From: Chloroflexota bacterium
GTDB lineage: Bacteria; Chloroflexota; Anaerolineae; Anaerolineales; Villigracilaceae
Length of the DNA: 64,000 nucleotides
Assembly: GCA_016235445.1 (NCBI GenBank)
Contig: JACRLB010000021.1
Location: forward strand, 1-64,000
Reading direction: 5' to 3'
Shown: positions 1-64,000 of the stretch, piece after piece
Position numbering within the stretch: the first letter of the stretch is position 1
Layout: each line of letters starts with the position of its first letter
Translations under genes and position numbers: made by a program
The notes under the pieces: generated by a model
Databases searched by the model: none
The model's input: the letters and a program-made list of their open reading frames with translations, nothing else
Told to the model about the DNA's origin: nothing

Positions 1-1
1 T

Positions 2-127
2 AAGGATGTCGTCACTTACCTAGCTGCCAACACCAAATTGCTTGGTATCGTCAAACGGAAACGCAAAGCCGCACATCCTTCGCCCGTGGAACTTATTCCT
101 ATCTTGACAACCTCAGGAAACCCTTAA
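2..127 (+). CDS. 3' end of an unrecognised CDS
   Basis: An open reading frame enters from the left edge in frame 2 and stops at TAA 125-127. About 41 residues are visible. They begin KDVVTYLAANTKLLG, continue through a basic KRKRK patch and end ILTTSGNP. I do not recognise the family. It lies just upstream of a PIN-domain remnant, so it could be the tail of a partner gene or another relic. It could also be chance, because only the end is visible. Confidence 0.3.
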   Translation, partial: KDVVTYLAANTKLLGIVKRKRKAAHPSPVELIPILTTSGNP

Positions 128-137
128 CTTGTGACTG

Positions 138-371
138 ATGGATTTAGGGGAAGTTGAAACCATCGTTCTGGCAAGTGAAATGAACGCAGACTGGGTATTA
201 ATGGACGAGAAAAAGGGTCGAAGAAAACTTAGCCAGCTCAACATTCCGAAAATTGGAACGCTTGGAATGTTACTCAAGGCTAAAGAACTTGGCATTATTT
301 CAGTTCTTAAACCTGAAGTTGAAAGCTTGCAAAAATCAGGGTTTTCGATTTCCCAAATGGTGATTGGGTAG
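138..371 (+). pseudogene. N-terminally truncated DUF3368 PIN-like protein
   Basis: The 77 residues match the C-terminal half of DUF3368 proteins, PIN-like ribonuclease folds usually near 150-160 residues. Visible family features are the opening DLGEVETIVLA, the acidic VLMDEKKGRR motif, GTLGMLLKAKELG and the closing GFSIS. The N-terminal half, which should carry the first metal-binding Asp, is missing: the upstream frame holds a stop at 21-23 and no PIN start. The ATG used is therefore probably an internal methionine, and the product would lack a complete active site. An intact PIN toxin gene (vapC-like) follows 450 bases later, so the area has collected toxin-antitoxin material. A shorter functional variant cannot be excluded. 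Confidence 0.55.
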
Positions 372-388
372 TGGCATTGCGTAAATGA

Positions 389-417
389 CGTAGCGCGAGA
401 TAATATCTCGCGCTACG
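389..417. repeat. Intergenic palindrome with 13-bp arms
   Basis: Arms CGTAGCGCGAGAT (389-401) and ATCTCGCGCTACG (405-417) are perfectly complementary around a 3-base AAT loop. No T-run follows. Hairpins built on the same plan (GCAAGAT/ATCTTGC) lie at 5457-5474 and, in degenerate form, near 16960, so this looks like a dispersed palindrome rather than a terminator. Confidence 0.7.
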
Positions 418-483
418 GTTGCCAACATTTATTTCGACCCACTACCGGTGATTGAAGAAGCTTTAAAGATAGCAGGCGAGTAA

Positions 484-567
484 GTCGCCCGCGCCACGAA
501 AGGCAAGGCCGACCCGAACGTGGCGAAGGAGTTGATGGTGAAGGGGATGGAAGAGCGGAAGAAGTAG
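484..567 (+). pseudogene. gatB 3'-end relic
   Basis: The frame ending at TAG 565-567 reads VARATKGKADPNVAKEL followed by MVKGMEERKK. This resembles the last residues of GatB/YqeY-type proteins, where a (Q)VMKATKGKANPxxVxELL helix closes the C-terminal tRNA-binding domain of the Asp/Glu-tRNA amidotransferase B subunit. Nothing upstream encodes the rest, which would need over 400 residues. I read it as a broken-off gene tail left by a rearrangement. The match is short, so chance resemblance remains possible. Confidence 0.4.
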
Positions 568-603
568 CGTGCTTTTGGAGTAAAATCAGGACTGAGGTGA
601 ACC

Positions 604-828
604 ATGACTCTGCTTGAACAAATCCAAAAAGAAATTCAACTCCTGCCGCCCGAAAAACAGAGCGAAGCATTGGATTTCATCTTGTTCCTGCAAAAACAAA
701 ATAATGCGAAACCGCGCAGGAAAATATCCCTTCGAAAACACCCCGCATATGGTTCGTGGCGAGGAAAAAATATTAACGCGATTAAATACCAACAAAATCT
801 TCGTTCTGAATGGGATAATCGTCTGTGA
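604..828 (+). CDS. VapB-like antitoxin (DUF2281-like)
   Basis: A 74-residue protein starting MTLLEQIQKEIQLLPPEKQ. The amphipathic N-terminal helix with LPPEKQSEALDFILFL is typical of short DUF2281/VapB antitoxins that pair with PIN toxins. The remainder is basic (KPRRKISLRK) and ends SEWDNRL, likely the flexible part that wraps the toxin. A GAGGTG ribosome-binding site lies about 5 bases before the ATG. The stop overlaps the next start by 4 bases (GTGA), the usual translational coupling in toxin-antitoxin pairs. By family analogy it should neutralise the following toxin and autorepress the operon. No clear DNA-binding fold can be seen by eye. Confidence 0.7.
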   Translation: MTLLEQIQKEIQLLPPEKQSEALDFILFLQKQNNAKPRRKISLRKHPAYGSWRGKNINAIKYQQNLRSEWDNRL

Positions 829-1187
829 TCGCTGTCTTTGACACAAATATCGTTATTGACGCGCTCAACGGTGTTGCCGATGCAGACGCAGAGTTTGAAC
901 GCTATGAACGCGTTATTATCAGTCGAATCACGTGGATGGAAATTTTGGTTGGGGAAAAAGAAAACGACCAGCATTTAAGGGATTTTCTAGAAAGCCATTT
1001 CGAAATTGCCCCAATTGATGTGACTATCTCTGAAATTGCTGTCCAGTTGCGACGCCAACATCGGGTTCGTTTGCCTGATGCGATCATTTGGGCAACTGCA
1101 AAAGCATACGATGCCGTACTCATCACCCGTAATACAAAAGATTTCGATGCCAACCAGGATGGAATTCGCATTCCATACGAGATTTAA
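825..1187 (+). CDS. VapC-like PIN-domain ribonuclease toxin
   Basis: A 120-residue single PIN domain of normal VapC length. The acidic metal-binding residues are in place: D6 in VFDTNIVID, E39 in TWMEILVGE, D85 in RLPDAIIWATA and D106 in TRNTKDFD. PIN toxins are Mg/Mn-dependent endoribonucleases that cleave tRNA or other RNA when the labile antitoxin is lost. The start is a GTG sharing its bases with the antitoxin stop, which fits co-translation at a fixed ratio. The gene is intact and complete. The RNA target cannot be predicted from sequence. Confidence 0.85.
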   Translation: MIAVFDTNIVIDALNGVADADAEFERYERVIISRITWMEILVGEKENDQHLRDFLESHFEIAPIDVTISEIAVQLRRQHRVRLPDAIIWATAKAYDAVLITRNTKDFDANQDGIRIPYEI

Positions 1188-1217
1188 TAAAACCTAATTC
1201 ACAGAGGAATCCACTTC

Positions 1218-2561
1218 ATGCCTGAACACATCAGCGTTTCAAAAATTTCAAACTACGTAGGACAGGATGTCGTCCTCAAGGGCTGGGTCTACAACCGCAC
1301 GGACAAGGGCAAGCTCGTCTTTTTGCTCGTGCGCGATGGCTCGGGCTTTGTGCAGTGCGTCGCCTTCAAAGGTGACTTGACGCCCGAACTCTTCGAGACG
1401 GTCTCCAAACTGCCTCAGGAATCGTCGGTGATTATCACAGGCGCGGTGCGCGAGGATAAGCGCGCGCCTGGCATCCCTGGCGGGTTTGAAGTCGGCATCA
1501 AGGACTTGCAGGTTGTCCAAGCTGCTGGCATTGATTACCCGATGGCGCTGAAAGACCACGGCGTAGACTTCGCGCTCGATAACCGTCACTTGTGGATTCG
1601 GATGCAGAGTCAGTGGGCGATTTTGCGGATTCGCGTGCGGGTCATGTCGGCGGTCCGCGAGTATCTGGATGGTCAGGGCTTCTTCAACCTCGATACGCCC
1701 ATCCTCACCCCTGCCGCCGCCGAAGGGACATCCACCCTCTTCGAGACCGAATACTTCGACGAAGGCTCCGCCTTCCTCGCGCAGACAGGTCAACTGTATA
1801 ACGAAGCGAATATCTTTGCGTTTGGAAAAGTCTATTGCTACGGTCCCACCTTCCGCGCTGAGAAGTCAAAAACGCGCCGCCACCTGACCGAGTTCTGGAT
1901 GCTCGAACCCGAGATCGCTTTCTGCGACCTTGACGGGTTGATGGACATCGAAGAAGGTCTCATTACCCACATCGCCCAGTCGGTGTTGAAGGATTGCTCC
2001 GCCGAGTTGAAATTCCTTGGGCGCGATATTTCCAAGCTGGAAAGCGTTGTCGGTCCGTTCCCGCGCATGTCTTATGATGATGCGGCAAAATATCTGATCG
2101 AACTTTACGAAAAAGAGACCGACCCCGAAAAGAAGGAATTGCTCAAATTCGAATGGGGCATGGACTTTGGCGCGCCGCATGAAACAGAAATTACCAAACT
2201 GTACGACAAACCCGTCTTTGTCTATGGCTATCCTTCCGCAGTCAAAGCCTTCTACATGGAACCCTGGCCTGATAGACCCGAAGTCTGCAAGTCGGTGGAT
2301 TTGCTCGCGCCTGAAGGCTACGGCGAAATCTGCGGCGGCTCCGAGCGCATGAGCGACCCCGATAAATTGCTGGCACGCATCCAAAAGGAAGGCCTGCCAG
2401 AAGAAGCGTTCAAGTGGTATCTGGAGTTGCGCAAGTATGGCTCTGTCCCCCACTCTGGCTTTGGCATGGGCACGGAACGCGTCACGGCATGGATGTGCGG
2501 CATCGAGCACATCCGCGAGGCGATTCCGTTCCCAAGGACGATCAAGAGAATTTACCCGTAA
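1218..2561 (+). CDS. asnS: Asparaginyl-tRNA synthetase
   Basis: 447 residues, normal for bacterial AsnRS. It charges tRNA-Asn with asparagine in the cytoplasm. The N-terminal OB-fold anticodon-binding domain (about 15-105) opens with VVLKGWVYNRTDKGKLVFLLVRDGSG. The class II core follows: motif 1 around YLDGQGFFNLDTPILTPAAAEG, motif 2 FRAEKSKTRRHLTEFWMLEPE, and motif 3 GFGMGTERVTAW near the C-terminus. The motif 2 combination TRRHLTEFWMLEPE separates AsnRS from AspRS. A GAGGAA ribosome-binding site precedes the ATG. The gene stands alone between a toxin-antitoxin pair and a convergent lysozyme gene, with two hairpins after the stop. Confidence 0.95.
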   Translation: MPEHISVSKISNYVGQDVVLKGWVYNRTDKGKLVFLLVRDGSGFVQCVAFKGDLTPELFETVSKLPQESSVIITGAVREDKRAPGIPGGFEVGIKDLQVVQAAGIDYPMALKDHGVDFALDNRHLWIRMQSQWAILRIRVRVMSAVREYLDGQGFFNLDTPILTPAAAEGTSTLFETEYFDEGSAFLAQTGQLYNEANIFAFGKVYCYGPTFRAEKSKTRRHLTEFWMLEPEIAFCDLDGLMDIEEGLITHIAQSVLKDCSAELKFLGRDISKLESVVGPFPRMSYDDAAKYLIELYEKETDPEKKELLKFEWGMDFGAPHETEITKLYDKPVFVYGYPSAVKAFYMEPWPDRPEVCKSVDLLAPEGYGEICGGSERMSDPDKLLARIQKEGLPEEAFKWYLELRKYGSVPHSGFGMGTERVTAWMCGIEHIREAIPFPRTIKRIYP

Positions 2562-2567
2562 TAGATG

Positions 2568-2600
2568 AGACCTGACAGGTTTTGAAAACCTGTCAGGTCT
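2568..2600. repeat. 15-bp-arm palindrome after asnS
   Basis: Arms AGACCTGACAGGTTT (2568-2582) and AAACCTGTCAGGTCT (2586-2600) pair perfectly with a TGA loop. The U-tract is weak (TTTAGA), so it may stabilise the asnS 3' end rather than terminate. It shares its architecture with the palindromes at 21173 and 8205. Confidence 0.7.
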
Positions 2601-2646
2601 TTAGATGAAAACTTACCCGTATTCCAAACTTCCAGTAAACAGAATC

Positions 2647-2684
2647 AACCACCCCGTCGAATGAAGCGCGACGGGGTGGTTTTT
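2647..2684. terminator. Terminator between convergent asnS and lysozyme genes
   Basis: A 13-bp GC-rich stem (AACCACCCCGTCG 2647-2659 with CGACGGGGTGGTT 2669-2681) is followed on the plus strand by TTTTTCGTTTT. It is a strong rho-independent terminator for asnS. The lysozyme stop codon lies immediately beyond, so it may also serve the minus strand, but the T-run favours plus. Confidence 0.85.
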
Positions 2685-2688
2685 CGTT

Positions 2689-3711
2689 TTACGGAATCAC
2701 GATCACCTGTCCAACATAGATCAGGTTGGGGTTGGCAATCTGTGAGTTGATGGCTTTGATCGCATCCACTGTCACCCCGTATTTGGTCGCAATGGAACCG
2801 AGCGATTCGCCCTGTTTGACGGTGTGAGTCTTTGTGGAAGTTGGCGTGACGGGGTTTGAACCGCCGCCCGTATTGGGCTTTGAAATGGTCGGCACAGGGA
2901 TATTTAGTTTCGCGCCCGCCACCAGGAGTTCGGGGTTGGCGTTCAATAATTCATCCATTGTGATTTTATATTTCTCAGCAATGGTCTTGAAGGTGTCGCC
3001 GGCTTGAACGGTATAGTTGACGGGTTCTTTCGGTTTGACGTTGGCGAACTCATACAACTCTGCTTCGGTGCCGCGAAACCAGTCCAGGTCGCAGGCGGTG
3101 GGGCCGCCGCTCTCATTCGTCACGCCGCTGATGATGGCGGACTCTGAATACTGCCAGAATTTCCAATCCTGCCAGCCTTCGGTTTGGGTGGGCATGTTTT
3201 TGTTGGGCATGGTGTCTGCCGAAAAGACGTAGGGATACTGCGCCAGCCAGAGCGGATAGTTTTTCGCCCAGGAGGGAGCTTTTCCGTTTTTCGAAACATG
3301 CACATTCAAATACTGGGTGCGTGAGTAGATCATTGGCTTACGGCCAAAGGCTTGCTCGATGCGATCCAGAATCGCTTTGCAGGTGTCGATGATCTTGTTA
3401 TTGGAGGCGTTCTCGTTGTACTTATCCTCCAGGTCTACAATCGGCGGCAATTCGCCGCGGTCGGAGCCTACGGTGGAGATGAAGAGGTCAGCCTGTTTGG
3501 CGGCGTCCTGGTCGGCGATCAGGTAATGATAGGCGCCACGCAAAAGCCCTTCCACGCGCGCGCCCTCCCAATGGGATTTGAATTTCGAATCCACGTAGCC
3601 GATGCCGGAGGTGGCGCGTATCAAGGCGAATCGAAACCCCTGTCCGCGTAGAATGCGCCAGTCTATTTTTGGTTCGTAATAACTTACGTCAACACCATGT
3701 ACAAGATCCAT
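2689..3711 (-). CDS. GH25 lysozyme with two C-terminal LysM domains
   Basis: 340 residues. An N-terminal glycoside hydrolase 25 domain (about 1-215) begins MDLVHGVDVSYYEPKIDW and has the catalytic-strand pattern GVDVS, IVDLED and CDLDWF. GH25 enzymes cut the MurNAc-GlcNAc bond of peptidoglycan. Two LysM modules follow, NYTVQAGDTFKTIAEKY (about 230-275) and THTVKQGESLGSIATKYG (about 297-340), joined by a Pro/Thr/Gly-rich linker; these bind peptidoglycan. No signal peptide or membrane helix is visible, unusual for a wall hydrolase and reminiscent of prophage endolysins, but no phage genes lie nearby. On the minus strand a GGAGAG ribosome-binding site (complement of about 3716-3721) precedes the ATG. 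A remodelling or predatory lysin role is inference. Confidence 0.9.
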   Translation of the reverse strand: MDLVHGVDVSYYEPKIDWRILRGQGFRFALIRATSGIGYVDSKFKSHWEGARVEGLLRGAYHYLIADQDAAKQADLFISTVGSDRGELPPIVDLEDKYNENASNNKIIDTCKAILDRIEQAFGRKPMIYSRTQYLNVHVSKNGKAPSWAKNYPLWLAQYPYVFSADTMPNKNMPTQTEGWQDWKFWQYSESAIISGVTNESGGPTACDLDWFRGTEAELYEFANVKPKEPVNYTVQAGDTFKTIAEKYKITMDELLNANPELLVAGAKLNIPVPTISKPNTGGGSNPVTPTSTKTHTVKQGESLGSIATKYGVTVDAIKAINSQIANPNLIYVGQVIVIP

Positions 3712-3912
3712 TGTTCTCTCCTTTGGATAAAATATGGTTACGATACCTTGAAATCAGCCTAGCACAAAACGCAATGAAAATCAATAATTTTGTAAGCCCA
3801 ATGTTTAATAATTATCTACCCTTGCACTTTGGAGTATGGTATAAGAATTGCAACCCTGCTGTGTGCGTGATATTGCCCTCACGTTTTGAGCCAACACCTT
3901 AAAAACGGATCC

Positions 3913-4065
3913 TTATCTCACAAGAAATAACGCGATAGGCCTGAGCCAAGGCGGCGTTTCTGGGTCAGGATCCACCTGCGAAAGCAGGTTCAAAACCTGG
4001 TGATACACGGCATAAGCGGGGTTTTTGTCTGCGTGTTTCGGCTTGACAGAATCACACTGCGGCAT
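3913..4065 (-). CDS. Possible 50-residue ORF, unknown
   Basis: A short minus-strand frame begins MPQCDSVKPKHADKNP and ends TPPWLRPIALFLVR. Its composition reads like genuine protein and it ends cleanly at TAA, but no good ribosome-binding site or family match was seen. It may be the 3' remnant of a decayed gene. The surrounding 890-base gap otherwise lacks coding evidence. Confidence 0.25.
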   Translation of the reverse strand: MPQCDSVKPKHADKNPAYAVYHQVLNLLSQVDPDPETPPWLRPIALFLVR

Positions 4066-4072
4066 GTAAAAT
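4043..4072 (+). promoter_or_regulatory. Sigma-70-type promoter in the gene-free gap
   Basis: TTGACA (4043-4048), an 18-base spacer and TAAAAT (4067-4072) form a near-consensus promoter pointing right. No gene begins for 530 bases, so the transcript would cover the structured non-coding stretch that ends at the strong terminator near 4465-4497. Confidence 0.45.
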
Positions 4073-4393
4073 CGCCGCCATTAGTTAAGTGGGACAATAA
4101 TTGAATAACGGAGATACAAGCGGCTGGGTCTCAATTTTTGAGATCACGAGGTGAAGGTTCTCCCGTGCGAACGGGACGCTAATTACCCTCACCCCTACCC
4201 CTCTTCCAGAGGGAAAGGGGAAAAGGTAAGAAAATCGGATAGATCAGCGGATGCCTTCGAAGCCAGATCACTGGCTTCCTTCTCCCTTCCAAAGCAAGCG
4301 GAACCGAGCAAAGGAGTTTAAAAAAACTCTGTTGCTCACCACCGAAAACCATGCGGCGACGCGCGGGACAAGGTGGACGCAGTGGACAAGCAT

Positions 4394-4416
4394 ATTAGTT
4401 AATACTATTAACTAAT
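4394..4416. promoter_or_regulatory. 23-bp palindrome, operator-like
   Basis: ATTAGTTAATA (4394-4404) and TATTAACTAAT (4406-4416) are perfect mirror arms around a single C. A long AT-rich perfect palindrome with one central base is typical of a dimeric repressor site. The nearest downstream gene is the AraC-methyltransferase at 4605, but a terminator lies between them. Confidence 0.4.
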
Positions 4417-4464
4417 TGCCTGGATAAATTGGAAGGGCGTTTCTTTTTAATACAGCGTGTATTG

Positions 4465-4497
4465 AAACAGGTATGCCCAGGCATACCTGTTTTTTTA
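4465..4497 (+). terminator. Strong rho-independent terminator
   Basis: Arms AAACAGGTATGCC (4465-4477) and GGCATACCTGTTT (4480-4492) form a 13-bp stem with a minimal loop followed by a run of T up to 4497. There is no plus-strand protein gene upstream, which implies a non-coding transcript or a lost gene. Confidence 0.8.
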
Positions 4498-4604
4498 TTT
4501 CCACAAGCAAGCCTGACAGGTGATAGAAAAACAAATGAGCAAGAAACGGGTCGCACCGCCATAGATTAGCCAATACAATCCCCGTCATCAAAAAGGAGAT
4601 TGAT

Positions 4605-5456
4605 ATGGATACCAACCTTGAACTTTCACAACATTATAAATTGATCGAACAGGCCATTCAGTACATCGAAGCGAATGCACAACGCCAGCCAGAGCTAGAA
4701 GAGATCGCATCTGCCATTGGGTTGAGCGAGTATCACTTCCAGCGCCTCTTCACCAACTGGACGGGCATCAGCCCCAAACGCTTCATGCAATTCCTCACCA
4801 AGGAACATGCCAAGCGCCTGCTCAGCCAGTCTGAAAACCTGCTGGAGACCACGCACAAAATCGGGCTTTCGAGCCTCGGGCGTTTGCACGATCTCTTCAT
4901 CAACACCGAAGCGGTAACGCCGGGCGAATACAAAACTGGCGGCGCGGGTCTCGCCATTCGCTACGGAATTCACCCGTCCCCGTTCGGCAAATGCCTCATC
5001 GCCACCACCGAACGCGGCATCTGCAACCTCAGTTTTGTGGATGTCAGCGAAGGCAGAGCGATTGACAACCTGGTAGAAGACTGGCAACAGGCAAAGATGA
5101 TCGAGGATTACAAATCCACTGCTCCGCTGGTCACGCGCATCTTTTCGGACCTGGGAACTGATACACCTCTCAAGCTTCACCTTCGCGGGACGAATTTCCA
5201 GATCAAGGTCTGGGAGGCATTGCTCAGCATCCCCTCAGGCGCGTTGACCACGTACGAAAGCCTCGCCGCACAGATCGGCAATCCCAAAGCGGCGCGCGCC
5301 GTCGGCTCGGCAGTTGGGCACAACCCAATCGCTTATTTGATCCCGTGTCATCGTGTCATTCGCAAAAGCGGCGATTTTGGAAATTATCTTTACGGCCCTG
5401 CCAGAAAAAAAATGATGCTGGCGCATGAATTCATCCCAAGCGGTGATTTAGGGTAG
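4605..5456 (+). CDS. AraC-type HTH fused to O6-methylguanine-DNA methyltransferase (Ada-like)
   Basis: 283 residues. Residues about 10-105 are an AraC-family double helix-turn-helix (ELEEIASAIGLSEYHFQRLF...TPGEYK). Residues about 120-200 form the methyltransferase N-terminal subdomain (FGKCLIATTERGICNLSF). The catalytic domain carries the PCHRVIRKSGDFGNYLYG motif with acceptor C248. The enzyme transfers methyl groups from O6-alkylguanine to its own cysteine. Compared with E. coli Ada, the N-terminal Zn-binding phosphotriester-repair domain is absent, so the usual methylation switch for gene activation is missing. AAGGAG lies 7 bases before the ATG. It is a single gene. Regulatory targets are not evident. 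Confidence 0.9.
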   Translation: MDTNLELSQHYKLIEQAIQYIEANAQRQPELEEIASAIGLSEYHFQRLFTNWTGISPKRFMQFLTKEHAKRLLSQSENLLETTHKIGLSSLGRLHDLFINTEAVTPGEYKTGGAGLAIRYGIHPSPFGKCLIATTERGICNLSFVDVSEGRAIDNLVEDWQQAKMIEDYKSTAPLVTRIFSDLGTDTPLKLHLRGTNFQIKVWEALLSIPSGALTTYESLAAQIGNPKAARAVGSAVGHNPIAYLIPCHRVIRKSGDFGNYLYGPARKKMMLAHEFIPSGDLG

Positions 5457-5474
5457 CGCAAGATTTATCTTGCG
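5457..5474. repeat. GCAAGAT-type hairpin
   Basis: CGCAAGAT (5457-5464) pairs with ATCTTGCG (5467-5474) across a 2-base gap, directly after the preceding stop codon. It belongs to the same palindrome style as 389-417 and lacks a T-run. Confidence 0.6.
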
Positions 5475-5540
5475 AGTAACGGCAGTACTCCAATAACACC
5501 TGCGGCATAAATGTCATGGTACAGAAAAAAAAAGGAAACA

Positions 5541-6473
5541 ATGAAATCGAAAATCTGGATAGCGTTGATAGCTTTATATATTGTTTGGGGCTCCACATAC
5601 CTGGGAATCAAAGTCGCAATCGAGACCATCCCCCCATTTTTTCACGCAGGGATACGCTTCCTCGTCTCAGGCATCGTATTGGTGATTTGGCAGGGCTCGG
5701 CAGGTCAGGCGCTTCCTACGCGCAAACAGTGGATTTCCACCGCCATCATCGGCGTCCTGCTCCTGCTCGGCGGCAATGGACTGGTAGCCTGGGCAGAGCA
5801 ATTCATCGCCTCGGGAATTGCCGCGCTTATCATTGGCTCAAGCCCAATGTTTCTGGTGCTGGCAGAAGCATTACGTCCTGGCGGCATTAAACCAAACTGG
5901 CAAGCCATAGTTGGTTTGTTGATGGGCTTTACAGGTATATTTATTCTAATTGGTCCTTCTGAAATTTCTGGGAGCGCCGCAAAGATAAATCCCTTTGGCG
6001 TTGCGGCGTTGTTTTCGGCGGCAGTGCTTTGGACAATCGGTTCGATCTATAGCAAAACAGCAGACTTGCCAAAATCGTCGTTGATGAGCACGGGCGCGCA
6101 GATGTTGATGGGCAGTATCAGCCTGTTCCTTGTTTCAGGGCTTTCAGGCGAATTGAACGGCTGGGACGTTGCCGCTGTATCGTCCCGCTCGGTCTATGGG
6201 TTGTTGTATCTGATTCTCGTTGGCTCGCTGATTGGGTTTGCGTCCTATGGCTGGTTATTGCAAAACGCGCCGATCTCACTTGTGGCGACGTATGCTTATG
6301 TTAATCCGATTGTGGCGGTTTTGCTTGGTAACTGGATCGGCGATGAACCGTTGGAGCCGCGCATTTGGCTGGCGACGGTAATCATTATCGGGGCGGTGAT
6401 GTTCATTAATAGCAGGAGCAAGCCCAAGGTTAGGAAAGAGGCGAAGGAGGTTGTAGTGGAGAGTGGACAGTAG
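5541..6473 (+). CDS. EamA/DMT-family transporter
   Basis: About 310 residues with ten predicted membrane helices in two EamA repeats. The first repeat begins IWIALIALYIVWGSTYLGIKVAIE, whose WGSTYLGIK motif is the EamA signature. The second begins near FGVAALFSAAVLWTIGSIYSK. Drug/metabolite transporters of this type usually export amino acids or other small metabolites; YedA-like members share this N-terminus. The ATG at 5541 is preferred over an in-frame ATG at 5511 because AAAGGA lies 5 bases upstream and the first helix then starts at the normal place. The C-terminus is short and charged. Substrate unknown. Confidence 0.85.
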   Translation: MKSKIWIALIALYIVWGSTYLGIKVAIETIPPFFHAGIRFLVSGIVLVIWQGSAGQALPTRKQWISTAIIGVLLLLGGNGLVAWAEQFIASGIAALIIGSSPMFLVLAEALRPGGIKPNWQAIVGLLMGFTGIFILIGPSEISGSAAKINPFGVAALFSAAVLWTIGSIYSKTADLPKSSLMSTGAQMLMGSISLFLVSGLSGELNGWDVAAVSSRSVYGLLYLILVGSLIGFASYGWLLQNAPISLVATYAYVNPIVAVLLGNWIGDEPLEPRIWLATVIIIGAVMFINSRSKPKVRKEAKEVVVESGQ

Positions 6474-6506
6474 TCAGTAATCAGTAATCAGTAATCAGTG
6501 GACAGT
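6462..6506. repeat. Heptamer repeat run flanked by decamer direct repeats
   Basis: Three TCAGTAA copies (6474-6494) plus a partial fourth lie between two copies of AGTGGACAGT (6462-6471 and 6497-6506). The first decamer includes the end of the transporter gene. Similar short-word runs occur at 15728-15748 and 20407-20443. Confidence 0.7.
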
Positions 6507-6555
6507 CGGTTGTTGATGTCAATCGTAAATCAAAATCAAAAAAAGGAGAAATAAA

Positions 6556-7896
6556 ATGGACGGAAAAGATTTGCTCAAGAAAGTTAAGGAAGACAATGTG
6601 AAGTTCCTGTCGCTCCAGTTTACGGATGTGATGGGCGCGGTGAAGAGTGTGGATATGCCGATCCGCCACCTCGAGGATGTGCTGAACGATGGCGCATGGT
6701 TCGATGGCTCGTCGGTGGAGGGGTTTGCGCGCATTCAAGAGAGTGACATGCGTTTGAAGATCGACCCTGACACGTACGCCGTACTGCCGTGGTCAGCGGC
6801 GGATTCAAAACGCGCGCGCGTGTTTTGCGATATCTTCACCCCCGGCGGCGAGCCGTTTGAGGGTGACCCACGTGGCGCGTTGAAGCGCATTCTCAAGAAA
6901 ATTGCGGATCGCGGCTGGATGCTCAACATTGGGCCTGAGCCTGAGTTCTTCCTGTTCAAAGGCGAGAATGGTCACGGCGTTCATCCTGTCCCCCACGATA
7001 CGGGCGGGTATTTTGATTTCTCGTCCTTCGATGAGGCGGTCGTTGTCCGCACGGCGTTGATGGATGCGCTCGATGCGATGGGTCTCGATGTGGAAGTGGG
7101 GCATCACGAAGTTGCATTGGGCCAGCACGAAATTGATTTCCGTTTTGCGGATGCGCTCAAGGCCGCCGACAATGTGCTGACCTTGAAGTACACCGTGAAA
7201 GCGATTGCCGCCCAGCACGGGCTGACCGCTTCTTTCATGCCGAAACCTGTGTACGGCATCAATGGCTCTGGTATGCACTGCCACCAATCCCTCTTCGATA
7301 TCAAGACGGGCAAGAATCTGTTTTTCGATGCGAAGGACGAAGCGCATCTTTCTCCGCTGGCATATTCGTTCATCGCCGGGCAGTTGGAACACGCCCGAGC
7401 ATTGGCCGGCGTGGTTGCCCCGACTGTGAACTCGTACAAGCGTTTGGTGCCTGGCTACGAAGCGCCCGTGTACATCGGCTGGGCACAGCAGAACCGCTCG
7501 GCGCTCATCCGCATTCCGCGCTACACGGAAGGACGCGACAAGGCTGTCCGCGCGGAGCTGCGTTTCCCTGATCCTTCCTGCAACCCATACCTGGCCTTCA
7601 CTGTGATGCTTGCCGCCGCACTCGACGGCATTGACAGGAATCTCAAAGCCTCCAAGCCGTTGAACAACATCAACCTGTATCATCTGGATAAAGCCGAACG
7701 CACCAAGTTGGGTGTGACTGAACTGCCTGGCTCCCTGGCTGAATCTTTGAGTGAGTTGGAAAAAGACGAAGTGTTGAAATCTGCGCTTGGCACAACCCTG
7801 TACGAGGCCTACATGCGCGCGAAATTGGAAGAGTGGGACGAGTTCCGCCTGCGTGTGACGGATTTCGAGATTACGAAGTATTTGGAAACTGCATAA
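6556..7896 (+). CDS. glnA: Type I glutamine synthetase
   Basis: 446 residues, the length of the short GSI-alpha group. It condenses ammonia and glutamate to glutamine with ATP. Visible motifs are the beta-grasp start with VKFLSLQFTDVMGAVKSV, the latch WFDGSSVEGF, metal ligands in GPEPEFFLF and GHHEVALGQHEIDF, NGSGMHCHQSL with the ATP/metal His, and NRSALIRIPRYTEG near the glutamate site. The adenylylation-site region of longer GSI-beta enzymes is absent, so regulation is more likely by feedback or GlnR/PII-like proteins. A strong AAAAGGAG ribosome-binding site precedes the ATG. The gene is monocistronic with its own terminator. Confidence 0.95.
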   Translation: MDGKDLLKKVKEDNVKFLSLQFTDVMGAVKSVDMPIRHLEDVLNDGAWFDGSSVEGFARIQESDMRLKIDPDTYAVLPWSAADSKRARVFCDIFTPGGEPFEGDPRGALKRILKKIADRGWMLNIGPEPEFFLFKGENGHGVHPVPHDTGGYFDFSSFDEAVVVRTALMDALDAMGLDVEVGHHEVALGQHEIDFRFADALKAADNVLTLKYTVKAIAAQHGLTASFMPKPVYGINGSGMHCHQSLFDIKTGKNLFFDAKDEAHLSPLAYSFIAGQLEHARALAGVVAPTVNSYKRLVPGYEAPVYIGWAQQNRSALIRIPRYTEGRDKAVRAELRFPDPSCNPYLAFTVMLAAALDGIDRNLKASKPLNNINLYHLDKAERTKLGVTELPGSLAESLSELEKDEVLKSALGTTLYEAYMRAKLEEWDEFRLRVTDFEITKYLETA

Positions 7897-7911
7897 ACAC
7901 CGCATAGCACG

Positions 7912-7958
7912 AAACATACCCCTCATTGGCGAAATGCTTTTGGGGGGTATGTTTTTTT
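7912..7958 (+). terminator. glnA terminator
   Basis: AAACATACCCC (7912-7922) pairs with GGGGTATGTTT (7944-7954), followed by T to 7958. The loop is about 21 bases. It lies 15 bases after the glnA stop. Confidence 0.8.
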
Positions 7959-8167
7959 AGCGCATTGGATGGCAGAATTATAGAAAATGGCGCGAAAGAA
8001 TCCAAATCCCGAAGGGATGATATTGATTTTACAAGCGATGACACCCCTTCGGGGTCATAAGGCCTTTTGCGTAACATCAGTTACCCCTGACTAAAAACAA
8101 TCATAATCGCATTTTTTTACGGGGCATATATCAGCACACTGCACCCGCAAAAATGGGTGGTAAAAGT

Positions 8168-8293
8168 AAAAATCGAATTTGCTACCGTACATTTTCCTCG
8201 TAAAAAACCCTAAAGGTCTTTCTTGCCAATCAGGAATTTGCGAAGGGAATGGAGACCTTTAGAGTTTGGATGTACGGTAGAGAAAAATCGAAT
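8168..8293. repeat. MITE-like inverted-repeat unit with flanking direct repeats
   Basis: CTACCGTACAT (8182-8192) is mirrored by ATGTACGGTAG (8270-8280). Inside, a second pair of arms near 8205-8219 and 8253-8267 (CTAAAGGTCT/AGACCTTTAG core) pairs with one mismatch. Outside, AAAAATCGAAT occurs at 8168-8178 and again at 8283-8293 as an exact 11-base direct repeat. This nested layout looks like a small non-autonomous element with duplicated target. No ORF is inside. The rest of the 7960-8307 gap has a CCGAAGG/CCTTCGG-type hairpin around 8010-8060 and nothing else recognised. Confidence 0.5.
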
Positions 8294-8307
8294 AAAATCA
8301 GTGATCT

Positions 8308-9339
8308 ATGAAAACCATTCTCTTTCGACAGCACGGCGGGCCTGAAGTTTTGGAATATACAGACTTCCCGACACCCGAACCCAAAACGGGTGAAGTTCTG
8401 GTTCGCTTGCGCGCCGCCGCCCTCAACCGCATGGATGTGTTCGTGCGGAACGGCTGGCCTGGCTTAAAGCTCGAACTCCCCCACATCAACGGCGCGGACG
8501 GGGCGGGAGAAATAGCCGCGCTCGGAAGTGATATTTCAGATTTCAAGATCGGGGACAGGGTTGCCATCAATGCAAATTTAGGATGTGGAAAATGTGACTT
8601 CTGCTTGAACAAGCAGGATAATATGTGCCGCGACTGGCATTTGTTAGGCGAAACGATTCGCGGCACGTACGCGGAATTCATCTGCCTGCCTGTGCGCCAG
8701 CTTTACAAACTGCCAGAGAATTTTGATTATCACTCGTCCGTTGCGGCGGCTTTGGTGTACCAGACCGCATGGCATTCGATGGTCAGGCGCGGGGGAGTGA
8801 ATGCCGGGGAAACGGTGGCAATTGTCGGGGCGGGGGGAGGCGTGAATTCGGCCAGCATCCAGGTTGCAAAATATCTTGGGGCGCGAGTCGTTGTGGTGGG
8901 ATCAAATCCAGAAAAACTTGCCCAGGCCGAATCACTTGGCGCGGATATTTTGATAGACCGCTCGAAAGAAGCGGATTGGTCGAAAGCGATTTTTTTTGCG
9001 ACTGAAAAACGCGGTGTGGATGTGGTGGTGGACAACGTGGGTTCGACTTTCCCGTTGAGTTTGCGCGCGCTTCGCAAAGGCGGACGGCTGTTGACGGTTG
9101 GCAACAGCGCTGCGCCACGCTTCGAGATCGACAACCGTTTTATTTTTGCGAAACATCTTTCGATCATCGGCTCCACCATGAGCACGCTGGCCGATTTTAG
9201 CGAGGTTATGGATTTGGTGGTTGCTGGTAAACTCAAGCCCGTTCTCGATAAAACCTTCCCGCTGAAAGAAGCCGCCGCCGCGCAGGAACGCTTGTGGCGC
9301 GGTGACAATTTCGGCAAGATCACACTCGATATTCCATAG
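8308..9339 (+). CDS. Zinc-binding MDR-family alcohol dehydrogenase/quinone reductase-like
   Basis: 343 residues. The GroES-like N-terminal domain contains GPEVLEYTDFPTPEP and the structural zinc loop CGKCDFCLNKQDNMC. A Rossmann domain follows (VAIVGAGGGVNSASIQVAKYLGARVVVVG). The position that normally holds the catalytic-zinc Cys is Asp in ALNRMDVFVRNG, which is typical of quinone-oxidoreductase-like or enoyl-reductase-like MDR members rather than classical ADHs. Cofactor is probably NADP(H). No clear ribosome-binding site is seen immediately upstream, and the leader contains the MITE-like repeat at 8168-8293. Single gene; substrate unknown. Confidence 0.85.
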   Translation: MKTILFRQHGGPEVLEYTDFPTPEPKTGEVLVRLRAAALNRMDVFVRNGWPGLKLELPHINGADGAGEIAALGSDISDFKIGDRVAINANLGCGKCDFCLNKQDNMCRDWHLLGETIRGTYAEFICLPVRQLYKLPENFDYHSSVAAALVYQTAWHSMVRRGGVNAGETVAIVGAGGGVNSASIQVAKYLGARVVVVGSNPEKLAQAESLGADILIDRSKEADWSKAIFFATEKRGVDVVVDNVGSTFPLSLRALRKGGRLLTVGNSAAPRFEIDNRFIFAKHLSIIGSTMSTLADFSEVMDLVVAGKLKPVLDKTFPLKEAAAAQERLWRGDNFGKITLDIP

Positions 9340-9380
9340 GATTTGATTCATCGGCATATTTCAATGTTGATGCTGTAACC

Positions 9381-11450
9381 ATGAAATTTCTGAAACGATT
9401 CTCACTCTTTGAAGCCGCGCTTGTCGCGGTCATCCTTGCCATTCATTTGTACGCAGCCCTCGCGGATGCGTACAACTTTCCAAACGTCTGGTTCAAGCGC
9501 GATGACGCTTATTATTATTTCAAGGTGGCGCAAAATATTTCCGAGGGATACGGCAGTACCTTCGACGGAATCAACTTGACCAATGGCTATCATCCGCTGT
9601 GGATGATCGTCTGCGTCCCCATTTTTGCGCTCGCCCGCTTCGACGTGATTCTGCCATTGCGGGTGTTGTTGATGGCGGCGGCGGGTTTTCATGCGGCCAG
9701 CGCAATTCTGATCTACAGGCTGGTGAAGGAAAATCTCTCGCAGGCTGTTGCGATTATGGCGGCTTCATTTTGGGCGTTTAATTTTTACATCCACGCCACG
9801 GTGTACCAATATGGGCTGGAGACTCCCGTTGCCGCTCTGGCGGTTCTTTATTTAATTTACAAACTTTCGATGTTTGAAAAAGAATGGCGCACAAAACCTG
9901 TCGCCACGCGCCATCTCGTGGAAATTGCCCTGGCCGCCGCGCTCGCCATGTTCGGCAGGTTAGACCTGGTATTCCTCGCGGCCATTGCCGGGGTCTGGGT
10001 GATTTTCCGCGGCAGGGTCATTCGATACCTGCTTCCGCTCGACATGCTCATCATTTTCGCTTCCATGACCAGTTCGGTGGCGTTTCGCACTGGCATCGAT
10101 TCTTACAACACCTTATATGCCTCATCCGCAGTGGAAGCGGTGATGCTGGCGCTGGTTGCCAAATTGACCGCGCTGTATTTTTTCGGCGCATACCAGCATC
10201 CGCGCGCAAACACGATCTGGAAAAATTTCCGTCAAACTTTCCTGGCGCTCACAACCAGCTTGGTTGTCATCACAGCCATGTATTTGCTCCTTGCCCAATT
10301 CGGCGCAGGCAGGAACTTCCCGCGCTCCGCCTTCCTGTTGGATTGGGGACTCAGCCTGCTCCTGATTTTCGCCCTGCGGCTTGCCGCAACCTGGTTCAGC
10401 AGAGACAAAGCCCCAGCCCAGGAATCTCCATTCTCAGAGTTCAAGGCAAACTGGAAGAAATGGCTCACAGAAGGCTTCACATATTACGGAGTCTTCGGCG
10501 GCTTGCTTGCCCTGTACATGCTCTTCAATAAAATCATGTTCGGAACGTCCAGCCCGATCAGCGGACAGATCAAACGCTGGTGGGGAAGCATGGCAAACAC
10601 AGTCTACGAACGCCCCGCCTCGAACTGGTACTCGTTTTTCGGAATCAGCACACGAGATTTCATCGCCTGGAACCCCGCCACAGACCTGTTTTCGTGGCTC
10701 GCAAAAATGCTCCTCCCCATCATCCGCCGCACAGACATGGACGATGAAAGATATTACATTTCCATGCTCGTCTTCATCCTTGCAGGGCTGGTTCTTGCGT
10801 TTGCAAATAAACGCCGCGCCATCCACATTGGCTCGAAACTGGCCTTCATCCCTCTCCTGGCTGGCAGTGGCATTCACATCCTGTCCTACTCGGCCACATC
10901 CTACGGCGGCGTAAAGGAATGGTATTGGGTCAGCCAAATGATTCTGATCACCCTGGCAGGCAGTTTTTATCTCGACCTGATTCTGCGGCCCCTGCTCAGA
11001 ATAAAGTTCACCCGCCCCGCCTTGCAAGCCGCCGCCCTCGTGGCCGGCGCATTGCTCGCATACAACCTCAATGGTTTCATTACCACGACCATGCGCCACG
11101 ATTATTACAACCCAGGCCGCCCCCACATGGAAGTGTTGCAATATCTCGAAGCCAACACGCCGCCCGGCAGTATCATCGGCATGACGGGCGGAGGCAATGT
11201 GGGATACTTCCTCCACGACCGCACCATCATCAACATGGACGGGTTGATCAACAGCTATGAATATTTTCAAGCCCTGCAAAATGGAACCGCGCCCGCCTAC
11301 CTGCGCGAACACGGCATGACCATCATTTTCGCCAACCCGCAATTGCTGGCCCTCCCGCCCTACTTCAATCAATTCGCGCCCTACCTCGAAAGATACAACA
11401 ACTACGGCGGCAAGGGTTTATTTTATTTGCTGGAAGAACCAAAATATTAG
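9381..11450 (+). CDS. GT-C/ArnT-like membrane glycosyltransferase
   Basis: 689 residues with about 11-12 hydrophobic helices. The first is FEAALVAVILAIHLYAAL. The first extracytoplasmic loop contains FKRDDAYYYFKVAQNISEGYG, whose acidic pair in this position is the mark of GT-C (GT39/ArnT/PMT-like) transferases that use lipid-linked sugars. NLTNGYHPLWMI completes the loop. The C-terminal soluble region includes LQYLEANTPPGSIIGMTGGGNVGYFL, a common closing domain of this family. Likely adds a sugar from a polyprenyl carrier to a protein or lipid on the outer face. A lipoprotein gene follows within 11 bases, suggesting a functional pair. Confidence 0.75.
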   Translation: MKFLKRFSLFEAALVAVILAIHLYAALADAYNFPNVWFKRDDAYYYFKVAQNISEGYGSTFDGINLTNGYHPLWMIVCVPIFALARFDVILPLRVLLMAAAGFHAASAILIYRLVKENLSQAVAIMAASFWAFNFYIHATVYQYGLETPVAALAVLYLIYKLSMFEKEWRTKPVATRHLVEIALAAALAMFGRLDLVFLAAIAGVWVIFRGRVIRYLLPLDMLIIFASMTSSVAFRTGIDSYNTLYASSAVEAVMLALVAKLTALYFFGAYQHPRANTIWKNFRQTFLALTTSLVVITAMYLLLAQFGAGRNFPRSAFLLDWGLSLLLIFALRLAATWFSRDKAPAQESPFSEFKANWKKWLTEGFTYYGVFGGLLALYMLFNKIMFGTSSPISGQIKRWWGSMANTVYERPASNWYSFFGISTRDFIAWNPATDLFSWLAKMLLPIIRRTDMDDERYYISMLVFILAGLVLAFANKRRAIHIGSKLAFIPLLAGSGIHILSYSATSYGGVKEWYWVSQMILITLAGSFYLDLILRPLLRIKFTRPALQAAALVAGALLAYNLNGFITTTMRHDYYNPGRPHMEVLQYLEANTPPGSIIGMTGGGNVGYFLHDRTIINMDGLINSYEYFQALQNGTAPAYLREHGMTIIFANPQLLALPPYFNQFAPYLERYNNYGGKGLFYLLEEPKY

Positions 11451-11460
11451 GAGGATGATT

Positions 11461-12162
11461 TTGCGAATCAGATTTGCTTCTCTACTGGCATTTATCCTGC
11501 TTTCAGCATGTTCGCCATCCCAGGCAACGCCTCGACCCATGGCCTCCCAACCTGCTCCTGTTCCTACAGCCACCACCACGCTGACGCCGCCCCCAACACC
11601 CACCTCAACCTTCGCAGTCGCTCCGCTCGACGATGCCGCGAACACCGTCTACTACTTTGCTCCAGATGTGTGCAATGCCAAATGGACAAACAACGGGCAG
11701 ACCCTGCCCTGCCCCGGAGTCAACGGGCAGATTGATTCTGGATTTGTCGGCTTGCTTACTCAAACAGAATTAAGCCTGCCCTACAAAGCCGACTCCCTCC
11801 TGACCATCCCATCACAGAACGGCAGTTTCCTGGATATTTTTGGAACCTTCCCCGCCAGAGAAATCAACTTTGCCGATTTCTTCCGCGCCCATTTATACTG
11901 TCTGCCTGATACTCAATGCGATGTCACATTCTCGCTGGGGTATTATGACAGCAATGGGAAATTCTATGAACCGTTCCCAGCCTGGCCGTATAAATATACC
12001 GACACCCCGCGATTGATCAACTTCCCGCTCGATGCGCTTGCAGGCCAAACCGTGCAACTCACCCTGATCGTACAAGACAACGGCAATCCATTGGACGATT
12101 ATGCCATTTGGGTGGAGCCGCGTATTTTCAGGCATCCAGATATCTTCACCCCCACGCCCTAG
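11461..12162 (+). CDS. Secreted lipoprotein of unknown function
   Basis: About 233 residues. The signal peptide (RIRFASLLAFILLSACS) ends in lipobox LSAC, then a Pro/Thr-rich linker (PTATTTLTPPPTPTSTF) spaces the domain from the membrane. The remainder has Cys pairs (VCNAKW...LPCPG) and beta-rich composition like a secreted carbohydrate-binding fold, but I cannot name it. TTG at 11461 is preferred as start: AGGAGG (11449-11454) is 6 bases upstream, whereas the in-frame ATG at 11455 touches the Shine-Dalgarno sequence. It follows the glycosyltransferase in the same operon. Confidence 0.65.
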   Translation: MRIRFASLLAFILLSACSPSQATPRPMASQPAPVPTATTTLTPPPTPTSTFAVAPLDDAANTVYYFAPDVCNAKWTNNGQTLPCPGVNGQIDSGFVGLLTQTELSLPYKADSLLTIPSQNGSFLDIFGTFPAREINFADFFRAHLYCLPDTQCDVTFSLGYYDSNGKFYEPFPAWPYKYTDTPRLINFPLDALAGQTVQLTLIVQDNGNPLDDYAIWVEPRIFRHPDIFTPTP

Positions 12163-12164
12163 CC

Positions 12165-12578
12165 ATGAAACGATCCTTTTCTGTAACCCTGACACTATGG
12201 GCGGTGTTAATCACCATAGCCTGGAACATCATCCGTGTGTGGACGTCGCTTGCATGGAGCGATGTGTTGAGTGAATTCTCCGTCCGCCTTGCGCCGGCTG
12301 TCAGCGCAGGGATTGGCGGGATGTGGGTTGTCATTGGGTGTTTCGTGTATTTGGGCATTTGGCAGGAAAAAGCATGGGCCGGGAAAATGCTCTTCGGGAC
12401 TGCGGCAGGTTACTCGGCCTGGTATTGGGGCGAGCGGCTCTTTTTCCAAAATCCGCGACCAAATGCGCTGTTTGCTGTTATAGTAAATCTGGGATTATTG
12501 ATCCTCATCTTTTTTGCCAACAAATCACTATCGAGAGAGGCCTATGAGCGAAGAAACGAAAATCCATGGACTGAATGA
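12165..12578 (+). CDS. Small four-helix membrane protein, unknown
   Basis: 137 residues with four hydrophobic segments: [39 protein letters not shown], a segment around [18 protein letters not shown] and [16 protein letters not shown]. The ATG at 12165 lies 2 bases after the lipoprotein stop. The 3' end overlaps the carboxyltransferase start by 35 bases, so it is probably co-translated with both neighbours. No family recognised. It may serve the cell-surface pair upstream. Confidence 0.6.
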
Positions 12579-14091
12579 TCTAAAAGCGCAATCACGGCTT
12601 GGCGGCGGGCAGGCGCGCATCGATGCCCAGCACAAAAAGGGACGATTGACCGCGCGCGAAAGACTCGATCTATTATTGGACAAAGGCTCCTTCCGCGAAG
12701 TAGACCCCTTTGTAGTTCACCGCACTCATGATTTTGGGCTCGATGAGCAAAAGTTCATGAGCGACTCGGTTGTGACAGGCTGGGGCACGGTGGATGGCCG
12801 CCTTATTTATGTGTACTCGCAGGACTTCACCGTGTTCGGCGGAAGCCTGGGCGAAGTTCACGCTGAAAAAATCTGCAAGATCATGGATATGGCAATGAAG
12901 AATGGCGCACCCATCATCGGGCTGAATGATTCGGGGGGCGCGCGCATTCAGGAAGGCGTGGTGTCGCTCGCTGGCTACGCGGATATTTTCCTGCGCAACA
13001 CGATGGCATCGGGGGTCATCCCGCAAATCTCTGCAATTATGGGACCCTGCGCAGGCGGCGCAGTTTATTCGCCCGCTCTCACAGATTTTATTTTTATGAC
13101 CCGCAACACTTCCTACATGTTCGTCACCGGGCCTGATGTTGTAAAAACCGTAACGCATGAAGAAGTGACCCAGGAGGAATTGGGCGGCGCAAGTGTGCAT
13201 TCTGAAAAATCGGGCGTTTGCCATGTCGCCGCAGACAGCGAAGCGGATACGCTATATCTCATCCGCAAATTGCTGAGTTACCTGCCCCAGAACAACATGG
13301 AAGATTCCCCCTTTGTCGCCAGTGACGATCCACTGCGCATGGAAGAGGGCTTGAACAATATCATCCCCGACGATGCCAACAAGCCATACGATATTAAAGA
13401 AGTCATCGGCATGATCGTGGACAACGGGCAGTTCTTTGAAATCCACGAAAATTACGCGCAGAATGTGGTTGTTGGCTTTGCGCGCCTCGGCGGGCATTCG
13501 GTCGGCATTGTTGCCAATCAGCCTGCGGTTTTGGCTGGCGTGCTGGATATTGACGCAAGCGAAAAAGCCGCGCGTTTTGTACGCTTCTGCGATGCCTTCA
13601 ATTTCCCGATCATCACCTTTGAGGATGTGCCGGGCTTCCTGCCAGGGACTTTTCAGGAACATCATGGCATTATCCGCTCTGGCGCGAAACTGCTGTATGC
13701 CTATTGCGAAGCGACTGTGCCGAAGTTGACCGTCATCACCCGCAAGGCGTATGGCGGCGCGTACTGCGTGATGTCCTCCAAGCACATCCGCAGTGATGTG
13801 AACCTCGCCTGGCCGACCGCCGAGATCGCAGTGATGGGGCCTGACGGCGCGGTAAATATCATCTTCCGCAAAGAACTCGAGGCGGCGAAGGACCCAATCC
13901 AGAAAAAGGCCGAGTTGGTGGCGGAGTACAAGGAAAAATTTGCCAACCCGTATGTGGCGGCTTCACGCGGCTACATTGACGATGTGATCGAGCCGAAGGA
14001 AACCCGTCCGCGTTTGATCAATGCGTTGGAAATGCTGAGCAACAAGCGCGACGCCAACCCCGCCAAGAAGCACGGGAATATTCCGTTATAA
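12544..14091 (+). CDS. Acyl-CoA (propionyl-CoA-type) carboxylase, carboxyltransferase subunit
   Basis: 515 residues, standard for PccB/AccD5-like carboxyltransferases carrying both halves in one chain. It transfers CO2 from carboxybiotin to an acyl-CoA. Typical sequence includes [27 protein letters not shown], the N-domain oxyanion region [27 protein letters not shown] and the C-domain [16 protein letters not shown] and [15 protein letters not shown]. The ATG at 12544, preceded by GAGAGG, replaces a longer possible start because [14 protein letters not shown] begins the conserved domain. It forms a three-subunit set with the biotin carboxylase and biotin carrier downstream. Specificity between acetyl- and propionyl-CoA cannot be decided here. 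Confidence 0.9.
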
Positions 14092-14093
14092 CA

Positions 14094-14205
14094 TGTCATT
14101 GCGAGGGTGATCTTCCCGACACTTGCGCCGCGCGCCAGTGCGGTGAGCAATCCCCTCGTTAATGGGGAGATTGCTTCGGCGGAAGAACGCCGACTCGCAA
14201 TGACA
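14094..14205. repeat. TGTCATTGCGAG inverted-repeat element inside the carboxylase operon
   Basis: Exact 12-base terminal inverted repeats TGTCATTGCGAG (14094-14105) and CTCGCAATGACA (14194-14205) bound a 112-base unit with internal partial palindromes (AGCAATC/GATTGCT). The ends are the same words as those of a dispersed non-coding repeat known from several bacterial phyla. It sits exactly between two genes of one operon and would fold into a long hairpin in the mRNA. Confidence 0.75.
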
Positions 14206-14218
14206 TCAGAGAGGTGTT

Positions 14219-15727
14219 ATGTTCAACAAAGTCTTAATTGCAAATCGTGGCGAGATTGCCGTCCGCATCATTCGCGCCTGCCGCGAACTGGGTCTTGAAA
14301 CCGTTGCGGTTTTCTCGGAAGCAGACCGTAATGCCCTGCACGTCCGTTATGCAGACGAGGCGTATCTGCTTGGGCCCGCGCCTTCGCGTGAATCCTATTT
14401 GCGGGCGGATAAAATCCTTGCGATTGCCAAAAAGTCCGGGGCAAACGCGATTCACCCTGGCTATGGCTTTTTGGCAGAACGCGAAGACTTTGCGGCAAAA
14501 TGTGCGGAATTGGAAATTGATTTTATCGGCCCCAAACCATCCTCCATTGCGGCGATGGGCGACAAGGGCAAAGCTCGCGCAACGGTCATCAAGGCGGGGG
14601 TGCCGGTTGTGCCTGGAACGGAAGCTGTCGGCAATATGACGGATGACGATCTATTGGGAATTGCGACGAGCATTGGCTTTCCACTGCTCATCAAGGCCAC
14701 TGCGGGCGGCGGCGGAAAAGGCATGAGGGAAGTAAAAAGCCTGGAGGAAATGCCGACCCTGCTCCAGTCGGCAAGACGCGAGGCGGAATCTGCCTTTGGC
14801 GACGGGAATGTCTATCTGGAAAAATTAGTCGAAGGCGCGCGCCATATCGAATTCCAAATCATGGCAGATTCGCATGGCAACGTTATTCATCTGGGCGAGC
14901 GCGAATGCTCCATTCAACGCCGCCACCAAAAACTGTTGGAGGAATCGCCTTCCTCTTTTTTGGATGATGAATTGCGCGAGAGGATGGGAAGCGTGGCGGT
15001 GAAAGCCGCGCAAGCCGTGGATTATGTCAATGCGGGCACCATCGAATTCCTGGTGGACAAGGATCGTAATTTTTATTTTCTCGAGATGAACACGCGTTTG
15101 CAGGTGGAACATCCCGTGACGGAAATGGTGACGGGCGTGGATATCGTGGCTGAACAGATCCGCATCGCGCGCGGCCGACAGTTGAGCTACACCCAGGAGC
15201 AGATTCAACTCAAGGGACATGCGATTGAGTGCCGCGTGAACGCGGAAGACCCGTTCAACGGTTTCATGCCGTCCACGGGGCGGATCACGCACAGCATCCT
15301 GCCCACTGGCCCTGGCGTGCGTGTGGATACGGGTGTTTACCTGGGTTTTGAAATCACCCCGTATTACGACCCGATGATTGCGAAGCTGATCGTTTGGGGC
15401 GAGACCCGCGCGCAGGCCATCCTGCGAATGCGACGCGCGTTGGAAGAATATCGCATCGTCGGCGTGCGGACAAATATTCCATTTCACCAGACCCTGATGG
15501 ATTCGCACCGCTTCATGGGCGGTCAATTCGATACGCGTTTTGTGGAAGAGCGTTTCTCGATGGAAACTGCTTCCGGAACCGAAGATGCACAGACAGAGAT
15601 TGCCGCCATCCTCGCCACGCTGGTGGCCCATCAACAAACCGAACGCTCCGCGCACATTGTCCGCCGTAATGAACGGGATACAAGCAATTGGAAATGGGTT
15701 GGGCGCTGGGAACGAATGCATCGGTAA
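14219..15727 (+). CDS. accC: Biotin carboxylase subunit of acyl-CoA carboxylase
   Basis: 502 residues. [25 protein letters not shown] opens the biotin carboxylase N-domain. The ATP-grasp domain has the glycine-rich loop [14 protein letters not shown], the [30 protein letters not shown] block, and [20 protein letters not shown]. It carboxylates biotin with ATP and bicarbonate. The C-domain ends with [23 protein letters not shown], as in short accC-type subunits without a fused carrier. GAGAGG precedes the ATG. It lies between carboxyltransferase and biotin carrier genes. Whether it also serves fatty-acid synthesis is unknown, since no accA/accD is present here. Confidence 0.93.
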
Positions 15728-15795
15728 ACGATTTACGATTTACGATTTGATACTGGTGGTTGGTAATCCTGAGCGTAGCGTAGCGAAGTCGAAGG
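15728..15795. repeat. ACGATTT triplet run and CGTAGCG/CGAAGTCGAAGG word repeat
   Basis: Three perfect tandem ACGATTT copies (15728-15748) start right after the accC stop. They are followed at 15768-15795 by a CCTGAGCGTAGCG...GAAGTCGAAGG segment, a common intergenic word in this kind of genome. The latter ends just upstream of the biotin carrier's Shine-Dalgarno sequence. Confidence 0.55.
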
Positions 15796-15807
15796 AGAGG
15801 TTGATTT

Positions 15808-16305
15808 ATGAAATATATTACAACAGTTGACGATAAAGAATATGAAATAGAAGTTGTAGATGAACGGCACATCCGCATCGGCAACCGTCTGCTTGAAGTT
15901 GATTTCGAGGCCATCAGCGGACAGCCTGTTTTTTCGCTGATTCTGGATGGGAAATCACACGAATCGTATGTGTACCAGGGCGACGAAGACTGGCAGGTGC
16001 TTTTACGCGGACGCCAGTTCCAGGTAAAAATCGAGGATGAACGGGAAAAGCGTCTGAAAACTGCGGCAGGCGGGGTGGGCGGAGAAGGAGGCGAATTCCA
16101 TCTCAAAGCGCCGATGCCCGGGCTGGTGGTAAGCGTCCTTGTGGAAGAGGGTCAGGAGATCAAGAAAGGCCAGGTGATGCTGATTCTTGAATCGATGAAG
16201 ATGCAGAACGAACTTAAATCTCCGCGGGATGGGACGATGGGGCGCATCCGCGTGAAGGCTGGCGAAAGCGTTGAACAAAAGCAAGCCCTGTTGAGTTTGC
16301 ATTAA
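15808..16305 (+). CDS. Biotin carboxyl carrier protein (biotinyl domain)
   Basis: 165 residues. The C-terminal biotinyl/lipoyl domain (about 97-165) carries LESMKMQNELKSP with the biotinylated lysine at K131, and PMPGLVVSVLVEEGQEIKKGQ before it. The N-terminal part (1-75) is a beta-rich arm seen in propionyl/oxaloacetate-type carriers, linked by a glycine-rich stretch (AAGGVGGEGG). The carrier swings biotin between carboxylase and carboxyltransferase. GGAGAGG precedes the ATG. The stop overlaps the next start by one base, so the CYTH protein is co-translated. Confidence 0.9.
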   Translation: MKYITTVDDKEYEIEVVDERHIRIGNRLLEVDFEAISGQPVFSLILDGKSHESYVYQGDEDWQVLLRGRQFQVKIEDEREKRLKTAAGGVGGEGGEFHLKAPMPGLVVSVLVEEGQEIKKGQVMLILESMKMQNELKSPRDGTMGRIRVKAGESVEQKQALLSLH

Positions 16306-16922
16306 TGACCACGCACGGACAGGAAACCGAAGCCAAGTTTTATGTACGCGGCTTGAAAAAAATCGAATTGCGCCTCCTTGAATTGAAGGCGCAATTGATT
16401 CAGCCGCGCACGCACGAGATCAATTTCCGTTTTGATTCCGCGCAAAACGAGCTGAGAAAAAACAGCAAGGTTCTGCGTCTGCGGCAGGACACAAAGGCGC
16501 GGTTCACCTTCAAAGGCCCCAGCGAGGAGATGGAAGGCGGCGTGCTCACCCGTAAAGAGATCGAGTTTGTAGTTGGGGATTTTGAGAGCGCGAAGCAATT
16601 TTTGGAAGCGCTGGGTTTTGAACCCGTTGTGTTTTACGAAAAATTCCGCGCGACATTTGAATTGAGCGGCGCTCACATCATGCTGGACGAATTGCCCTAC
16701 GGTGAATTCGTCGAGATCGAGGAGGAAGACGCCGAAAGCATCCAAAAGACCGCAGACCTGCTTGGGTTGGACTGGAATCAAATGGTGAAGGCGGGTTACC
16801 ACTCCCTGTTCGAGCGTGTGACAAAAAAATACAATCTCGAATCTGGAAATTTAAGTTTCAAGGCGCTGGAGTCAATTCACATTACGGCAGAAGACCTGAA
16901 AATAAATCCAGCCGATCAATAG
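16305..16922 (+). CDS. CYTH-domain protein (class IV cyclase/triphosphatase-like)
   Basis: 205 residues. The EXEXK signature is ETEAK (7-11), followed by basic tunnel residues in VLRLRQD and RFTFKGP, and acidic ELPYGEFVEIEE. CYTH enzymes are beta-tunnels that bind triphosphate with Mg; members are thiamine triphosphatase, inorganic triphosphatase or CyaB adenylate cyclase. Bacterial CyaB-like proteins of this length usually hydrolyse triphosphates, but activity is not decidable from sequence. TAATG overlap with the biotin carrier shows coupling. A metabolic link with the carboxylase is unexplained. Confidence 0.8.
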   Translation: MTTHGQETEAKFYVRGLKKIELRLLELKAQLIQPRTHEINFRFDSAQNELRKNSKVLRLRQDTKARFTFKGPSEEMEGGVLTRKEIEFVVGDFESAKQFLEALGFEPVVFYEKFRATFELSGAHIMLDELPYGEFVEIEEEDAESIQKTADLLGLDWNQMVKAGYHSLFERVTKKYNLESGNLSFKALESIHITAEDLKINPADQ

Positions 16923-17039
16923 ATTTCTGCATCGCGACATTCATGTTGCTTTTACCTAAAAAGCAAGATAAATCTTGAGGTACAGATGGGTGTGGAATAT
17001 TTTTTTGGCACTCCGCGTGGGATAAATCTCTGATTGCCT

Positions 17040-17058
17040 CGCAAGTCGGAGACTTGCG
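17040..17058. repeat. CGCAAGTC hairpin
   Basis: CGCAAGTC (17040-17047) and GACTTGCG (17051-17058) form an 8-bp stem with a 3-base loop in the 220-base gap before the methyltransferase gene. No T-run follows. Confidence 0.55.
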
Positions 17059-17102
17059 CCACATTTCCGAAACTTTAGACCACACCTGTACAGATACCCT
17101 GC

Positions 17103-17130
17103 TTGACATTGCCACGTGGAGTACTATACT
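17103..17130 (+). promoter_or_regulatory. Consensus promoter of the methyltransferase operon
   Basis: TTGACA (17103-17108), a 16-base spacer and TATACT (17125-17130) is close to sigma-70 consensus. The start site would fall near 17137, immediately before the ATG at 17146, giving a very short leader that overlaps the AGGAGG at 17136. Confidence 0.7.
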
Positions 17131-17145
17131 AAGGCAGGAGGCAAT

Positions 17146-17910
17146 ATGCAACTCAAAGGCTTGGACGAGCTTAACAGGCGTATCCCTGAACTGAATTCAA
17201 CGGGTGGAAAAGTAAAATTTGCGCTTCGCTTTTTGGCGGTTGCCGCCATCGTTACAACCTACTTCATCCTCACCGACCAGATTCCCACCTGGACTCTCGA
17301 CAGCCAGATCGTGATCGTTGCGATTGGATTCCTGTTCATCAGCCGCTTCTTTACACAGAAAAAAATCCTTCTCGAAAAATATGGCGACGAAGCCTACCGC
17401 CATGCCATTTGGTGTTACGCAGTTCCAGGGCTTGCCATGCTAATCTCCGCAGTTGCGCACATCGGGTACATGAACGGGCCTGCATTCACACAGCCGACCC
17501 TCACAACCATCTTTTCCGTTTTGGGCTGGTTCTGCCTTGCCATCGGCATCCCCCTATGGATTCGCTCTGCGCTGGCCTTTGGGTTCGACAATCTGTCCAT
17601 GCTGTATGTCTATTTCCCCCAGGAAGGTCTAATCGTCAGATCGAGCATTTACAACGTTCTTCGTCATCCCGTTTACGCTGGCATCCTCCGCGTGGGTTTT
17701 GGGCTGGCATTTCTCAACATGGGCATCTACGCGATTACTTTTTCATTTCTTATGCCGCTTGGATTCTTCGGCTGGGTTCGGCTTGTGGAGGAAAAGGAAT
17801 TGCTCGAACGCATCCCAAATTATGCCGAGTATCGAAAGCACGTCCCTGCCTTTTGGCCGCGATTGAGTAACTTAGGAGTCTTCTTCAAATTTTTGCTTAC
17901 AGGAGGATAA
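17146..17910 (+). CDS. Isoprenylcysteine/phospholipid methyltransferase-like membrane protein
   Basis: 254 residues with about five membrane helices. The C-terminal ICMT/PEMT signature is clear: YNVLRHPVYAGILRVGFG binds S-adenosylmethionine and EEKELLERIPNYAEYRKHVPAFWP closes the site. Such enzymes methylate small hydrophobic or lipid substrates at the membrane. ATG 17146 with AGGAGG 4 bases upstream is preferred to the in-frame ATG at 17116, which lies inside the promoter. It heads a three-gene run with an F420-type reductase and a saccharopine-dehydrogenase-like protein, spaced 4 bases or overlapping. Confidence 0.8.
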   Translation: MQLKGLDELNRRIPELNSTGGKVKFALRFLAVAAIVTTYFILTDQIPTWTLDSQIVIVAIGFLFISRFFTQKKILLEKYGDEAYRHAIWCYAVPGLAMLISAVAHIGYMNGPAFTQPTLTTIFSVLGWFCLAIGIPLWIRSALAFGFDNLSMLYVYFPQEGLIVRSSIYNVLRHPVYAGILRVGFGLAFLNMGIYAITFSFLMPLGFFGWVRLVEEKELLERIPNYAEYRKHVPAFWPRLSNLGVFFKFLLTGG

Positions 17911-17914
17911 TCCC

Positions 17915-18397
17915 TTGACCGCACTCGACAAACGCCCCGGTGCATTTCTGAAATTCTTTTTCAAAGTTCCCGTCTGGATGTATAAAATTGGATTCGGCGG
18001 CTTTGAAAAATTAATCGGCGCACAGTGGATGCTCGTCACACACATGGGCCGCAAATCGGGGAAACAATACGATTCGATGGTGGATGTGATGGATTACGAC
18101 AAAGCCACCGACACCTATTACATCGAAGCCGCCTACGGCACACGCGCCGACTGGGTTCGCAACATTCAGGCCAGCCCCAACTTTGCCGCGCGGGTCGGCA
18201 GGCGAAAATTCACTGCACGCGCAATGCCGCTTTCCAATGAAAACACCGCCGACATGCTCGTCAAGTTCTATCGCGCAAAGCCCGCCTACACCCGCTCGGT
18301 CATGGCAATGGTCGGGATAAAATTCAACGGCGAAGAAGACCTGCGCGCTCTTGCGCCAAAGTTAATGCTGCTGGCTGTCCACCCGGAGTCCAAATGA
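17915..18397 (+). CDS. Deazaflavin (F420)-dependent nitroreductase-family protein
   Basis: 160 residues of the DDN/DUF385 split-barrel family. Visible are KLIGAQWMLVTHMGRKSGKQY, in which the TxGRKSG motif contacts the F420/flavin phosphate, YYIEAAYG and the ADWVRNIQASPNFAARVGRRKF block. Family members reduce substrates with F420H2 or bind flavins. The start is TTG at 17915 with AGGAGG 8 bases upstream. It overlaps the next gene by 4 bases (ATGA). Several Chloroflexota make F420; no F420 biosynthesis gene is visible in this window. Confidence 0.8.
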   Translation: MTALDKRPGAFLKFFFKVPVWMYKIGFGGFEKLIGAQWMLVTHMGRKSGKQYDSMVDVMDYDKATDTYYIEAAYGTRADWVRNIQASPNFAARVGRRKFTARAMPLSNENTADMLVKFYRAKPAYTRSVMAMVGIKFNGEEDLRALAPKLMLLAVHPESK

Positions 18398-19482
18398 AAA
18401 CCATTTTGATTCTCGGCGGCTATGGCTATACCGGGAAACTGCTCGTCAAACACCTGCTCGCTCAAACCGATTTTGAAATCATCATCTCTGGCCGTAATTT
18501 GGAAAAGGCGCAGGCATTCACTGCCAAAATGAATGATCCGCGCCTGAAAGCATTACGCGTTGATGCGGCTGATCCCAACTCCCTGCGCCCCGCGCTTCAA
18601 AACGTGGACCTGTGTCTGGTCGCTGCTCCTGTGACATCTCTCAACCCTGAGAGAGTTGTCCGCGCGTGCATCGAAGCAAATGTGGATTATCTCGACGTTC
18701 AATATTCCACAGCAAAGATCGGCATCCTAAAATCACTGGCCGACGAGATCAAGCAGAAGAACCTGTGCTTCGTCACCGAGGCTGGATATCACCCCGGCCT
18801 CCCGTCTGCGCTTATCCGCTACACCGCCTCAAAAATGGACAGCGTCGAATCAGCGGTGACTGCTGGCTATCTCAACATGGGCGGCAACCTACCGTACACC
18901 GACGCTGTGGACGAACTCATGGAAGGCTTCAAAGATTATCAGGCGCAGGTTTTCAAAAATGGCGCGTGGACAAAACCCAAATCATGGGATACACGTAAAT
19001 TCGATTTCGGCTCTGAACTCGGCAAACGCACCTGCTATTCGATGTTCTTTGAAGAGTTGCGCGGCTTGCCCGAAATGTACCCCTCACTTAAAAATACAGG
19101 CTTTTATATCTCAGGCTCAAACCTCATCACGGATGCGTTGATCACGCCCATTGTCATGATCGGTTTGAAAGTTGCGCCAAAGCGCAGCATTCGTCCGCTT
19201 GGGAGATTGATGTGGTGGGGCATGATGAATTTGTCGAAGCCGCCTTATCGAGTGGCGCTCAAAGCGGAAGCCAAAGGTAAATTAAACGGCAAGCAGGTTC
19301 AGGTCAATGCACGATGCGAGCACGAAGACGGCTATGAACTGACCGCGATTCCCGTTGTCGCTTTTCTCATGCAATACGAAAAAATCCGCCGTCCCGGCCT
19401 GCATTTAATGGGGCATCTCGCAGAGCCGAATCAGCTTTTCAAGGACATGCAAAACATGGGTGTGAAATTTATCGAAGAGTAA
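18394..19482 (+). CDS. Saccharopine-dehydrogenase-like NAD(P)-binding protein
   Basis: 362 residues. A Rossmann N-terminus ILILGGYGYTGKLLVKHLL carries the GxGxxG-type motif, followed by SGRNLEKAQAF and DAADPNSLRPAL. The middle holds VDYLDVQYSTAKIG and CFVTEAGYHPGLPSALIRY, as in trans-acting enoyl reductase/saccharopine-like families. True lysine-pathway saccharopine dehydrogenases are longer or fused; here the substrate is more likely a lipid or small carbonyl. The ATG overlaps the preceding stop by four bases, so the three genes form a translationally coupled unit. Confidence 0.8.
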   Translation: MKTILILGGYGYTGKLLVKHLLAQTDFEIIISGRNLEKAQAFTAKMNDPRLKALRVDAADPNSLRPALQNVDLCLVAAPVTSLNPERVVRACIEANVDYLDVQYSTAKIGILKSLADEIKQKNLCFVTEAGYHPGLPSALIRYTASKMDSVESAVTAGYLNMGGNLPYTDAVDELMEGFKDYQAQVFKNGAWTKPKSWDTRKFDFGSELGKRTCYSMFFEELRGLPEMYPSLKNTGFYISGSNLITDALITPIVMIGLKVAPKRSIRPLGRLMWWGMMNLSKPPYRVALKAEAKGKLNGKQVQVNARCEHEDGYELTAIPVVAFLMQYEKIRRPGLHLMGHLAEPNQLFKDMQNMGVKFIEE

Positions 19483-19495
19483 TTTTCATATGGAA

Positions 19496-19547
19496 CGTCC
19501 CGAAGGCTTTCTCGAAGACTTTGGCCGTTTTCCAAACCTTCGGGACG
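19496..19547. terminator. Hairpin between convergent operons
   Basis: CGTCCCGAAGG (19496-19506) pairs with CCTTCGGGACG (19537-19547), leaving a 30-base loop. A short T-rich tail (GTTGTTT) follows on plus. It separates the plus-strand dehydrogenase from minus-strand murI. Terminator function is likely but not canonical. Confidence 0.5.
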
Positions 19548-19578
19548 GTTGTTTCAACTAAAATGAAACACACCAACT

Positions 19579-20406
19579 TTATCGAAGAATAATTTCGAGG
19601 TCGTTGACCCAATTAACGGCTTGAACTTTCCCGCCCTCACCCAACAACTTCGGAAATAACATTTCCATCGCAGCAACATCACCGGATGTAAAAAACTCCG
19701 TGTTTCCAGTTTTCCCCGATTCATTGACCAGCCCACTTGCATCCAACAATCTCCGCACCTGACGCGACACCGCAGGCGCCGGGTCAATCACGCGCACCGC
19801 CTCCCCCACAATATTCTGAATCAACGGGATCACAAATGGATAATGAGTGCATCCGAGAACGACCGTGTCAATATTTTTTTCCAGCATCGGGGTAAGCGCA
19901 TCTTCCAAAATTGCGCGGGTCGTGTTTGACTCCAAATCCCCTTTTTCAATTTGACCGACCAGCCCCGGGCAGGTGTGTTGAAACAATTCAACGCCCGCGC
20001 CAAAGCGTTCCACCACAGAAGCATACAACGCGCCCTGAAATGTAGCAGGGGTCGCCAACACACCGACCCTGCCTGTCTTTGTCGTCTCTGCCGCAGGTTT
20101 GACGGCAGGCTCCATCCCCACAAAAGGAACATCGGAAAATCGTCCGCGCAAATATTTCAGCGCCGCCGCTGACGCGGTGTTACAGGCCACAACAATTAAT
20201 TTGGAATTTTGTTCGAGTAAAAAGCGCGTGATCCCCTCTGAAAAGCGTTGGATCTGTTCCATCGAACGCGGCCCATAAGGGACGTGTCCCTGATCGCCAA
20301 AGTAGATCACAGACTCGTTTGGCATTTGCGCTCGCATTGCACGCAGGACGGACAGTCCGCCTACGCCTGAGTCGAAAACTCCGATGGGAAAAATGGAGGA
20401 TGACAT
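19579..20406 (-). CDS. murI: Glutamate racemase
   Basis: 275 residues. It interconverts L- and D-glutamate for peptidoglycan. The motifs IGVFDSGVGGLSVLRAM, VVACNTASAAALKYL with catalytic Cys, and TVVLGCTHYPFV with the second catalytic Cys are all present. I start at ATG 20406 (MSSSIFPIGVFDSG). A further in-frame TTG at 20439 would add eleven residues translated from an intergenic AATTACC repeat, unlikely to be protein. No strong Shine-Dalgarno sequence is seen. It follows the GATase hydrolase gene by 33 bases. Confidence 0.93.
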   Translation of the reverse strand: MSSSIFPIGVFDSGVGGLSVLRAMRAQMPNESVIYFGDQGHVPYGPRSMEQIQRFSEGITRFLLEQNSKLIVVACNTASAAALKYLRGRFSDVPFVGMEPAVKPAAETTKTGRVGVLATPATFQGALYASVVERFGAGVELFQHTCPGLVGQIEKGDLESNTTRAILEDALTPMLEKNIDTVVLGCTHYPFVIPLIQNIVGEAVRVIDPAPAVSRQVRRLLDASGLVNESGKTGNTEFFTSGDVAAMEMLFPKLLGEGGKVQAVNWVNDLEIILR

Positions 20407-20443
20407 GTAATTGGTAATTGGTAAATTACGAATTACCAATTAC
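20407..20443. repeat. GTAATTGGTAATT inverted repeat
   Basis: GTAATTGGTAATT (20407-20419) pairs with AATTACCAATTAC (20431-20443) across 11 bases. It fills the gap between two minus-strand genes and touches the stop of the upstream one. It resembles the other short-word runs of the window. Confidence 0.7.
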
Positions 20444-21156
20444 TTATTTCCCGCATCTACAAATGATTTAAACAATCTCTGCATGGCAGGCTGGTCTGTC
20501 AGCCATTCAGGGTGCCATTGAACCGCCACGGCATAAGGATGATCGGGAATTTCCACGATTTCAACCAGACCATCGGGCGCATGACCCGCGACACGCAAAC
20601 CTGGCGCAATATCTTTCAGGCCTTGATGATGCAAACTGTTGACATTGAGCAGGGTCTCGCCAAAAATCTCGGCGGAACGCGTGGTCTCATCCACGTTTAC
20701 GGGGTGGACGAGGGTCTGGCGCAAGTCACCGGGGTAGGCGTGGTCCAGCGCGCCTTTCAATTGATCGTAGATGTGAGTGTAAAGCGTGCCGCCCATTGCG
20801 ACGTTCATCACCTGTGCGCCGCGGCAGATTCCTAAAATCGGTTTGCCATCGTGGACGGCGGAGCGCATTAAACTGATCTCGGTAAAATCCCGCTTTTCGT
20901 CCACCTCACCAATTCTCGGGTGGGGTGATCCGTTGAAATGTTCCTTGGCTACGTCCCCGCCGCCAGAGAAGAGAATGCCTGAGAGGCGGGAATACAAATC
21001 GAGGAAGTCTTCTTCAGCCAAAATTTCTGGGATCAAAATAGGCAACCCGCCCGCCTGCACGATGGCATTGATGTACGAATGTTGAAGCGCAGTCAGCGGA
21101 TGGCCGTCTGCATCTTTGCCGTTGCGGGTTGTGATACCGATCAATGGTTTTGCCAT
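20440..21156 (-). CDS. Gamma-glutamyl-gamma-aminobutyrate hydrolase family (class I GATase)
   Basis: 238 residues of the peptidase C26/PuuD-like family. The nucleophile elbow is GICRGAQVMNVAMGGTLYTHI; the catalytic His-Glu is in QWHPEW. The start MAKPLIGITTRNGKDADGHP is typical. PuuD splits gamma-glutamyl-GABA in putrescine breakdown, but other Puu genes are absent, so it may cleave another gamma-glutamyl compound. Nearness to murI suggests glutamate-linked metabolism but the association may be incidental. It lies downstream of rplS, separated by a terminator. Confidence 0.85.
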   Translation of the reverse strand: MAKPLIGITTRNGKDADGHPLTALQHSYINAIVQAGGLPILIPEILAEEDFLDLYSRLSGILFSGGGDVAKEHFNGSPHPRIGEVDEKRDFTEISLMRSAVHDGKPILGICRGAQVMNVAMGGTLYTHIYDQLKGALDHAYPGDLRQTLVHPVNVDETTRSAEIFGETLLNVNSLHHQGLKDIAPGLRVAGHAPDGLVEIVEIPDHPYAVAVQWHPEWLTDQPAMQRLFKSFVDAGNK

Positions 21157-21172
21157 GGCATCTCCAAAACAA

Positions 21173-21209
21173 AAAGACCCTAAAGGCCTTGAAGACCTTT
21201 AGGGTCTTT
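21173..21209 (-). terminator. rplS terminator
   Basis: Arms around AAAGACCCTAAAGG and CCTTTAGGGTCTTT form a long stem with a tiny loop. On the minus strand it is followed by TTTTTGTTTTGG. The CTAAAGG/CCTTTAG words are shared with the nested palindrome at 8205-8267. Confidence 0.75.
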
Positions 21210-21230
21210 CTAAGAACCCTGCTTCGAAAA

Positions 21231-21578
21231 TTAGTCGAACTTCTGCTTGAGGCGCGCGCTTTTGCCTGTGCGGTCGCGCATGAAGTACAACTGTGCGCGG
21301 CGGACTTTGCCGTGGCGTTCGACAACGATCTTATCTATGCGCGGGGAGCGCAGGAGAAAAGTACGTTCCACGCCGACGCCGTTGGAGGCCATGCGGCGGA
21401 CTGTGACATTGGAGTCGTTGCCGCTCTTGCGCAATCGAATCACGATGCCCTTGAATTCCTGGATGCGCTCGCGTTCGCCTTCTTTGATCTTGACGTGTAC
21501 GCTGACTGTATCACCTGAGCTTAATTGTGGGATTTTTTCGTTAACTTTGGCCTCGACGGCCTTTATAAGGTCTGCCAT
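21231..21578 (-). CDS. rplS: 50S ribosomal protein L19
   Basis: 115 residues, normal length. Conserved features are [84 protein letters not shown]19 sits at the interface of the two ribosomal subunits. AAGGAAG lies upstream on the minus strand. The usual trmD/rimM/rpsP partners are not adjacent, so L19 is separated from its common operon here. Confidence 0.97.
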
Positions 21579-21663
21579 TTCCGTTCTTCCTTACTTATGA
21601 TGTAGTTTCCAAAATTCGCGACTGCGGATTATAGCACGCATTTTTTTATATCACAAGGAACCT

Positions 21664-22908
21664 TCAAGAGTATTTTCTAACCGCCAGCACTGCGTTATGG
21701 CCGCCAAAACCAAAGGCGTTGCTGATTGCCAGCGAAACATCGGCCTCACGCGCCTTGTTTGGGATGTAATCCAAATCACATTCTGGGTCTGGCGTTTCGT
21801 AATGGATGGTCGGCGGCAGAATGCCCTCCCGCACAGCCTGCACGCAGAAGATGGCTTCCAATGCGCCTGTCGCGCCCATCATGTGCCCCGTCATGGATTT
21901 GGTTGAAGAAATGGGAAGTTGATGGGCTCGTTCGCCAAAAGCGGCTTTCACGGCGCGGGTTTCAGCCTGATCGTTCAAAGCTGTCCCTGTGCCGTGCGCG
22001 TTGATGTAGCCAACATCTTCAATATTTGCCTTCGCAGAGGATAAAGCCATCAGCATGGCGGCCGCGCCGCCTGCGCCATGTTCATGCGGCGCAGTGACGT
22101 GATACGCGTCTGCCGTTGCGCCGTAGCCTGCCAGCTCTGCGAAAATATTCGCGCCGCGCGCCTTCGCATCCGACTCGCGTTCGAGGACGAGTACAGCCGC
22201 GCCCTCACCCATCACCAGACCGTCACGGTTTTTATCGAAAGGCTGGGGCGTCATCGAGTAATTGTCATTCCTGCGCGACATCGCGCCCACACGGTCAAAC
22301 GCCGCCACCCCCGTGGATGTGATCGTCGCCTCAGAAGCGCCAGCAAGCGCGGCATCGATCATGCCCGTCCTCAGCATCATCAAAGCCGTGCCGATGCCGT
22401 CTGAACCTGAAGCGCAGGCGGAAGCCACAGAAAAGCACGGGCCCTTGATCCCAAACTCGATTGCCGCCATGCCCGCGCCGCCGTTTGCCATCAGCATGGG
22501 AATCAAAAACGGGCTGACACGCTTCGGCCCTTCCTTGTAATTTATCAACGTCGCTTCCTGCAATGAATGCAACCCGCCAATTGCCGAGGAAATGATCACC
22601 CCGACCCTGCCGGCATTTTTCTCGGTGATCTCCAAGCCAGATTGAAGCAAAGCCTCTTTTGCCGCCACAATCGCGAATTGTTCAAAACGGTCACGCCGCC
22701 GCGCTTCCTTCGCATCCATAAATTCTTCGGGCTTGAAATTCTTCACCTCCGCGGCGATGTGAACCTGCAAAGCCGCCGCGCGGGAATCAAACAACGTAAT
22801 GGGGGCAACCCCTGAAACCCCTGCAATCAAGTTGTTCCACGTTCCCATCACATTCAAACCAAGAGGGTTCACTGTCCCCATTCCTGTAATAACAATGCGA
22901 TCCTGCAT
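21664..22908 (-). CDS. fabF: 3-oxoacyl-ACP synthase II
   Basis: 414 residues, standard KAS II. It elongates acyl-ACP with malonyl-ACP. The Cys-His-His triad is visible: ASACASG with catalytic Cys, INAHGTGTALND, and KSMTGHMMGATGALEA. Other signatures include VITGMGTVNPLG, FDKNRDGLVMGEGAAVLVLE and SNAFGFGGHNAV. GGAGGAG precedes the ATG. No acpP, fabD or fabG adjoins, so this is a stand-alone condensing enzyme and could alternatively serve a dedicated acyl pathway. Confidence 0.93.
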   Translation of the reverse strand: MQDRIVITGMGTVNPLGLNVMGTWNNLIAGVSGVAPITLFDSRAAALQVHIAAEVKNFKPEEFMDAKEARRRDRFEQFAIVAAKEALLQSGLEITEKNAGRVGVIISSAIGGLHSLQEATLINYKEGPKRVSPFLIPMLMANGGAGMAAIEFGIKGPCFSVASACASGSDGIGTALMMLRTGMIDAALAGASEATITSTGVAAFDRVGAMSRRNDNYSMTPQPFDKNRDGLVMGEGAAVLVLERESDAKARGANIFAELAGYGATADAYHVTAPHEHGAGGAAAMLMALSSAKANIEDVGYINAHGTGTALNDQAETRAVKAAFGERAHQLPISSTKSMTGHMMGATGALEAIFCVQAVREGILPPTIHYETPDPECDLDYIPNKAREADVSLAISNAFGFGGHNAVLAVRKYS

Positions 22909-22924
22909 TTCTCCTCCAGAGATA

Positions 22925-22951
22925 ATTTTAATAAAATAAATTGTAGTGCAA
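22925..22951 (-). promoter_or_regulatory. Possible fabF promoter
   Basis: On the minus strand TTGCAC (22951-22946), a 15-base spacer and TAAAAT (22930-22925) stand just before the GGAGGAG and start of fabF. The spacer is short, so this is tentative. The remaining upstream gap to moaE (to 23074) holds GC-rich palindromic debris and nothing else recognised. Confidence 0.3.
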
Positions 22952-23074
22952 TATTAAACACTTTGGGATAAAAATCGTCACGCGACGATTCGTCGCCTCA
23001 CGCTTCGCGCCCGCCCGAACCTGCTCGGCCACAAAAAGCATTTACCCACTTCCGATCAATGCGCGCCCTGTCAG

Positions 23075-23548
23075 TCACTCGCCAGGTTTGGGGATGTAAC
23101 TCCCCTCCACCCACTCTTCGCCGTTGGGGCCAATCTCTTTCTTCCACACGGGGACAATCTCCTTCAAGCGGTCGATGCCATATCGCGCGGCTTCAAATAC
23201 ACCCGTGTCACGGTGCGCGGCTGTGCAGGCGATCAAAACTGTCGGCGTCTTTGGGTATAGTTTCCCAATCCGTTGGACAATGGCAATCCCCTCGATGACG
23301 GGCCACTTCTCGCGAATCTCATCGGCCACCTGTTTCATCTTGGCTTCTGCCATGGGGATGTACGACTCGTATTCGAGAAATTCCGTCTCATGCGCGTCGC
23401 CGCGTTTGGTCACGCCGCGTACCATGCCTGTGAAGATCGCCGCCGCGCCTGTGCTCGTCAGTGTGATTTTCGCGAGCAGATCGTTCAAGTCAATTTCGGA
23501 TTCGGTGATGGAAAAGATGGTGGGAAGGTTGAAGATTGAAGGTTGCAT
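23075..23548 (-). CDS. moaE: Molybdopterin synthase catalytic subunit
   Basis: 157 residues. MoaE inserts sulfur from MoaD into cyclic pyranopterin monophosphate. Key regions are GAAAIFTGMVRGVTKRGD, LEYESYIPMAEAKMKQVADEI, AIVQRIGKLYP, CTAAHRDTGVFEAARYGIDRLKEIVPVWKKEIG with the active-site Lys residues. I start at ATG 23548 (MQPSIFNLPTIF); the longer frame upstream to 23686 overlaps moaD and encodes Pro/Ser-rich sequence unlike the family. No clear Shine-Dalgarno sequence; 61 bases separate it from moaD. Confidence 0.9.
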   Translation of the reverse strand: MQPSIFNLPTIFSITESEIDLNDLLAKITLTSTGAAAIFTGMVRGVTKRGDAHETEFLEYESYIPMAEAKMKQVADEIREKWPVIEGIAIVQRIGKLYPKTPTVLIACTAAHRDTGVFEAARYGIDRLKEIVPVWKKEIGPNGEEWVEGSYIPKPGE

Positions 23549-23609
23549 ATGAGAAGTTGAAGGGTTTGATCGCTCAAGCCAGCGCCGAGGATGGCGTTGG
23601 GAGCAGGGT

Positions 23610-23858
23610 TTATCCGCCAGAGACGGGTGGGAACATACCGATTTCGGCATTGGCCGGGACAACGGCTTCATCAAAGGCATATTCACGGTTGATTGTGATG
23701 AGAACTGATTTCATGGAATCTTTCAGGGCCGGGTAATCGGCTGAGAGTTTTTCCTTCAAGCCGTGTATGGTCATATCCGTGGAAATATCCATTTCCATAG
23801 ATTTTGTCCCTGCGCGGTCGCGGATGGTTGCAAAAAACAAAAGTTTAATATGATTCAT
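23610..23858 (-). CDS. moaD: Molybdopterin synthase sulfur carrier subunit
   Basis: 82 residues with ubiquitin-like fold: MNHIKLLFFATIRDRAGTKSM opens, ITINREYAFDEAVVPANAEIGMFPPVSGG closes. The C-terminal Gly-Gly, which is adenylated and thiocarboxylated, is immediately followed by TAA. ATG 23858 with AGGAAA upstream is preferred over an earlier in-frame start. It lies between a cupin gene and moaE on the same strand. Confidence 0.9.
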   Translation of the reverse strand: MNHIKLLFFATIRDRAGTKSMEMDISTDMTIHGLKEKLSADYPALKDSMKSVLITINREYAFDEAVVPANAEIGMFPPVSGG

Positions 23859-23862
23859 TTTC

Positions 23863-24234
23863 CTAAATCCAGACATCGTTTGGGGCCGTAAGATCATCGT
23901 TCACATCACCCGTGTTGACCGTGCCCGCAGGCTCAATCAACAGGATATGGCATTCGTTTTCAGCAACAGGTTTGTGCTCCATGCCTTTTGGAACAACAAA
24001 CATCTCGCCTTCGTCCAACGAGACCTTGCCATCGCGGAAGAGAATATCCAAATGACCTTTTACGACGATAAAGACTTCGTCTGTTTCAGGATGGTCATGC
24101 CAGACGAACTCTCCCTGCACTTTCGCCAATTTGAGATGATAGTCATTCAACTGAGCGATGATCTTCGGTGACCAATGCTCGGAGAATTTCGAGAGTTTCT
24201 CCTGAAGGTTGATTGAAGAGTAGTTCATTATCAT
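23863..24234 (-). CDS. Cupin-domain protein
   Basis: 123 residues forming one small beta-barrel. Cupin motif 1 is [18 protein letters not shown] with the His-His-Glu metal ligands, and motif 2 is [21 protein letters not shown]. The protein may bind a metal and a small ligand, but function is unknown. It lies within the molybdopterin gene run, 4 bases before moaD, so it is co-transcribed. The start could be ATG 24234 or ATG 24228; GGAAAAAAG fits the former. Confidence 0.8.
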
Positions 24235-24343
24235 CTTTTTTCCATTAAGACCTAAAGAAAAAAAACCTCTGCCACAGATTGCGCTAATTTTCGCGAATTG
24301 GTTTTGAAATCCGCGTGAATTCGCGAAATTCGCGGCAAAATAT

Positions 24344-24820
24344 TTATTCGTTCACCACATCGCCGCTCATGCCACCATGTTTTTCCACGAGACGGATGTT
24401 CTGAATCTTCATCGTCTTTTCGGCGGCCTTGGCCATGTCATAGACGGTCAATGCGGCGACAGAGACGGCTGTCAACGCTTCCATTTCGACGCCTGTTTTG
24501 CCAGTCACTTTGACTGTGGCAGTGATGACAACCCCTGGCAGGGAATCATCGAGGGCGAGTTCCACATCAATCTTCGAGAGTGGCAGAGGATGACATAACG
24601 GAATCAGGTCCGAGGTCCGTTTTGAGGCGGTGATTCCTGCAATTTGGGCCACGGTCAACACATCGCCTTTTTTGATTTGCCCGGCGCGAATCAAATCCAA
24701 CGTTTCTTTTTTCATGTGAACTTCGCCGCGCGCAATGGCAGTTCGTTCAGTATCTGGCTTGTGACCCACGTCCACCATCCTGGCCTGACCGTGTTCATCA
24801 ATGTGAGTTAGTTTTGACAT
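24344..24820 (-). CDS. moaC: Cyclic pyranopterin monophosphate synthase
   Basis: 158 residues. MoaC converts the MoaA product to cyclic pyranopterin monophosphate. Conserved are [30 protein letters not shown] with catalytic His, [24 protein letters not shown] and the ending [17 protein letters not shown] 24820 is chosen over a TTG two codons earlier. A 100-base gap with a GCGAATT-type palindrome separates it from the cupin gene. moaA, mogA and moeA are not in the window. Confidence 0.93.
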
Positions 24821-24874
24821 GGGCAAATTATAACCGCCCTTCGACCGCGCTGAGTTGCTCCCAGAGTGAGGTGA

Positions 24875-24880
24875 TATAAT
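24875..24880 (+). promoter_or_regulatory. TATAAT box directly before scpA (near-leaderless start)
   Basis: A perfect TATAAT ends 9 bases before the scpA ATG and no Shine-Dalgarno sequence is present. Transcription would begin within a few bases of the start codon, giving an almost leaderless mRNA. The -35 region is poor. A similar arrangement precedes the histidine kinase gene. Confidence 0.5.
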
Positions 24881-24889
24881 TCGCGCGCT

Positions 24890-25663
24890 ATGGATAACAT
24901 TTTAGGGCATCAAATTGGCGGTTACAAAGTGCAGACCTCTGTGTACGAGGGACCGCTCGATCTTTTACTTAGCCTGATCGAACGCGCCGAACTGGACATT
25001 ACTGCCATCTCGCTCGCCACTGTGACGGATCAGTATCTATCGTATTTGCACGGGCTGGAACAATTGATGCCCGATGAAATTTCGATGTTCCTTGTCATCG
25101 CCGCGAAGCTGGTGCAGATCAAATCTGAGGCGTTACTGCCGCGCCCGCCTGAGCGCGAACCCGGCGAAGAAGACCCAGGCACGGAATTGATTGACCAGCT
25201 CAAACTTTACAAACGCTACAAGGAAATTGCGGGCTGGCTGGTGGAACGGCAGGAAAATAACCTGCGCACTTACCTGCGCGTTGCCCCGCCGCCCAAAGTG
25301 GAAGCCAGGCTCGATCTTTCCAATTTAACTCTGGAAGGTTTGCTCGCCGCCGCCGAATCAGGGTTCTCGAAAGGCAAAGAGAAGAAACCGCTCGGCGTCA
25401 TCATTAGCGCACCGCGCGTGACCATCCGCGAGAAGATCGAATACATCACGAAGACGATGAAGCAAATTCAGCGCATGACCTTCAGCGGGTTGATTACGGA
25501 TAAATCCACCCGCATCGAAATTGTGGTGACGTTTTTGGCAATGCTCGAATTGATCAAACGCTATCACATCACCGCGGTTCAAAATGAATTATTTGGAGAA
25601 ATCGAGTTCGAGAAAATGGGCGATTGGAAAGACGACGAAGAGATCGAGATAGAGTTTGAATAG
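24890..25663 (+). CDS. scpA: Segregation and condensation protein A
   Basis: 257 residues. ScpA is the kleisin that bridges SMC heads in the bacterial condensin. Characteristic are [36 protein letters not shown] at the N-terminus, [19 protein letters not shown] and the winged-helix end [27 protein letters not shown]. The C-terminal tail is acidic. scpB, normally adjacent, is not in the window. The leader is extremely short. A perfect terminator follows. Confidence 0.92.
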
Positions 25664-25692
25664 GGGCAGTAATCAATTGACAGCAATCAGTG

Positions 25693-25724
25693 GCGGGCGG
25701 GACAGGTTGTCCCGCCCGCTTTTT
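25693..25724. terminator. scpA terminator
   Basis: GCGGGCGGGACA (25693-25704) pairs with TGTCCCGCCCGC (25708-25719) and is followed by TTTTT. It separates scpA from the convergent amine oxidase gene. Confidence 0.85.
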
Positions 25725-25753
25725 ATTTGGGAAGATATTTTTAAGACACTCTG

Positions 25754-27181
25754 TTACATCTCTTCAGCCGCGGCCACACCCGTCAGATACGCCCCATGCA
25801 CCGTGCTGGGATATTCTCGTGAAGTCGCTTCCCCCGCAAAATACAAAACATCATCCACAGGCTCGAAGAGCGCATCATAATCGTCACCGCTGGCAAAGGG
25901 TGGAATGTGCGAATACGAGCCAAACGCAAACGGGTCTTTGCCCCAGCGTGTGACGAGAAAGCCTTCGGGTTCTGGAATATCCTCGCCATACATCACGCGC
26001 AAAGCCTGCATCGCGCCCGCAATAATTTCATCATCCGAAAATTCTTCAAGCGCGTATCCCTTTGCGCCGCCGTGAAACGCCAGCAAGACCGGCTCGTTCA
26101 CATACGGCACAAAACTCATCCAGTCTGACCACTCGCCAATTTTTTCTCCGAGGTAGCTAAACCCTTCTAGGCTGTTATCCCAAAACGCTTCTGGAAATTT
26201 CAAATAGACTTTATCGAGGACTCCCATAGCGAGTCGATCCATGGCGGATTGCTTCCACTCTGGAAGCGGCGGCTCGAACTTAACGGACGCCTGCTTCAAC
26301 ACCCCAAGCGGAAGTGTGACGACAGCTTTTTCTCCGCCAAACGCGCCTGACGAAGTTTCCACTTCCACACCATCCGCGCCATAAATGACAGATACCACTT
26401 TTACACCGAGGCGGATATCCAAACCTTGCGCGAGTCCATCTGTGATCTGGTGATAGCCGCCAGGGAAGATGACCTCCTCCCCGCCAAATTCCTCATCCTG
26501 ATCCCACTCCCAAAGGGATAGATGATCTGGGTCTGCGCCCAACTCCAGCGCAAATTCGCCTTGAATAAAATGCTGTAATTTGTGCAGTTCATCGGTTGAA
26601 AGGCTGTGGGGGGCAATCACTTCGTCAAAGGCCTGTTGAAGCGGCATGTCCGTTTCTGTCTCTTCCTGCATGGCGGCAACTTCTTCGTAAATGGATTCAA
26701 ACAGGTCTTTGATCTTAGCATAATCCGAATCGGACATTTCGCTCCCGTCCGAATTAAAGACTACACCGTTCTCCTCGTTTGTGGCAATTGTTTTCGCGCC
26801 GAATTGCCTGGCAAGTTTTGTGATCGGGTTGCCGCTTACGCCATGAATCCAGGAAGCGCCGAGGTCGAGGGGCAGGCCAAGGGATGAGTCTGTCCATGTG
26901 CGGCCACCGATGCGATTGCGCGCTTCGAGGACGATGACGCTCAGGCCTTTGTCTACGAGGGTGCGGGCGGCGGCGAGGCCTGAAATCCCTGCGCCGATGA
27001 CAAGGACTTCGGCATTGCGCACGGATGAATCAGGTTGGGAAATGTCCGTTGGCACAGTGGCAGGTTCCTCGGTCAGGGATGGAGGCGGCTCTTCGATTAA
27101 TCCACAAGATAAGGCTATGGCAGAAGCTGTCCCGATGGATGCGATCCGCAGAAAATCACGTCGGTTGATCTTCTTTTTCAT
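25754..27181 (-). CDS. Tat-exported flavin amine oxidase
   Basis: 475 residues. The N-terminus KKINRRDFLRIASIGTASA is a twin-arginine signal with RRDFLR, and IALSCGLIEE supplies a lipobox Cys, so it may be a Tat-exported lipoprotein. The FAD site is VLVIGAGISGLAAARTLVDKGLSVIVLEARNRIGGRTWT. The C-terminus has LYFAGEATSREYPSTVHGAYLTG, the second FAD-binding motif of monoamine/polyamine oxidases. GGAGAACCC precedes ATG 27181. It probably oxidises an amine outside the cytoplasm to aldehyde, ammonia and peroxide; the substrate is unknown. It overlaps the vanZ gene by 26 bases. Confidence 0.85.
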   Translation of the reverse strand: MKKKINRRDFLRIASIGTASAIALSCGLIEEPPPSLTEEPATVPTDISQPDSSVRNAEVLVIGAGISGLAAARTLVDKGLSVIVLEARNRIGGRTWTDSSLGLPLDLGASWIHGVSGNPITKLARQFGAKTIATNEENGVVFNSDGSEMSDSDYAKIKDLFESIYEEVAAMQEETETDMPLQQAFDEVIAPHSLSTDELHKLQHFIQGEFALELGADPDHLSLWEWDQDEEFGGEEVIFPGGYHQITDGLAQGLDIRLGVKVVSVIYGADGVEVETSSGAFGGEKAVVTLPLGVLKQASVKFEPPLPEWKQSAMDRLAMGVLDKVYLKFPEAFWDNSLEGFSYLGEKIGEWSDWMSFVPYVNEPVLLAFHGGAKGYALEEFSDDEIIAGAMQALRVMYGEDIPEPEGFLVTRWGKDPFAFGSYSHIPPFASGDDYDALFEPVDDVLYFAGEATSREYPSTVHGAYLTGVAAAEEM

Positions 27182-27545
27182 GGGTTCTCCGATAAAAATA
27201 ATGGGATGACAATGCAAACAATGCACCGAGGTTGTCGAAAATCAAAACGTCGGTGAGGGCTGGGTGGCGCCCAGGCACAAAGGACTGGTGGAATTCGTCG
27301 GTGGCGGAATATAACACCGTGAAGAGCCAGGCAAGCCAGTATTGTTTTTTATTCGAGTTGAAGAGGTGAAGATAGGATAGCGCAAGCAAGCCGTACCCGA
27401 CGACGTGAGAGCTTTTTTTGATGAAGTAATCCCAGCCCAAAAAATATGGAAGGTCTTCGCTGGGGCGTGAAGAGAAGGCAAAAATAACCAGCATGACCAA
27501 CAGGGCGGGAAGCCAGCGCGGTACAATGGAAGAAAGTTTTTTCAT
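27156..27545 (-). CDS. VanZ-family membrane protein
   Basis: 129 residues with about four helices. The VanZ signature is visible: IFAFSSRPSEDLP, the KKSSHVVGYGLLALSYLHLF helix and YSATDEFHQSFVPGRHPALTDVLIFDNLGALFAL with conserved DEFHQ and GR. VanZ proteins are linked to teicoplanin resistance but most act in unknown envelope functions. It is divergent from the pab gene with only 11 bases between starts, and its 3' end overlaps the amine oxidase. Confidence 0.85.
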   Translation of the reverse strand: MKKLSSIVPRWLPALLVMLVIFAFSSRPSEDLPYFLGWDYFIKKSSHVVGYGLLALSYLHLFNSNKKQYWLAWLFTVLYSATDEFHQSFVPGRHPALTDVLIFDNLGALFALSSHYFYRRTHEKEDQPT

Positions 27546-27556
27546 GTGAGGTTTCT

Positions 27557-29317
27557 TTGATTGGCGATGTCATTTTGAAGAGCGGCGATGCGTGGCTGGA
27601 ATTTACCCTTCCGCATCGCGTGATTGTAACCGAGAACCTTGATGAGGTTCGCAAAGGCCTGGAGGAAGTGGAAAGGCTGATTGCCGAATACGGCTGGCAC
27701 GCAGCGGGATTTGTCAGCTACGAAGCCGCGCCCGCCTTTGACCCTGCCTTGCAGGTGGTGAAGGCGGAGGGATTTCCACTGGCGTGGTTTGGGTTGTACG
27801 ATGCGCCGCGTGTGCTGAAAACCTGCGAGGTCTATAAAGACTTTGCAGGTTTTGCGCCTTTGAACTGGCAACCCAATGTCGAAAAGGAAATTTACAACAA
27901 CGCAATTCGAGTCGTCAAGGAGCGAATTGCACAGGGGCAGACTTACCAGGTCAATTACACGATGCGGTTGTCAACAGACTCTTTCAGTCAATCGCAGATA
28001 ACAACGGACGCGCTGGGATGGCAGTTGTTCCTGCATCTTGCAAAATCGCAAAATAAATATGCGGCGTTTTTAGACATCGGTAATTGGGAGGTCTGTTCGG
28101 CTTCACCTGAATTATTTTTCAAACTGGACGGGGATAGAATTTTCAGCCGCCCCATGAAAGGGACGGCGAAGCGCGGACGCACGACGCAGGAAGATAAAGA
28201 TCGAAGCGAGTGGCTTCATAATTCAATCAAGAACCGCGCCGAGAATGTAATGATCGTGGATATGGTTCGCAACGACCTGGGGCGAATCGCTGAAATTGGC
28301 AGTGTGCAAGCGCCCGATTTGTTCACGGTGGAAAAATACCCGACGCTTTTTCAAATGACTTCCACGGTGCAGGCAAAAACAAACGCGTCGCTGACTGAAA
28401 TCTTTTCCGCGTTGTTTCCGTGCGCATCCATCACGGGCGCGCCCAAGGTCAGCACGATGCGAATTATTTCGGAACTGGAAACAACCCCGCGCAAGGTTTA
28501 CACAGGCAGTATCGGATATATTTCCCCGAACCGCAAAGCGCAATTCAACGTTGCCATCCGCACCGCGTTGATTGACAAAACAAAACAGCAGGCGGAATAT
28601 GGCGTGGGCGGCGGCATCGTCTGGGACTCGACCAGCGCGGACGAATATAGCGAGGCTTTGCTTAAGTCTCGTGTGTTGACGGAACGCCCAAGTGAATTCT
28701 CACTATTTGAAACCATGTTATGGACTCCGCAGGATGGGTATTATCTGCTGGAGAAACACCTCGAACGAATGCGGGATTCGGCAGAGTATTTTGGGTTTCC
28801 GTATTCAAGAGAATCAATGGAAGAGTTTCTTGATGAACCCGCAAGCGCGTTTGCTTCTCCGCAAAGAGTTAAAGTTTCATTGAGCAGGCTTGGCGGTTTG
28901 GGCAAAGAAGTGATAAGTTTTCAATCTGGGAACAAGCCATACAAAGTTTGCCTGGCAAAAGAGCCTGTCCATTCAGGGGAAGTTTTTCTATATCATAAAA
29001 CAACCCGGCGCGAGGTTTACGATACCGCGTTGATTGTCCATCAAGTTTACAGTGATGTTTTACTGTACAACGAAAGGGATGAATTAACAGAATTCACAAT
29101 TGGCAACCTGGTGGTTGAACTAAAAGGGGAATTATTCACACCGCCCATTTCCTGCGGACTATTGGCCGGAACGTTCAGGGCGCACCTGCTTGAAACAAAC
29201 CAGGTCAAAGAACGAGTCATTCACAAGGATGAGTTAAATACATGTTCGAAAATATTCATGGTCAACTCCCTCAGAAAATGGGTGGATGTTGAAATAACAA
29301 CTCATCTTACACGGTAG
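27557..29317 (+). CDS. pabB: Fused aminodeoxychorismate synthase component I and aminodeoxychorismate lyase
   Basis: 586 residues combining two folate enzymes. Residues about 95-375 are the chorismate-binding domain: QTYQVNYTMRLS, FSRPMKGTAKRGRT, ENVMIVDMVRNDLGRIAEIGSV, CASITGAPKVSTMRIISELE, YTGSIGYISP. Residues about 385-586 are a PLP class IV lyase: FSLFETMLW, LYHKTTRREVYD with the PLP lysine, DELTEFTIGNLV and PPISCGLLAGTFRAHLL. Together they turn chorismate plus glutamine-derived ammonia into p-aminobenzoate; a PabA amidotransferase is still needed. The start is TTG at 27557 with TGAGGT upstream. Fusion order PabB-PabC is known from other bacteria. Confidence 0.9.
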   Translation: MIGDVILKSGDAWLEFTLPHRVIVTENLDEVRKGLEEVERLIAEYGWHAAGFVSYEAAPAFDPALQVVKAEGFPLAWFGLYDAPRVLKTCEVYKDFAGFAPLNWQPNVEKEIYNNAIRVVKERIAQGQTYQVNYTMRLSTDSFSQSQITTDALGWQLFLHLAKSQNKYAAFLDIGNWEVCSASPELFFKLDGDRIFSRPMKGTAKRGRTTQEDKDRSEWLHNSIKNRAENVMIVDMVRNDLGRIAEIGSVQAPDLFTVEKYPTLFQMTSTVQAKTNASLTEIFSALFPCASITGAPKVSTMRIISELETTPRKVYTGSIGYISPNRKAQFNVAIRTALIDKTKQQAEYGVGGGIVWDSTSADEYSEALLKSRVLTERPSEFSLFETMLWTPQDGYYLLEKHLERMRDSAEYFGFPYSRESMEEFLDEPASAFASPQRVKVSLSRLGGLGKEVISFQSGNKPYKVCLAKEPVHSGEVFLYHKTTRREVYDTALIVHQVYSDVLLYNERDELTEFTIGNLVVELKGELFTPPISCGLLAGTFRAHLLETNQVKERVIHKDELNTCSKIFMVNSLRKWVDVEITTHLTR

Positions 29318-29345
29318 GGGCGACCCCATCAGCTTGTTGAAACCG

Positions 29346-29692
29346 TTAGATATCTTGCAGGGAAATATTCACGTAGACTGTGCCATCGCTTCTTCCAGAC
29401 TTGGGCTGGTTTTTTAATTCCCCGTCCCCGCCACGCTGACGATATTCTTCGCATCGCCGTGCATCGGAAATTCAGAGTCACTACAAGAGGGGGAAGCTGT
29501 ATCATCCGAAGACCCAGGCAAGGCCGTGGGAAGATCGTCCGTATCCACTTCGTTAAGCAGGCTTTCGATCTGGTCAACGTCATTGCCGCCGCCCGTCACC
29601 GGCTGGCAGGCAAATGCGGCGAAAACCAAAGCCAGGATCGCTGGGTTATGTACGGAGTTCTTCAAATAAAGTAAAATACCTTTCAGCGGCAT
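29346..29692 (-). pseudogene. Frameshifted small lipoprotein gene
   Basis: A minus-strand frame starts MPLKGILLYLKNSVHNPAIL and has a lipobox (FAAFAC), an acidic linker and PMHGDAKNIVSVAGTGN, then stops. Shifting one base continues into KNQPKSGRSDGTVYVNISLQDI and TAA at 29346, which reads like the natural C-terminus. A short polypurine/G run lies at the switch. I read it as one lipoprotein gene with a frameshift and probably an internal deletion. The rest of the 29318-29836 gap holds only the kinase-operon promoter. A real 93-residue product is an alternative. Confidence 0.4.
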
Positions 29693-29739
29693 CACAGAAT
29701 TTTGTTGCAAGATTCCTTGCAACTGTCATGTTTTTAGAA

Positions 29740-29784
29740 TGGACAGATGAATTATTTATGTTAAAGTAATTCGAGAACATGTTC
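29740..29784 (+). promoter_or_regulatory. Predicted promoter and palindromic operator of the kinase island
   Basis: TGGACA (29740-29745), a 16-base spacer and TAAAGT (29762-29767) give a moderate promoter. GAACATGTTC (29775-29784), a perfect 10-base palindrome, falls at the expected transcription start. It differs from the GAAC-N4-GTTC LexA box by spacing. No other promoter is evident inside the island. Confidence 0.35.
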
Positions 29785-29836
29785 CATCATCGCAGAAATT
29801 AATATCGCACGTTTCCACCTGGGTATTGGGTAATTT

Positions 29837-32800
29837 ATGGAAAATAGCCTTAAATCCATTGCCGGTTTCGAAATTCAAGATACCATTCACGATGCTGTTG
29901 AAGGGGTTATATATAGGGCTGTTGATAAATCGTCAGGCAACCGTGTTTTTATAAAAAAATATTATCCCTCGCTAATATGGTCGGAAGAAGTAATAAATGA
30001 ATTCTTCAACCTGATCAGCTATTTACGTTTCTTCGAGCACGAATACCTCCTGTCCATACTGGATGTTGGCAAGCATGAAAATGCGCCATACGTTGTGTTT
30101 GCAGACGATTCATTCACTCTGTTAAGACATCGCCAGGGTGGGCAGGTCACCCAGAGAGAAACTCTCAATTTTTTATTCAGGGTTGCCGAAGCGCTCGATT
30201 TTCTTCATGCGCAGGAAATCATTCATGGCGGCCTCGATATTAATAATATCGCCCTGGACCCGAATGGGTATCCCCTTCTCTTTGATTTCGGCTTGAGCGG
30301 AGTCTTCAAAAAACTTTTGCTCGAAAACATGGATGACGGTTTTGAAAATCTCTCCATTGCAAGCCTGACATGCGCCTCACCCGAACAGATTTTAGGCCGC
30401 ACACTCACCCGCGCCTCCGATGTCTACACGTTTGGAATTATCGGGTTTCATTACATCTTCGGAAAATTTCCGTTTACCGGAAAATATACGGCCGAAACCG
30501 CGGCAATAATTCTTGAGCGCAATGTCTTGCAAGCCGTAGCTTTACCTGAATCCATATCGTTCGACGTTATCCAATTCCTTCAAAAATGTATTCAAGTGAA
30601 TCCAGAAGAGCGATTTTCAGGCTTTCCGCTCATTCTAAAAACCCTGGAACGGATGAAATCCGGCAATAGGGTTCGTTTTAAATTCGAGAAACGATTCGAA
30701 GTTGAAAAACCCGCCAGAAGCATTCGGGTTTCATTCGTTCCCGTCGGTGTGACCGGACTGATCGCAATCAGTTTGATTGCTATGTTTTATCTATTTATCC
30801 GAAACACCCAGGCATTCCCTCTCTCTATTCGGTCCACTGAAATTACATCGACTTCCACAGAGCCGGCGGCTACACAAACCCAGACCCTTATCCTCGGTGA
30901 AACGCCAGCAGAATCTGCCGCAAGTATACAAAGTTCGCCAACGCCGGTTCAACCGAATATGTACAAACTGGCATTCGAAGGGGAAAAACCTTTAGATGTA
31001 AGCGAAGCCATTTCGCTTGCCAATCTCGGCAACCTTCGAGAAATTTCAAGGCTGGGTTTCGGCAGGCCGGAAGAAGCCGATGTTGCTCCTGATGATGATC
31101 ATATTGCAGTCGCCACTTCGGCGGGCGTTATTATTTTTGAAGGAAATCAACTCCTCAAGTGGATTGACCCGCAGGGCTGGGCCACCAGTGTCCAGTTCTC
31201 CCCGGATGGAGTCACCCTCGCGATAGGGTTGAGGAATGGCGAAATTCAGCTTTGGGATTGGCAAGCCGGAACCAAAACTGCCACCCTGGCTGGTCACACG
31301 AAAAAAATAAACCGCATTCTGTTTTCCCAAAACGGCCTGCTCTATTCTGCCTCCGCTGACCAGAATATTATTGTCTGGAATTTGAATTCAAACCAGGCGA
31401 TTCATCGTATTCCAGCTCATTCCAGGGCCGTGAACGATATCGCGGTAACCAGCGATGCAAGGATTCTCGTCTCCTGTTCAGACGATCAACTCATTCGCGT
31501 TTGGGATCTGGCCTCCGCCAGCAAACTCTACGAACTTAAAAACCCTTATTTTACGGGTTCCATCAAGGCCATTGCCATCTCATCCGACGACGCCTATCTC
31601 GCGGCAGGCGGCGAGTCCGGTTATTTGTATCAATGGAATTTGATCACAACCCAGTTCGGTGCGGATACCAGCCCGCAACGACGAACCGATATTGTCCCTA
31701 TAAAACAAAGGATTTGGAGCCTGGAATATATAAGAAACAACCAGGCATTGCTTGTGGGCGTGGATGATGGAAATGCCATAACATACGATGCCACCCGCCA
31801 GGAATACGGAGGCGTTTCCCTTTCCTTTGAAATCCCCCGTCATTCGCTAAAACTGGTGGAGGTTTTTGGCCCCGAATTTAGTTTTGATTCTTTCTCTGCA
31901 TTCCGCGGAAACAACATAATCTCTGCCAACTGGGATGGGCAAGTCACATTTGAGCAATCCCAATTCGTCAGCGGCATGTACGACCTGCTAGACAGGCTTG
32001 ATTTCTCCCCGGACGGCACAATCCTCGCCGCCGGAGGAAGACGCGGAAGTACACATGTCTGGAATCTGGCAACCAATGAACCGATTTATAAAAACCTGTA
32101 CTTCCTGCCTTTTGGCGATCCCATTTCCCCGGACGGTTCCTCTATTGCCCTGATTGTGCCAAAATCCATACAGACTACCACCGCCGTACTGACCGAGGAA
32201 ATTTATCAAATGAAAATCTTAACCGGCTCCCAGTCTACGAGGGATCTTTCGCAAACCCTTCCTAATGCTAATGTAGGGTATACAAATAATGGAAGCATCT
32301 TCATTGCGGCAAACTTAACAGGCCAAAAAGCCTGGGATTCTTCGAGCGGGAGTGAAACCCGTCTAAATGGATATCCATACACAGGCTGTTGGGTCACTGC
32401 ATCCGCGACCAATATCAAAGACATACTTCAGGTCAACTCCGCGGCGGGTCTGCTCCCGCCAGGGGATGAAGAACATATTAATAGCCTTTGCCCTAAAACC
32501 TATCAACATCGGGGAAGCCATTCCGCTTTCTCGAAAGACTTAACCCTCATGGCCTACCTCGGTTCAAGCGGCCTGCTCGAAGGCTACGATGTAATAAAAA
32601 AATCACCCGCCTGGCCGCCCTACCGATTGGATAATTCCGAGGCAGTGACCGTGCTCGCTGTTTCACCGGAAGGCTCCATGGTCGCCGTAGGAGATACGTC
32701 AGGATTTATCACATTCTTCAATGGCAAAACGGGAGAATTTATCAGCAAAATCGTCGGCAACTTTGGAACACTGTACGCAATCGAATTTTCAGATGACGGA

Positions 32801-32866
32801 AAATTGATATCCACCGCAGGCTCAGACGGAATCGCGCGGATATTTGGCATTGCCGAGATCAAATAA
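29837..32866 (+). CDS. Receptor with degenerate Ser/Thr kinase domain, TM helix and WD40 region (1)
   Basis: 1009 residues. A kinase-fold domain (about 10-275) keeps the ATP lysine in RVFIKKY (K40) and DFG (150-152), but the catalytic loop reads IIHGGLDINNI: HRD has become HGG at 130-132 and the following Lys is Asp. The glycine loop is also lost (IHDAVEGV). It is therefore likely a pseudokinase. One transmembrane helix lies at about 299-321, then a Ser/Thr/Gln linker, then about 620 residues of WD40-type repeats (for example HIAVATSAGVIIFEG and VWDLASASKLYEL), enough for two seven-bladed propellers outside the membrane. First gene of the island. Confidence 0.85.
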   Translation: MENSLKSIAGFEIQDTIHDAVEGVIYRAVDKSSGNRVFIKKYYPSLIWSEEVINEFFNLISYLRFFEHEYLLSILDVGKHENAPYVVFADDSFTLLRHRQGGQVTQRETLNFLFRVAEALDFLHAQEIIHGGLDINNIALDPNGYPLLFDFGLSGVFKKLLLENMDDGFENLSIASLTCASPEQILGRTLTRASDVYTFGIIGFHYIFGKFPFTGKYTAETAAIILERNVLQAVALPESISFDVIQFLQKCIQVNPEERFSGFPLILKTLERMKSGNRVRFKFEKRFEVEKPARSIRVSFVPVGVTGLIAISLIAMFYLFIRNTQAFPLSIRSTEITSTSTEPAATQTQTLILGETPAESAASIQSSPTPVQPNMYKLAFEGEKPLDVSEAISLANLGNLREISRLGFGRPEEADVAPDDDHIAVATSAGVIIFEGNQLLKWIDPQGWATSVQFSPDGVTLAIGLRNGEIQLWDWQAGTKTATLAGHTKKINRILFSQNGLLYSASADQNIIVWNLNSNQAIHRIPAHSRAVNDIAVTSDARILVSCSDDQLIRVWDLASASKLYELKNPYFTGSIKAIAISSDDAYLAAGGESGYLYQWNLITTQFGADTSPQRRTDIVPIKQRIWSLEYIRNNQALLVGVDDGNAITYDATRQEYGGVSLSFEIPRHSLKLVEVFGPEFSFDSFSAFRGNNIISANWDGQVTFEQSQFVSGMYDLLDRLDFSPDGTILAAGGRRGSTHVWNLATNEPIYKNLYFLPFGDPISPDGSSIALIVPKSIQTTTAVLTEEIYQMKILTGSQSTRDLSQTLPNANVGYTNNGSIFIAANLTGQKAWDSSSGSETRLNGYPYTGCWVTASATNIKDILQVNSAAGLLPPGDEEHINSLCPKTYQHRGSHSAFSKDLTLMAYLGSSGLLEGYDVIKKSPAWPPYRLDNSEAVTVLAVSPEGSMVAVGDTSGFITFFNGKTGEFISKIVGNFGTLYAIEFSDDGKLISTAGSDGIARIFGIAEIK

Positions 32867-32881
32867 GAAAACCCACCATCT

Positions 32882-35860
32882 ATGAATAACCTTGTCGGCG
32901 CCACCATCGAACATTATCGAATCCTCGTAAAAGTGCGGGAAACGCCCACGCGGGTTTTATACAAGGCCTTCAACACGAAATCCCAAAATTATACAGCTGT
33001 GGAATTCGTAAAAATATCGCGGGGAGACTCCTCCGAGTTACTGCAAGTAATCAACGAACAGGTACACAAAAATGCCGCACTAACTCATCCCAATATAGCC
33101 GCCGTAACCGATACAGGGATATATGACGGCTCGATCTATATCGTTTACAACTTTTTACCCACCCATCCATTACGCCGTTTTTTTAATCGAATCTATTCCT
33201 GGCAGGAAACCTCCCGTGATTTGCTCATGGTTGCCCATGCCATTGCATACGCCCATGAAAGGGAAATTTTTCACGGCGATCTTCACCCTTCCAGCATTCT
33301 TTTGGATGAAAAAAGAAACCCAATCCTGTTCGATTTCGGCTTTGAACGCATCATTACAGACTATGTACTTGCCCGTTCGCCCGGCGCATGGATCAATCGT
33401 TGGGGATACGAATATCGCCCGCCCGAATATCTGAACGGCGCCCCATCGGATGCGCGTTGCGATATTTATGCCATGGGCATGATGTTGCACGAATGGCTGA
33501 TCGGAAACATTGCGCTTCTGGACTCAACCATAATTGGCACATTGCGAATGAGAGCTACCACCCCGGACATGGTCAAATCAAAACATCCCATTGCGCCCGC
33601 CGTTCAAAGTCTGATCAAAAAATGTACAGCTCCCAGCCCGGAAGACCGCTACCCATCCATGCAGGAAGTCTATATTGTCCTGGCCCGCGGCGCATTGGAT
33701 ATGACCATTACACAAAAAATGGTGCGAAAGCCGTTGGATATCCCCGCACAGCGCTTCAACTCAAGACAGTTGCTTGGCTGGATACGAAACAGCGCAATTA
33801 TGGCCATTGGCGCAATCGTCATTTTCAGCATATTCAACCTGCTTCGTACAAATTTCATTGCGCTTCCACCCACGGCAAACCCGATCTCCATTAATACGCA
33901 GGCAAGACCAACCTCCACCCAGGTCAGAGCCGCGTCTTCTCCCACTCAAGAAACATCTCTCACCCAAACAACAACCACATCTCCGCTTATCTTTCCAGTA
34001 TTTCAAGCCACCTCCATAGCTTCTGCTGTCAGTCAAACCATCGAAGCAGGCAATATCAGCAATTTGGTCATGCTAAGCCAGTGGGGCATTGGGGATATCA
34101 ATCGCACGGCTTCTTCCCCGGATGGAAATCGCATGGCAGTCGCATCATCCATCGGCATATTTATTTTCGATGCAAACAGCCTCCAACTTGAAAAATTCAT
34201 TGATACGCGTTCCTGGGTAACCTCCATTGATTATTCGTCAGACGGACAGCTTCTCGTTTCTGGCGATCGGGATGGATTAATTCAACTTTGGGATACCCAA
34301 ACCTGGGAGGAGTCTGAAGCGCCATACAGCGGCCACACGAAATCAATTCTCGATCTGGCCTTTTCACCGGATGGAAAAAAGCTGGCATCCATATCCCTCG
34401 ATAACCGGCTTATCCAATGGAAAGTAAATTCAACAGACACCGTAAAAGCCACCCAGGCCGAATTGATCGGCGGCGCAACTGCGGTCGCATATTCTGCGGA
34501 TAATACTCGCATTATCACAGGCGGAAATGATTTTCAAATCAACATCTGGGATACCGAAACATTGAACATCCTGCAAACAACCGCTTTTTCATCCAGGATT
34601 GTGGATATTGCAAGCATCAACAACTCAAATCGTTTTGTCATTGGAGGTAATGACCAAAAAGTAGCGCTTTTGGATATTACCGGCCAGGGGAATATCACCC
34701 AGGTGGGCGCCCTGCAATATTCTTTAACCAGCATTGCGGTTTCATCCGACGCAACTTTGATCGCCGCCGGCGATATTAATGGAGGAATCACCGTATGGGA
34801 AAACAGCGCCGACAGCGGAAGATTCAATGAAGTATGGAAGAATAGAAACTACGTTATCGGAGACCCTTCCACGCTTAACAAGGCTGGTACCTCTCATAGC
34901 ATTTTATTTGCCCCCGACGGCGCTTCGATCTATTCCGGGTTGCATAATGGCTTCCTGCGAAACCTGGATGCCAGAACAGGCGCAGAACTTCAACAAAATC
35001 TTCTGTTAAACGCCCATGCAAAAAAACTGGCGATTTCTCCAGATGGAAAGTATCTCCTCTCCCAACAGGAGGCCTCCCTGCTCACCGTTTGGGATATCGC
35101 GAACGGAATACCTTTGTACCAGCTTCGCGGTGAACTAAAAGATGGGTACCCATTTTCGCAGGATGGCCAAATGTTCGCGGTTGATTCAAAAGGTTCCAGC
35201 CCTGCCGTGGTAAAGGTATATAACCCGGCAAATGGAATTGAAATCTATACACTCACCAATTATGAAGGCTTGGAAACCCTGCAATTCATAAATGATGACG
35301 AACTGCTTGTCACCGTGTATGACAAATTCGCGCACGTATGGTCCATGTCCAGCGGGCAGGAATTGAAAACAAGCCGCCGCTATGAAGGCTCGGGTTGTTC
35401 CACGCTTCATGATCTAAATGAAGACCCTGTCGTTTCCATTACTACTTACCATCATGTGGTGACAAACAACCTAAACAGGCCCGGATTGTGCGCATTCGAA
35501 ACGCTGGATTGGAAGGTCGATATCAGCGAGGAGAACGAACTGATCGCCTTCGGGGGCAACAGCAAACTTTCCATCGTATCCAATATTCAGGGCGGTAACA
35601 ACACCGTCCAGGATATGCGCGATGTCAACCAGAAAAATATCGTCAGCGTGGCAATCAGCCCAAACGGCGGACTCGTTGCGGCCGCCTTCGACGATCACAC
35701 CCTCCACGTTTGGGATATCGCCACGCGGGAAATATTGATCAACATATATGGTCACAATAATTCAATCACCGACCTCCGCTTCACGCCGGACAGCAAGTTC
35801 CTGATCTCCACTTCCATGGATGGCACCATCCGCATATGGGGCATCCCTTATGGCCCGTAA
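32882..35860 (+). CDS. Receptor with degenerate Ser/Thr kinase domain, TM helix and WD40 region (2)
   Basis: 992 residues, paralogous to its neighbours. Kinase-like residues about 10-275: the VAIK lysine position is Glu41 (TAVEFVK), the glycine loop is absent (VKVRETPTRV), and the catalytic loop is FHGDLHPSSIL, with Asp kept but Arg replaced by Gly and Lys by His. DFG is intact (151-153). Catalysis is doubtful, though a nearby Lys44 might substitute. A transmembrane helix at about 310-330 (AIMAIGAIVIFSIFNLL) leads to a long WD40 region ending TSMDGTIRIWGIPYGP. It begins 15 bases after the previous stop, without a good Shine-Dalgarno sequence. Confidence 0.85.
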   Translation: MNNLVGATIEHYRILVKVRETPTRVLYKAFNTKSQNYTAVEFVKISRGDSSELLQVINEQVHKNAALTHPNIAAVTDTGIYDGSIYIVYNFLPTHPLRRFFNRIYSWQETSRDLLMVAHAIAYAHEREIFHGDLHPSSILLDEKRNPILFDFGFERIITDYVLARSPGAWINRWGYEYRPPEYLNGAPSDARCDIYAMGMMLHEWLIGNIALLDSTIIGTLRMRATTPDMVKSKHPIAPAVQSLIKKCTAPSPEDRYPSMQEVYIVLARGALDMTITQKMVRKPLDIPAQRFNSRQLLGWIRNSAIMAIGAIVIFSIFNLLRTNFIALPPTANPISINTQARPTSTQVRAASSPTQETSLTQTTTTSPLIFPVFQATSIASAVSQTIEAGNISNLVMLSQWGIGDINRTASSPDGNRMAVASSIGIFIFDANSLQLEKFIDTRSWVTSIDYSSDGQLLVSGDRDGLIQLWDTQTWEESEAPYSGHTKSILDLAFSPDGKKLASISLDNRLIQWKVNSTDTVKATQAELIGGATAVAYSADNTRIITGGNDFQINIWDTETLNILQTTAFSSRIVDIASINNSNRFVIGGNDQKVALLDITGQGNITQVGALQYSLTSIAVSSDATLIAAGDINGGITVWENSADSGRFNEVWKNRNYVIGDPSTLNKAGTSHSILFAPDGASIYSGLHNGFLRNLDARTGAELQQNLLLNAHAKKLAISPDGKYLLSQQEASLLTVWDIANGIPLYQLRGELKDGYPFSQDGQMFAVDSKGSSPAVVKVYNPANGIEIYTLTNYEGLETLQFINDDELLVTVYDKFAHVWSMSSGQELKTSRRYEGSGCSTLHDLNEDPVVSITTYHHVVTNNLNRPGLCAFETLDWKVDISEENELIAFGGNSKLSIVSNIQGGNNTVQDMRDVNQKNIVSVAISPNGGLVAAAFDDHTLHVWDIATREILINIYGHNNSITDLRFTPDSKFLISTSMDGTIRIWGIPYGP

Positions 35861-35872
35861 AGGTTAAATGCA

Positions 35873-38842
35873 ATGACCGATATTTTTGGAAAAAAGCTCG
35901 GAGAGTACATCTTATTAGAACAACTTGGCGAAGGCGGCATGGCCAAGGTGTACAACGCATTGGATTCCCGCGTGGAAAGAAATGTAGCCATCAAGGTCAT
36001 CCTGCCCAGCAAGCGCACTTCCAATGTTTTTCTGCAACAGTTCGAACGCGAAGCAAAAGTGCTTGCAAACCTAATGCATACAAATATCGTCAAAGTGTTG
36101 AATTATGGGATTCAAGACGGACAGCCATACCTGGTAATGGAATATGTCTCAGGAGGCACACTGAAAGAAGCCATGAACCAGAAGATTCCCTGGCAAACCG
36201 CCGCGGCGATCCTGGCCCCCATTGCCCGCGCGCTGGATTACGTCCACCGCCAGCAAATCGTTCATCGGGATGTCAAACCGTCCAATATTTTGATTCAGGA
36301 TGATTTTCGCCCGATGCTCTCCGATTTTGGCATCTTGAAAATGTTCGAAGGAAAAAACGAGAAGGTGGATTCAGCCATCGGCGCGGGGGTTGGCACGCCT
36401 GAATATATGCCGCCCGAACAGGGCCTGGGGAAAGATGTGGATTTCCGGGCAGATATCTACTCCCTGGGGCTGGTATTCTACGAAATGATCACCGGTCAAA
36501 AACCATATACCGCCGATACGCCCATGGCTATCATCGTCAAACATGTTACAGACGACCTGCCTCTGCCAACCCACATAGACAAAAACATACCAAAATTCGT
36601 GGAACGTGTCATTCTTCGCGCTGTGCAAAAGGAACCCCAAAACCGCTACCTCAGCATGGGACATTTTGCCGACGCGCTCGAACTCATCTCGCTTGGCGAT
36701 AAGGCGTCCCCTCAAAAGATAACCAGAATTTCGAGGGAAAAGGAGAAACGTCAACGATCCTTTTCGATCTACTCGTTATCGATTCTTCTGGTCTTACTGG
36801 CGCTCGGAACGTCTTTGATAACCTATAACTTTATTAAAACAACCCAACAGGCAGTCGCTCCGTTTTCGGCCCCCATCCTGCAAACTGAAAAAACACCGGA
36901 ACCTAACCCGAGTCCGGGAATCCCACCAACTCAAGCGGCCGCTTCAGCTTCATTACCCACAGCAATTCCGGCAGCGGGAAGCGCCTCCGGAATCACCTTG
37001 ATGGGAACGCCAATTTCCGGCCGGCAGAATCCCCAATTCAAAGAAATTGCGCGCTGGGGAATTGGAGGGGTAAATGTAGCCAGGTGGTCGCCGGATGGTA
37101 AAAGGATAGCGCTTGGCGCCACCAGCGGTATCTTTTTGTACGATTTTCAATCGAAGGAATTGATTCGATTTATTGATACCGGTTTCAACGTTCTGGAAAT
37201 GACCTTCAACCCGGCCGGGGATGAGATCATCGCCGGCTCGCCCACTGGGCTGGTATATGCGTGGAACACCTCTTCAGGGAGCCTGATTCGAGAATATCCA
37301 TATAAACGTCCCGCCACCGAAACAATATCCGACAACCTGGAAGTGACTGCCATAACATTTTCATCCAATGGAAAAAATATAGCCATCGGTTACAAAAATG
37401 GAGCCATTAACTACTTTCCCGCCGATCAAAATACCGCTCTCATGTCCGTTGTTAATTACCCCCTGATCGAAGACCTTGCCATTAGCGCCGACAATAGATT
37501 CATCTATGTCAGCAATGGCGACCGGGATATTTACATCTGGGATATTCAAACCGGGAAGAAAGACGCCTCCCGGCTTTCCAACCCCACACCCATCAACAAC
37601 CTCAGCATATCAAACGACCGTCAAATGTTATTGGCCGGCGGGGTGGGAAGTTCCGTTTATTTATGGGACCTTTCCGAAAACGCCCAAGTCAATAGTTTTC
37701 CCAACCCGGGCAATCACATTGCAGATTTCGATTTCTCCGCCGACAATCGATTCGTAACCATTGGCCTGGCAAGCGGCATCATCAATGTATTTGAAACCCC
37801 CAGCCTGGAAGAACATTCGATCACCCTCGTACCCATGCTCACATTTCCAGCATTCAACGATCCAATCCTCGGAATCACATTCTCTCCCGAAGAGCCTCTC
37901 ATCGCCTCTGTGAATCATCAAGAAGGACTCAAAGTGTGGAATGCCCAAAACGGTCAAAAACTGGATTCGCCCGGAAAAAGCATGCGCAGTATCGACGAAA
38001 TTCACCTCTCCCAGGATGGCTTGTGGCTGGCCACCGCACACCAGGACGGCCTTCTGCGTGTCTGGAATGTCAATGCTGGAATCGAAGCCTATCCCCCGTT
38101 CGAAGGGTCGTTATCCAGAGGCGCGCCTTTCTCACCGGACAATCGCTACCTGGCCTACATTTACTCGCCCGGCAAATTCAAGGAGGACCTTGTCCGTATT
38201 TTGGAATTAGAAACGGGAAACATCGTCGCAGAATTGCCTGGTTACAAACCAAAGGCATTTATTCAATTTACCGAAGACACCAAATTAATGATCGTAGGAG
38301 ATGCCTATTCCGCCAATTTCTGGGATGTCTCCACCTGGGAATTGCTGGATACCCATGGCGGCCCAACCGCCGGCTGCGGCCAATACACCACACCACAGAA
38401 CAGATTAATAGCCATCATTTCGAACGCGGGATTGCTCTTCCCACAATATGATGAAAAAGTCGAACTAATGTGCGCCAGCAAACCGCGCGGCGCGCTTCAC
38501 ATGTATTATTTTTACGAACAGCACAAAATGCTTCTCGTACAAAGCGACGGCGGCCTATGGGTGTGGGGCTTCAACCCAGTCGAACTGAGCCGCAAAGAAT
38601 CATCAGACACCCCCTACCCATTAAGCCGTGAAATCTTCCTCGACGGCGACCAGACAAGCGGCTGGTACGCCTACAAAGACCTGCCCCAGGGAACATTGCA
38701 CATAGAGAACATCAATGGCAGCAACGGCGAAATCATAGACCAACAAAACGACTACCAATACCGGGTCTCTCTACTGCCCGGCCAAAACCTGATGGCGCTA
38801 GGCTCCCGCTTTGGCTCCATTCACATCTGGACCATGCCATAA
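35873..38842 (+). CDS. Receptor Ser/Thr kinase with extracytoplasmic WD40 region (3), catalytic
   Basis: 989 residues. All kinase motifs are canonical: glycine loop LGEGGMAKVY (18-27), VAIK with K41, helix-C Glu60, VHRDVKPSNIL (HRD 131-133), DFG 151-153 and GTPEYMPPEQ. It should phosphorylate Ser/Thr on cytoplasmic substrates, possibly also its degenerate paralogues. One transmembrane helix (about 298-318, ILLVLLALGTSLITY) is followed by a Pro/Ala linker and a roughly 600-residue WD40 region, likely two propellers, as the outside sensor. The start is 12 bases after the preceding stop with AAAGGTT upstream. Confidence 0.92.
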   Translation: MTDIFGKKLGEYILLEQLGEGGMAKVYNALDSRVERNVAIKVILPSKRTSNVFLQQFEREAKVLANLMHTNIVKVLNYGIQDGQPYLVMEYVSGGTLKEAMNQKIPWQTAAAILAPIARALDYVHRQQIVHRDVKPSNILIQDDFRPMLSDFGILKMFEGKNEKVDSAIGAGVGTPEYMPPEQGLGKDVDFRADIYSLGLVFYEMITGQKPYTADTPMAIIVKHVTDDLPLPTHIDKNIPKFVERVILRAVQKEPQNRYLSMGHFADALELISLGDKASPQKITRISREKEKRQRSFSIYSLSILLVLLALGTSLITYNFIKTTQQAVAPFSAPILQTEKTPEPNPSPGIPPTQAAASASLPTAIPAAGSASGITLMGTPISGRQNPQFKEIARWGIGGVNVARWSPDGKRIALGATSGIFLYDFQSKELIRFIDTGFNVLEMTFNPAGDEIIAGSPTGLVYAWNTSSGSLIREYPYKRPATETISDNLEVTAITFSSNGKNIAIGYKNGAINYFPADQNTALMSVVNYPLIEDLAISADNRFIYVSNGDRDIYIWDIQTGKKDASRLSNPTPINNLSISNDRQMLLAGGVGSSVYLWDLSENAQVNSFPNPGNHIADFDFSADNRFVTIGLASGIINVFETPSLEEHSITLVPMLTFPAFNDPILGITFSPEEPLIASVNHQEGLKVWNAQNGQKLDSPGKSMRSIDEIHLSQDGLWLATAHQDGLLRVWNVNAGIEAYPPFEGSLSRGAPFSPDNRYLAYIYSPGKFKEDLVRILELETGNIVAELPGYKPKAFIQFTEDTKLMIVGDAYSANFWDVSTWELLDTHGGPTAGCGQYTTPQNRLIAIISNAGLLFPQYDEKVELMCASKPRGALHMYYFYEQHKMLLVQSDGGLWVWGFNPVELSRKESSDTPYPLSREIFLDGDQTSGWYAYKDLPQGTLHIENINGSNGEIIDQQNDYQYRVSLLPGQNLMALGSRFGSIHIWTMP

Positions 38843-38853
38843 AGGAGCGCGCC

Positions 38854-41784
38854 ATGAGAGACTCTTTGATTGGCACCCGAATCAACCGTTACGAAATCCG
38901 CGAATCGGTTCACAAATCAGATCTGGTCGGCGTCTACAAAGCATACGACGCAAAACTCGAACGATTTGTATTGCTCAAAACCATCCTCCACTCCGACGAG
39001 TATTCCAAAGAAGCAGTTGATTTTTTCCTCGCCGAATCGAAAACCCTCGCGAAATTAACACACCCCAACATCGCCAAAGTGCTGGACTTCGGCTACGAAG
39101 AAGGAAATCTATACCTCATCAACGAATACGTGACAGGGAATTCCCTCTCCGACTTGATGAATCGCCCCATGCCCTGGCAAAACGCCATCAACATCCTTCT
39201 GCCATTAACCGACGCCTTGATCTACGCCCATTCCCGAGGCATCATCCACCGCGACCTGAAACCCGACAACATCATCATCAACACCGACGACCAGCCCATC
39301 CTCAGCGACTTCAGCCTCATGCGCATCATCGAAGAAGAAGAAACACGGGATATGACCGGAACAAACATCGGCCTGGGATCGCCCGCTTATATATCCCCCG
39401 AACAAGGCAAAGGCCTCACCGCCGACTTCCGATCCGATATTTATTCGCTGGGCGTTATTTTCTTCGAAATGGTCACAGGAAAAAAATTATTCTACGCCAC
39501 CAACAGCATGGAAATCGTCATCCAACACATCATGTCCGACCCTCCCAAACCGCGCAGCATCATCCCCACTCTGCCAAAAGCGGTCGAAGACATCATCCTC
39601 AACACACTTTCAAAAGATCGCGAAAAACGCTACCCAACCATGGAAGAATTTTCCAATGCCCTGAAAACCGTCATCGAAAACACCAACAAGGAAAAAAATC
39701 AAACCGCGCGCCGCCCTCGCATCCTTTGGACCGTTTCGATCACAGGCATCGCGCTGATCCTTCTGGCCGCAGGCTTGATCTTAAGAAACCGCGCAGAGAC
39801 ATCTCCCTCCGCCTCTGCGACTCGCCAGTCAATCGAAACCTCCATAACGACTCCCCGCCTCCTCCCCTCCCCGACGCCTGATTCAGCTTCCGAACCTTCA
39901 TCCACGCTGACAACATCCAACAGCGGGCCATTTGCTGGGTACCAACTGCCCACCCTGCCCCTGCTCCCAGGAACCCACATTCCGGAAAGCAAGCAGGCCA
40001 TAGACCCAAACAACATCCTCACGATCCAGGAACTTGCCCGCTGGGGAAAACCAGACATTCGTCAACTCTCGTTAATCAACAACGATCAAGTTCTATTGGC
40101 GGCCACGAGCGCCGGCATCTACTACTTCGACCCCCAGAACCTATCCGCCCGCGCCTTCTTCGATACTGACGGAGCAGTCACAGTATTCAAAATTTCAAAA
40201 GACGGCGAATGGGTGGCAACCGGCGACGAAAGTGGAACAGTAGCCGTTTGGAACATCCTGGATGGAAAACAGTTGTACCAATACAAACACGGCGCAAAAA
40301 TCCTATCGCTCGATCTCTCGCCCGATAAATCCAAACTCGTCTATAGCGACAGCAATAAAAATATCCACCTCTGGAATTTTCAACAAAATCAGGCGCCTTA
40401 TTCTTTTGAAAAAAGGCTGACCGCAAGCGCCAATAAAGTCCTGTTCATAGATGAGGGCGATACGGTTGCGAGCGGCGGCGACAACTTCCAAATCATCCTC
40501 TGGGATGTTGACAGCGGCAAACTAAAGGAACAATTTGCCGCCGCGCAGAAAATTAACGACATGGCCATATCCTCCAATGGCCGCTACCTCGCCCTCGCCC
40601 TCAACGAGGCACGCATTCAGGTCTGGGACCTATTCACAAAGTCAGCAGTTAACATCACAGACCTGCAAATCATAAAAGCCTTTACCTTCATCACCTTCCT
40701 GCCAAACGACACCACTCTGCTCACCGGCTCGGCGGATGGATACATTCGCATTTGGAATGCCGCCTCCGGGTTTAAAATCTGGGAAACTGCCTCCGCTTAT
40801 CAAAGTGACAACCCAGGCACATTCAACCCGGTAAAAACGGTCGCGATCTCCAGCACCGGCTCGACATTTGTAGCAGGATTTGAAAACGGCTGGGTTGAAA
40901 CCTGGGATTTCACCTCGCAAACCCGAACAACAGCCAAAGATTTACGCTCCGACCCAATTAACCGCCTGACCATCTCTCCGGACGATAAATTGCTTGCTTT
41001 TCAAGGCGGCCAATCATTTGTCGAAGTGCTGGCTCTTGAAGAAATTTCCAATGGCGTTCGGGTGAATGGTACATTACCCAGGGGAAATCCCATCTCACCT
41101 GACAGCCGTATGATCGTTATACAAACAGATACCCTGAAACTTTATTCCCTTTCCGCCCAGCAACTACAGCCGCAATTTACATTACATGATTCTTCAATTA
41201 ACAGATCCATAAATTTCTCGCCAGACAACCTCATGCTCACCGCTTCTGCAAATGGCGCCTTGAGATACTGGTCCATTGCCTCCGGCCTGGAATTGAAATC
41301 ATCCTCCCCGCAAAGGGAAGGTAATTGTTTCGTCATTTATCGCCGCGATAACAGCCTTATTGCCGCAGGCGCTGAAAACGGCGCGATCTACACCAATGAC
41401 AATCTGCAATATTTTTGCCAAATCACACGAAACCCCCGCGCTATTTCCGAAGACTTCCTTCCTGATGGAAGTATAATAGCCATGTCCCTGCAAAATCAGG
41501 GCATAGAAATTTGGGATAATCGGAAAGGGAGCCAGAAAGTTGAAAAAACACTTCAAACCCCTGGCGATGTCCTTGATGTGGCAATTTCCAGGGATGGCAG
41601 GCTCCTGGCAACAGCCTCGAACGGCGGTGTCATAGAAATCTACAACCTCGAAACCATGGACCTTATAAAAACCATACCTTTGCAAACTGGCCCTGTTCAA
41701 CAGGTTCTTTTTTCAAACAACGGCAAATATCTAATTTCAGGGCTATCTGATGGCACCCTGCGATTTTTCGGAATATACCCATAA
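38854..41784 (+). CDS. Receptor Ser/Thr kinase with extracytoplasmic WD40 region (4), DFS variant
   Basis: 976 residues. The catalytic loop IHRDLKPDNIII (HRD 132-134) is intact and K42 (VLLKTIL) fits the ATP lysine, but DFG reads DFS (152-154) and the glycine loop has no GxG (SVHKSDLVGVY). Metal-binding Asp is kept, so weak activity is possible. GSPAYISPEQ is normal. A transmembrane helix at about 291-311 (VSITGIALILLAAGLIL) precedes a Ser/Thr-rich linker and WD40 repeats such as VWNILDGKQLYQYK and RVFSNNGKYLISGLSDG-like blades. AAAGGAG precedes the ATG 11 bases after the previous stop. Confidence 0.88.
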   Translation: MRDSLIGTRINRYEIRESVHKSDLVGVYKAYDAKLERFVLLKTILHSDEYSKEAVDFFLAESKTLAKLTHPNIAKVLDFGYEEGNLYLINEYVTGNSLSDLMNRPMPWQNAINILLPLTDALIYAHSRGIIHRDLKPDNIIINTDDQPILSDFSLMRIIEEEETRDMTGTNIGLGSPAYISPEQGKGLTADFRSDIYSLGVIFFEMVTGKKLFYATNSMEIVIQHIMSDPPKPRSIIPTLPKAVEDIILNTLSKDREKRYPTMEEFSNALKTVIENTNKEKNQTARRPRILWTVSITGIALILLAAGLILRNRAETSPSASATRQSIETSITTPRLLPSPTPDSASEPSSTLTTSNSGPFAGYQLPTLPLLPGTHIPESKQAIDPNNILTIQELARWGKPDIRQLSLINNDQVLLAATSAGIYYFDPQNLSARAFFDTDGAVTVFKISKDGEWVATGDESGTVAVWNILDGKQLYQYKHGAKILSLDLSPDKSKLVYSDSNKNIHLWNFQQNQAPYSFEKRLTASANKVLFIDEGDTVASGGDNFQIILWDVDSGKLKEQFAAAQKINDMAISSNGRYLALALNEARIQVWDLFTKSAVNITDLQIIKAFTFITFLPNDTTLLTGSADGYIRIWNAASGFKIWETASAYQSDNPGTFNPVKTVAISSTGSTFVAGFENGWVETWDFTSQTRTTAKDLRSDPINRLTISPDDKLLAFQGGQSFVEVLALEEISNGVRVNGTLPRGNPISPDSRMIVIQTDTLKLYSLSAQQLQPQFTLHDSSINRSINFSPDNLMLTASANGALRYWSIASGLELKSSSPQREGNCFVIYRRDNSLIAAGAENGAIYTNDNLQYFCQITRNPRAISEDFLPDGSIIAMSLQNQGIEIWDNRKGSQKVEKTLQTPGDVLDVAISRDGRLLATASNGGVIEIYNLETMDLIKTIPLQTGPVQQVLFSNNGKYLISGLSDGTLRFFGIYP

Positions 41785-41795
41785 AGGGAAAAACC

Positions 41796-43874
41796 ATGAA
41801 TGACCTAACCGGCACCATTATTGAACGCTATAAAATCGTCAGGGAATTGGGCCGCGGGGGCATGGCAGTGGTGTATCACGCCACAGACACCATGCTCGAC
41901 CGCAATGTCGCCATCAAAATGATTCTTTCCGATAATACAAATAGGGAAAAATCGGAAAAATTGTTGAAGCGCTTTAACCGCGAAGCCAAAACCCTCGCAA
42001 GCCTATCCCACCCCAACATTGTTAAAGTCCTGGATTACGGCGAATATGAGCGCGCGCCATACCTCGTCATGGAATTTATCGCAGGCGGCGCGTTGAAAGC
42101 CAAAATGACGCGGCCCATTCCCTACGCCGAGGCCGCCGCCCTGCTCCTGCCGGTAGCGCGCGCCCTTCAACATGCCCATCTGCAAAAAATCGTCCACCGT
42201 GATGTTAAGCCCGAGAATATCCTCATCAATGACTCCGATCAACCAATGCTCTCAGACTTCGGAATTCTAAAACTGGTGGACATGGAAGAGAGTCATGGCC
42301 TCACCGGCACAGGCAAGGTGATCGGCACGCCTGCTTATATGTCGCCGGAACAAATCCGTGGACGGGAAGTTGACGGCCGCGCCGATATATACTCGCTGGG
42401 CATCGTATTCTTCGAAATGGTGGCGGGTCGAAAACCCTATAATGCCAATACCCCCATCGAGTTATCCATGCAACATTTGCACGACCCCATTCCGAAGGCC
42501 AAACAATTTGTGCGCGACCTGCCAGCCGAAGTAGATCAGATTATTGCAAAAGCCATTGCCAAAAACCCCGAAGACCGCTACCCCACCATGGCCATCTTTG
42601 CGCAAGCGCTCGAAAAACTGAGCGGCACCACCGCGCGAACCACTACCGCCGAACGACGCGCCATGAAAGCGGCGGAAGAAAAACAGCAGGCTGAAAAACA
42701 AAAAGAAACAGAAAAGGCGGCAAATAAACAAGGTGGATCTTTCAAGCCGAGGTATGTGTATCTCGTTGGCGGCGCAATTGCGGCGTTTGTAATCGGCATC
42801 ATCATTTTCAGACAAATCAGCCCTTCCCTGACCCCGCCGTCCGAACCAACAAGTACATCTGCCTCCACACTTTTGAACTCAACGCCTGCACAGTCCGCGT
42901 CAACGAACTCAACAAGCCAGGCTCAAATTAATGAGACAAATACTCCAAACTTTACGCCTCCCACGTCCACGCCGAATTCAATCTCTGAGCGGACCTTGCA
43001 ATCACAAAATATTTCAAAAGTCGTCGAAATAGGACGGATGGACAAAATTTCCGTTATCCGAATGGATTGGATCGAGAATGGAAATTGGCTTATCAACGCC
43101 GGCTCAGACACGGTTTTATTCATTGATTCGAAAACGGAGGCAGTTACAAAAGTCGGCCTGGATGGAGGGATTCCTATTTCCTTATCGGTCACCAACGACC
43201 GTGTGTACGTTCTGTTGAATGACGGCATCAAGGTCATTGATATTGAAACCTTCAAGGTTATCAAAACTATTTCACCCATTAGCGGTGGAGCAATTAGCAT
43301 AGCCGCCTCACCGGACGGAAACTATCTGGCGCTGGGAATTTCCGATAACAAGACTCAACTGCTCAACGCTGAGAATGGAAGTGTTGTCCGAAACCTGAAA
43401 AGCAACTATGGCGGCTGGGCTGTAGGGTTTTCCCCCGACTCTCAAAACATCATAAGCGGAACCTCACAAGGCATCTTGAAATGGGAAACGACCACCGGCC
43501 TATGGCTCCCCACCTTTGGCGGACAGGAAAAAACCGTCAAAAGCCTGGCATTTTCACATGATGGCAAAATCGTCGCGGGCGGCGGCGATGGGTTTATATT
43601 CTTTTGGAACATGGAAACCGGAGAACTAATGAACCAGGTGGATGACGGCGACTTTGGCGTCATACACAGCCTCGATTTCTCCCCCGACGATGCCCTCGTG
43701 GTATCTGGTTCGGATGATGGCATGGTTCGCATCTGGGATGTATTTTCCGCCTCGATGCTAAGAGAACTCACCGGTCACACCAGCAAGGTCTTCGGAGTCT
43801 GCTTCTCGCCGGACGGTCAAAACCTTGCCTCAGGGGCAAACGAAGGAAGCATTCTTATCTGGGGCCTGCCGTAG
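41796..43874 (+). CDS. Receptor Ser/Thr kinase with one WD40 propeller (5), catalytic
   Basis: 692 residues, the shortest of the five. The kinase is canonical: LGRGGMAVVY, K41 in VAIKMIL, VHRDVKPENIL (HRD 134-136), DFG 154-156, GTPAYMSPEQ. A basic/acidic segment rich in Lys, Gln and Glu (about 283-310) forms a juxtamembrane coiled region, then a transmembrane helix (about 315-340, VGGAIAAFVIGIIIF), a Ser/Thr linker and about 290 residues of WD40 repeats, enough for one propeller. The last blades GHTSKVFGVCFSPDGQNLASG are near-consensus WD40. AAAGGG lies before the ATG. Confidence 0.93.
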   Translation: MNDLTGTIIERYKIVRELGRGGMAVVYHATDTMLDRNVAIKMILSDNTNREKSEKLLKRFNREAKTLASLSHPNIVKVLDYGEYERAPYLVMEFIAGGALKAKMTRPIPYAEAAALLLPVARALQHAHLQKIVHRDVKPENILINDSDQPMLSDFGILKLVDMEESHGLTGTGKVIGTPAYMSPEQIRGREVDGRADIYSLGIVFFEMVAGRKPYNANTPIELSMQHLHDPIPKAKQFVRDLPAEVDQIIAKAIAKNPEDRYPTMAIFAQALEKLSGTTARTTTAERRAMKAAEEKQQAEKQKETEKAANKQGGSFKPRYVYLVGGAIAAFVIGIIIFRQISPSLTPPSEPTSTSASTLLNSTPAQSASTNSTSQAQINETNTPNFTPPTSTPNSISERTLQSQNISKVVEIGRMDKISVIRMDWIENGNWLINAGSDTVLFIDSKTEAVTKVGLDGGIPISLSVTNDRVYVLLNDGIKVIDIETFKVIKTISPISGGAISIAASPDGNYLALGISDNKTQLLNAENGSVVRNLKSNYGGWAVGFSPDSQNIISGTSQGILKWETTTGLWLPTFGGQEKTVKSLAFSHDGKIVAGGGDGFIFFWNMETGELMNQVDDGDFGVIHSLDFSPDDALVVSGSDDGMVRIWDVFSASMLRELTGHTSKVFGVCFSPDGQNLASGANEGSILIWGLP

Positions 43875-43902
43875 TAAACCAACGGCGTCTTCAGGAGCGC
43901 GC

Positions 43903-45858
43903 ATGAAATTCAATCGCTTAACAGCCTCTCTTAAAATTGCGATCTTGTTTGCTTTGATGATCATCACCCAGGCAAACGGCCTGGCGCAATCTGCTACCGA
44001 GCTTGTGGCACACTACGTGGAGGTTACGCCGGTTGGGGATGGAATCACATACAAAATCAACCTGTATTTCTCCACTGTGGACCCTTCCGGCGCTCCCATG
44101 AAAGACATCCTTGCCGAGTCTTTAAACCTCCTGGAAGATTCTCAAAGGGTTGAAATCAAAGATATTGGCCCGGCGAGCGAGATACCCACTAACCTGGTTT
44201 TGGTAATAGATACCAGCGGAACCATGTTCGGGGCAAGAATTACAGACGCGCAGGCCGCCGGCGTCAATCTTGTAACGGCGCTCATGAAACCAGGCTCTCA
44301 GGTTGCGGTGATCACTTTCGATAATGAAATCAGGACTCAGATTAACTTCACCAGCGATCAAAAAACCATCACTGACGGAATCCAACGGATCAGTGCAACA
44401 CGCGGGGCGGGGGCCTGTCTCTATGATGCGATCCATGCGGCCGTTCAAGCCGTTTCCACGCTTCCTGTCGGCAACCGGGCCGTGATCCTGCTTACGGACA
44501 GCAGGGACGAGACCCCAAGCCTTGCCATTTGCAGTTCGCAAAACATCAACAACGTAATCAAACTCGCATCGGAGGGTAATACGCGAACTCCCATCCACAC
44601 CATTGGGTTGGGAACCGATATTGACAACGAACTTCTTAGAAATATCGCAGATCAGACCGGCGGATATTATCTCTTCTCGCCTGATTCACCGCAATTGACG
44701 AACACAATACAAAAATTAATCGATCGGTTGAATGCGCAATATATCCTTACCTATTTATCCACAGCCTCTCCAGGGGCACATACCCTTACGCTCAGCGTCA
44801 ACCAAACCGGCCCAGTGATAAAAGCCACCCGAAATTTTTCGCTCTCTCCCCTGCCTGCACATATTACCTTCACAACTCCGCTGGAAGGCGAATTGGTTGG
44901 CGATCTCTTGAAGATTGCGGTCTCTCTTTCCACGCAGGGCCAAACCACAATTGCGCGGGTTGCATTTGTGATGAACGGTGTCGAAGCGGGGTCGGACGAC
45001 ACGAAACCTTATGAACTCGAATTGGATGCCAGCCCGTACCCCACAGGCGCTCTGACAGTTTCTGCTGTGGCTTACGATGCAACTAACCTGGAAGTAGCTC
45101 GCGCCAACTTGAACCTCGTCCATGCCCAATCGGCCGAAGCGCCCACCTCGCCTGCGGAGGTTGCAACTGCGCCAGGTACGGCAACCTCAGCCAATTCCGA
45201 AGGCAACAACTTGATGGTTATTACAGCGGTTGTTTTGAGCGGGATCAGTATCTTTGCGATTGTATTTCTCCTATTCTTGCTGTTGCGCCAGCAACAAAAA
45301 GACAAGGGTTGGAACCTGGAAAATATGGTGGATGACGAAAGAACCATACCGGCCATGCAGAGGAGGGCTATTATCAGCCAGGCGGATGATCATAGAAAAG
45401 CGACCAGCCCGGAGTTTGAGTCTGATGCGTTGGGTGTACTGACAATCGAGGCAAGCGATGATTCGTCCCTCATCGATCATCGTTTTGAAATCACAAAGTC
45501 ATTGGTCACGCTGGGCCGCAGCGCCGATAATGATGTTAATTTTCCAGGCGATAAACCCGTCTCCCGTCATCATGCTGAAATCTATCAGATCAGCGGGAAG
45601 CTTTACCTGAGGGAGGTGGAAACCGCCGGGGCATCGGGTGCAATGCCTCCCAAATATGGAACCTTTGTCAACCAGAAAGCTCTGGAGGCCGACCCCGTTC
45701 TATTGAAAACCGGCGATGAAATTCAGCTTGGGAAACGAGTGCGTTTGAGATTTGAATCCTTCGTGCGCGAGATTAATGCCGACTCGCCGACCAGCGACGA
45801 TTTCGACAACGATATGACGATGGCGGACGATATTGATAAAACGGCGCTTCAGGATTAA
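43903..45858 (+). CDS. Membrane-tethered VWA domain with cytoplasmic FHA domain
   Basis: 651 residues. Signal sequence 1-28 (IAILFALMIITQANGLAQ), VWA domain about 95-270 with MIDAS motif LVIDTSGTMFG (103-107) and later ILLTDSRDE, a beta-rich region, transmembrane helix about 440-461, and a cytoplasmic tail with FHA domain about 525-625 (LGRSADNDVNFPG, SRHHAEIY, GTFVNQ). FHA domains bind phosphothreonine. Two Thr-containing acidic motifs in the tail, DDERTIPAM and NDMTMADDIDKT, are plausible targets of the neighbouring kinases. The protein would couple an extracytoplasmic metal-dependent binding event to phospho-reading. ATG 43903 with CAGGAG upstream is preferred to a longer frame. Confidence 0.88.
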   Translation: MKFNRLTASLKIAILFALMIITQANGLAQSATELVAHYVEVTPVGDGITYKINLYFSTVDPSGAPMKDILAESLNLLEDSQRVEIKDIGPASEIPTNLVLVIDTSGTMFGARITDAQAAGVNLVTALMKPGSQVAVITFDNEIRTQINFTSDQKTITDGIQRISATRGAGACLYDAIHAAVQAVSTLPVGNRAVILLTDSRDETPSLAICSSQNINNVIKLASEGNTRTPIHTIGLGTDIDNELLRNIADQTGGYYLFSPDSPQLTNTIQKLIDRLNAQYILTYLSTASPGAHTLTLSVNQTGPVIKATRNFSLSPLPAHITFTTPLEGELVGDLLKIAVSLSTQGQTTIARVAFVMNGVEAGSDDTKPYELELDASPYPTGALTVSAVAYDATNLEVARANLNLVHAQSAEAPTSPAEVATAPGTATSANSEGNNLMVITAVVLSGISIFAIVFLLFLLLRQQQKDKGWNLENMVDDERTIPAMQRRAIISQADDHRKATSPEFESDALGVLTIEASDDSSLIDHRFEITKSLVTLGRSADNDVNFPGDKPVSRHHAEIYQISGKLYLREVETAGASGAMPPKYGTFVNQKALEADPVLLKTGDEIQLGKRVRLRFESFVREINADSPTSDDFDNDMTMADDIDKTALQD

Positions 45859-45891
45859 GGTTAGGCATATCGCCAAGGCGCAAGAGGAAGC

Positions 45892-46707
45892 ATGAATTTC
45901 CACCCCGAAAGCGTTCGATTTGAATTCGGCGCCGCGACCGACTCAGGGCGTAAGCGCGGAACTGAACCAAATCAGGATACGGTGGAAGTGGTTCTGCCAA
46001 AAACAACACGAGACTGGCATCCGCCGCTGTTGCTGGTAGCGGATGGATTGGGAAAGTATTCCGGCGGGGCGTTTGCCAGTGAGTTGGTTATCCAAACCTT
46101 TAAACAGGAGTTTCAACTCGCCCAGCATCCGTCAGATTACCCAACTCTGATGGAAAATTGCCTACAGGCCGCGCATCAGGCAATACGCTTAAACAGTGCG
46201 AAGAACCCTGAACTCGCGTACATGGGAAGTACTCTGGTGGCGATAACGTTGGAGGCAAAACAGCTTCATTTGCTAAATGTTGGCGATAGCCGCGCCTATC
46301 TTGTTCGTGATAAAAACATCCTGCAAATCAGTGAGGATCAGAGTTGGGTGGCATCGCAAGTGCGGGCTGGCGTGCTGACTCAAGACGAGGCCCGGCTACA
46401 CCCAGGCCGCAATCGCCTGACGATGGCGATAACCGCAAAAAGGACCGAGGTCGTACCATACATATCCACATTAAGCCTCGGCCCGGGAGATATCGTTCTG
46501 CTTTGTTCCGATGGGTTGTGGGGTGTGGTTCCTGAAACCCTTATCCGTGCGGCGGCCATGGAATTGCCGCCTCCAGTCGCTGTGGAAAAATTGATTGCGC
46601 TGGCAAATGGCGTCGGAAGCCCTGATAATATTTCTGTTGTTATCGCGCGTCAGCTTGATTTCCCACGCAGGGCCATGAATGTTGACCCGCAAGATACCGC
46701 CGCATAA
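45892..46707 (+). CDS. PP2C-family Ser/Thr phosphatase
   Basis: 271 residues, cytoplasmic PPM/PP2C domain. Metal and catalytic motifs are NQDTV (28-32), LLLVADGLGKYSGG (D51), NVGDSRAYLV, ILLCSDGLWGVV and SPDNISVVIA. In the second motif the usual GMGGH is GLGKY, a modest variation near the active site. It should remove phosphates placed by the kinases of the same run. GAGGAA is 2-3 bases from the ATG. It lies between the FHA-VWA protein and the soluble kinase. Confidence 0.92.
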   Translation: MNFHPESVRFEFGAATDSGRKRGTEPNQDTVEVVLPKTTRDWHPPLLLVADGLGKYSGGAFASELVIQTFKQEFQLAQHPSDYPTLMENCLQAAHQAIRLNSAKNPELAYMGSTLVAITLEAKQLHLLNVGDSRAYLVRDKNILQISEDQSWVASQVRAGVLTQDEARLHPGRNRLTMAITAKRTEVVPYISTLSLGPGDIVLLCSDGLWGVVPETLIRAAAMELPPPVAVEKLIALANGVGSPDNISVVIARQLDFPRRAMNVDPQDTAA

Positions 46708-46763
46708 TCCAATTGGCTCTGCCTGTATTTTCGGGTATCTATTATTATTTTTGGAGGATTTTC

Positions 46764-47948
46764 ATGTCATTTACCATCGGCGCAAAAGTGGGACCTTACC
46801 TTATCCAGGAAGAGTTGGGGCAGGGCGGCATGGCAACAGTTTACAAAGCATATCACCCCGCGCTGGAGCGCCATGTTGCCATTAAAGCCATGGACACCGC
46901 CCTGAGCAAGGAACAGGGTTTTATCGAACGATTTAGAAGAGAGGCCCGCGTCATTGCCAGGCTGGATAACCCCCATATCGTACCGGTGTACGACTTTGAC
47001 GAACATGAGGGGCAACCATATATTGTCCTAAAATTAATTGATGGGCAAACCTTGAAAGATCGAACGAGAAGTTCGCCCTACTCCAGGCCGGAAATCCTGA
47101 AAATCATTACTGCGGTGGGGGACGGTCTTCAGTATGCACATGACCGCGGCGTTTTGCATCGAGATATTAAACCATCCAATGTGTTGATATCGAGTGATGG
47201 AAAGATTTACCTGACCGACTTTGGTCTGGCGAGAATTGTGGAAAGCGCCTCCAGCCTGACCGGGGATATGATTGTAGGCACGCCGCATTACATTTCCCCG
47301 GAACAGGCTGTCAACACCGAGGACCTCGATGCGGGCACTGATATATACTCCTTTGGCGTCATGATCTATGAACTGGTGGTGGGGCGTTTACCGTTCGATG
47401 CCAACACCGCCTTCTCTCTCATCGAAGAACATATTTTTAAGATCCCTCCATCACCCACTTCCATAAAAACGGACCTATCCTGGGAAATCGAAAGCGTTAT
47501 TCTCAAGGCCCTGGAAAAAAACCGCGCTGACCGCTACGAAAAGGTGTCGGATCTGGTAACCGCCTTCAAAAAGGCCTGGCTTCCCAACGCCACCCCAAAA
47601 GATGTTTCATCCACAACGTTGGAATCCTCCAACGTTGCAACCTTGCTCGCCGACAACGGGAAGGTCTTTCCATTGTCGGAAGGAGAAATTGTGCTTGGCA
47701 GAAATAGCGCCACAAAGAACGTGAAAAATGACATTGATTTGAGCGACCTGGATATTAAGAAAATCGTTTCTCGTCGTCATGCAACCGTCAAGCATGAAAA
47801 CAACGATTTTATCCTGTATGACCTTGAAAGCCGAAACGGGACTTTTATCAACGGAGAACGATTATCCTCGAAGCAACCCCATACCTTGGCTTCCGGCGAT
47901 GTGATCGAGTTTGGCTCCGGCGGAGTTAAATTCACGTTTGTGAGATAA
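46764..47948 (+). CDS. Soluble Ser/Thr kinase with C-terminal FHA domain
   Basis: 394 residues. Kinase domain 10-275: LGQGGMATVY, VAIK (K41), LHRDIKPSNVL (HRD 132-134), DFG 152-154, GTPHYISPEQ. No transmembrane helix. FHA domain at about 310-394: IVLGRNSATKNVKNDIDLS, SRRHATVKHE, LYDLESRNGTFING. Kinases of this type bind their own or partner phosphothreonines and so amplify or recruit. GGAGG lies before ATG 46764, which gives the normal short N-terminus. It closes the signalling run. Confidence 0.92.
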   Translation: MSFTIGAKVGPYLIQEELGQGGMATVYKAYHPALERHVAIKAMDTALSKEQGFIERFRREARVIARLDNPHIVPVYDFDEHEGQPYIVLKLIDGQTLKDRTRSSPYSRPEILKIITAVGDGLQYAHDRGVLHRDIKPSNVLISSDGKIYLTDFGLARIVESASSLTGDMIVGTPHYISPEQAVNTEDLDAGTDIYSFGVMIYELVVGRLPFDANTAFSLIEEHIFKIPPSPTSIKTDLSWEIESVILKALEKNRADRYEKVSDLVTAFKKAWLPNATPKDVSSTTLESSNVATLLADNGKVFPLSEGEIVLGRNSATKNVKNDIDLSDLDIKKIVSRRHATVKHENNDFILYDLESRNGTFINGERLSSKQPHTLASGDVIEFGSGGVKFTFVR

Positions 47949-47987
47949 GCCTGCCAGAACCAATGGACGCGTATTTAATCCCATCCC

Positions 47988-48785
47988 ATGACTAATTACT
48001 TAATCAACGAAATTTCCCCTTATCTCCTTCAACACGCCCACAACCCCGTGAATTGGTTCCCCTGGGGCGAGGAAGCGCTTGCCAAAGCAAAAGCCGAAGA
48101 CAAGCCCATCTTTCTCAGCATAGGCTACGCGGCCTGTCATTGGTGCCATGTCATGGCGCACGAATCCTTTGAGGATGAAGAAACCGCGAAGTTCATGAAC
48201 GACCACTTCGTCAACATCAAAGTGGATCGCGAAGAACGTCCCGACATCGACGGGATTTACATGCAAGCGGTCATCGCCATGACAGGCTCAGGCGGCTGGC
48301 CCATGTCCGTTTTTCTCACGCCAAAGTTGAAACCATTTTACGCAGGCACATACTTTCCGCCTGTGCGCCGCTTCAACATGCCAGCCTTCAAGGATATACT
48401 GAACGGCCTCGCCAATGCCTGGAAAAACGACAGAAGTGAAGTCGAAAAAACGGGCATACAAGTCGGCGATCATTTGCAGACGCAAGTCAAAAATCAAAGC
48501 AAAGATTTTCTTGCGCCTGAACATCTCGATGCGATAGCAAAAGCCATGCAGGAATCCTACGATTGGAACTATGGCGGCTGGGGTGATGCGCCTAAATTTC
48601 CGCAGGCAATGGCGCTTGAATTTTTACTTCATCATTCCATTGCAGGCAAAAACGATGAGTACCTCAAACTCATCGATCATTGCCTGCAAACCATGTCCCG
48701 CGGCGGCATGTACGATGTGGTCGGCGGCGGCTTCGCGCGTTACAGCACCGACCATCTTTGGCGCGTGCCGCATTACGAGAACTAG
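47988..48785 (+). pseudogene. DUF255 thioredoxin-domain protein, 5' part, interrupted
   Basis: 265 residues of a family usually over 600 long (YyaL/spermatogenesis-associated 20-like). The N-terminal thioredoxin-like domain is complete: [36 protein letters not shown] with its Cxx[11 protein letters not shown] and [11 protein letters not shown]. The start of the following glucosidase-like domain ends at [15 protein letters not shown] and then TAG. In homologues this motif continues EKMLYDNA, so the gene is cut exactly in a conserved word. The downstream sequence is the recombinase of an integrated element. The 3' part is not in the window. An expressed thioredoxin domain alone is possible. Confidence 0.8.
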
Positions 48786-50379
48786 TTGACCCAACCGATA
48801 GCTTGTTTCGACCTAGAAAGCACCATATATCAATGAATTTTTGACCGTCTTCTACAGTCATTAAAGCGCCAACATCTAGTAACTCAATCACGCGTCGCCG
48901 ATCATCAAAGGTTTCATTTCCAGGCCCCAATCCTTCCGCAATATGTAAAGCAAACTCACGAATTTGCTGGATGTCTTTTTCTGTTATGGTTTCTGTTTCC
49001 AAATTCAGATTCAAATCGTCGCGTTCTTTCTCCAACGAGGTGAGGGTGGTTTCTAATTGCTGTTTCTTATCAACCAACAATTCTCTTGGAATGTCACCAG
49101 AAATATACAGGTCAAGTACGCGGTCCAGTTGACTCTTCGAGTCCTGCCAAAGATCATCGAGAACAAGCAAACGATCACGGATGGGTGCAATGAATTGTTC
49201 TCGGCTTTCTTGATATTCTGCAAGCCCAGTTTCCAGAGTTCCCGGTTGAGTAAGAAGCGCCTTCACCCAATCCCAGACCAACTTATCGACAACGTCTACG
49301 CGAAAGCTTGGGAGATGACACTTCACGTTGGCGATGTTCCCCATGAGGGCATTACACTTGTAATACAGGTACAGTTTCCTTTCATGAGGCACGGTAGCAT
49401 AGCAATTGACGCTGGTATGACACAGACCACATCGGACACGTCCTCTCAGTAAGTATTCACGTTTTATATTGCGTTTGGAGACACTTACATTTGCCTTTCG
49501 CTGAAGCTTAGCTTTCTCCCACATTTCCTCAGAGACAATAGGAGGCACGTTAAATGCCAGCCACCATTCGCGGGCGTTGGGCTTGTGGTAACCTCCGAAA
49601 GTGTTACGTTTTCCATAGTGCCAGTGTCCAGCATATGTCTCTGATTGCAGAATTCGATACACGAGTCTCCCTGACCATTCCCCTTTCCCACGCTTTTTGA
49701 ACATCCCACGCAGGTCCGCCCAAGTGGGAACCCTCATTTGGGTGAGTCGCTTTGAAATCTCGCGTGTGGATAAGCGCCGACCTTTTTCATCTCCTTCCAC
49801 ATACCATGTGTAAACCAATCGTACGACTGCTGCCTCCTCTTCATGAATCACCAAATTTTTACCGTCTTCTGATAAGCGATAACCAAATGGGGGTTTATTT
49901 CCGTGAAGCATGATCTTCCCGTTTTTGACCACCTGTCGCCTGCCGCGAACCATGCGCTCGGCGATTTTTTCGCGTTCGTATTCAGCGATTGTCGCTCGAA
50001 TATGCTTGTTCAAGCGTCCTTCCGGTGAGTTCTCATAGCTGGCAAGAACATAAACAACTTCGACACCGGCTCGATTCAATTGTTCTTCAACAATAAGTTG
50101 CTTCGCAAGCTTACGACTCAGGCGGTCAATCTCACGGACTACCAATACATCAAACTCTCCTTTTTGCGCCATATCGCGTGCGTGATTAAGTTCAGGTAAT
50201 TCGAATGAAGCGCCGGATGCGCCACGATCATCCTCGGACAATTCTGCAATGATTTGCCACCCATTGTCGAGTGCAAAATCCCGGCACATTTCCAATTGTC
50301 CAGCCAGATTCCGTCCTTCCTTGCCGCGGTCATCGCTGGAAACTCTTGCATAGAGTACAGCACGTTTAATTGTATTCAT
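48670..50379 (-). CDS. Large serine recombinase
   Basis: 569 residues. The resolvase-type catalytic domain (1-150) starts [19 protein letters not shown] with the nucleophile Ser in ARVSS, and has [13 protein letters not shown] and [15 protein letters not shown]. The recombinase domain (about 150-270) includes [12 protein letters not shown], and a zinc ribbon follows ([11 protein letters not shown]...YYKC). A Leu/Glu-rich coiled coil occupies about 395-480. This is the integrase of a site-specific element. The reading frame crosses the junction and its last roughly 37 codons use the reverse strand of the interrupted host gene. ATG 50379 with AAGGAAG upstream is preferred. The natural C-terminus in the free element is unknown. 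Confidence 0.9.
48770..48790. other. Probable attachment-site junction (left)
   Basis: Host reading frame GCATTACGAGAA passes into CTAGTTGACC at about 48782, where the next codons no longer fit the family. Serine recombinases cross over at a short central dinucleotide, so the junction should be within ACGAGAACTAG. A partner site was not found in the window. Confidence 0.5.
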
Positions 50380-50456
50380 GATTCTTCCTTCAGGGGTAAT
50401 TTTATTTTTGGGGGAATGGTATAGGATTAGCACAGCCAGACCGGGCTGGCTGTCGC

Positions 50457-50696
50457 TTAGTTACGGGATGGCTGGTAAAGGATGTCCCGCATTTCCTCGA
50501 AGAGTTGCGGTCCCAACACAAGGGATTGTTCATGGGAGGCAAGTTCAAAGGAATTCACAAGATCGGCCAACACCATGCCGATATTTCCTTCAACCTCCAG
50601 CAGGCTTTTTCCACTCGCCGCTTCCTGCCACTCCTGGCGGAACTTGGAAAGGATTGCAATTGCTTTCGTTCGTGGACTTGGATTCGTATTCAACAT
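50457..50696 (-). CDS. Small conserved-looking element protein, unknown
   Basis: 79 residues, mostly helical: SPRTKAIAILSKFRQEWQE, NIGMVLADLVNSFELAS, LGPQLFEEMRDILY. An AAAGGAG ribosome-binding site lies 8 bases before the ATG, which supports translation. It is upstream of and co-directional with the recombinase, so it may be an accessory of recombination or a regulator. No family recognised. Confidence 0.6.
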   Translation of the reverse strand: MLNTNPSPRTKAIAILSKFRQEWQEAASGKSLLEVEGNIGMVLADLVNSFELASHEQSLVLGPQLFEEMRDILYQPSRN

Positions 50697-50754
50697 CAGA
50701 AGGCTCCTTTTGATTATTGGAGCGATCTCATTCTGCCCGGTCAGAAAAGAAATC

Positions 50755-50779
50755 GCCCCGGTGAGAATCCCACCAGGGC
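50755..50779 (-). terminator. Possible terminator before the 79-residue gene
   Basis: GCCCCGGTG (50755-50763) and CACCAGGGC (50771-50779) form a 9-bp stem with one mismatch. On the minus strand GATTTCTTTTC follows. It would end a leftward transcript from the HTH gene and is thus possibly regulatory for the recombinase. No gene is seen in the rest of 50697-50960. Confidence 0.35.
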
Positions 50780-50888
50780 GTGAAAACTGGGCTGATATAA
50801 TGAAGTCAGCCCGTCCCTCCGCTACTATCGGTGGGTTGGGTTAGGGTCGTGCGTGTGTTCCACCACATTCACGGCCCGTTTCAACAGA

Positions 50889-50918
50889 TATAATTATCGT
50901 ACTGATACGATAATTATA
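50889..50918. promoter_or_regulatory. 30-bp operator palindrome upstream of the recombinase genes
   Basis: TATAATTATCGTA (50889-50901) and TACGATAATTATA (50906-50918) are perfect arms around CTGA. It overlaps TATAAT-like sequence on both strands. Located between the HTH gene and the recombinase group, it is a plausible repressor-binding switch. Confidence 0.6.
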
Positions 50919-50960
50919 CTACACAGAAATCAAAAGTCAATAATCCCCCACCCCATCGAT

Positions 50961-51176
50961 TTATCGTCTTTTTGAACCAGGCTTCGGCTTTGCTCCGCGA
51001 CGTTCCCCCAGTTTCTCTGCATGCTTTAGATAAGTTTCTAGGGAACGCCGGCTGACCTGCCATGACGGTCCCCACTTTCGTCCAACCACTTTGTTAGATC
51101 GAATCAATTGACGGATGTAATCCGGGTTATAGCCGCTTACACGCGCAGCATCATAAGTAGTCAACCAATCGTCCAT
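50961..51176 (-). CDS. Excisionase-like helix-turn-helix protein
   Basis: 71 residues. MDDWLTTYDAARVSGYNPDYIRQLIRS resembles the MerR/excisionase HTH (helix_turn_helix_17), with GRKWGPSWQVSRRSLETYL as the wing. The C-terminal tail is Lys/Arg-rich (GAKPKPGSKRR). A GGGAGAA Shine-Dalgarno sequence and an upstream TATAAT are present. Such proteins steer recombinases towards excision or act as small repressors. Its place beside the recombinase supports that role. Which of the two it is cannot be told. Confidence 0.7.
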   Translation of the reverse strand: MDDWLTTYDAARVSGYNPDYIRQLIRSNKVVGRKWGPSWQVSRRSLETYLKHAEKLGERRGAKPKPGSKRR

Positions 51177-51351
51177 AAAACAATTCTCCCAAAATAATTA
51201 TAACTTGGATGGCAGTAAGTTTGCTTGTCGCAAGGAGTATGTATTCGATACGATGGCCATTGGCTTGGGTAATTTCATGAATTCGTAGTTAGGTGATTGT
51301 AAGTTTTTTCACATTCATTTTTTCGGGCTTCTCCATTAGAATTTTAGCCTT

Positions 51352-51984
51352 ATGGCTAAATACACCAAACGTAGTCATATTCATCCAAGATTGGGCATTG
51401 TGTTGTATCTGATTCTATTCACATGCGGTGGATTGTTGTTTGGTTCGATCCTCTGGGTCTTCCATCGAATTCAAACAAGATTTGGAGATGAACTCGCCGA
51501 AGTTGCGGCAGCACTCATGTCCATTCTCATCCTCGCGTTGATCACGGTTGGGATGCGCGCCGGCTGGAGTCTGGATCGTTTCATTCGACATCGCAAAATC
51601 GACCTCTGGCGAATTCACCGATCCATCAGACAGACCGGATATTTCCTTTCATTACTGGGATACGAGGAAAATCAACCTCAGACGAGCCTGCTCGAATCAG
51701 GGATTTCAAACACAACCCAAATGCTGGCAAGCATGGATAGACCGAAACGGCGTGGCAGACCACCCACCCACTCGCTTGATCGCTGGATGCGGGTCGTATT
51801 AGCCTGGGAAAATCGCGATCCATTCCGAAACCCCATGACCTTGACCGAATTTCTTTCCCAGGAATTTGGTACGTATGCTGACGGGACTCCCTGCATGTCT
51901 GAGAACAGTTTCTACGAGAATCGAAAGAAGGTATTTGAGGAACTTCGCAAAAACGCCTCGCTACAACAGGAAACTGGAACATAA
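51352..51984 (+). CDS. Two-helix membrane protein with AT-hook-like motif, unknown
   Basis: 210 residues. Two hydrophobic segments (IVLYLILFTCGGLLFGSILWV and LMSILILALITVGMRAGW) lie in the first 80 residues. The cytoplasmic part has KRRGRPPTHSLDRW, whose RGRP core is an AT-hook-like minor-groove motif, and ends in a helical region. It may tether DNA to the membrane, but this is speculation. No good ribosome-binding site is seen. It faces away from the HTH gene, with a 175-base spacer and a clear terminator behind it. Confidence 0.55.
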   Translation: MAKYTKRSHIHPRLGIVLYLILFTCGGLLFGSILWVFHRIQTRFGDELAEVAAALMSILILALITVGMRAGWSLDRFIRHRKIDLWRIHRSIRQTGYFLSLLGYEENQPQTSLLESGISNTTQMLASMDRPKRRGRPPTHSLDRWMRVVLAWENRDPFRNPMTLTEFLSQEFGTYADGTPCMSENSFYENRKKVFEELRKNASLQQETGT

Positions 51985-52005
51985 AATCAAAAGAGAGTAA
52001 TCCAA

Positions 52006-52038
52006 ATAAAAGCCGCTGCTCATGCGGCTTTTATTTTT
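52006..52038 (+). terminator. Rho-independent terminator
   Basis: ATAAAAGCCGC (52006-52016) and GCGGCTTTTAT (52024-52034) pair as an 11-bp stem followed by TTTTTT. It ends the 210-residue membrane protein gene. Confidence 0.8.
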
Positions 52039-52295
52039 TCCGAAGAGATCTGTAAACCCAAGTTGACAACAACGCGCCCAAAAAACATGACATTTAGCAC
52101 AGGATTTATGTGATTTGCGTCTATGGTGGTTTCTGCTTGCCATTAATCATCTTGAAATAAAATTATTTTTCACGCAAATGGGGTCCATGACACTTACGAT
52201 AGAGGCGTTTACCATCCCGATTTCAATTCATACTGCATGAAATGGTACTTAACGTAGTGTTTTTTTGACCCAGTATCATACCTAACGGGTAAAAA

Positions 52296-52466
52296 ATGAA
52301 TTCATTATTTATCGGTCTCCTCGTGGGCATTGTATTCTTCCTTTTCCCCATTGTGATTGGAATAGTGTTGTTCTTTATCCTGATTGTACGCATCAGATGG
52401 ATGTTCAGGAAAAGAGACGATGATATTCAATCATATCCAACCCGCCCATATAAGACTCATCTTTAA
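52296..52466 (+). CDS. 56-residue membrane microprotein
   Basis: Begins MNSLFIGLLVGIVFFLFP, continues as one long or two short hydrophobic segments (IVIGIVLFFILIVRIRW) and ends in a charged tail FRKRDDDIQSYPTRPYK. No strong Shine-Dalgarno sequence is present. It sits alone in a 660-base gap between two terminators. The hydrophobic design and positive-inside tail favour a real product. Function unknown; it might be a toxin, holin-like or membrane anchor protein. The rest of the gap holds the palindromes described below. Confidence 0.5.
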   Translation: MNSLFIGLLVGIVFFLFPIVIGIVLFFILIVRIRWMFRKRDDDIQSYPTRPYKTHL

Positions 52467-52508
52467 TTCACTCCACTACATTTTCCAAAAATACTCTCAG
52501 GGGGCTGC

Positions 52509-52562
52509 ATGGGTATCGGGAATACCCATCAAATAATGCCGCCGGAATTTCCGTAGAATTCC
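52509..52562. promoter_or_regulatory. Two palindromes upstream of the partition/replication operon
   Basis: ATGGGTAT (52509-52516) with ATACCCAT (52522-52529), and GGAATT (52544-52549) with AATTCC (52557-52562). The pair lies before the par-rep operon and could be an operator or a centromere-like site for the partition proteins. Confidence 0.4.
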
Positions 52563-52600
52563 TGTGACTCATAATGGGGAATTAATTGACTCCCGCCGTG

Positions 52601-52633
52601 TAAAAGAGCCACTGTACGTGGCTCTTTTATCTT
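52601..52633 (+). terminator. Terminator directly before the par-rep operon
   Basis: TAAAAGAGCCAC (52601-52612) and GTGGCTCTTTTA (52618-52629) form a 12-bp stem followed by a T-containing tail. The next gene starts 20 bases later with no promoter seen in between, so it may act as an attenuator for that operon. Confidence 0.7.
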
Positions 52634-52652
52634 AACCCAAGCGAGGTTGAAC

Positions 52653-52862
52653 ATGGCCAGAGTTGTCATATACCTTCTCGAACCAGAAATGAACGCACTC
52701 AATCAATTAGCCCAACAGGAATATCGACCCGTGAAGTCACAGGCAGCATTGATCATCAGAAATGAACTCAAGCGTCTTGGTCTGATCGAGGGACAACTGG
52801 CAGGCGGAGACAAACAAACCGAGTTATCTACCGAAACCGATGACCGGGGTGCAGCATGCTAG
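52653..52862 (+). CDS. Ribbon-helix-helix-like small protein
   Basis: 69 residues. MARVVIYLLEPEMNALNQLAQQEYRPVKSQAALIIRNELKRLG fits a beta-strand followed by two helices as in Arc/CopG regulators, then an acidic Gln/Thr/Glu tail. GAGG is 7 bases before ATG 52653. It heads the par-rep operon and may be its repressor. Assignment is by shape, not by a recognised family. Confidence 0.5.
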   Translation: MARVVIYLLEPEMNALNQLAQQEYRPVKSQAALIIRNELKRLGLIEGQLAGGDKQTELSTETDDRGAAC

Positions 52863-53059
52863 AACAGCCCACCCAGGAAATCGAACTGACCGCCGAACAA
52901 CGCCGCAATCTGGGGCATGTATATCGCATGATCCTTAGCTGGCGAAGGGATCGTAAAAATAAAACGGCATCCCCACCTGTAACCGAATCGATGTCCGGAG
53001 AACACCAATCACCACAGACTGAATCGGATTCCGCCGAACAGACAGAAAGCGAGTCCTGA
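52856..53059 (+). CDS. Small acidic-tailed protein, unknown
   Basis: 67 residues. IELTAEQRRNLGHVYRMILSWRRDRKNK is helical and basic; the second half is Ser/Glu/Thr-rich and probably disordered. It overlaps the previous gene by 7 bases and is followed by a 27-residue frame, so translation is coupled. Not recognised. Confidence 0.5.
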   Translation: MLEQPTQEIELTAEQRRNLGHVYRMILSWRRDRKNKTASPPVTESMSGEHQSPQTESDSAEQTESES

Positions 53060-53060
53060 G

Positions 53061-53144
53061 ATGTTCACAGGAATTTTCGTCGGACTCGCCATATTTGGCG
53101 GAAGCCTCCTTATCGGGGTGATCGTTTTCTTTCTTGTGTTCTGA
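53061..53144 (+). CDS. 27-residue single-helix membrane peptide
   Basis: Starts MFTGIFVGLAIFGGSLLIG and ends VFFLVF. It is one uninterrupted hydrophobic helix and starts 1 base after the preceding stop (TGAGATG). The element carries a second tiny membrane protein at 52296. Real translation is plausible from the coupled start but unproven. Confidence 0.4.
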   Translation: MFTGIFVGLAIFGGSLLIGVIVFFLVF

Positions 53145-53195
53145 TCCCAACAGAGCCCGAAGCATCTTCATCGTTTTCAAAAATAGGAACCTATC

Positions 53196-53966
53196 ATGTC
53201 CACCAAAGTCATCTGTATTGCCAATCAAAAAGGTGGGGTCGGCAAGACCACGACTGCCGTATCCCTCGCCCACTGTCTGTCTCAAAAAGGCCGGCGCGTA
53301 TTACTGATCGATCTTGACCCACAAGGTCAATCCGCCACGGCACTGGGACACAACCCCGAACCTGGCGCGTTTTATCTGCTCACAATGGGAAGCACACCGC
53401 AGGAGACCACCTTTGTGCAGTCATGGGTGCGTTTCTCCGGTCGGGAAGGACTATACCTCCTGCCCGGCAACCAACAGACGATGGCCGCCCAGACCGTGCT
53501 CAACGCGCAGGACAAACCCATCTCTGCCATCCGCCAATCCATCCAGCGCTTTTTCAAAGATGGACTGCACTACATCCTCTTCGACACCGCGCCCAGTGTC
53601 GGCGGCATCCAGGAACGCGCGGTCTGGGCCTCCGACCTGGTGATTGTGCCGACTGCCACCGAGTTCCTTTCCGCCGACGGAGTCTCGAAGGTGCTGCTCA
53701 TGATGAGCGTGCTTCAGGAAAAGAAAAACTGGCGCGGAAATCTATTGGGCATCCTGCCGACCTTCTTCGATGAACAAACCCGCGAGAGCAAAGCCACGAT
53801 GGAAAACCTGAAGGAACGATTTGATGCAAGTGTTCTGCCACCCATCCATCGCTCCACGCTGTTACGGGAATGCGCCGCCGAAGGGAAAACCATTTTGGAA
53901 TTTGATCCTGTGTGCCGGGCTGCCAAGGAATATCAAACATTGACCCAGCACGTGATGAAATTTTAG
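53196..53966 (+). CDS. ParA-family partition ATPase
   Basis: 256 residues. Deviant Walker A NQKGGVGKTTTAVSLA, Walker A' VLLIDLDPQGQSATALG and Walker B YILFDTAPSVGG are clear. ParA proteins form dynamic ATP-dependent gradients on the nucleoid to partition plasmids. It is followed 10 bases later (TAGGAGG) by a basic tandem-domain protein likely to be its partner. Its place in an integrated element implies an episomal phase or a role in stabilising the element. Confidence 0.93.
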   Translation: MSTKVICIANQKGGVGKTTTAVSLAHCLSQKGRRVLLIDLDPQGQSATALGHNPEPGAFYLLTMGSTPQETTFVQSWVRFSGREGLYLLPGNQQTMAAQTVLNAQDKPISAIRQSIQRFFKDGLHYILFDTAPSVGGIQERAVWASDLVIVPTATEFLSADGVSKVLLMMSVLQEKKNWRGNLLGILPTFFDEQTRESKATMENLKERFDASVLPPIHRSTLLRECAAEGKTILEFDPVCRAAKEYQTLTQHVMKF

Positions 53967-53975
53967 GAGGCGGAT

Positions 53976-54578
53976 ATGACCGGACGACGTGACCCATTTG
54001 AGAAGACTGATACACCGACCCCAACTCAACCAACCAGCCTCTACGACTCCCTGCGTGTGGCAGCGCCGCGTAAACGCAAGCGCCAGTGGGAAAAACAACA
54101 ACAGAACCGCAAGGTGGTCTATCGCGGCATCGATCCCAAGCTGGCATTGAAGGTGAAGACGATTGCTGATGATCTGCAAGTCCCATCAGGAGAGGTGGCA
54201 TGTGCGGTGCTCGAATACGCACTGCGTTCCTATGAACGCGGTGATTTTGATCTCCACCCGCGTCCCAATCCGGAACGCATGCGCATGACCCTCTTCCCAC
54301 GAAGCGACTCCGCACATTCGATCAACAGACCTCAACGTACTGCCAAACATAAACGACCGGAAGCCTTGTGGCGGGTCATCACCACCTGGCGCGGGTTCTC
54401 TCCTGAACTCAAACAGGAACTGGCAGCGCTGGCCTCCGATGATGGCTTGCATGTACCCATTGGGGAATTGATCACGGCCCTGCTGCGCTTTGGTCTGAAA
54501 GCGTATGAAACCGGATTGCTGAAGCTGGAACCCAAACCGAAATCCACCTCTTTTACTTTAGCGCACAAAGGCAAATGA
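53976..54578 (+). CDS. Tandem-domain DNA-binding-like partner of ParA
   Basis: 200 residues with two copies of a roughly 60-residue unit: first VVYRGIDPKLALKVKTIADD with LQVPSGEVACAVLEYALRSY, second ALWRVITTWRGFSPELKQEL with LHVPIGELITALLRFGLKAYETG. Each ends in a short hydrophobic strand after a Pro-rich link (DLHPRPNPE, KLEPKPKS). The strand-helix-helix shape resembles ribbon-helix-helix repeats. The N-terminal leader is basic (RKRKRQWEK). As the gene after ParA it is probably the centromere-binding adaptor, in place of a standard ParB. GGAGG precedes the ATG. Confidence 0.65.
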   Translation: MTGRRDPFEKTDTPTPTQPTSLYDSLRVAAPRKRKRQWEKQQQNRKVVYRGIDPKLALKVKTIADDLQVPSGEVACAVLEYALRSYERGDFDLHPRPNPERMRMTLFPRSDSAHSINRPQRTAKHKRPEALWRVITTWRGFSPELKQELAALASDDGLHVPIGELITALLRFGLKAYETGLLKLEPKPKSTSFTLAHKGK

Positions 54579-54802
54579 TGACGTTCCGCCAAAAATTACT
54601 TTATCAATTGAATGAGATGAAGAACGCAGGCGGCAGAGACAACGTGCCGCCTGCGTCCTGTCCACGTTCCGCCCACGCATCCGCCTACGTTGCCGCCTAC
54701 GTTGAACGCACAGGAAGGGATAGGATGCATGAAATCCTGCGCGAACGGTCTGGGAGACCTGTTGAAAAAAACAGGCTTGTTTTACGGGGAGGTCCTGCAT
54801 GA
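54575..54802 (+). CDS. Small basic protein, unknown
   Basis: 75 residues starting MMTFRQKLLYQLNEMKNAGG, with a basic central and C-terminal part (RTGRDRMHEILRERSGRPVEK). The ATG overlaps the previous stop (ATGATG), and its own stop overlaps the next start (ATGA). That double coupling supports it as real. Not recognised; possibly a replication accessory. Confidence 0.55.
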   Translation: MMTFRQKLLYQLNEMKNAGGRDNVPPASCPRSAHASAYVAAYVERTGRDRMHEILRERSGRPVEKNRLVLRGGPA

Positions 54803-56730
54803 GCGATCTTCAACAAGCCTGGAGTTCCGTGTTGACTCAATTACAGATGGACATGCCGCGCGCCTCCTTCGAAACCTGGGTGCTGGGCACGCAAGCCCTG
54901 GGATTGGAAAACGATGTACTGCTTGTTTCCACGCGTAATGCCTATGCTCGTGACTGGCTGGACTCCCGCCTGACCAGCACGGTGCAGAGATTGCTGGTTG
55001 GAATTTTGAATCGTTCCGTCTCTGTGAAGTTCGTTGTCGGTGATGAGTCACAGGAAGAAATGGAAACCGAAGCGGAGGAAACGGACGAACCGGAATTGAA
55101 CATCGAGCCGGTGCAGTGGCTGGATTATGACCGCATCGTCCAGCCGCACAAGCAGGTCGTGGTGAAGGGTTATCTGCGCCGACTGGGAACGGAGATCGGA
55201 CCCAAGGCGGTCTGGTTGTATGTTGGATTTCATCAGGCGGCGTGGAGGGTGCAGGATCAAAACAATCCATCCGGAAAACCATTGCACAGCCATGAGGTGA
55301 AGCGTTTCAGCGCAATGAGCAACGGCGCCTTCTGGCGACTATTGAAACACACTGGCATTCAGGGACACCTGACCGGACTCGTGCAACGGGTCGATTCTCA
55401 GGATGCGCGTCGCTTTCGGCGCGGACGGGACGGACGTCCGCATCGCGCGCCGATCCGCTACCAGGTTTTCATGACCCCGCGCCTGACACGCGCCGACGCC
55501 ACTGCAGTTCATCTGCGATTGAAAGCGTTGATCGAAAAACATAACTCCATCACCAGCGCCTTACAGGAAATGCTGGCGGTCGAGGATGTCATGGAACTGC
55601 TCGAACCAATGGATGTGAAACTGCCTCATGCGCCCGTGAACACGGTGATGGATATGGTGAAGCCGGAAACAGGTGAAAAGTTTTCACCTGAAATCGAGCG
55701 TCTGGCGCAGGAACTGCATCGCAGGATCATCAACTGCCTCGGTGACATCCACATCCCGCACTACTTCATCACGGAAACCATCCACCGCTACAACCTGACG
55801 CCCGCGCAAGCCTGGCTGATCACGGTCGCGCGCGATATGGCATTCATCAATGCCCGCACCGGCGAGCGCCGGGATACGGTGACCTTCAAGCAAGGATATC
55901 AGGAGATGGCGGAGTTGATCGGTTCCAACCGCTACAAAACAGTACAAGCCTGGCTCCATCTGCATTGGACTTCGCAACAACGCGGGGGCAACCTTTCCCG
56001 CTTTCTGCAAGAAATCGAACTGCCTGATTCAAAGACATACGCCGACTTGCGCGTGGAGTCGATGCCGCGTGCTTTTCGGGTGCTGTTGGACGAACCGCTG
56101 GACGCAGATGGGAGCATTAGGGTGGACGCAAATGGGAGTCATATGGCAGACGCAGATGGGAGTATTAGCTGGACGCAAATGGGAACAATAGCAGACGCAA
56201 ATGGGAGTCATATGGTGGACGCAAATGGGAGTGATTTAAACTCTTTTAAACACCCCTTAAACACCTACAAGAAAAACACTTCCACCACCCAACACGCGCA
56301 AAGCGCGAAAGCGGCGGAGGCGGTCGCTCCTGATTTTTGGGAACTCGAACTTCTGCTTCAGCAGAATGATGTGCATCCCAAAGTCCAAAAGGAACTGCTC
56401 GAAGTCCAGGCATCCGTGCATGCCTTTGTCTCGTGGGTGTTGTACGTTGCCAGCCCCGGGAGTGGGAATCTTTCCGACCCGTTAGGCTATGCCCTCAGCC
56501 GTTTGCGCGAACATCCCCTGCGTGAAGCGCGCGGAGTCTTCCGCCAATTTGCCGACCTGCCACCGGAAGAGTTGCTGGCATTGATCGACTCCACACCCAC
56601 CCGGGCATATGAACTGCCCACAAAAATTGAACACCCACTCGCGCACGCCTGGAAGAAGGCAATGGGTTCCAACAACCCAAGACTGCCCGTTGTGCGCGAA
56701 ATCCTCTTTGGCGAAGGAGCCAGTGAATAA
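54799..56730 (+). CDS. Replication-initiator-like protein with DnaA N-terminal domain
   Basis: 643 residues. Residues 1-85 match DnaA domain I: AWSSVLTQLQMDMPRASFETWV, VLLVSTRNAYARDWLDSRLTSTVQRLL. DnaA domain I contacts helicase. There is no AAA+ domain; instead comes an unfamiliar region with basic KGYLRRLG and a winged-helix-like part around TFKQGYQEMAELIGSNRYKTVQAWL. Residues 435-480 encode a DANGS-type repeat created by six DNA repeats in the gene. The C-terminus is helical. I infer a plasmid-type initiator. Close homologues with an assigned role are unknown to me. Confidence 0.65.
   Translation: MSDLQQAWSSVLTQLQMDMPRASFETWVLGTQALGLENDVLLVSTRNAYARDWLDSRLTSTVQRLLVGILNRSVSVKFVVGDESQEEMETEAEETDEPELNIEPVQWLDYDRIVQPHKQVVVKGYLRRLGTEIGPKAVWLYVGFHQAAWRVQDQNNPSGKPLHSHEVKRFSAMSNGAFWRLLKHTGIQGHLTGLVQRVDSQDARRFRRGRDGRPHRAPIRYQVFMTPRLTRADATAVHLRLKALIEKHNSITSALQEMLAVEDVMELLEPMDVKLPHAPVNTVMDMVKPETGEKFSPEIERLAQELHRRIINCLGDIHIPHYFITETIHRYNLTPAQAWLITVARDMAFINARTGERRDTVTFKQGYQEMAELIGSNRYKTVQAWLHLHWTSQQRGGNLSRFLQEIELPDSKTYADLRVESMPRAFRVLLDEPLDADGSIRVDANGSHMADADGSISWTQMGTIADANGSHMVDANGSDLNSFKHPLNTYKKNTSTTQHAQSAKAAEAVAPDFWELELLLQQNDVHPKVQKELLEVQASVHAFVSWVLYVASPGSGNLSDPLGYALSRLREHPLREARGVFRQFADLPPEELLALIDSTPTRAYELPTKIEHPLAHAWKKAMGSNNPRLPVVREILFGEGASE
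56101..56236 (+). repeat. Six iteron-like direct repeats inside the initiator gene
   Basis: Copies with core GACGCARATGGGAGY begin at 56101, 56125, 56149, 56172, 56194 and 56218. Spacings are 24, 24, 23, 22 and 24 bases, about two helix turns. Because the third and fourth spacings are 23 and 22, copy four is read in another frame (WTQMGTIA), so DNA sequence rather than protein is conserved. This is typical of origin iterons. Confidence 0.7.
56231..56270. other. AT-rich stretch next to iterons, candidate unwinding site
   Basis: Immediately after the last repeat, TTTAAACTCTTTTAAACACC and TTAAACACC form an AT-rich segment in an otherwise GC-balanced gene, with a repeated TTTAAAC/TTAAAC word. 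With the iterons it copies the layout of origins placed inside initiator genes. Confidence 0.5.
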
Positions 56731-56731
56731 C

Positions 56732-57862
56732 ATGCAACTACAGTTTCTGATCACCTCCGAACAACGCGCCTCCGGCGCCATGTTCATGGAGTCTTTGAAC
56801 GATACCGTCCTCGCGTTTATCTATCCCACGGATGGAACGCGCACCTTCCACACCTTCTTCTGCCCGCCCATGCGGATCATTGCGCTCAACGCAGATGGAC
56901 AGGTGATGTTCGATGAAGTCATCACCAAATGGCGCTGGGTGAAATTGCCCGTTTGTAAGTACGTGATCGAGACCGGCCCCAAGGTGGACTATCGCCCATA
57001 TCTCCAAACGGTTTTATCCGTTGCACCGGACCTGCCTCAGCAAGGTTCAATGGATCCGAGCATGCGCATGGACAGTTTGTTGTTCGCATTGCTGGCAGAA
57101 GCCGTCGCTGACATCCGACGCATCCGCGATGCCCATCGCGGCGAGGTTCGTCCTGAGGTACAACGGCGCAGGTTCGAAGCTTGGGAACGCGGGCAGATCG
57201 TGAGTTCCGCCGGGTTCATCCTGGATCTTTCGCATGCCTGGCATCTGCCGGATGGCGCGGTGAAGTTATCGTATTCCGTCCTGAAAGCCGAGGAACCCTA
57301 TCTGGATGAGATCGTGGCGGCATCCGTGGCTGGCATCCCCTGGCGGCACGAATTTCCCAATCACTGCATTCGCTGCGGCAAGTCCGCTTCCTGGCGACCG
57401 ATCCTCAACCCAGCTCCAAATGCACCGGTGGAAATTCTGTGGCGCTATCAGCGTCCGGAGAACGCCATCCCGATCTGCCATCACTGCACGGAAACCTTGA
57501 ACCTGCTGCGGGATGAGTCATTGCAAATTGATCTGGTCTGGGGCTTATGGGGTCCGCGTTTCGAAGCCTTCTGGCAATGGCATCGCGCCACGAAGAATAA
57601 CCGTTTGTCCAAGGAGTGGGATATGTATACCCATCCGCTTTGGCCGGCAGACTTTGGCGGAGAACAGTGGGAGATGGGCAGTGGCGCCTTGAAGTTCGCC
57701 GAACCGCGACCACCTCATCAGGTCATCCGGGATGAACAACATATGCAAGCGTTGCGCCGTGGGTTGTACAGCAAAAAGTTTCGCGGGCGACAGCCGGGCG
57801 AGACCCCCTTGCAGAAGTTATTAGACTTCCGCCTCGATATTCCACAAGGAGAACCCCGATGA
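56732..57862 (+). CDS. DUF192 domain fused to a zinc-ribbon-like C-terminal region
   Basis: 376 residues. The N-terminal about 90 residues fit DUF192: QRASGAMFMESLNDTVLAF, FHTFFCPPMRIIALNADGQV, YVIETGP. The middle is helical. A CxxC...CxxC pair, HCIRCGKSASWR and IPICHHCTETLN, indicates a zinc-binding ribbon as in HNH-like or structural modules, but no HNH catalytic His pattern is clear. The start could also be GTG 56723. It overlaps the next gene by 4 bases. DUF192 proteins are of unknown function and usually secreted; here there is no signal peptide. Role in the element unknown. Confidence 0.6.
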   Translation: MQLQFLITSEQRASGAMFMESLNDTVLAFIYPTDGTRTFHTFFCPPMRIIALNADGQVMFDEVITKWRWVKLPVCKYVIETGPKVDYRPYLQTVLSVAPDLPQQGSMDPSMRMDSLLFALLAEAVADIRRIRDAHRGEVRPEVQRRRFEAWERGQIVSSAGFILDLSHAWHLPDGAVKLSYSVLKAEEPYLDEIVAASVAGIPWRHEFPNHCIRCGKSASWRPILNPAPNAPVEILWRYQRPENAIPICHHCTETLNLLRDESLQIDLVWGLWGPRFEAFWQWHRATKNNRLSKEWDMYTHPLWPADFGGEQWEMGSGALKFAEPRPPHQVIRDEQHMQALRRGLYSKKFRGRQPGETPLQKLLDFRLDIPQGEPR

Positions 57863-58740
57863 CCTTTTTTGCCTTTCTCGGCGCGCTAAGTTTGAGCGTG
57901 CTGGCGTTTGAACTGCTGAACGTGTTTCAGAATACCTTCAGCACCTTTGGCGGCAACCGCCTGATGAACTTTCAATCCCAGACTCCAATCAAGAGACGTT
58001 CGACCTGGGAGGCGTTATTGATCGCCATCCTGCCGGGACGCTTTGATCCCGATCAGGCGAAGAACATGAGTGATGTGATCAGCTTGCTCAGGCGGGCTGG
58101 CTATCCATACGATACCCCCGGTGAATTCTATGCCGTGGCGATCCGTGACTTCTCGACCTTTCTGCTGGTGGGCGGGATGCTGGCAGGCGCTTTAGCCGCG
58201 ATGAACATTATCGCTGCCGCGCCAGTGATTGCTGGCATCTTCATTCTGCTTGGATTGCGCCGACCCTATGTACGCTTGAAGACGCTTGCAAAGAAACGCG
58301 CCGAGTCGCTGCGCAATAACATGTTGATCGGGCTATCGGTATTGAGTTCACTGTTATCTTCCGGCGTGGGTGTGCAGGAGGCACTGCGCCGCGCTTCGAC
58401 CGTGGGTGGACCATTCTGTAATTTACTTGGTTTACTTGTTGCGCGCATGGAGGTGGAGGACTTCACCAAAGCCATTGATGTGACCCGCGCCCATCTGCCT
58501 GATCCCAAGGATGTGGAAGCGAATCTCTTCCTGCGCGACATCTATGACTTCTTCGCCAACAATCGTCCAGTCCTGTCCAGTGTGCAGGGACTTCAAGAGT
58601 CTGTTCACCGTTCCGTGGTGGAATCAACCGAGGAACGTGCAGCTCTCGTGCGTCAGCGTGCTGGCTTGTTCGGGGTGATGGCGGTGCTGGGTCTGGTGCT
58701 GGCAATCATCGCGCCGTTCATGGGGTCGGGGCTGATGTAA
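57859..58740 (+). CDS. TadC/GspF-like membrane protein
   Basis: 293 residues with three to four helices. The core RRAGYPYDTPGEFYAVAI, a double membrane region (LVGGMLAGALAAMNIIAAAPVIAGIFILLG) and VLSSLLSSGVGVQEALRRAS match the type II secretion F/TadC domain that anchors pilus or secretion ATPases. The C-terminus is a last helix (FGVMAVLGLVLAIIAPF). No TadA ATPase, pilin or TadB is next to it, so it is orphaned on this element. It starts in ATGA overlap with the previous gene. Confidence 0.7.
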   Translation: MTFFAFLGALSLSVLAFELLNVFQNTFSTFGGNRLMNFQSQTPIKRRSTWEALLIAILPGRFDPDQAKNMSDVISLLRRAGYPYDTPGEFYAVAIRDFSTFLLVGGMLAGALAAMNIIAAAPVIAGIFILLGLRRPYVRLKTLAKKRAESLRNNMLIGLSVLSSLLSSGVGVQEALRRASTVGGPFCNLLGLLVARMEVEDFTKAIDVTRAHLPDPKDVEANLFLRDIYDFFANNRPVLSSVQGLQESVHRSVVESTEERAALVRQRAGLFGVMAVLGLVLAIIAPFMGSGLM

Positions 58741-60188
58741 TGCCAGGTTCACGAACTCCGAATATTTATCATCCCTTCTGGCGTTCGCTTGCCTATTGGA
58801 TCTTTGTAACGGCGGCTATGCTTGTTGCGTTTTTCATCGTCCGCAAACTGACTCTCTGCTGGACGCTGACCTCCCTGCCGGGTGTGCCACCCGCTGAGTG
58901 CGCCTTCCAAAACCAACCATCTTCCGATCTGCCGGCCTCCCCCAATACAGCAACAACAAACGATCTTCCAATCGAATTATCCGCGCCGGAAATGGAACTG
59001 CCTCAATGGGATGGCGCCAGCAGAATCAACATCGCCTTCTTTGGCTTGCGCGGTGACGATGGACAAAGGGAAGGCTGCCCGACCTGCACCGATACGATCA
59101 TGGTTCTGACCGTGGATCCGGTCACAAAAACTGCGGGCATGTTGTCCATCCCGCGTGATATGTGGGTCAACATTCCCGGCGCAGGATACAGCCGCATCAA
59201 TACCGCCTGGGCGATTGGCGAGAATGCCAAACTTCCAGGCGGCGGTCCTGCACTGGCAATGCAAACCGTGTCACAGTTCATCGGGGTTCCGATTCATTAT
59301 TATGTGCAGGTGGATTTTGGGATCTTTGTTTCGTTCATCAATCTGATTGGCGGCATCGATGTGTATGTTGAGGAACGCATGGTGCTCGATCCGCTCGGCG
59401 GGGGACAGGATCATTTTGTGTTGAAGCCGGGAGATTACCGCCACCTGACCGGACCGCGCGCGCTGGCGTATGCACGCTGCCGGCATGAGTCACAGGGCTG
59501 TTCGGGTGGAGATGTGGGACGCGCCAAACGCCAGCAACAAGTCATCCTTGCGATCCGGGATAAGGTGCTGGAACCGGAAACCTTTGCCACCTTGATTACC
59601 CAGGCGCCGCAGTTGTATGCAGAATTTTCTTCTGGGATCCACACCAACATGTCGTTGGAAGATGCGATCCAACTGGCAGTATTGGCGAAAGACATTCGGG
59701 TGGATGACATCAAGAGAGGCGTGATTGATACCACAATGGCAATCCCGGCAGATACAACCATCAACGGAGTGCCGGCAAATGTTTTGCGTCCTGTTCCGGA
59801 TCTTATTCGCATCCTGCGCGATGAGATCTTTGTCCCAGGTGGTCCACTCAGTCCATTGGCGCAAGGTGATCCAGTGACACTGATGCAATCTGATCAGGCG
59901 AAGATCAGGATCATCAATAACACCTATACAGCCGGATTGGAGGAACGCACTGCGTCTTTTCTGACAGCGCAGGGTATGCAGGTGGTGGAATATGGTCCGC
60001 CGACCGGTGCATCCAACACCACAAAAATAATTCTTTACTCTTCAAAGTTATATGCCCTGCGGTATTTGACGGAACTCTTTGGAGTGGAGAGTTCACAGAT
60101 CATCATCCAGCCTGATCCAGCGTCCACAGTGGACATCGAGATTCGCATTGGGGAGGATTGGATTACAAGGCTACCTGCTGGGTTTTGA
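58740..60188 (+). CDS. LytR-CpsA-Psr family protein
   Basis: 482 residues. One N-terminal helix (AYWIFVTAAMLVAFFIVR), then the extracytoplasmic LCP domain: TDTIMVLTVDPVTKTAGMLSIPRDMWV, RINTAWAIG, VDFGIFVSFINLIGGIDV, GPRALAYARCRHES and DVGRAKRQQQVI. The C-terminal part (about 395-480, KIRIINNTYTAGLEERTASFL) is the LytR_C domain. LCP enzymes attach glycopolymers from polyprenyl-phosphate carriers to the cell wall. The start overlaps the previous stop by one base (TAATG). It may decorate the cell surface of element-bearing cells. Confidence 0.88.
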   Translation: MPGSRTPNIYHPFWRSLAYWIFVTAAMLVAFFIVRKLTLCWTLTSLPGVPPAECAFQNQPSSDLPASPNTATTNDLPIELSAPEMELPQWDGASRINIAFFGLRGDDGQREGCPTCTDTIMVLTVDPVTKTAGMLSIPRDMWVNIPGAGYSRINTAWAIGENAKLPGGGPALAMQTVSQFIGVPIHYYVQVDFGIFVSFINLIGGIDVYVEERMVLDPLGGGQDHFVLKPGDYRHLTGPRALAYARCRHESQGCSGGDVGRAKRQQQVILAIRDKVLEPETFATLITQAPQLYAEFSSGIHTNMSLEDAIQLAVLAKDIRVDDIKRGVIDTTMAIPADTTINGVPANVLRPVPDLIRILRDEIFVPGGPLSPLAQGDPVTLMQSDQAKIRIINNTYTAGLEERTASFLTAQGMQVVEYGPPTGASNTTKIILYSSKLYALRYLTELFGVESSQIIIQPDPASTVDIEIRIGEDWITRLPAGF

Positions 60189-60268
60189 CGCTTATTAAAA
60201 ATCCGTGTGGTAATCATGGGATGCAGATAAGCCAAAAAAGAATATCCTGCGACTAGTTAATATATTCC

Positions 60269-60952
60269 TCAACCCATAAATTCAAACCGATAACCAAACC
60301 CACGCTCGTTGTGGATAAATTTTGGGTTTTCCGAATCCACTTCCACTTTTTGGCGCAGGTGCCAGATATAGCGGCGCACGAAACCGATCTCGTTGGCATA
60401 TTGCGGTCCCCAAACTTCGCGCACCAGATCCTCGGCAGAGATGACCTCGCTAGGGTGGCGCATGAGAGTCACTAACAGCTTGAATTCTGTCGGGGTGAGC
60501 TGAACCAACTCTCCGCTACGTGTGACGCGGCGGGTTGCTAAATCTACTTTCAACTCGCCCGCTTCCAATTGTTCGGCAGTGGAAACATTCCCCACTGAGC
60601 GGGATAATACGGCATGGGCACGCGCACCCAACTGTGCAAAAGAAAACGGCTTATGGATGTAATCATCCGCGCCCAAAGAAAAGCCCCGCAACACATCGCT
60701 TTCATCACTGCGGGCGGTGAGCATGATAACAGGCGTTTGACTCATTTCGCGGATGCGCTTGAGCGTTTCCCAGCCGTCTTTGATCGGCATGGTTACATCC
60801 AGCACAATCAGATCAGGCTTTTGCTCAAAGAAGGTATGCAATCCCTTTTGACCGTCTTTGGCAGTATGCACCACATACCCTTGATCGCGCAAATATTCGG
60901 CAAGCAGGTTGGAGAGATTTACATCATCATCAATTAAAAGGATGGAAGACAC
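60269..60952 (-). CDS. OmpR-family response regulator
   Basis: 227 residues. Receiver domain 1-115: LIDDD acid pocket, phospho-acceptor D52 in LIVLDVTMP, T in VIMLTARSDE, K in YIHKPF. The winged-helix output domain (about 130-227) has LTPTEFKLLVTLMRHPSEVISAEDLV and VRRYIWHLRQKVE. It starts at GTG 60952, 3 bases after the kinase stop. It should be phosphorylated by the adjacent histidine kinase. A likely target is the divergent cytochrome operon, but this is only position-based. Confidence 0.92.
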   Translation of the reverse strand: MSSILLIDDDVNLSNLLAEYLRDQGYVVHTAKDGQKGLHTFFEQKPDLIVLDVTMPIKDGWETLKRIREMSQTPVIMLTARSDESDVLRGFSLGADDYIHKPFSFAQLGARAHAVLSRSVGNVSTAEQLEAGELKVDLATRRVTRSGELVQLTPTEFKLLVTLMRHPSEVISAEDLVREVWGPQYANEIGFVRRYIWHLRQKVEVDSENPKFIHNERGFGYRFEFMG

Positions 60953-60955
60953 GGC

Positions 60956-62026
60956 TCATTCCTCGCTGAAAGTTGCCACTGGCACGAGCAGATAAAACTC
61001 CGACCCGGGAGCTTCTGTATCCTGCCAGATCGGGCTGGTGATATTGATCGAGCCGCGCTGTGCCTCGATTAGTTTCCGCGCAAAATATAAACCCAGCCCC
61101 CAGCCAGGCGGAGCGCTTTCACCGTGTTGCGCGCGCCCAAAACGCTCGAAGATGTGTTTCTGATATTCGGGAGGAACCCCAAGCCCATGATCCTTAACTG
61201 AAATGCGGATGTATTCATCCTGCTGGCAGGCGCATAATAAGATGGTTGAATCGGGCGGTGAATATTTTTCGGCATTGCGCATCAGGTTGCGGACGATCTC
61301 TTCAAGGTGAATTTCATCCGCCCAAACGGGGGGGAGATTATCGGCAAATTTCCATTCAACATGGCGGCCTTTTGGAATGAGCATTACATCAGCGGCCTGT
61401 TCCATTAAAGGGCGGATTGCGACAGGTCCAAGATTGATCTCAAGTTTTCCCGCTTCCAACCGCGATATATCCAATATTCTTTGCACCAGTTGAGTCAGGC
61501 GGTTGCTTTCGCCTACCATTGTTTCGAGTGTGCGACGCGCTGAATCAGGGAGGGTATCGGCATGTTGCAGGGCAAGTTCCAGTCCGCCATTGAGGGTAGT
61601 GAGCGGGGCGCGCAGTTCGTGGCTGACCAGTGAGACGAATTCAGATTTCATTTCATCCAAATGCTTTAATTCGTGATTAGCTCGCGCCAGTTCAAGGTTG
61701 CGTTGTTCCAATGCGGCGGTGCGTTCAGCCACTTTGTTTTCCAGTTCGCGATTGAGAATGTGGACCTGCTCCACAGCCTGCATTTCCGCGCTGACCAGTT
61801 CGCGCATCCAGGCAATGATGAAGCCAATGATCGCAGGACCCATCAAACCAAAGAGCAGAGTTTCGCTGATAAACGCCAGATCGAAGCGCAGTTCATCCTC
61901 CAAACCATGTTCGGCAAACTCGAAGATTAGCGCTGTGAATGCCAGAAAGAGGGGTACAGCCCATTGCAGTCGTTTCAGGTTCAGGAATCCGCCTTGATCA
62001 AGCCAGGAAAACAATTTCTTTTTCAT
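60956..62026 (-). CDS. Sensor histidine kinase
   Basis: 356 residues. Two transmembrane helices (about 22-40 and 53-75), a coiled coil (80-125), H-box SLVSHELRAPLTTL with H136, and ATPase boxes: N-box NLMRNAEKYS, G1 DHGLGVPPEY, F-box IFERFG, G2 GWGLGLYFARK. No long extracytoplasmic sensor is present, so it probably senses the membrane or an intracellular signal. ATG 62026 is preferred over an upstream frame start since TATAAT lies 6 bases away. It forms an operon with the response regulator and is divergent from the cytochrome gene. Confidence 0.9.
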   Translation of the reverse strand: MKKKLFSWLDQGGFLNLKRLQWAVPLFLAFTALIFEFAEHGLEDELRFDLAFISETLLFGLMGPAIIGFIIAWMRELVSAEMQAVEQVHILNRELENKVAERTAALEQRNLELARANHELKHLDEMKSEFVSLVSHELRAPLTTLNGGLELALQHADTLPDSARRTLETMVGESNRLTQLVQRILDISRLEAGKLEINLGPVAIRPLMEQAADVMLIPKGRHVEWKFADNLPPVWADEIHLEEIVRNLMRNAEKYSPPDSTILLCACQQDEYIRISVKDHGLGVPPEYQKHIFERFGRAQHGESAPPGWGLGLYFARKLIEAQRGSINITSPIWQDTEAPGSEFYLLVPVATFSEE

Positions 62027-62032
62027 AAATAA

Positions 62033-62038
62033 ATTATA
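62033..62038 (-). promoter_or_regulatory. TATAAT box 6 bases before the kinase start
   Basis: On the minus strand TATAAT is followed by TTATTT and the ATG, placing transcription start at or next to the start codon. No Shine-Dalgarno sequence is present, so the mRNA would be leaderless. The -35 match is weak. Confidence 0.45.
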
Positions 62039-62178
62039 GCCCTTTTGTCCACATTGCACCGCAATCAGGACGCAATTGAGACATTCTGAGACATCCTTTT
62101 GACTGGCACTCATGTTATTTTAAGGGCGTATAAGATGGTGAAATCCATCACACTTACTCACATTCAAGGAGAATGTAT

Positions 62179-63633
62179 ATGAAGAAATTACTTGTACTAA
62201 GTGGTGTCTTGCTCGTGCTGGTTGCTGTATTGGCAGCCTGCGGCGGAAATGCCACCGAAGCTCCAGTGGTTGAACAACCCACTGAAGCGCCTGTTGTGAC
62301 CGAAGCCCCCACCGAAGCCCCTGTTTCCTTGAGCGGCGATCCGATCCACGGCGGCCTGCTCTATGACAACTGGATCAAAGTCCTCGGCGTGGATACCCCA
62401 GAGGGTAATCAGCCGCTTTGGGCTACCCAGACCACCAACACCCGCAGCGGCAAGGATACCTGGCGCTGCAAAGAATGTCACGGCTGGGACTACAAAGGTG
62501 TGGACGGCGCGTACGGCGGCGGCTCACATCAAACTGGATTCGTCGGTGTCTTCCAGGTTGCTGGAACGGATGCGAACGAAATTCTCGCCGCACTCAAAGG
62601 CTCGACCAATCCCGATCACGATTTCTCGGCGGTTATGGATGAACAGGCTCTCACCGATCTGGCGCTCTTCCTGAGCGAATATCAGTTCGAAGGTTCCGCC
62701 TTTATCAATGCCGATAAGACCATCACCGGCGGCGACCTCGAAAGCGGCAAGGCTGTCTTCGGGGAAAACTGCACCGATTGTCATGGTCCTCAGGGCACTG
62801 CCATCAACTGGAAAAACGATGCCACCCCGAACTATGTCGGATTTTTGGTGCTTGATAATCCGCTGGAAACCCTTCACAAGGTTCGCTTTGGTCAGCCCGG
62901 CGTAGCCGACATGCCCTCTCTGGTGGATGTTGGTGTTAGCGATGCTGAATACAACGATTTGCTTGCTTATCTCCAGACCTTGCCGGTCTCCAGCCCTGTC
63001 ACTGAAGGCGGACGTCTTTATGACAATTGGATCAAAGCCATCGGCGCTGCCGACATGACCGAGAATCAGCCTTTGTGGGCTACCCAGACCACCAACACCC
63101 GCACCGGCAATGATACATGGCGTTGCAAGGAATGCCACGGCTGGGATTTCAAGGGCGTGGACGGACGCTATGCTGAAGGGTCGCATGCAACTGGCTTCCC
63201 CGGCGTTCTGGCTGCCAAAGATAAGCCTGCTGAAGAATTGCTCGCCGCAATGAAGACTGGCGACCACGACTTCTCTGCCTACTTGAACGACGCGCAACTC
63301 AATGCTTTGGTTGCTTTCGTTCAACAGACTCAGGATTTCTCGCCCTACATCAATGATAACAAGACCGTCAACGGCAATGCTGAAAACGGCAAGGTCCTCT
63401 ACGAAAGCAATTGTCAGGCTTGCCATGCGGAAGACGGCAAGGCGTTGGACTTCGACGACGGTGAAGGCGTTGAATTCGTCGGCACCGTTGCGGCTGACAA
63501 TCCGTGGGAAGTGCTCAACAAGATTGCAAATGGGCAACCCGCCGCCGCCATGACTGCTGGCTTGAACATGGAATGGACTTGGCAGGATTTTGTTGACATC
63601 CTCGCTTACATCCAAACTCTACCTATCGAATAA
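62179..63633 (+). CDS. Tetraheme c-type cytochrome lipoprotein with internal duplication
   Basis: 484 residues. Signal peptide with lipobox LAACGG (C21), a TEAP/VVEQP-rich linker, then two repeated halves, about 58-269 and 277-484. Each half has CKECH (97-101; 316-320) in WRCKECHGWDYKGVDG and a second c-type site (CTDCH 198-202; CQACH 412-416), so four hemes. It should sit on the outer face of the membrane and transfer electrons. ATG 62179 lies 7 bases after AAGGAG, so the ATG six bases earlier is less likely. A terminator-like hairpin and another heme protein follow. Confidence 0.88.
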   Translation: MKKLLVLSGVLLVLVAVLAACGGNATEAPVVEQPTEAPVVTEAPTEAPVSLSGDPIHGGLLYDNWIKVLGVDTPEGNQPLWATQTTNTRSGKDTWRCKECHGWDYKGVDGAYGGGSHQTGFVGVFQVAGTDANEILAALKGSTNPDHDFSAVMDEQALTDLALFLSEYQFEGSAFINADKTITGGDLESGKAVFGENCTDCHGPQGTAINWKNDATPNYVGFLVLDNPLETLHKVRFGQPGVADMPSLVDVGVSDAEYNDLLAYLQTLPVSSPVTEGGRLYDNWIKAIGAADMTENQPLWATQTTNTRTGNDTWRCKECHGWDFKGVDGRYAEGSHATGFPGVLAAKDKPAEELLAAMKTGDHDFSAYLNDAQLNALVAFVQQTQDFSPYINDNKTVNGNAENGKVLYESNCQACHAEDGKALDFDDGEGVEFVGTVAADNPWEVLNKIANGQPAAAMTAGLNMEWTWQDFVDILAYIQTLPIE

Positions 63634-63650
63634 TTTGTATTAGCTTCACA

Positions 63651-63678
63651 CTTCCAGGGGATGTAAGTCCCCTGGAAG
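63651..63678 (+). terminator. Hairpin after the cytochrome gene
   Basis: CTTCCAGGGG (63651-63660) pairs with CCCCTGGAAG (63669-63678), extended by A-T closing pairs, then TTCTTAT. The U-tract is weak, so partial readthrough to the next heme gene is likely. Confidence 0.6.
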
Positions 63679-63739
63679 TTCTTATCCTAGTTCGTAGTAG
63701 CGACTTTAATCGCCATTACGAGAATTCAGGAGCGTACTA

Positions 63740-64000
63740 ATGAAACTAAGACCCTGGCTCATTCATTATTTGCAATTATTGGCAATCGCTGGCATTGCCC
63801 TTTTTGTTTTGCTGGCAATTTCATCCTCTTCAAATTCAGTTCAGGCATTGCCTGAATATTCTCATCGCACAGGCGAATCCTGCGCGGTATGCCATGTCAA
63901 CCCAGGCGGCGGCGGACCGCGAACTCTGCGCGGCGCGTTATGGGCGGCGCAAGGCAGGGCAGATGAAGTGCCCGTTCTGCCCGGTGTGTTGATTGCTCCT
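63740..64000 (+). CDS. 5' part of a c-type cytochrome-like protein (runs off the edge)
   Basis: 87 residues visible. A membrane or signal segment (LLAIAGIALFVLLAISSSS) is followed by YSHRTGESCAVCHVNPGGGG with a c-type heme motif CAVCH. CAGGAG lies upstream of ATG 63740. It continues the cytochrome operon. Many short membrane heme proteins begin like this, but the fold is undecided until the rest is seen. Confidence 0.7.
   Translation, partial: MKLRPWLIHYLQLLAIAGIALFVLLAISSSSNSVQALPEYSHRTGESCAVCHVNPGGGGPRTLRGALWAAQGRADEVPVLPGVLIAP

Follow-up and report, generated by a model that had tools for sequence, protein, structure and literature searches.

Conserved WD40 receptor pseudokinases at the head of a five-receptor kinase cassette in Chloroflexota

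The first two of five tandem WD40 receptors encoded by a Chloroflexota bacterium, here referred to as R1 and R2, are old pseudokinases and not products of recent decay. These broken-looking receptors probably have a real job, because the same losses have been kept in distant relatives. We consider it rather probable that R1 and R2 are anciently duplicated receptors, kept by selection as the non-catalytic subunits in a phosphosignalling module that joins five WD40 receptors to FHA, PP2C and VWA partners.

The gene run and its orthologues

The window, as we call the whole 64,000-nucleotide stretch that was analysed, belongs to a genome of 4.13 Mb in 55 contigs (G000) and contains a same-strand run of eight genes in the order R1, R2, R3, R4, R5, VWA-FHA, PP2C and kinase-FHA; the coordinates of these genes and of their residues are all on the + strand. 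R1 (29837..32866, 1009 aa) and R2 (32882..35860, 992 aa) stand first, and each combines a pseudokinase domain with a hydrophobic segment (residues 296-314 and 303-321, respectively), a linker and a WD40 domain; the span 29837-35860 originally given for the pair is exact. R3 (35873..38842, 989 aa) has a canonical kinase, a hydrophobic segment and a WD40 domain. R4 (38854..41784, 976 aa) has the same architecture with Lys, Glu, HRD and Asn intact, DFS and no Gly loop, and R5 (41796..43874, 692 aa) is again canonical, with a hydrophobic segment and a shorter WD40 domain. The run continues with a protein of VWA, Ig-like (Big_7) and FHA domains (43903..45858, counted from the ATG at 43903; the listed ORF starts with TTG at 43825), a PP2C-type phosphatase (45892..46707) and K6 (46713..47948), a canonical kinase-FHA protein in which a hydropathy scan found no hydrophobic segment. 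Assignments were based on ORFs and Pfam matches, together with hydropathy for R1-R5 and K6 and a motif table for R3-R5 and K6. The original prediction had placed two pseudokinase-like receptors upstream of two canonical paralogues. The position upstream of intact paralogues holds, and R3 and R5 are canonical; the paralogous receptors downstream, however, number three, one of them the DFS-type R4, and a kinase-FHA gene follows.

All five receptors are built alike: an N-terminal kinase is followed, near residue 300, by a single hydrophobic segment, then by a linker rich in Pro and Thr and by WD40 repeats, which cover ~600 aa in R1-R4 and ~300 aa in R5. A simple hydropathy threshold missed the hydrophobic segment in R1 of two orthologous genomes (G113 and G107). 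The kinase domains of R1 and R2 match PF00069 with 87.8 and 90.5 bits (cut-off 31.7), and among the best 25 Pfam rows for the window receptors there were WD40 families and no PASTA domain. Intergenic gaps from R1 to R5 are 15, 12, 11 and 11 nt. A promoter scan was uninformative (17 promoter-like sites vs 21.4, sd 4.7, in shuffles), and terminator-like sites numbered 33 vs 24.6 (sd 4.3) in shuffles, both counts being of consensus matches only. Beyond the run, positions 47988-50433 hold a DUF255/thioredoxin-type gene (265 aa) whose 3' end overlaps a serine recombinase on the opposite strand, followed at 51352-58740 by ParA, a protein with DnaA_N and ORFs that match no Pfam family; the recombinase, ParA and DnaA_N region suggests a mobile element adjoining the cassette.

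Single-sequence searches for R1 covered 150 genomes from the family and two genera sampled with 18 and 57 genomes; profile searches extended to 400 genomes from the order and to 147 from a second family (f13). Strong matches were recovered from five genomes, G000, G113, G107, G017 and G351, with a spread of 1/57 in the window's genus, 3/18 in genus g17 and 1/147 in family f13. Within the order, four of the 400 genomes contained R1, and full-length R4 profile matches came from the same four (G107, G000, G017 and G351). When 396 genomes from the class were searched with an R2 profile, G000 and G017 alone had strong matches, the other three genomes being absent from the match list of that draw. 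Weaker R1-profile matches in G330, G392 and G288 were rejected on the ordinary kinase motifs in their translations; G392 is the other f13 match under 1e-42.

R1-R5 occur in this order in all five genomes, four besides the window's own, one of which (G351) comes from another family of the order. VWA and PP2C genes accompany the receptors in 5/5 and a kinase-FHA gene in 4/5 (for G113 the data cover the VWA gene up to its FHA part). In G113, G107 and G017 the VWA, PP2C and kinase-FHA genes are downstream of the receptors; in G351 PP2C and VWA-FHA are upstream, and no kinase-FHA gene was seen beside that cassette. Identity to the farthest orthologue is only 33% for R1 and 39% for R2, and open frames of ~1000 aa are found in four of the five R1 and in every R2. 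In G017, R1 has a frame shift between kinase domain and hydrophobic segment (L036:13989-14154), which may be a sequencing error, decay or recoding; other genomes carry intact copies. Since only five orthologous sets are known, the word invariant as used below rests on few lineages.

In a further genome, G077, an R4 cut at a contig end was found with an R5 orthologue. A search of G077 for R1-R3 by tblastn and the R1 profile (28 candidates scored, 23 matches) gave no orthologue of R1, R2 or R3 among the 23. One match at the end of contig C502, at ~51% to both R3 and R5 and with unrelated genes upstream, was left uncounted.

Kinase motifs, phylogeny and selection

Forty-three kinase domains were aligned in the motif table. 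Alignment to the cassette kinases bore out the degenerate residues of the original prediction, namely HGG for HRD and Asp at the following Lys in R1, and Glu at the β3 Lys with HGDLH in the catalytic loop in R2; the motif table likewise agreed that both keep DFG and lack the Gly loop. Beyond these changes, the αC Glu is also lost in R1 (Leu) and R2 (Gln), as is the loop Asn of R2. Homologues with intact motifs would point to recent decay, and an intact set is absent from all four further orthologues found for R1 and for R2: the loss of the R1 catalytic Asp and the R2 β3 Glu are kept in 5/5 genomes.

In R1, the β3 Lys (Lys40, 29954..29956), the catalytic-loop Asn137 and Asp150 of the DFG (30284..30286) are kept in all five orthologues, and the DFG motif reads DHG or DYG in the four outside the window. 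Leu59 (30011..30013) stands at the αC Glu position (L, L, L, L, Q across the five orthologues) and His130-Gly131-Gly132 (30224..30232) replaces HRD, with G, S, S, N, N in place of the catalytic Asp. Window R1 has Asp at the K+2 position. The catalytic Asp, αC Glu, HRD Arg, K+2 Lys and Gly loop are absent from 5/5 R1, and with the HRD Asp gone throughout, R1 would by its motifs count as a pseudokinase.

R2 would count as a pseudokinase by a different loss, that of the β3 Lys in 5/5, replaced by Glu41 (33002..33004) and by Glu in every orthologue. The αC Glu position holds Gln60 (33059..33061; Q, Q, Q, Q, I) and the catalytic-loop Asn position Ser138 (33293..33295; S in 4/5); both αC Glu and HRD Arg are absent from all five. 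His131-Gly132-Asp133 (33272..33280) retains the Asp in the window only, where the four orthologues have F, F, A and F. The catalytic loop of window R2 reads HGDLHPSS, with the K+2 Lys changed to His, DFG kept and the Gly loop absent; DFG is kept in 4/5 R2 and reads GFE in G351. Since window R2 retains the HRD Asp, residual activity by an unusual route is conceivable. A WNK-like shifted Lys was sought by eye, and K/R was found in β2 of 5/5 R2, which is uninformative because R4 and R5 orthologues have it too. Near the membrane, R2 orthologues share a conserved stretch, ARGALDxxIT, whose one invariant Thr is a possible phospho-site; no conserved juxtamembrane Thr was found in the R1 orthologues.

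In all ten R1 and R2 sequences the HRD Arg is Gly, the APE-Glu, αF-Asp and αI Arg are kept, and activation segments are present in both receptors. R3 and R5 have canonical motifs in 5/5 genomes, and K6 is canonical in the window. R4 has Ser154 (39313..39315) in place of the DFG Gly, and both DFS and the absence of the Gly loop recur in all five genomes. With intact catalytic residues beside these two fixed changes and a middling dN/dS, R4 may serve as a third kinase whose activity is weak or conditional.

A profile search of the window's genome outside the cassette found Lys, HRD-Asp and DFG-Asp kept in 12 of 14 kinase domains, so that the motif losses of R1 and R2 are not due to chance. Thirteen of the 14 were included in the motif table, the low-scoring first domain of L097 was read by eye, and two weak Pkinase places (L099 and L100) lie outside the count. 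L097 (G000:C44:72000-79800) is a 2275-aa frame in which a degenerate kinase (HRN...NFD) is followed by a more intact one (HQD...DFG), a tandem pseudokinase-kinase with a JAK-like layout. L098 (G000:C28:13036-13752), in an open frame of 660 aa, is a pseudokinase with β3 Lys changed to Thr, HRD Asp to Asn and DFG Asp to Gly.

In the phylogenetic analysis, each receptor formed its own orthologue clade with bootstrap 100, and R1 and R2 were sister clades (99/96). A first tree had joined long branches and was rebuilt without G351_X, ownL097 and ownL098; all 25 receptors then fell on one side of a 99/98 branch. With the long rows included, the supports for the R1-R2 pairing and for this branch were 98/96 and 98/98. 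The sisterhood of R1 and R2 is supported by the HG common to both, and is likely rather than sure because both have long branches. As the losses are shared, they predate the parting of the five lineages or spread as a set by transfer, and the patchy distribution fits either.

Ratios of dN/dS were calculated by the Nei-Gojobori method, with the G017 R1 ectodomain effectively excluded (kinase piece only). Kinase domains compared between G113 and G107 gave 0.18 for R1, 0.22 for R2, 0.13 for R4, 0.055 for R3 and 0.048 for R5, with 0.10-0.21 for the WD40 parts. Between G113 and G017 the values were 0.18, 0.20, 0.15, 0.08 and 0.08 in the same order, and between the window and G113 they were 0.23 for R2, 0.16 for R4 and 0.06 for R3, with saturation for R1 and R5. 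The kinase domains of R1 and R2 are thus under purifying selection, weaker than that on the live kinases R3 and R5 (~0.18-0.23 vs ~0.05-0.08). The intermediate values of R4 agree with its half-degenerate motifs.

Predicted structure and known systems

AlphaFold2 models, built with 20 cassette sequences, gave a confident kinase fold for both R1 (pLDDT 85.8, pTM 0.87) and R2 (pLDDT 86.7, pTM 0.86). The best PDB matches of the models in Foldseek were PknB, PknA and S. aureus PknB/Stk1 (E ~1e-18 to 1e-17). By sequence, the nearest solved relatives of R2 are S. aureus PknB, StkP and PknB, and those of R1 are S. aureus PknB, PknB and StkP mixed with eukaryotic kinases. With a Pkinase match over the Pfam cut-off and a bilobal predicted fold, both belong with the Hanks-type (eSTK) kinases.

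PASTA receptor kinases have a layout of kinase, single TM and ectodomain. R1 and R2 resemble PknB, PrkC and StkP in this layout, and these kinases are among their closest solved relatives; however, R1 and R2 carry WD40 in place of PASTA and lack catalytic residues, and they score 81.7 and 93.4 against the NCBIfam PASTA-kinase model (cut-off 450).

The available text of a 2025 review describes 42 bacterial STK families, five wholly and two partly pseudokinase, most bacterial pseudokinases being without known function; MviN, EssB/YukC, SidJ and SelO are among those described (PMC12599244). The original remark that regulatory pseudokinases are rare in bacterial descriptions is therefore half true, and the main text of that review gave no match for Chloroflex, WD40 or propeller. 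None of the family-defining features compared here, as given in its available sections, fits R1 or R2 in full (PMC12599244). ActPs1 has all three catalytic residues substituted, of which R1 and window R2 each keep at least one. ActPs2 combines β3 Lys to Arg, HRD Asp to Asn and a deleted DFG, where R1 keeps the Lys, R2 has Glu, and DFG is present. The GLW family has GLW for HRD and a bulky β3 residue, and R1 and R2 read HGx. The DYD family, with β3 Lys to Arg, no αC Glu and DYD, shares the missing αC Glu, but β3 is Lys in R1 and Glu in R2, and DYD is absent from both. CP1 and DLHK have no transmembrane region, CP1 being linked to COG3899, whereas R1 and R2 have a hydrophobic segment and a WD40 fusion (all definitions from PMC12599244).

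Closest in setting is MviN (ActPs3) of Mycobacterium tuberculosis, likewise a membrane-linked Hanks-type pseudokinase, whose partners are an active kinase of the PknB type and an FHA protein; according to section 8 of the review, MviN is phosphorylated by PknB and recruits the FHA domain of FhaA (PMC12599244). Unlike R1 and R2, MviN is a transmembrane peptidoglycan-synthesis protein, described there as having all three motifs degraded and the activation loop deleted (PMC12599244). R1 keeps Lys40 and Asp150, R2 keeps DFG in 4/5, and the two, as WD40 receptors, share a gene run with live paralogues.

EssB/YukC of type VIIb secretion is similar to R1 and R2 in being transmembrane with a cytoplasmic pseudokinase domain, and its role is given as non-catalytic in section 4 of the review (PMC12599244). 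In contrast to EssB/YukC, the nearest solved sequences and folds of R1 and R2 are ordinary kinases led by PknB/PknA/PrkC types, and EssB/YukC belongs to a type VIIb locus with EssC and WXG100, whereas G000 has no EssC-like match. Two of the six cassettes do adjoin EssC/WXG100 loci: that of G351 lies beside a type VII secretion-like locus with an FtsK/SpoIIIE ATPase of 1499 aa, WXG100 proteins and an FHA protein, and in G077 the cut R4 and the R5 are immediately followed by an EssC-like gene and by another that matches WXG100 and a hydrolase weakly. EssC-like genes are present in 41 of 400 genomes of the order. A link through such a locus in the window's own genome is rejected, and what these neighbours imply for the window is only suggestive.

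We also scanned 33 of 46 listed EssC places, chosen for contig room and not including G351. At least one kinase or pseudokinase domain occurred in 29 of the 33 (L130-L161, L105), a count made without matched control regions; for comparison, the window's genome has 22 Pkinase places in 4.1 Mb. A pseudokinase in frames of 357-408 aa accompanies the EssC-like ATPase at 18 of these 33 places (L130-L134, L136, L137, L139-L148, L152), besides G351 (L065:12566-13639), where it has a C-terminal hydrophobic segment. It keeps the DFG Asp in 18/18 and the β3 Lys in 17/17 aligned, has HLC or similar for HRD and has lost the loop Asn, and its nearest PDB sequences are ordinary kinases. This protein could be a Chloroflexota analogue of EssB/YukC.

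Judged by titles and abstract starts, the open-access papers covered by our searches listed no described WD40 receptor pseudokinase of Chloroflexota; in the part available, a paper on Planctomycetota kinases mentions WD40 (PMC11032199). Bacterial pseudokinases have been described before, and the R1-R5 arrangement looks new as a variant.

Possible roles of R1 and R2

In the reading that we favour, one PknB-like kinase-TM-WD40 ancestor would have given rise to the five-receptor module by tandem duplication. The WD40 domains, presumably outside the cell, would sense or assemble, and R3 and R5, perhaps with R4, would phosphorylate. R1 and R2 would transfer no phosphate, R1 because it has no catalytic base and R2 because the charge is reversed at the phosphate-anchoring Lys. 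As co-receptors, their folded cytoplasmic domains would be phosphorylated by, or tune, R3 and R5 and hand the signal to the VWA-FHA protein and K6-FHA, with PP2C as off-switch. We infer the membrane orientation, co-assembly, absence of activity and phosphate flow. A non-catalytic receptor subunit is the simplest role in view of a run that also encodes live kinases, one phosphatase and a pair of FHA proteins, and regulation of the active paralogues by R1 and R2 would be plausible. Points that count against this reading include G077, which has R4 and R5 without R1-R3 having been found (at a contig end), and the dN/dS of R1 and R2, which is above that of the live kinases.

The subunit role could take two forms, a phospho-acceptor scaffold for the FHA proteins, comparable to MviN-FhaA as outlined in the review (PMC12599244), or an allosteric partner. 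The scaffold form would rest on R2 only, whose juxtamembrane stretch with the invariant Thr speaks for it and has no conserved counterpart in R1.

HER3 and other eukaryotic receptor pseudokinases are dead receptors beside live paralogous receptors. An arrangement like that of HER3, in which the kinase domains of R1 and R2 dock on R3 and R5 and switch on the heterodimer in a ligand-driven manner through WD40, is possible but tentative. Live and dead paralogues stand side by side in 5/5 genomes, and R1 keeps Lys, Asn and DFG-Asp, so a nucleotide might bind and hold a closed shape. The likeness has its limits, R1 and R2 being Ser/Thr-type bacterial kinases with WD40, and their dimer putative. We take R10, L33 and D76, in PknB numbering mapped onto the alignment, to be the residues of the PknB back-to-back dimer. 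All three are kept in R4 (5/5) and R5 (4/5, with K for R in one). D76, the one residue that favours such docking, is kept in 5/5 R1, but L33 is Ser in 4/4 readable R1 and R10 is not Arg; R2 has S/T/T/V/L at L33, D76 in 3/5 and R10 in 0/5, and R3 is also without most of these residues. The one well-known bacterial activating interface is thus otherwise not kept in R1-R3, which may tell mildly against plain back-to-back allosteric pairing of R1 and R2. Plant and animal receptor pseudokinases with partners are known, as the accessible parts of two papers indicate (PMC11259431, PMC10523662), and a further review appears to concern eukaryotic receptor pseudokinases (PMC13259870).

It is unlikely that only the WD40 parts of R1 and R2 matter, with the kinase fold serving as no more than an inert stalk near the membrane. 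The kinase-domain dN/dS, about equal to that of the WD40 parts, would fit a stalk, yet site-specific residues are retained (Lys40, Asn137 and Asp150 in R1, Glu41 in R2, and the APE-Glu) and the juxtamembrane motif of R2 is conserved. We regard as improbable that R1 and/or R2 are active atypical enzymes, either slow kinases or enzymes that use ATP in another way, for instance to transfer AMP or a glutamyl group like SelO and SidJ. Section 4 of the review documents pseudokinases that have other activities (PMC12599244), all five R1 keep the β3 Lys, the loop Asn and the DFG Asp, and window R2 retains the HRD Asp and DFG; however, the R1 loop lacks an Asp at a position that drifts (G, S, S, N, N), while in R2 the phosphate anchor is Glu in 5/5 and the HRD Asp is not conserved. 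Very improbable is recent or ongoing decay of two tandem-array members into functionless relics: a kinase-domain dN/dS ~2 to 4.5 times that of R3/R5 and the frameshifted G017 R1 would fit it, but orthologue motifs and dN/dS largely refute a recent origin, with the same losses in five genomes of two families, long open frames in 4/5 R1 and 5/5 R2, fold-keeping residues retained, and dN/dS well under 1 and near that of the receptors' own WD40 parts where both are computable.

In a wider version of the subunit reading, the two dead and three live WD40 receptors, born by duplication, would form one obligate complex in control of a system for export or contact at the cell envelope, type VII secretion perhaps in genomes that have it. 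Such a complex would be the bacterial equivalent of signalling through heteromeric receptor pseudokinases, but we regard this version as doubtful. With live paralogues, a phosphatase and phospho-readers in fixed order, the cassette makes it directly testable whether receptor pseudokinases regulate their paralogues.
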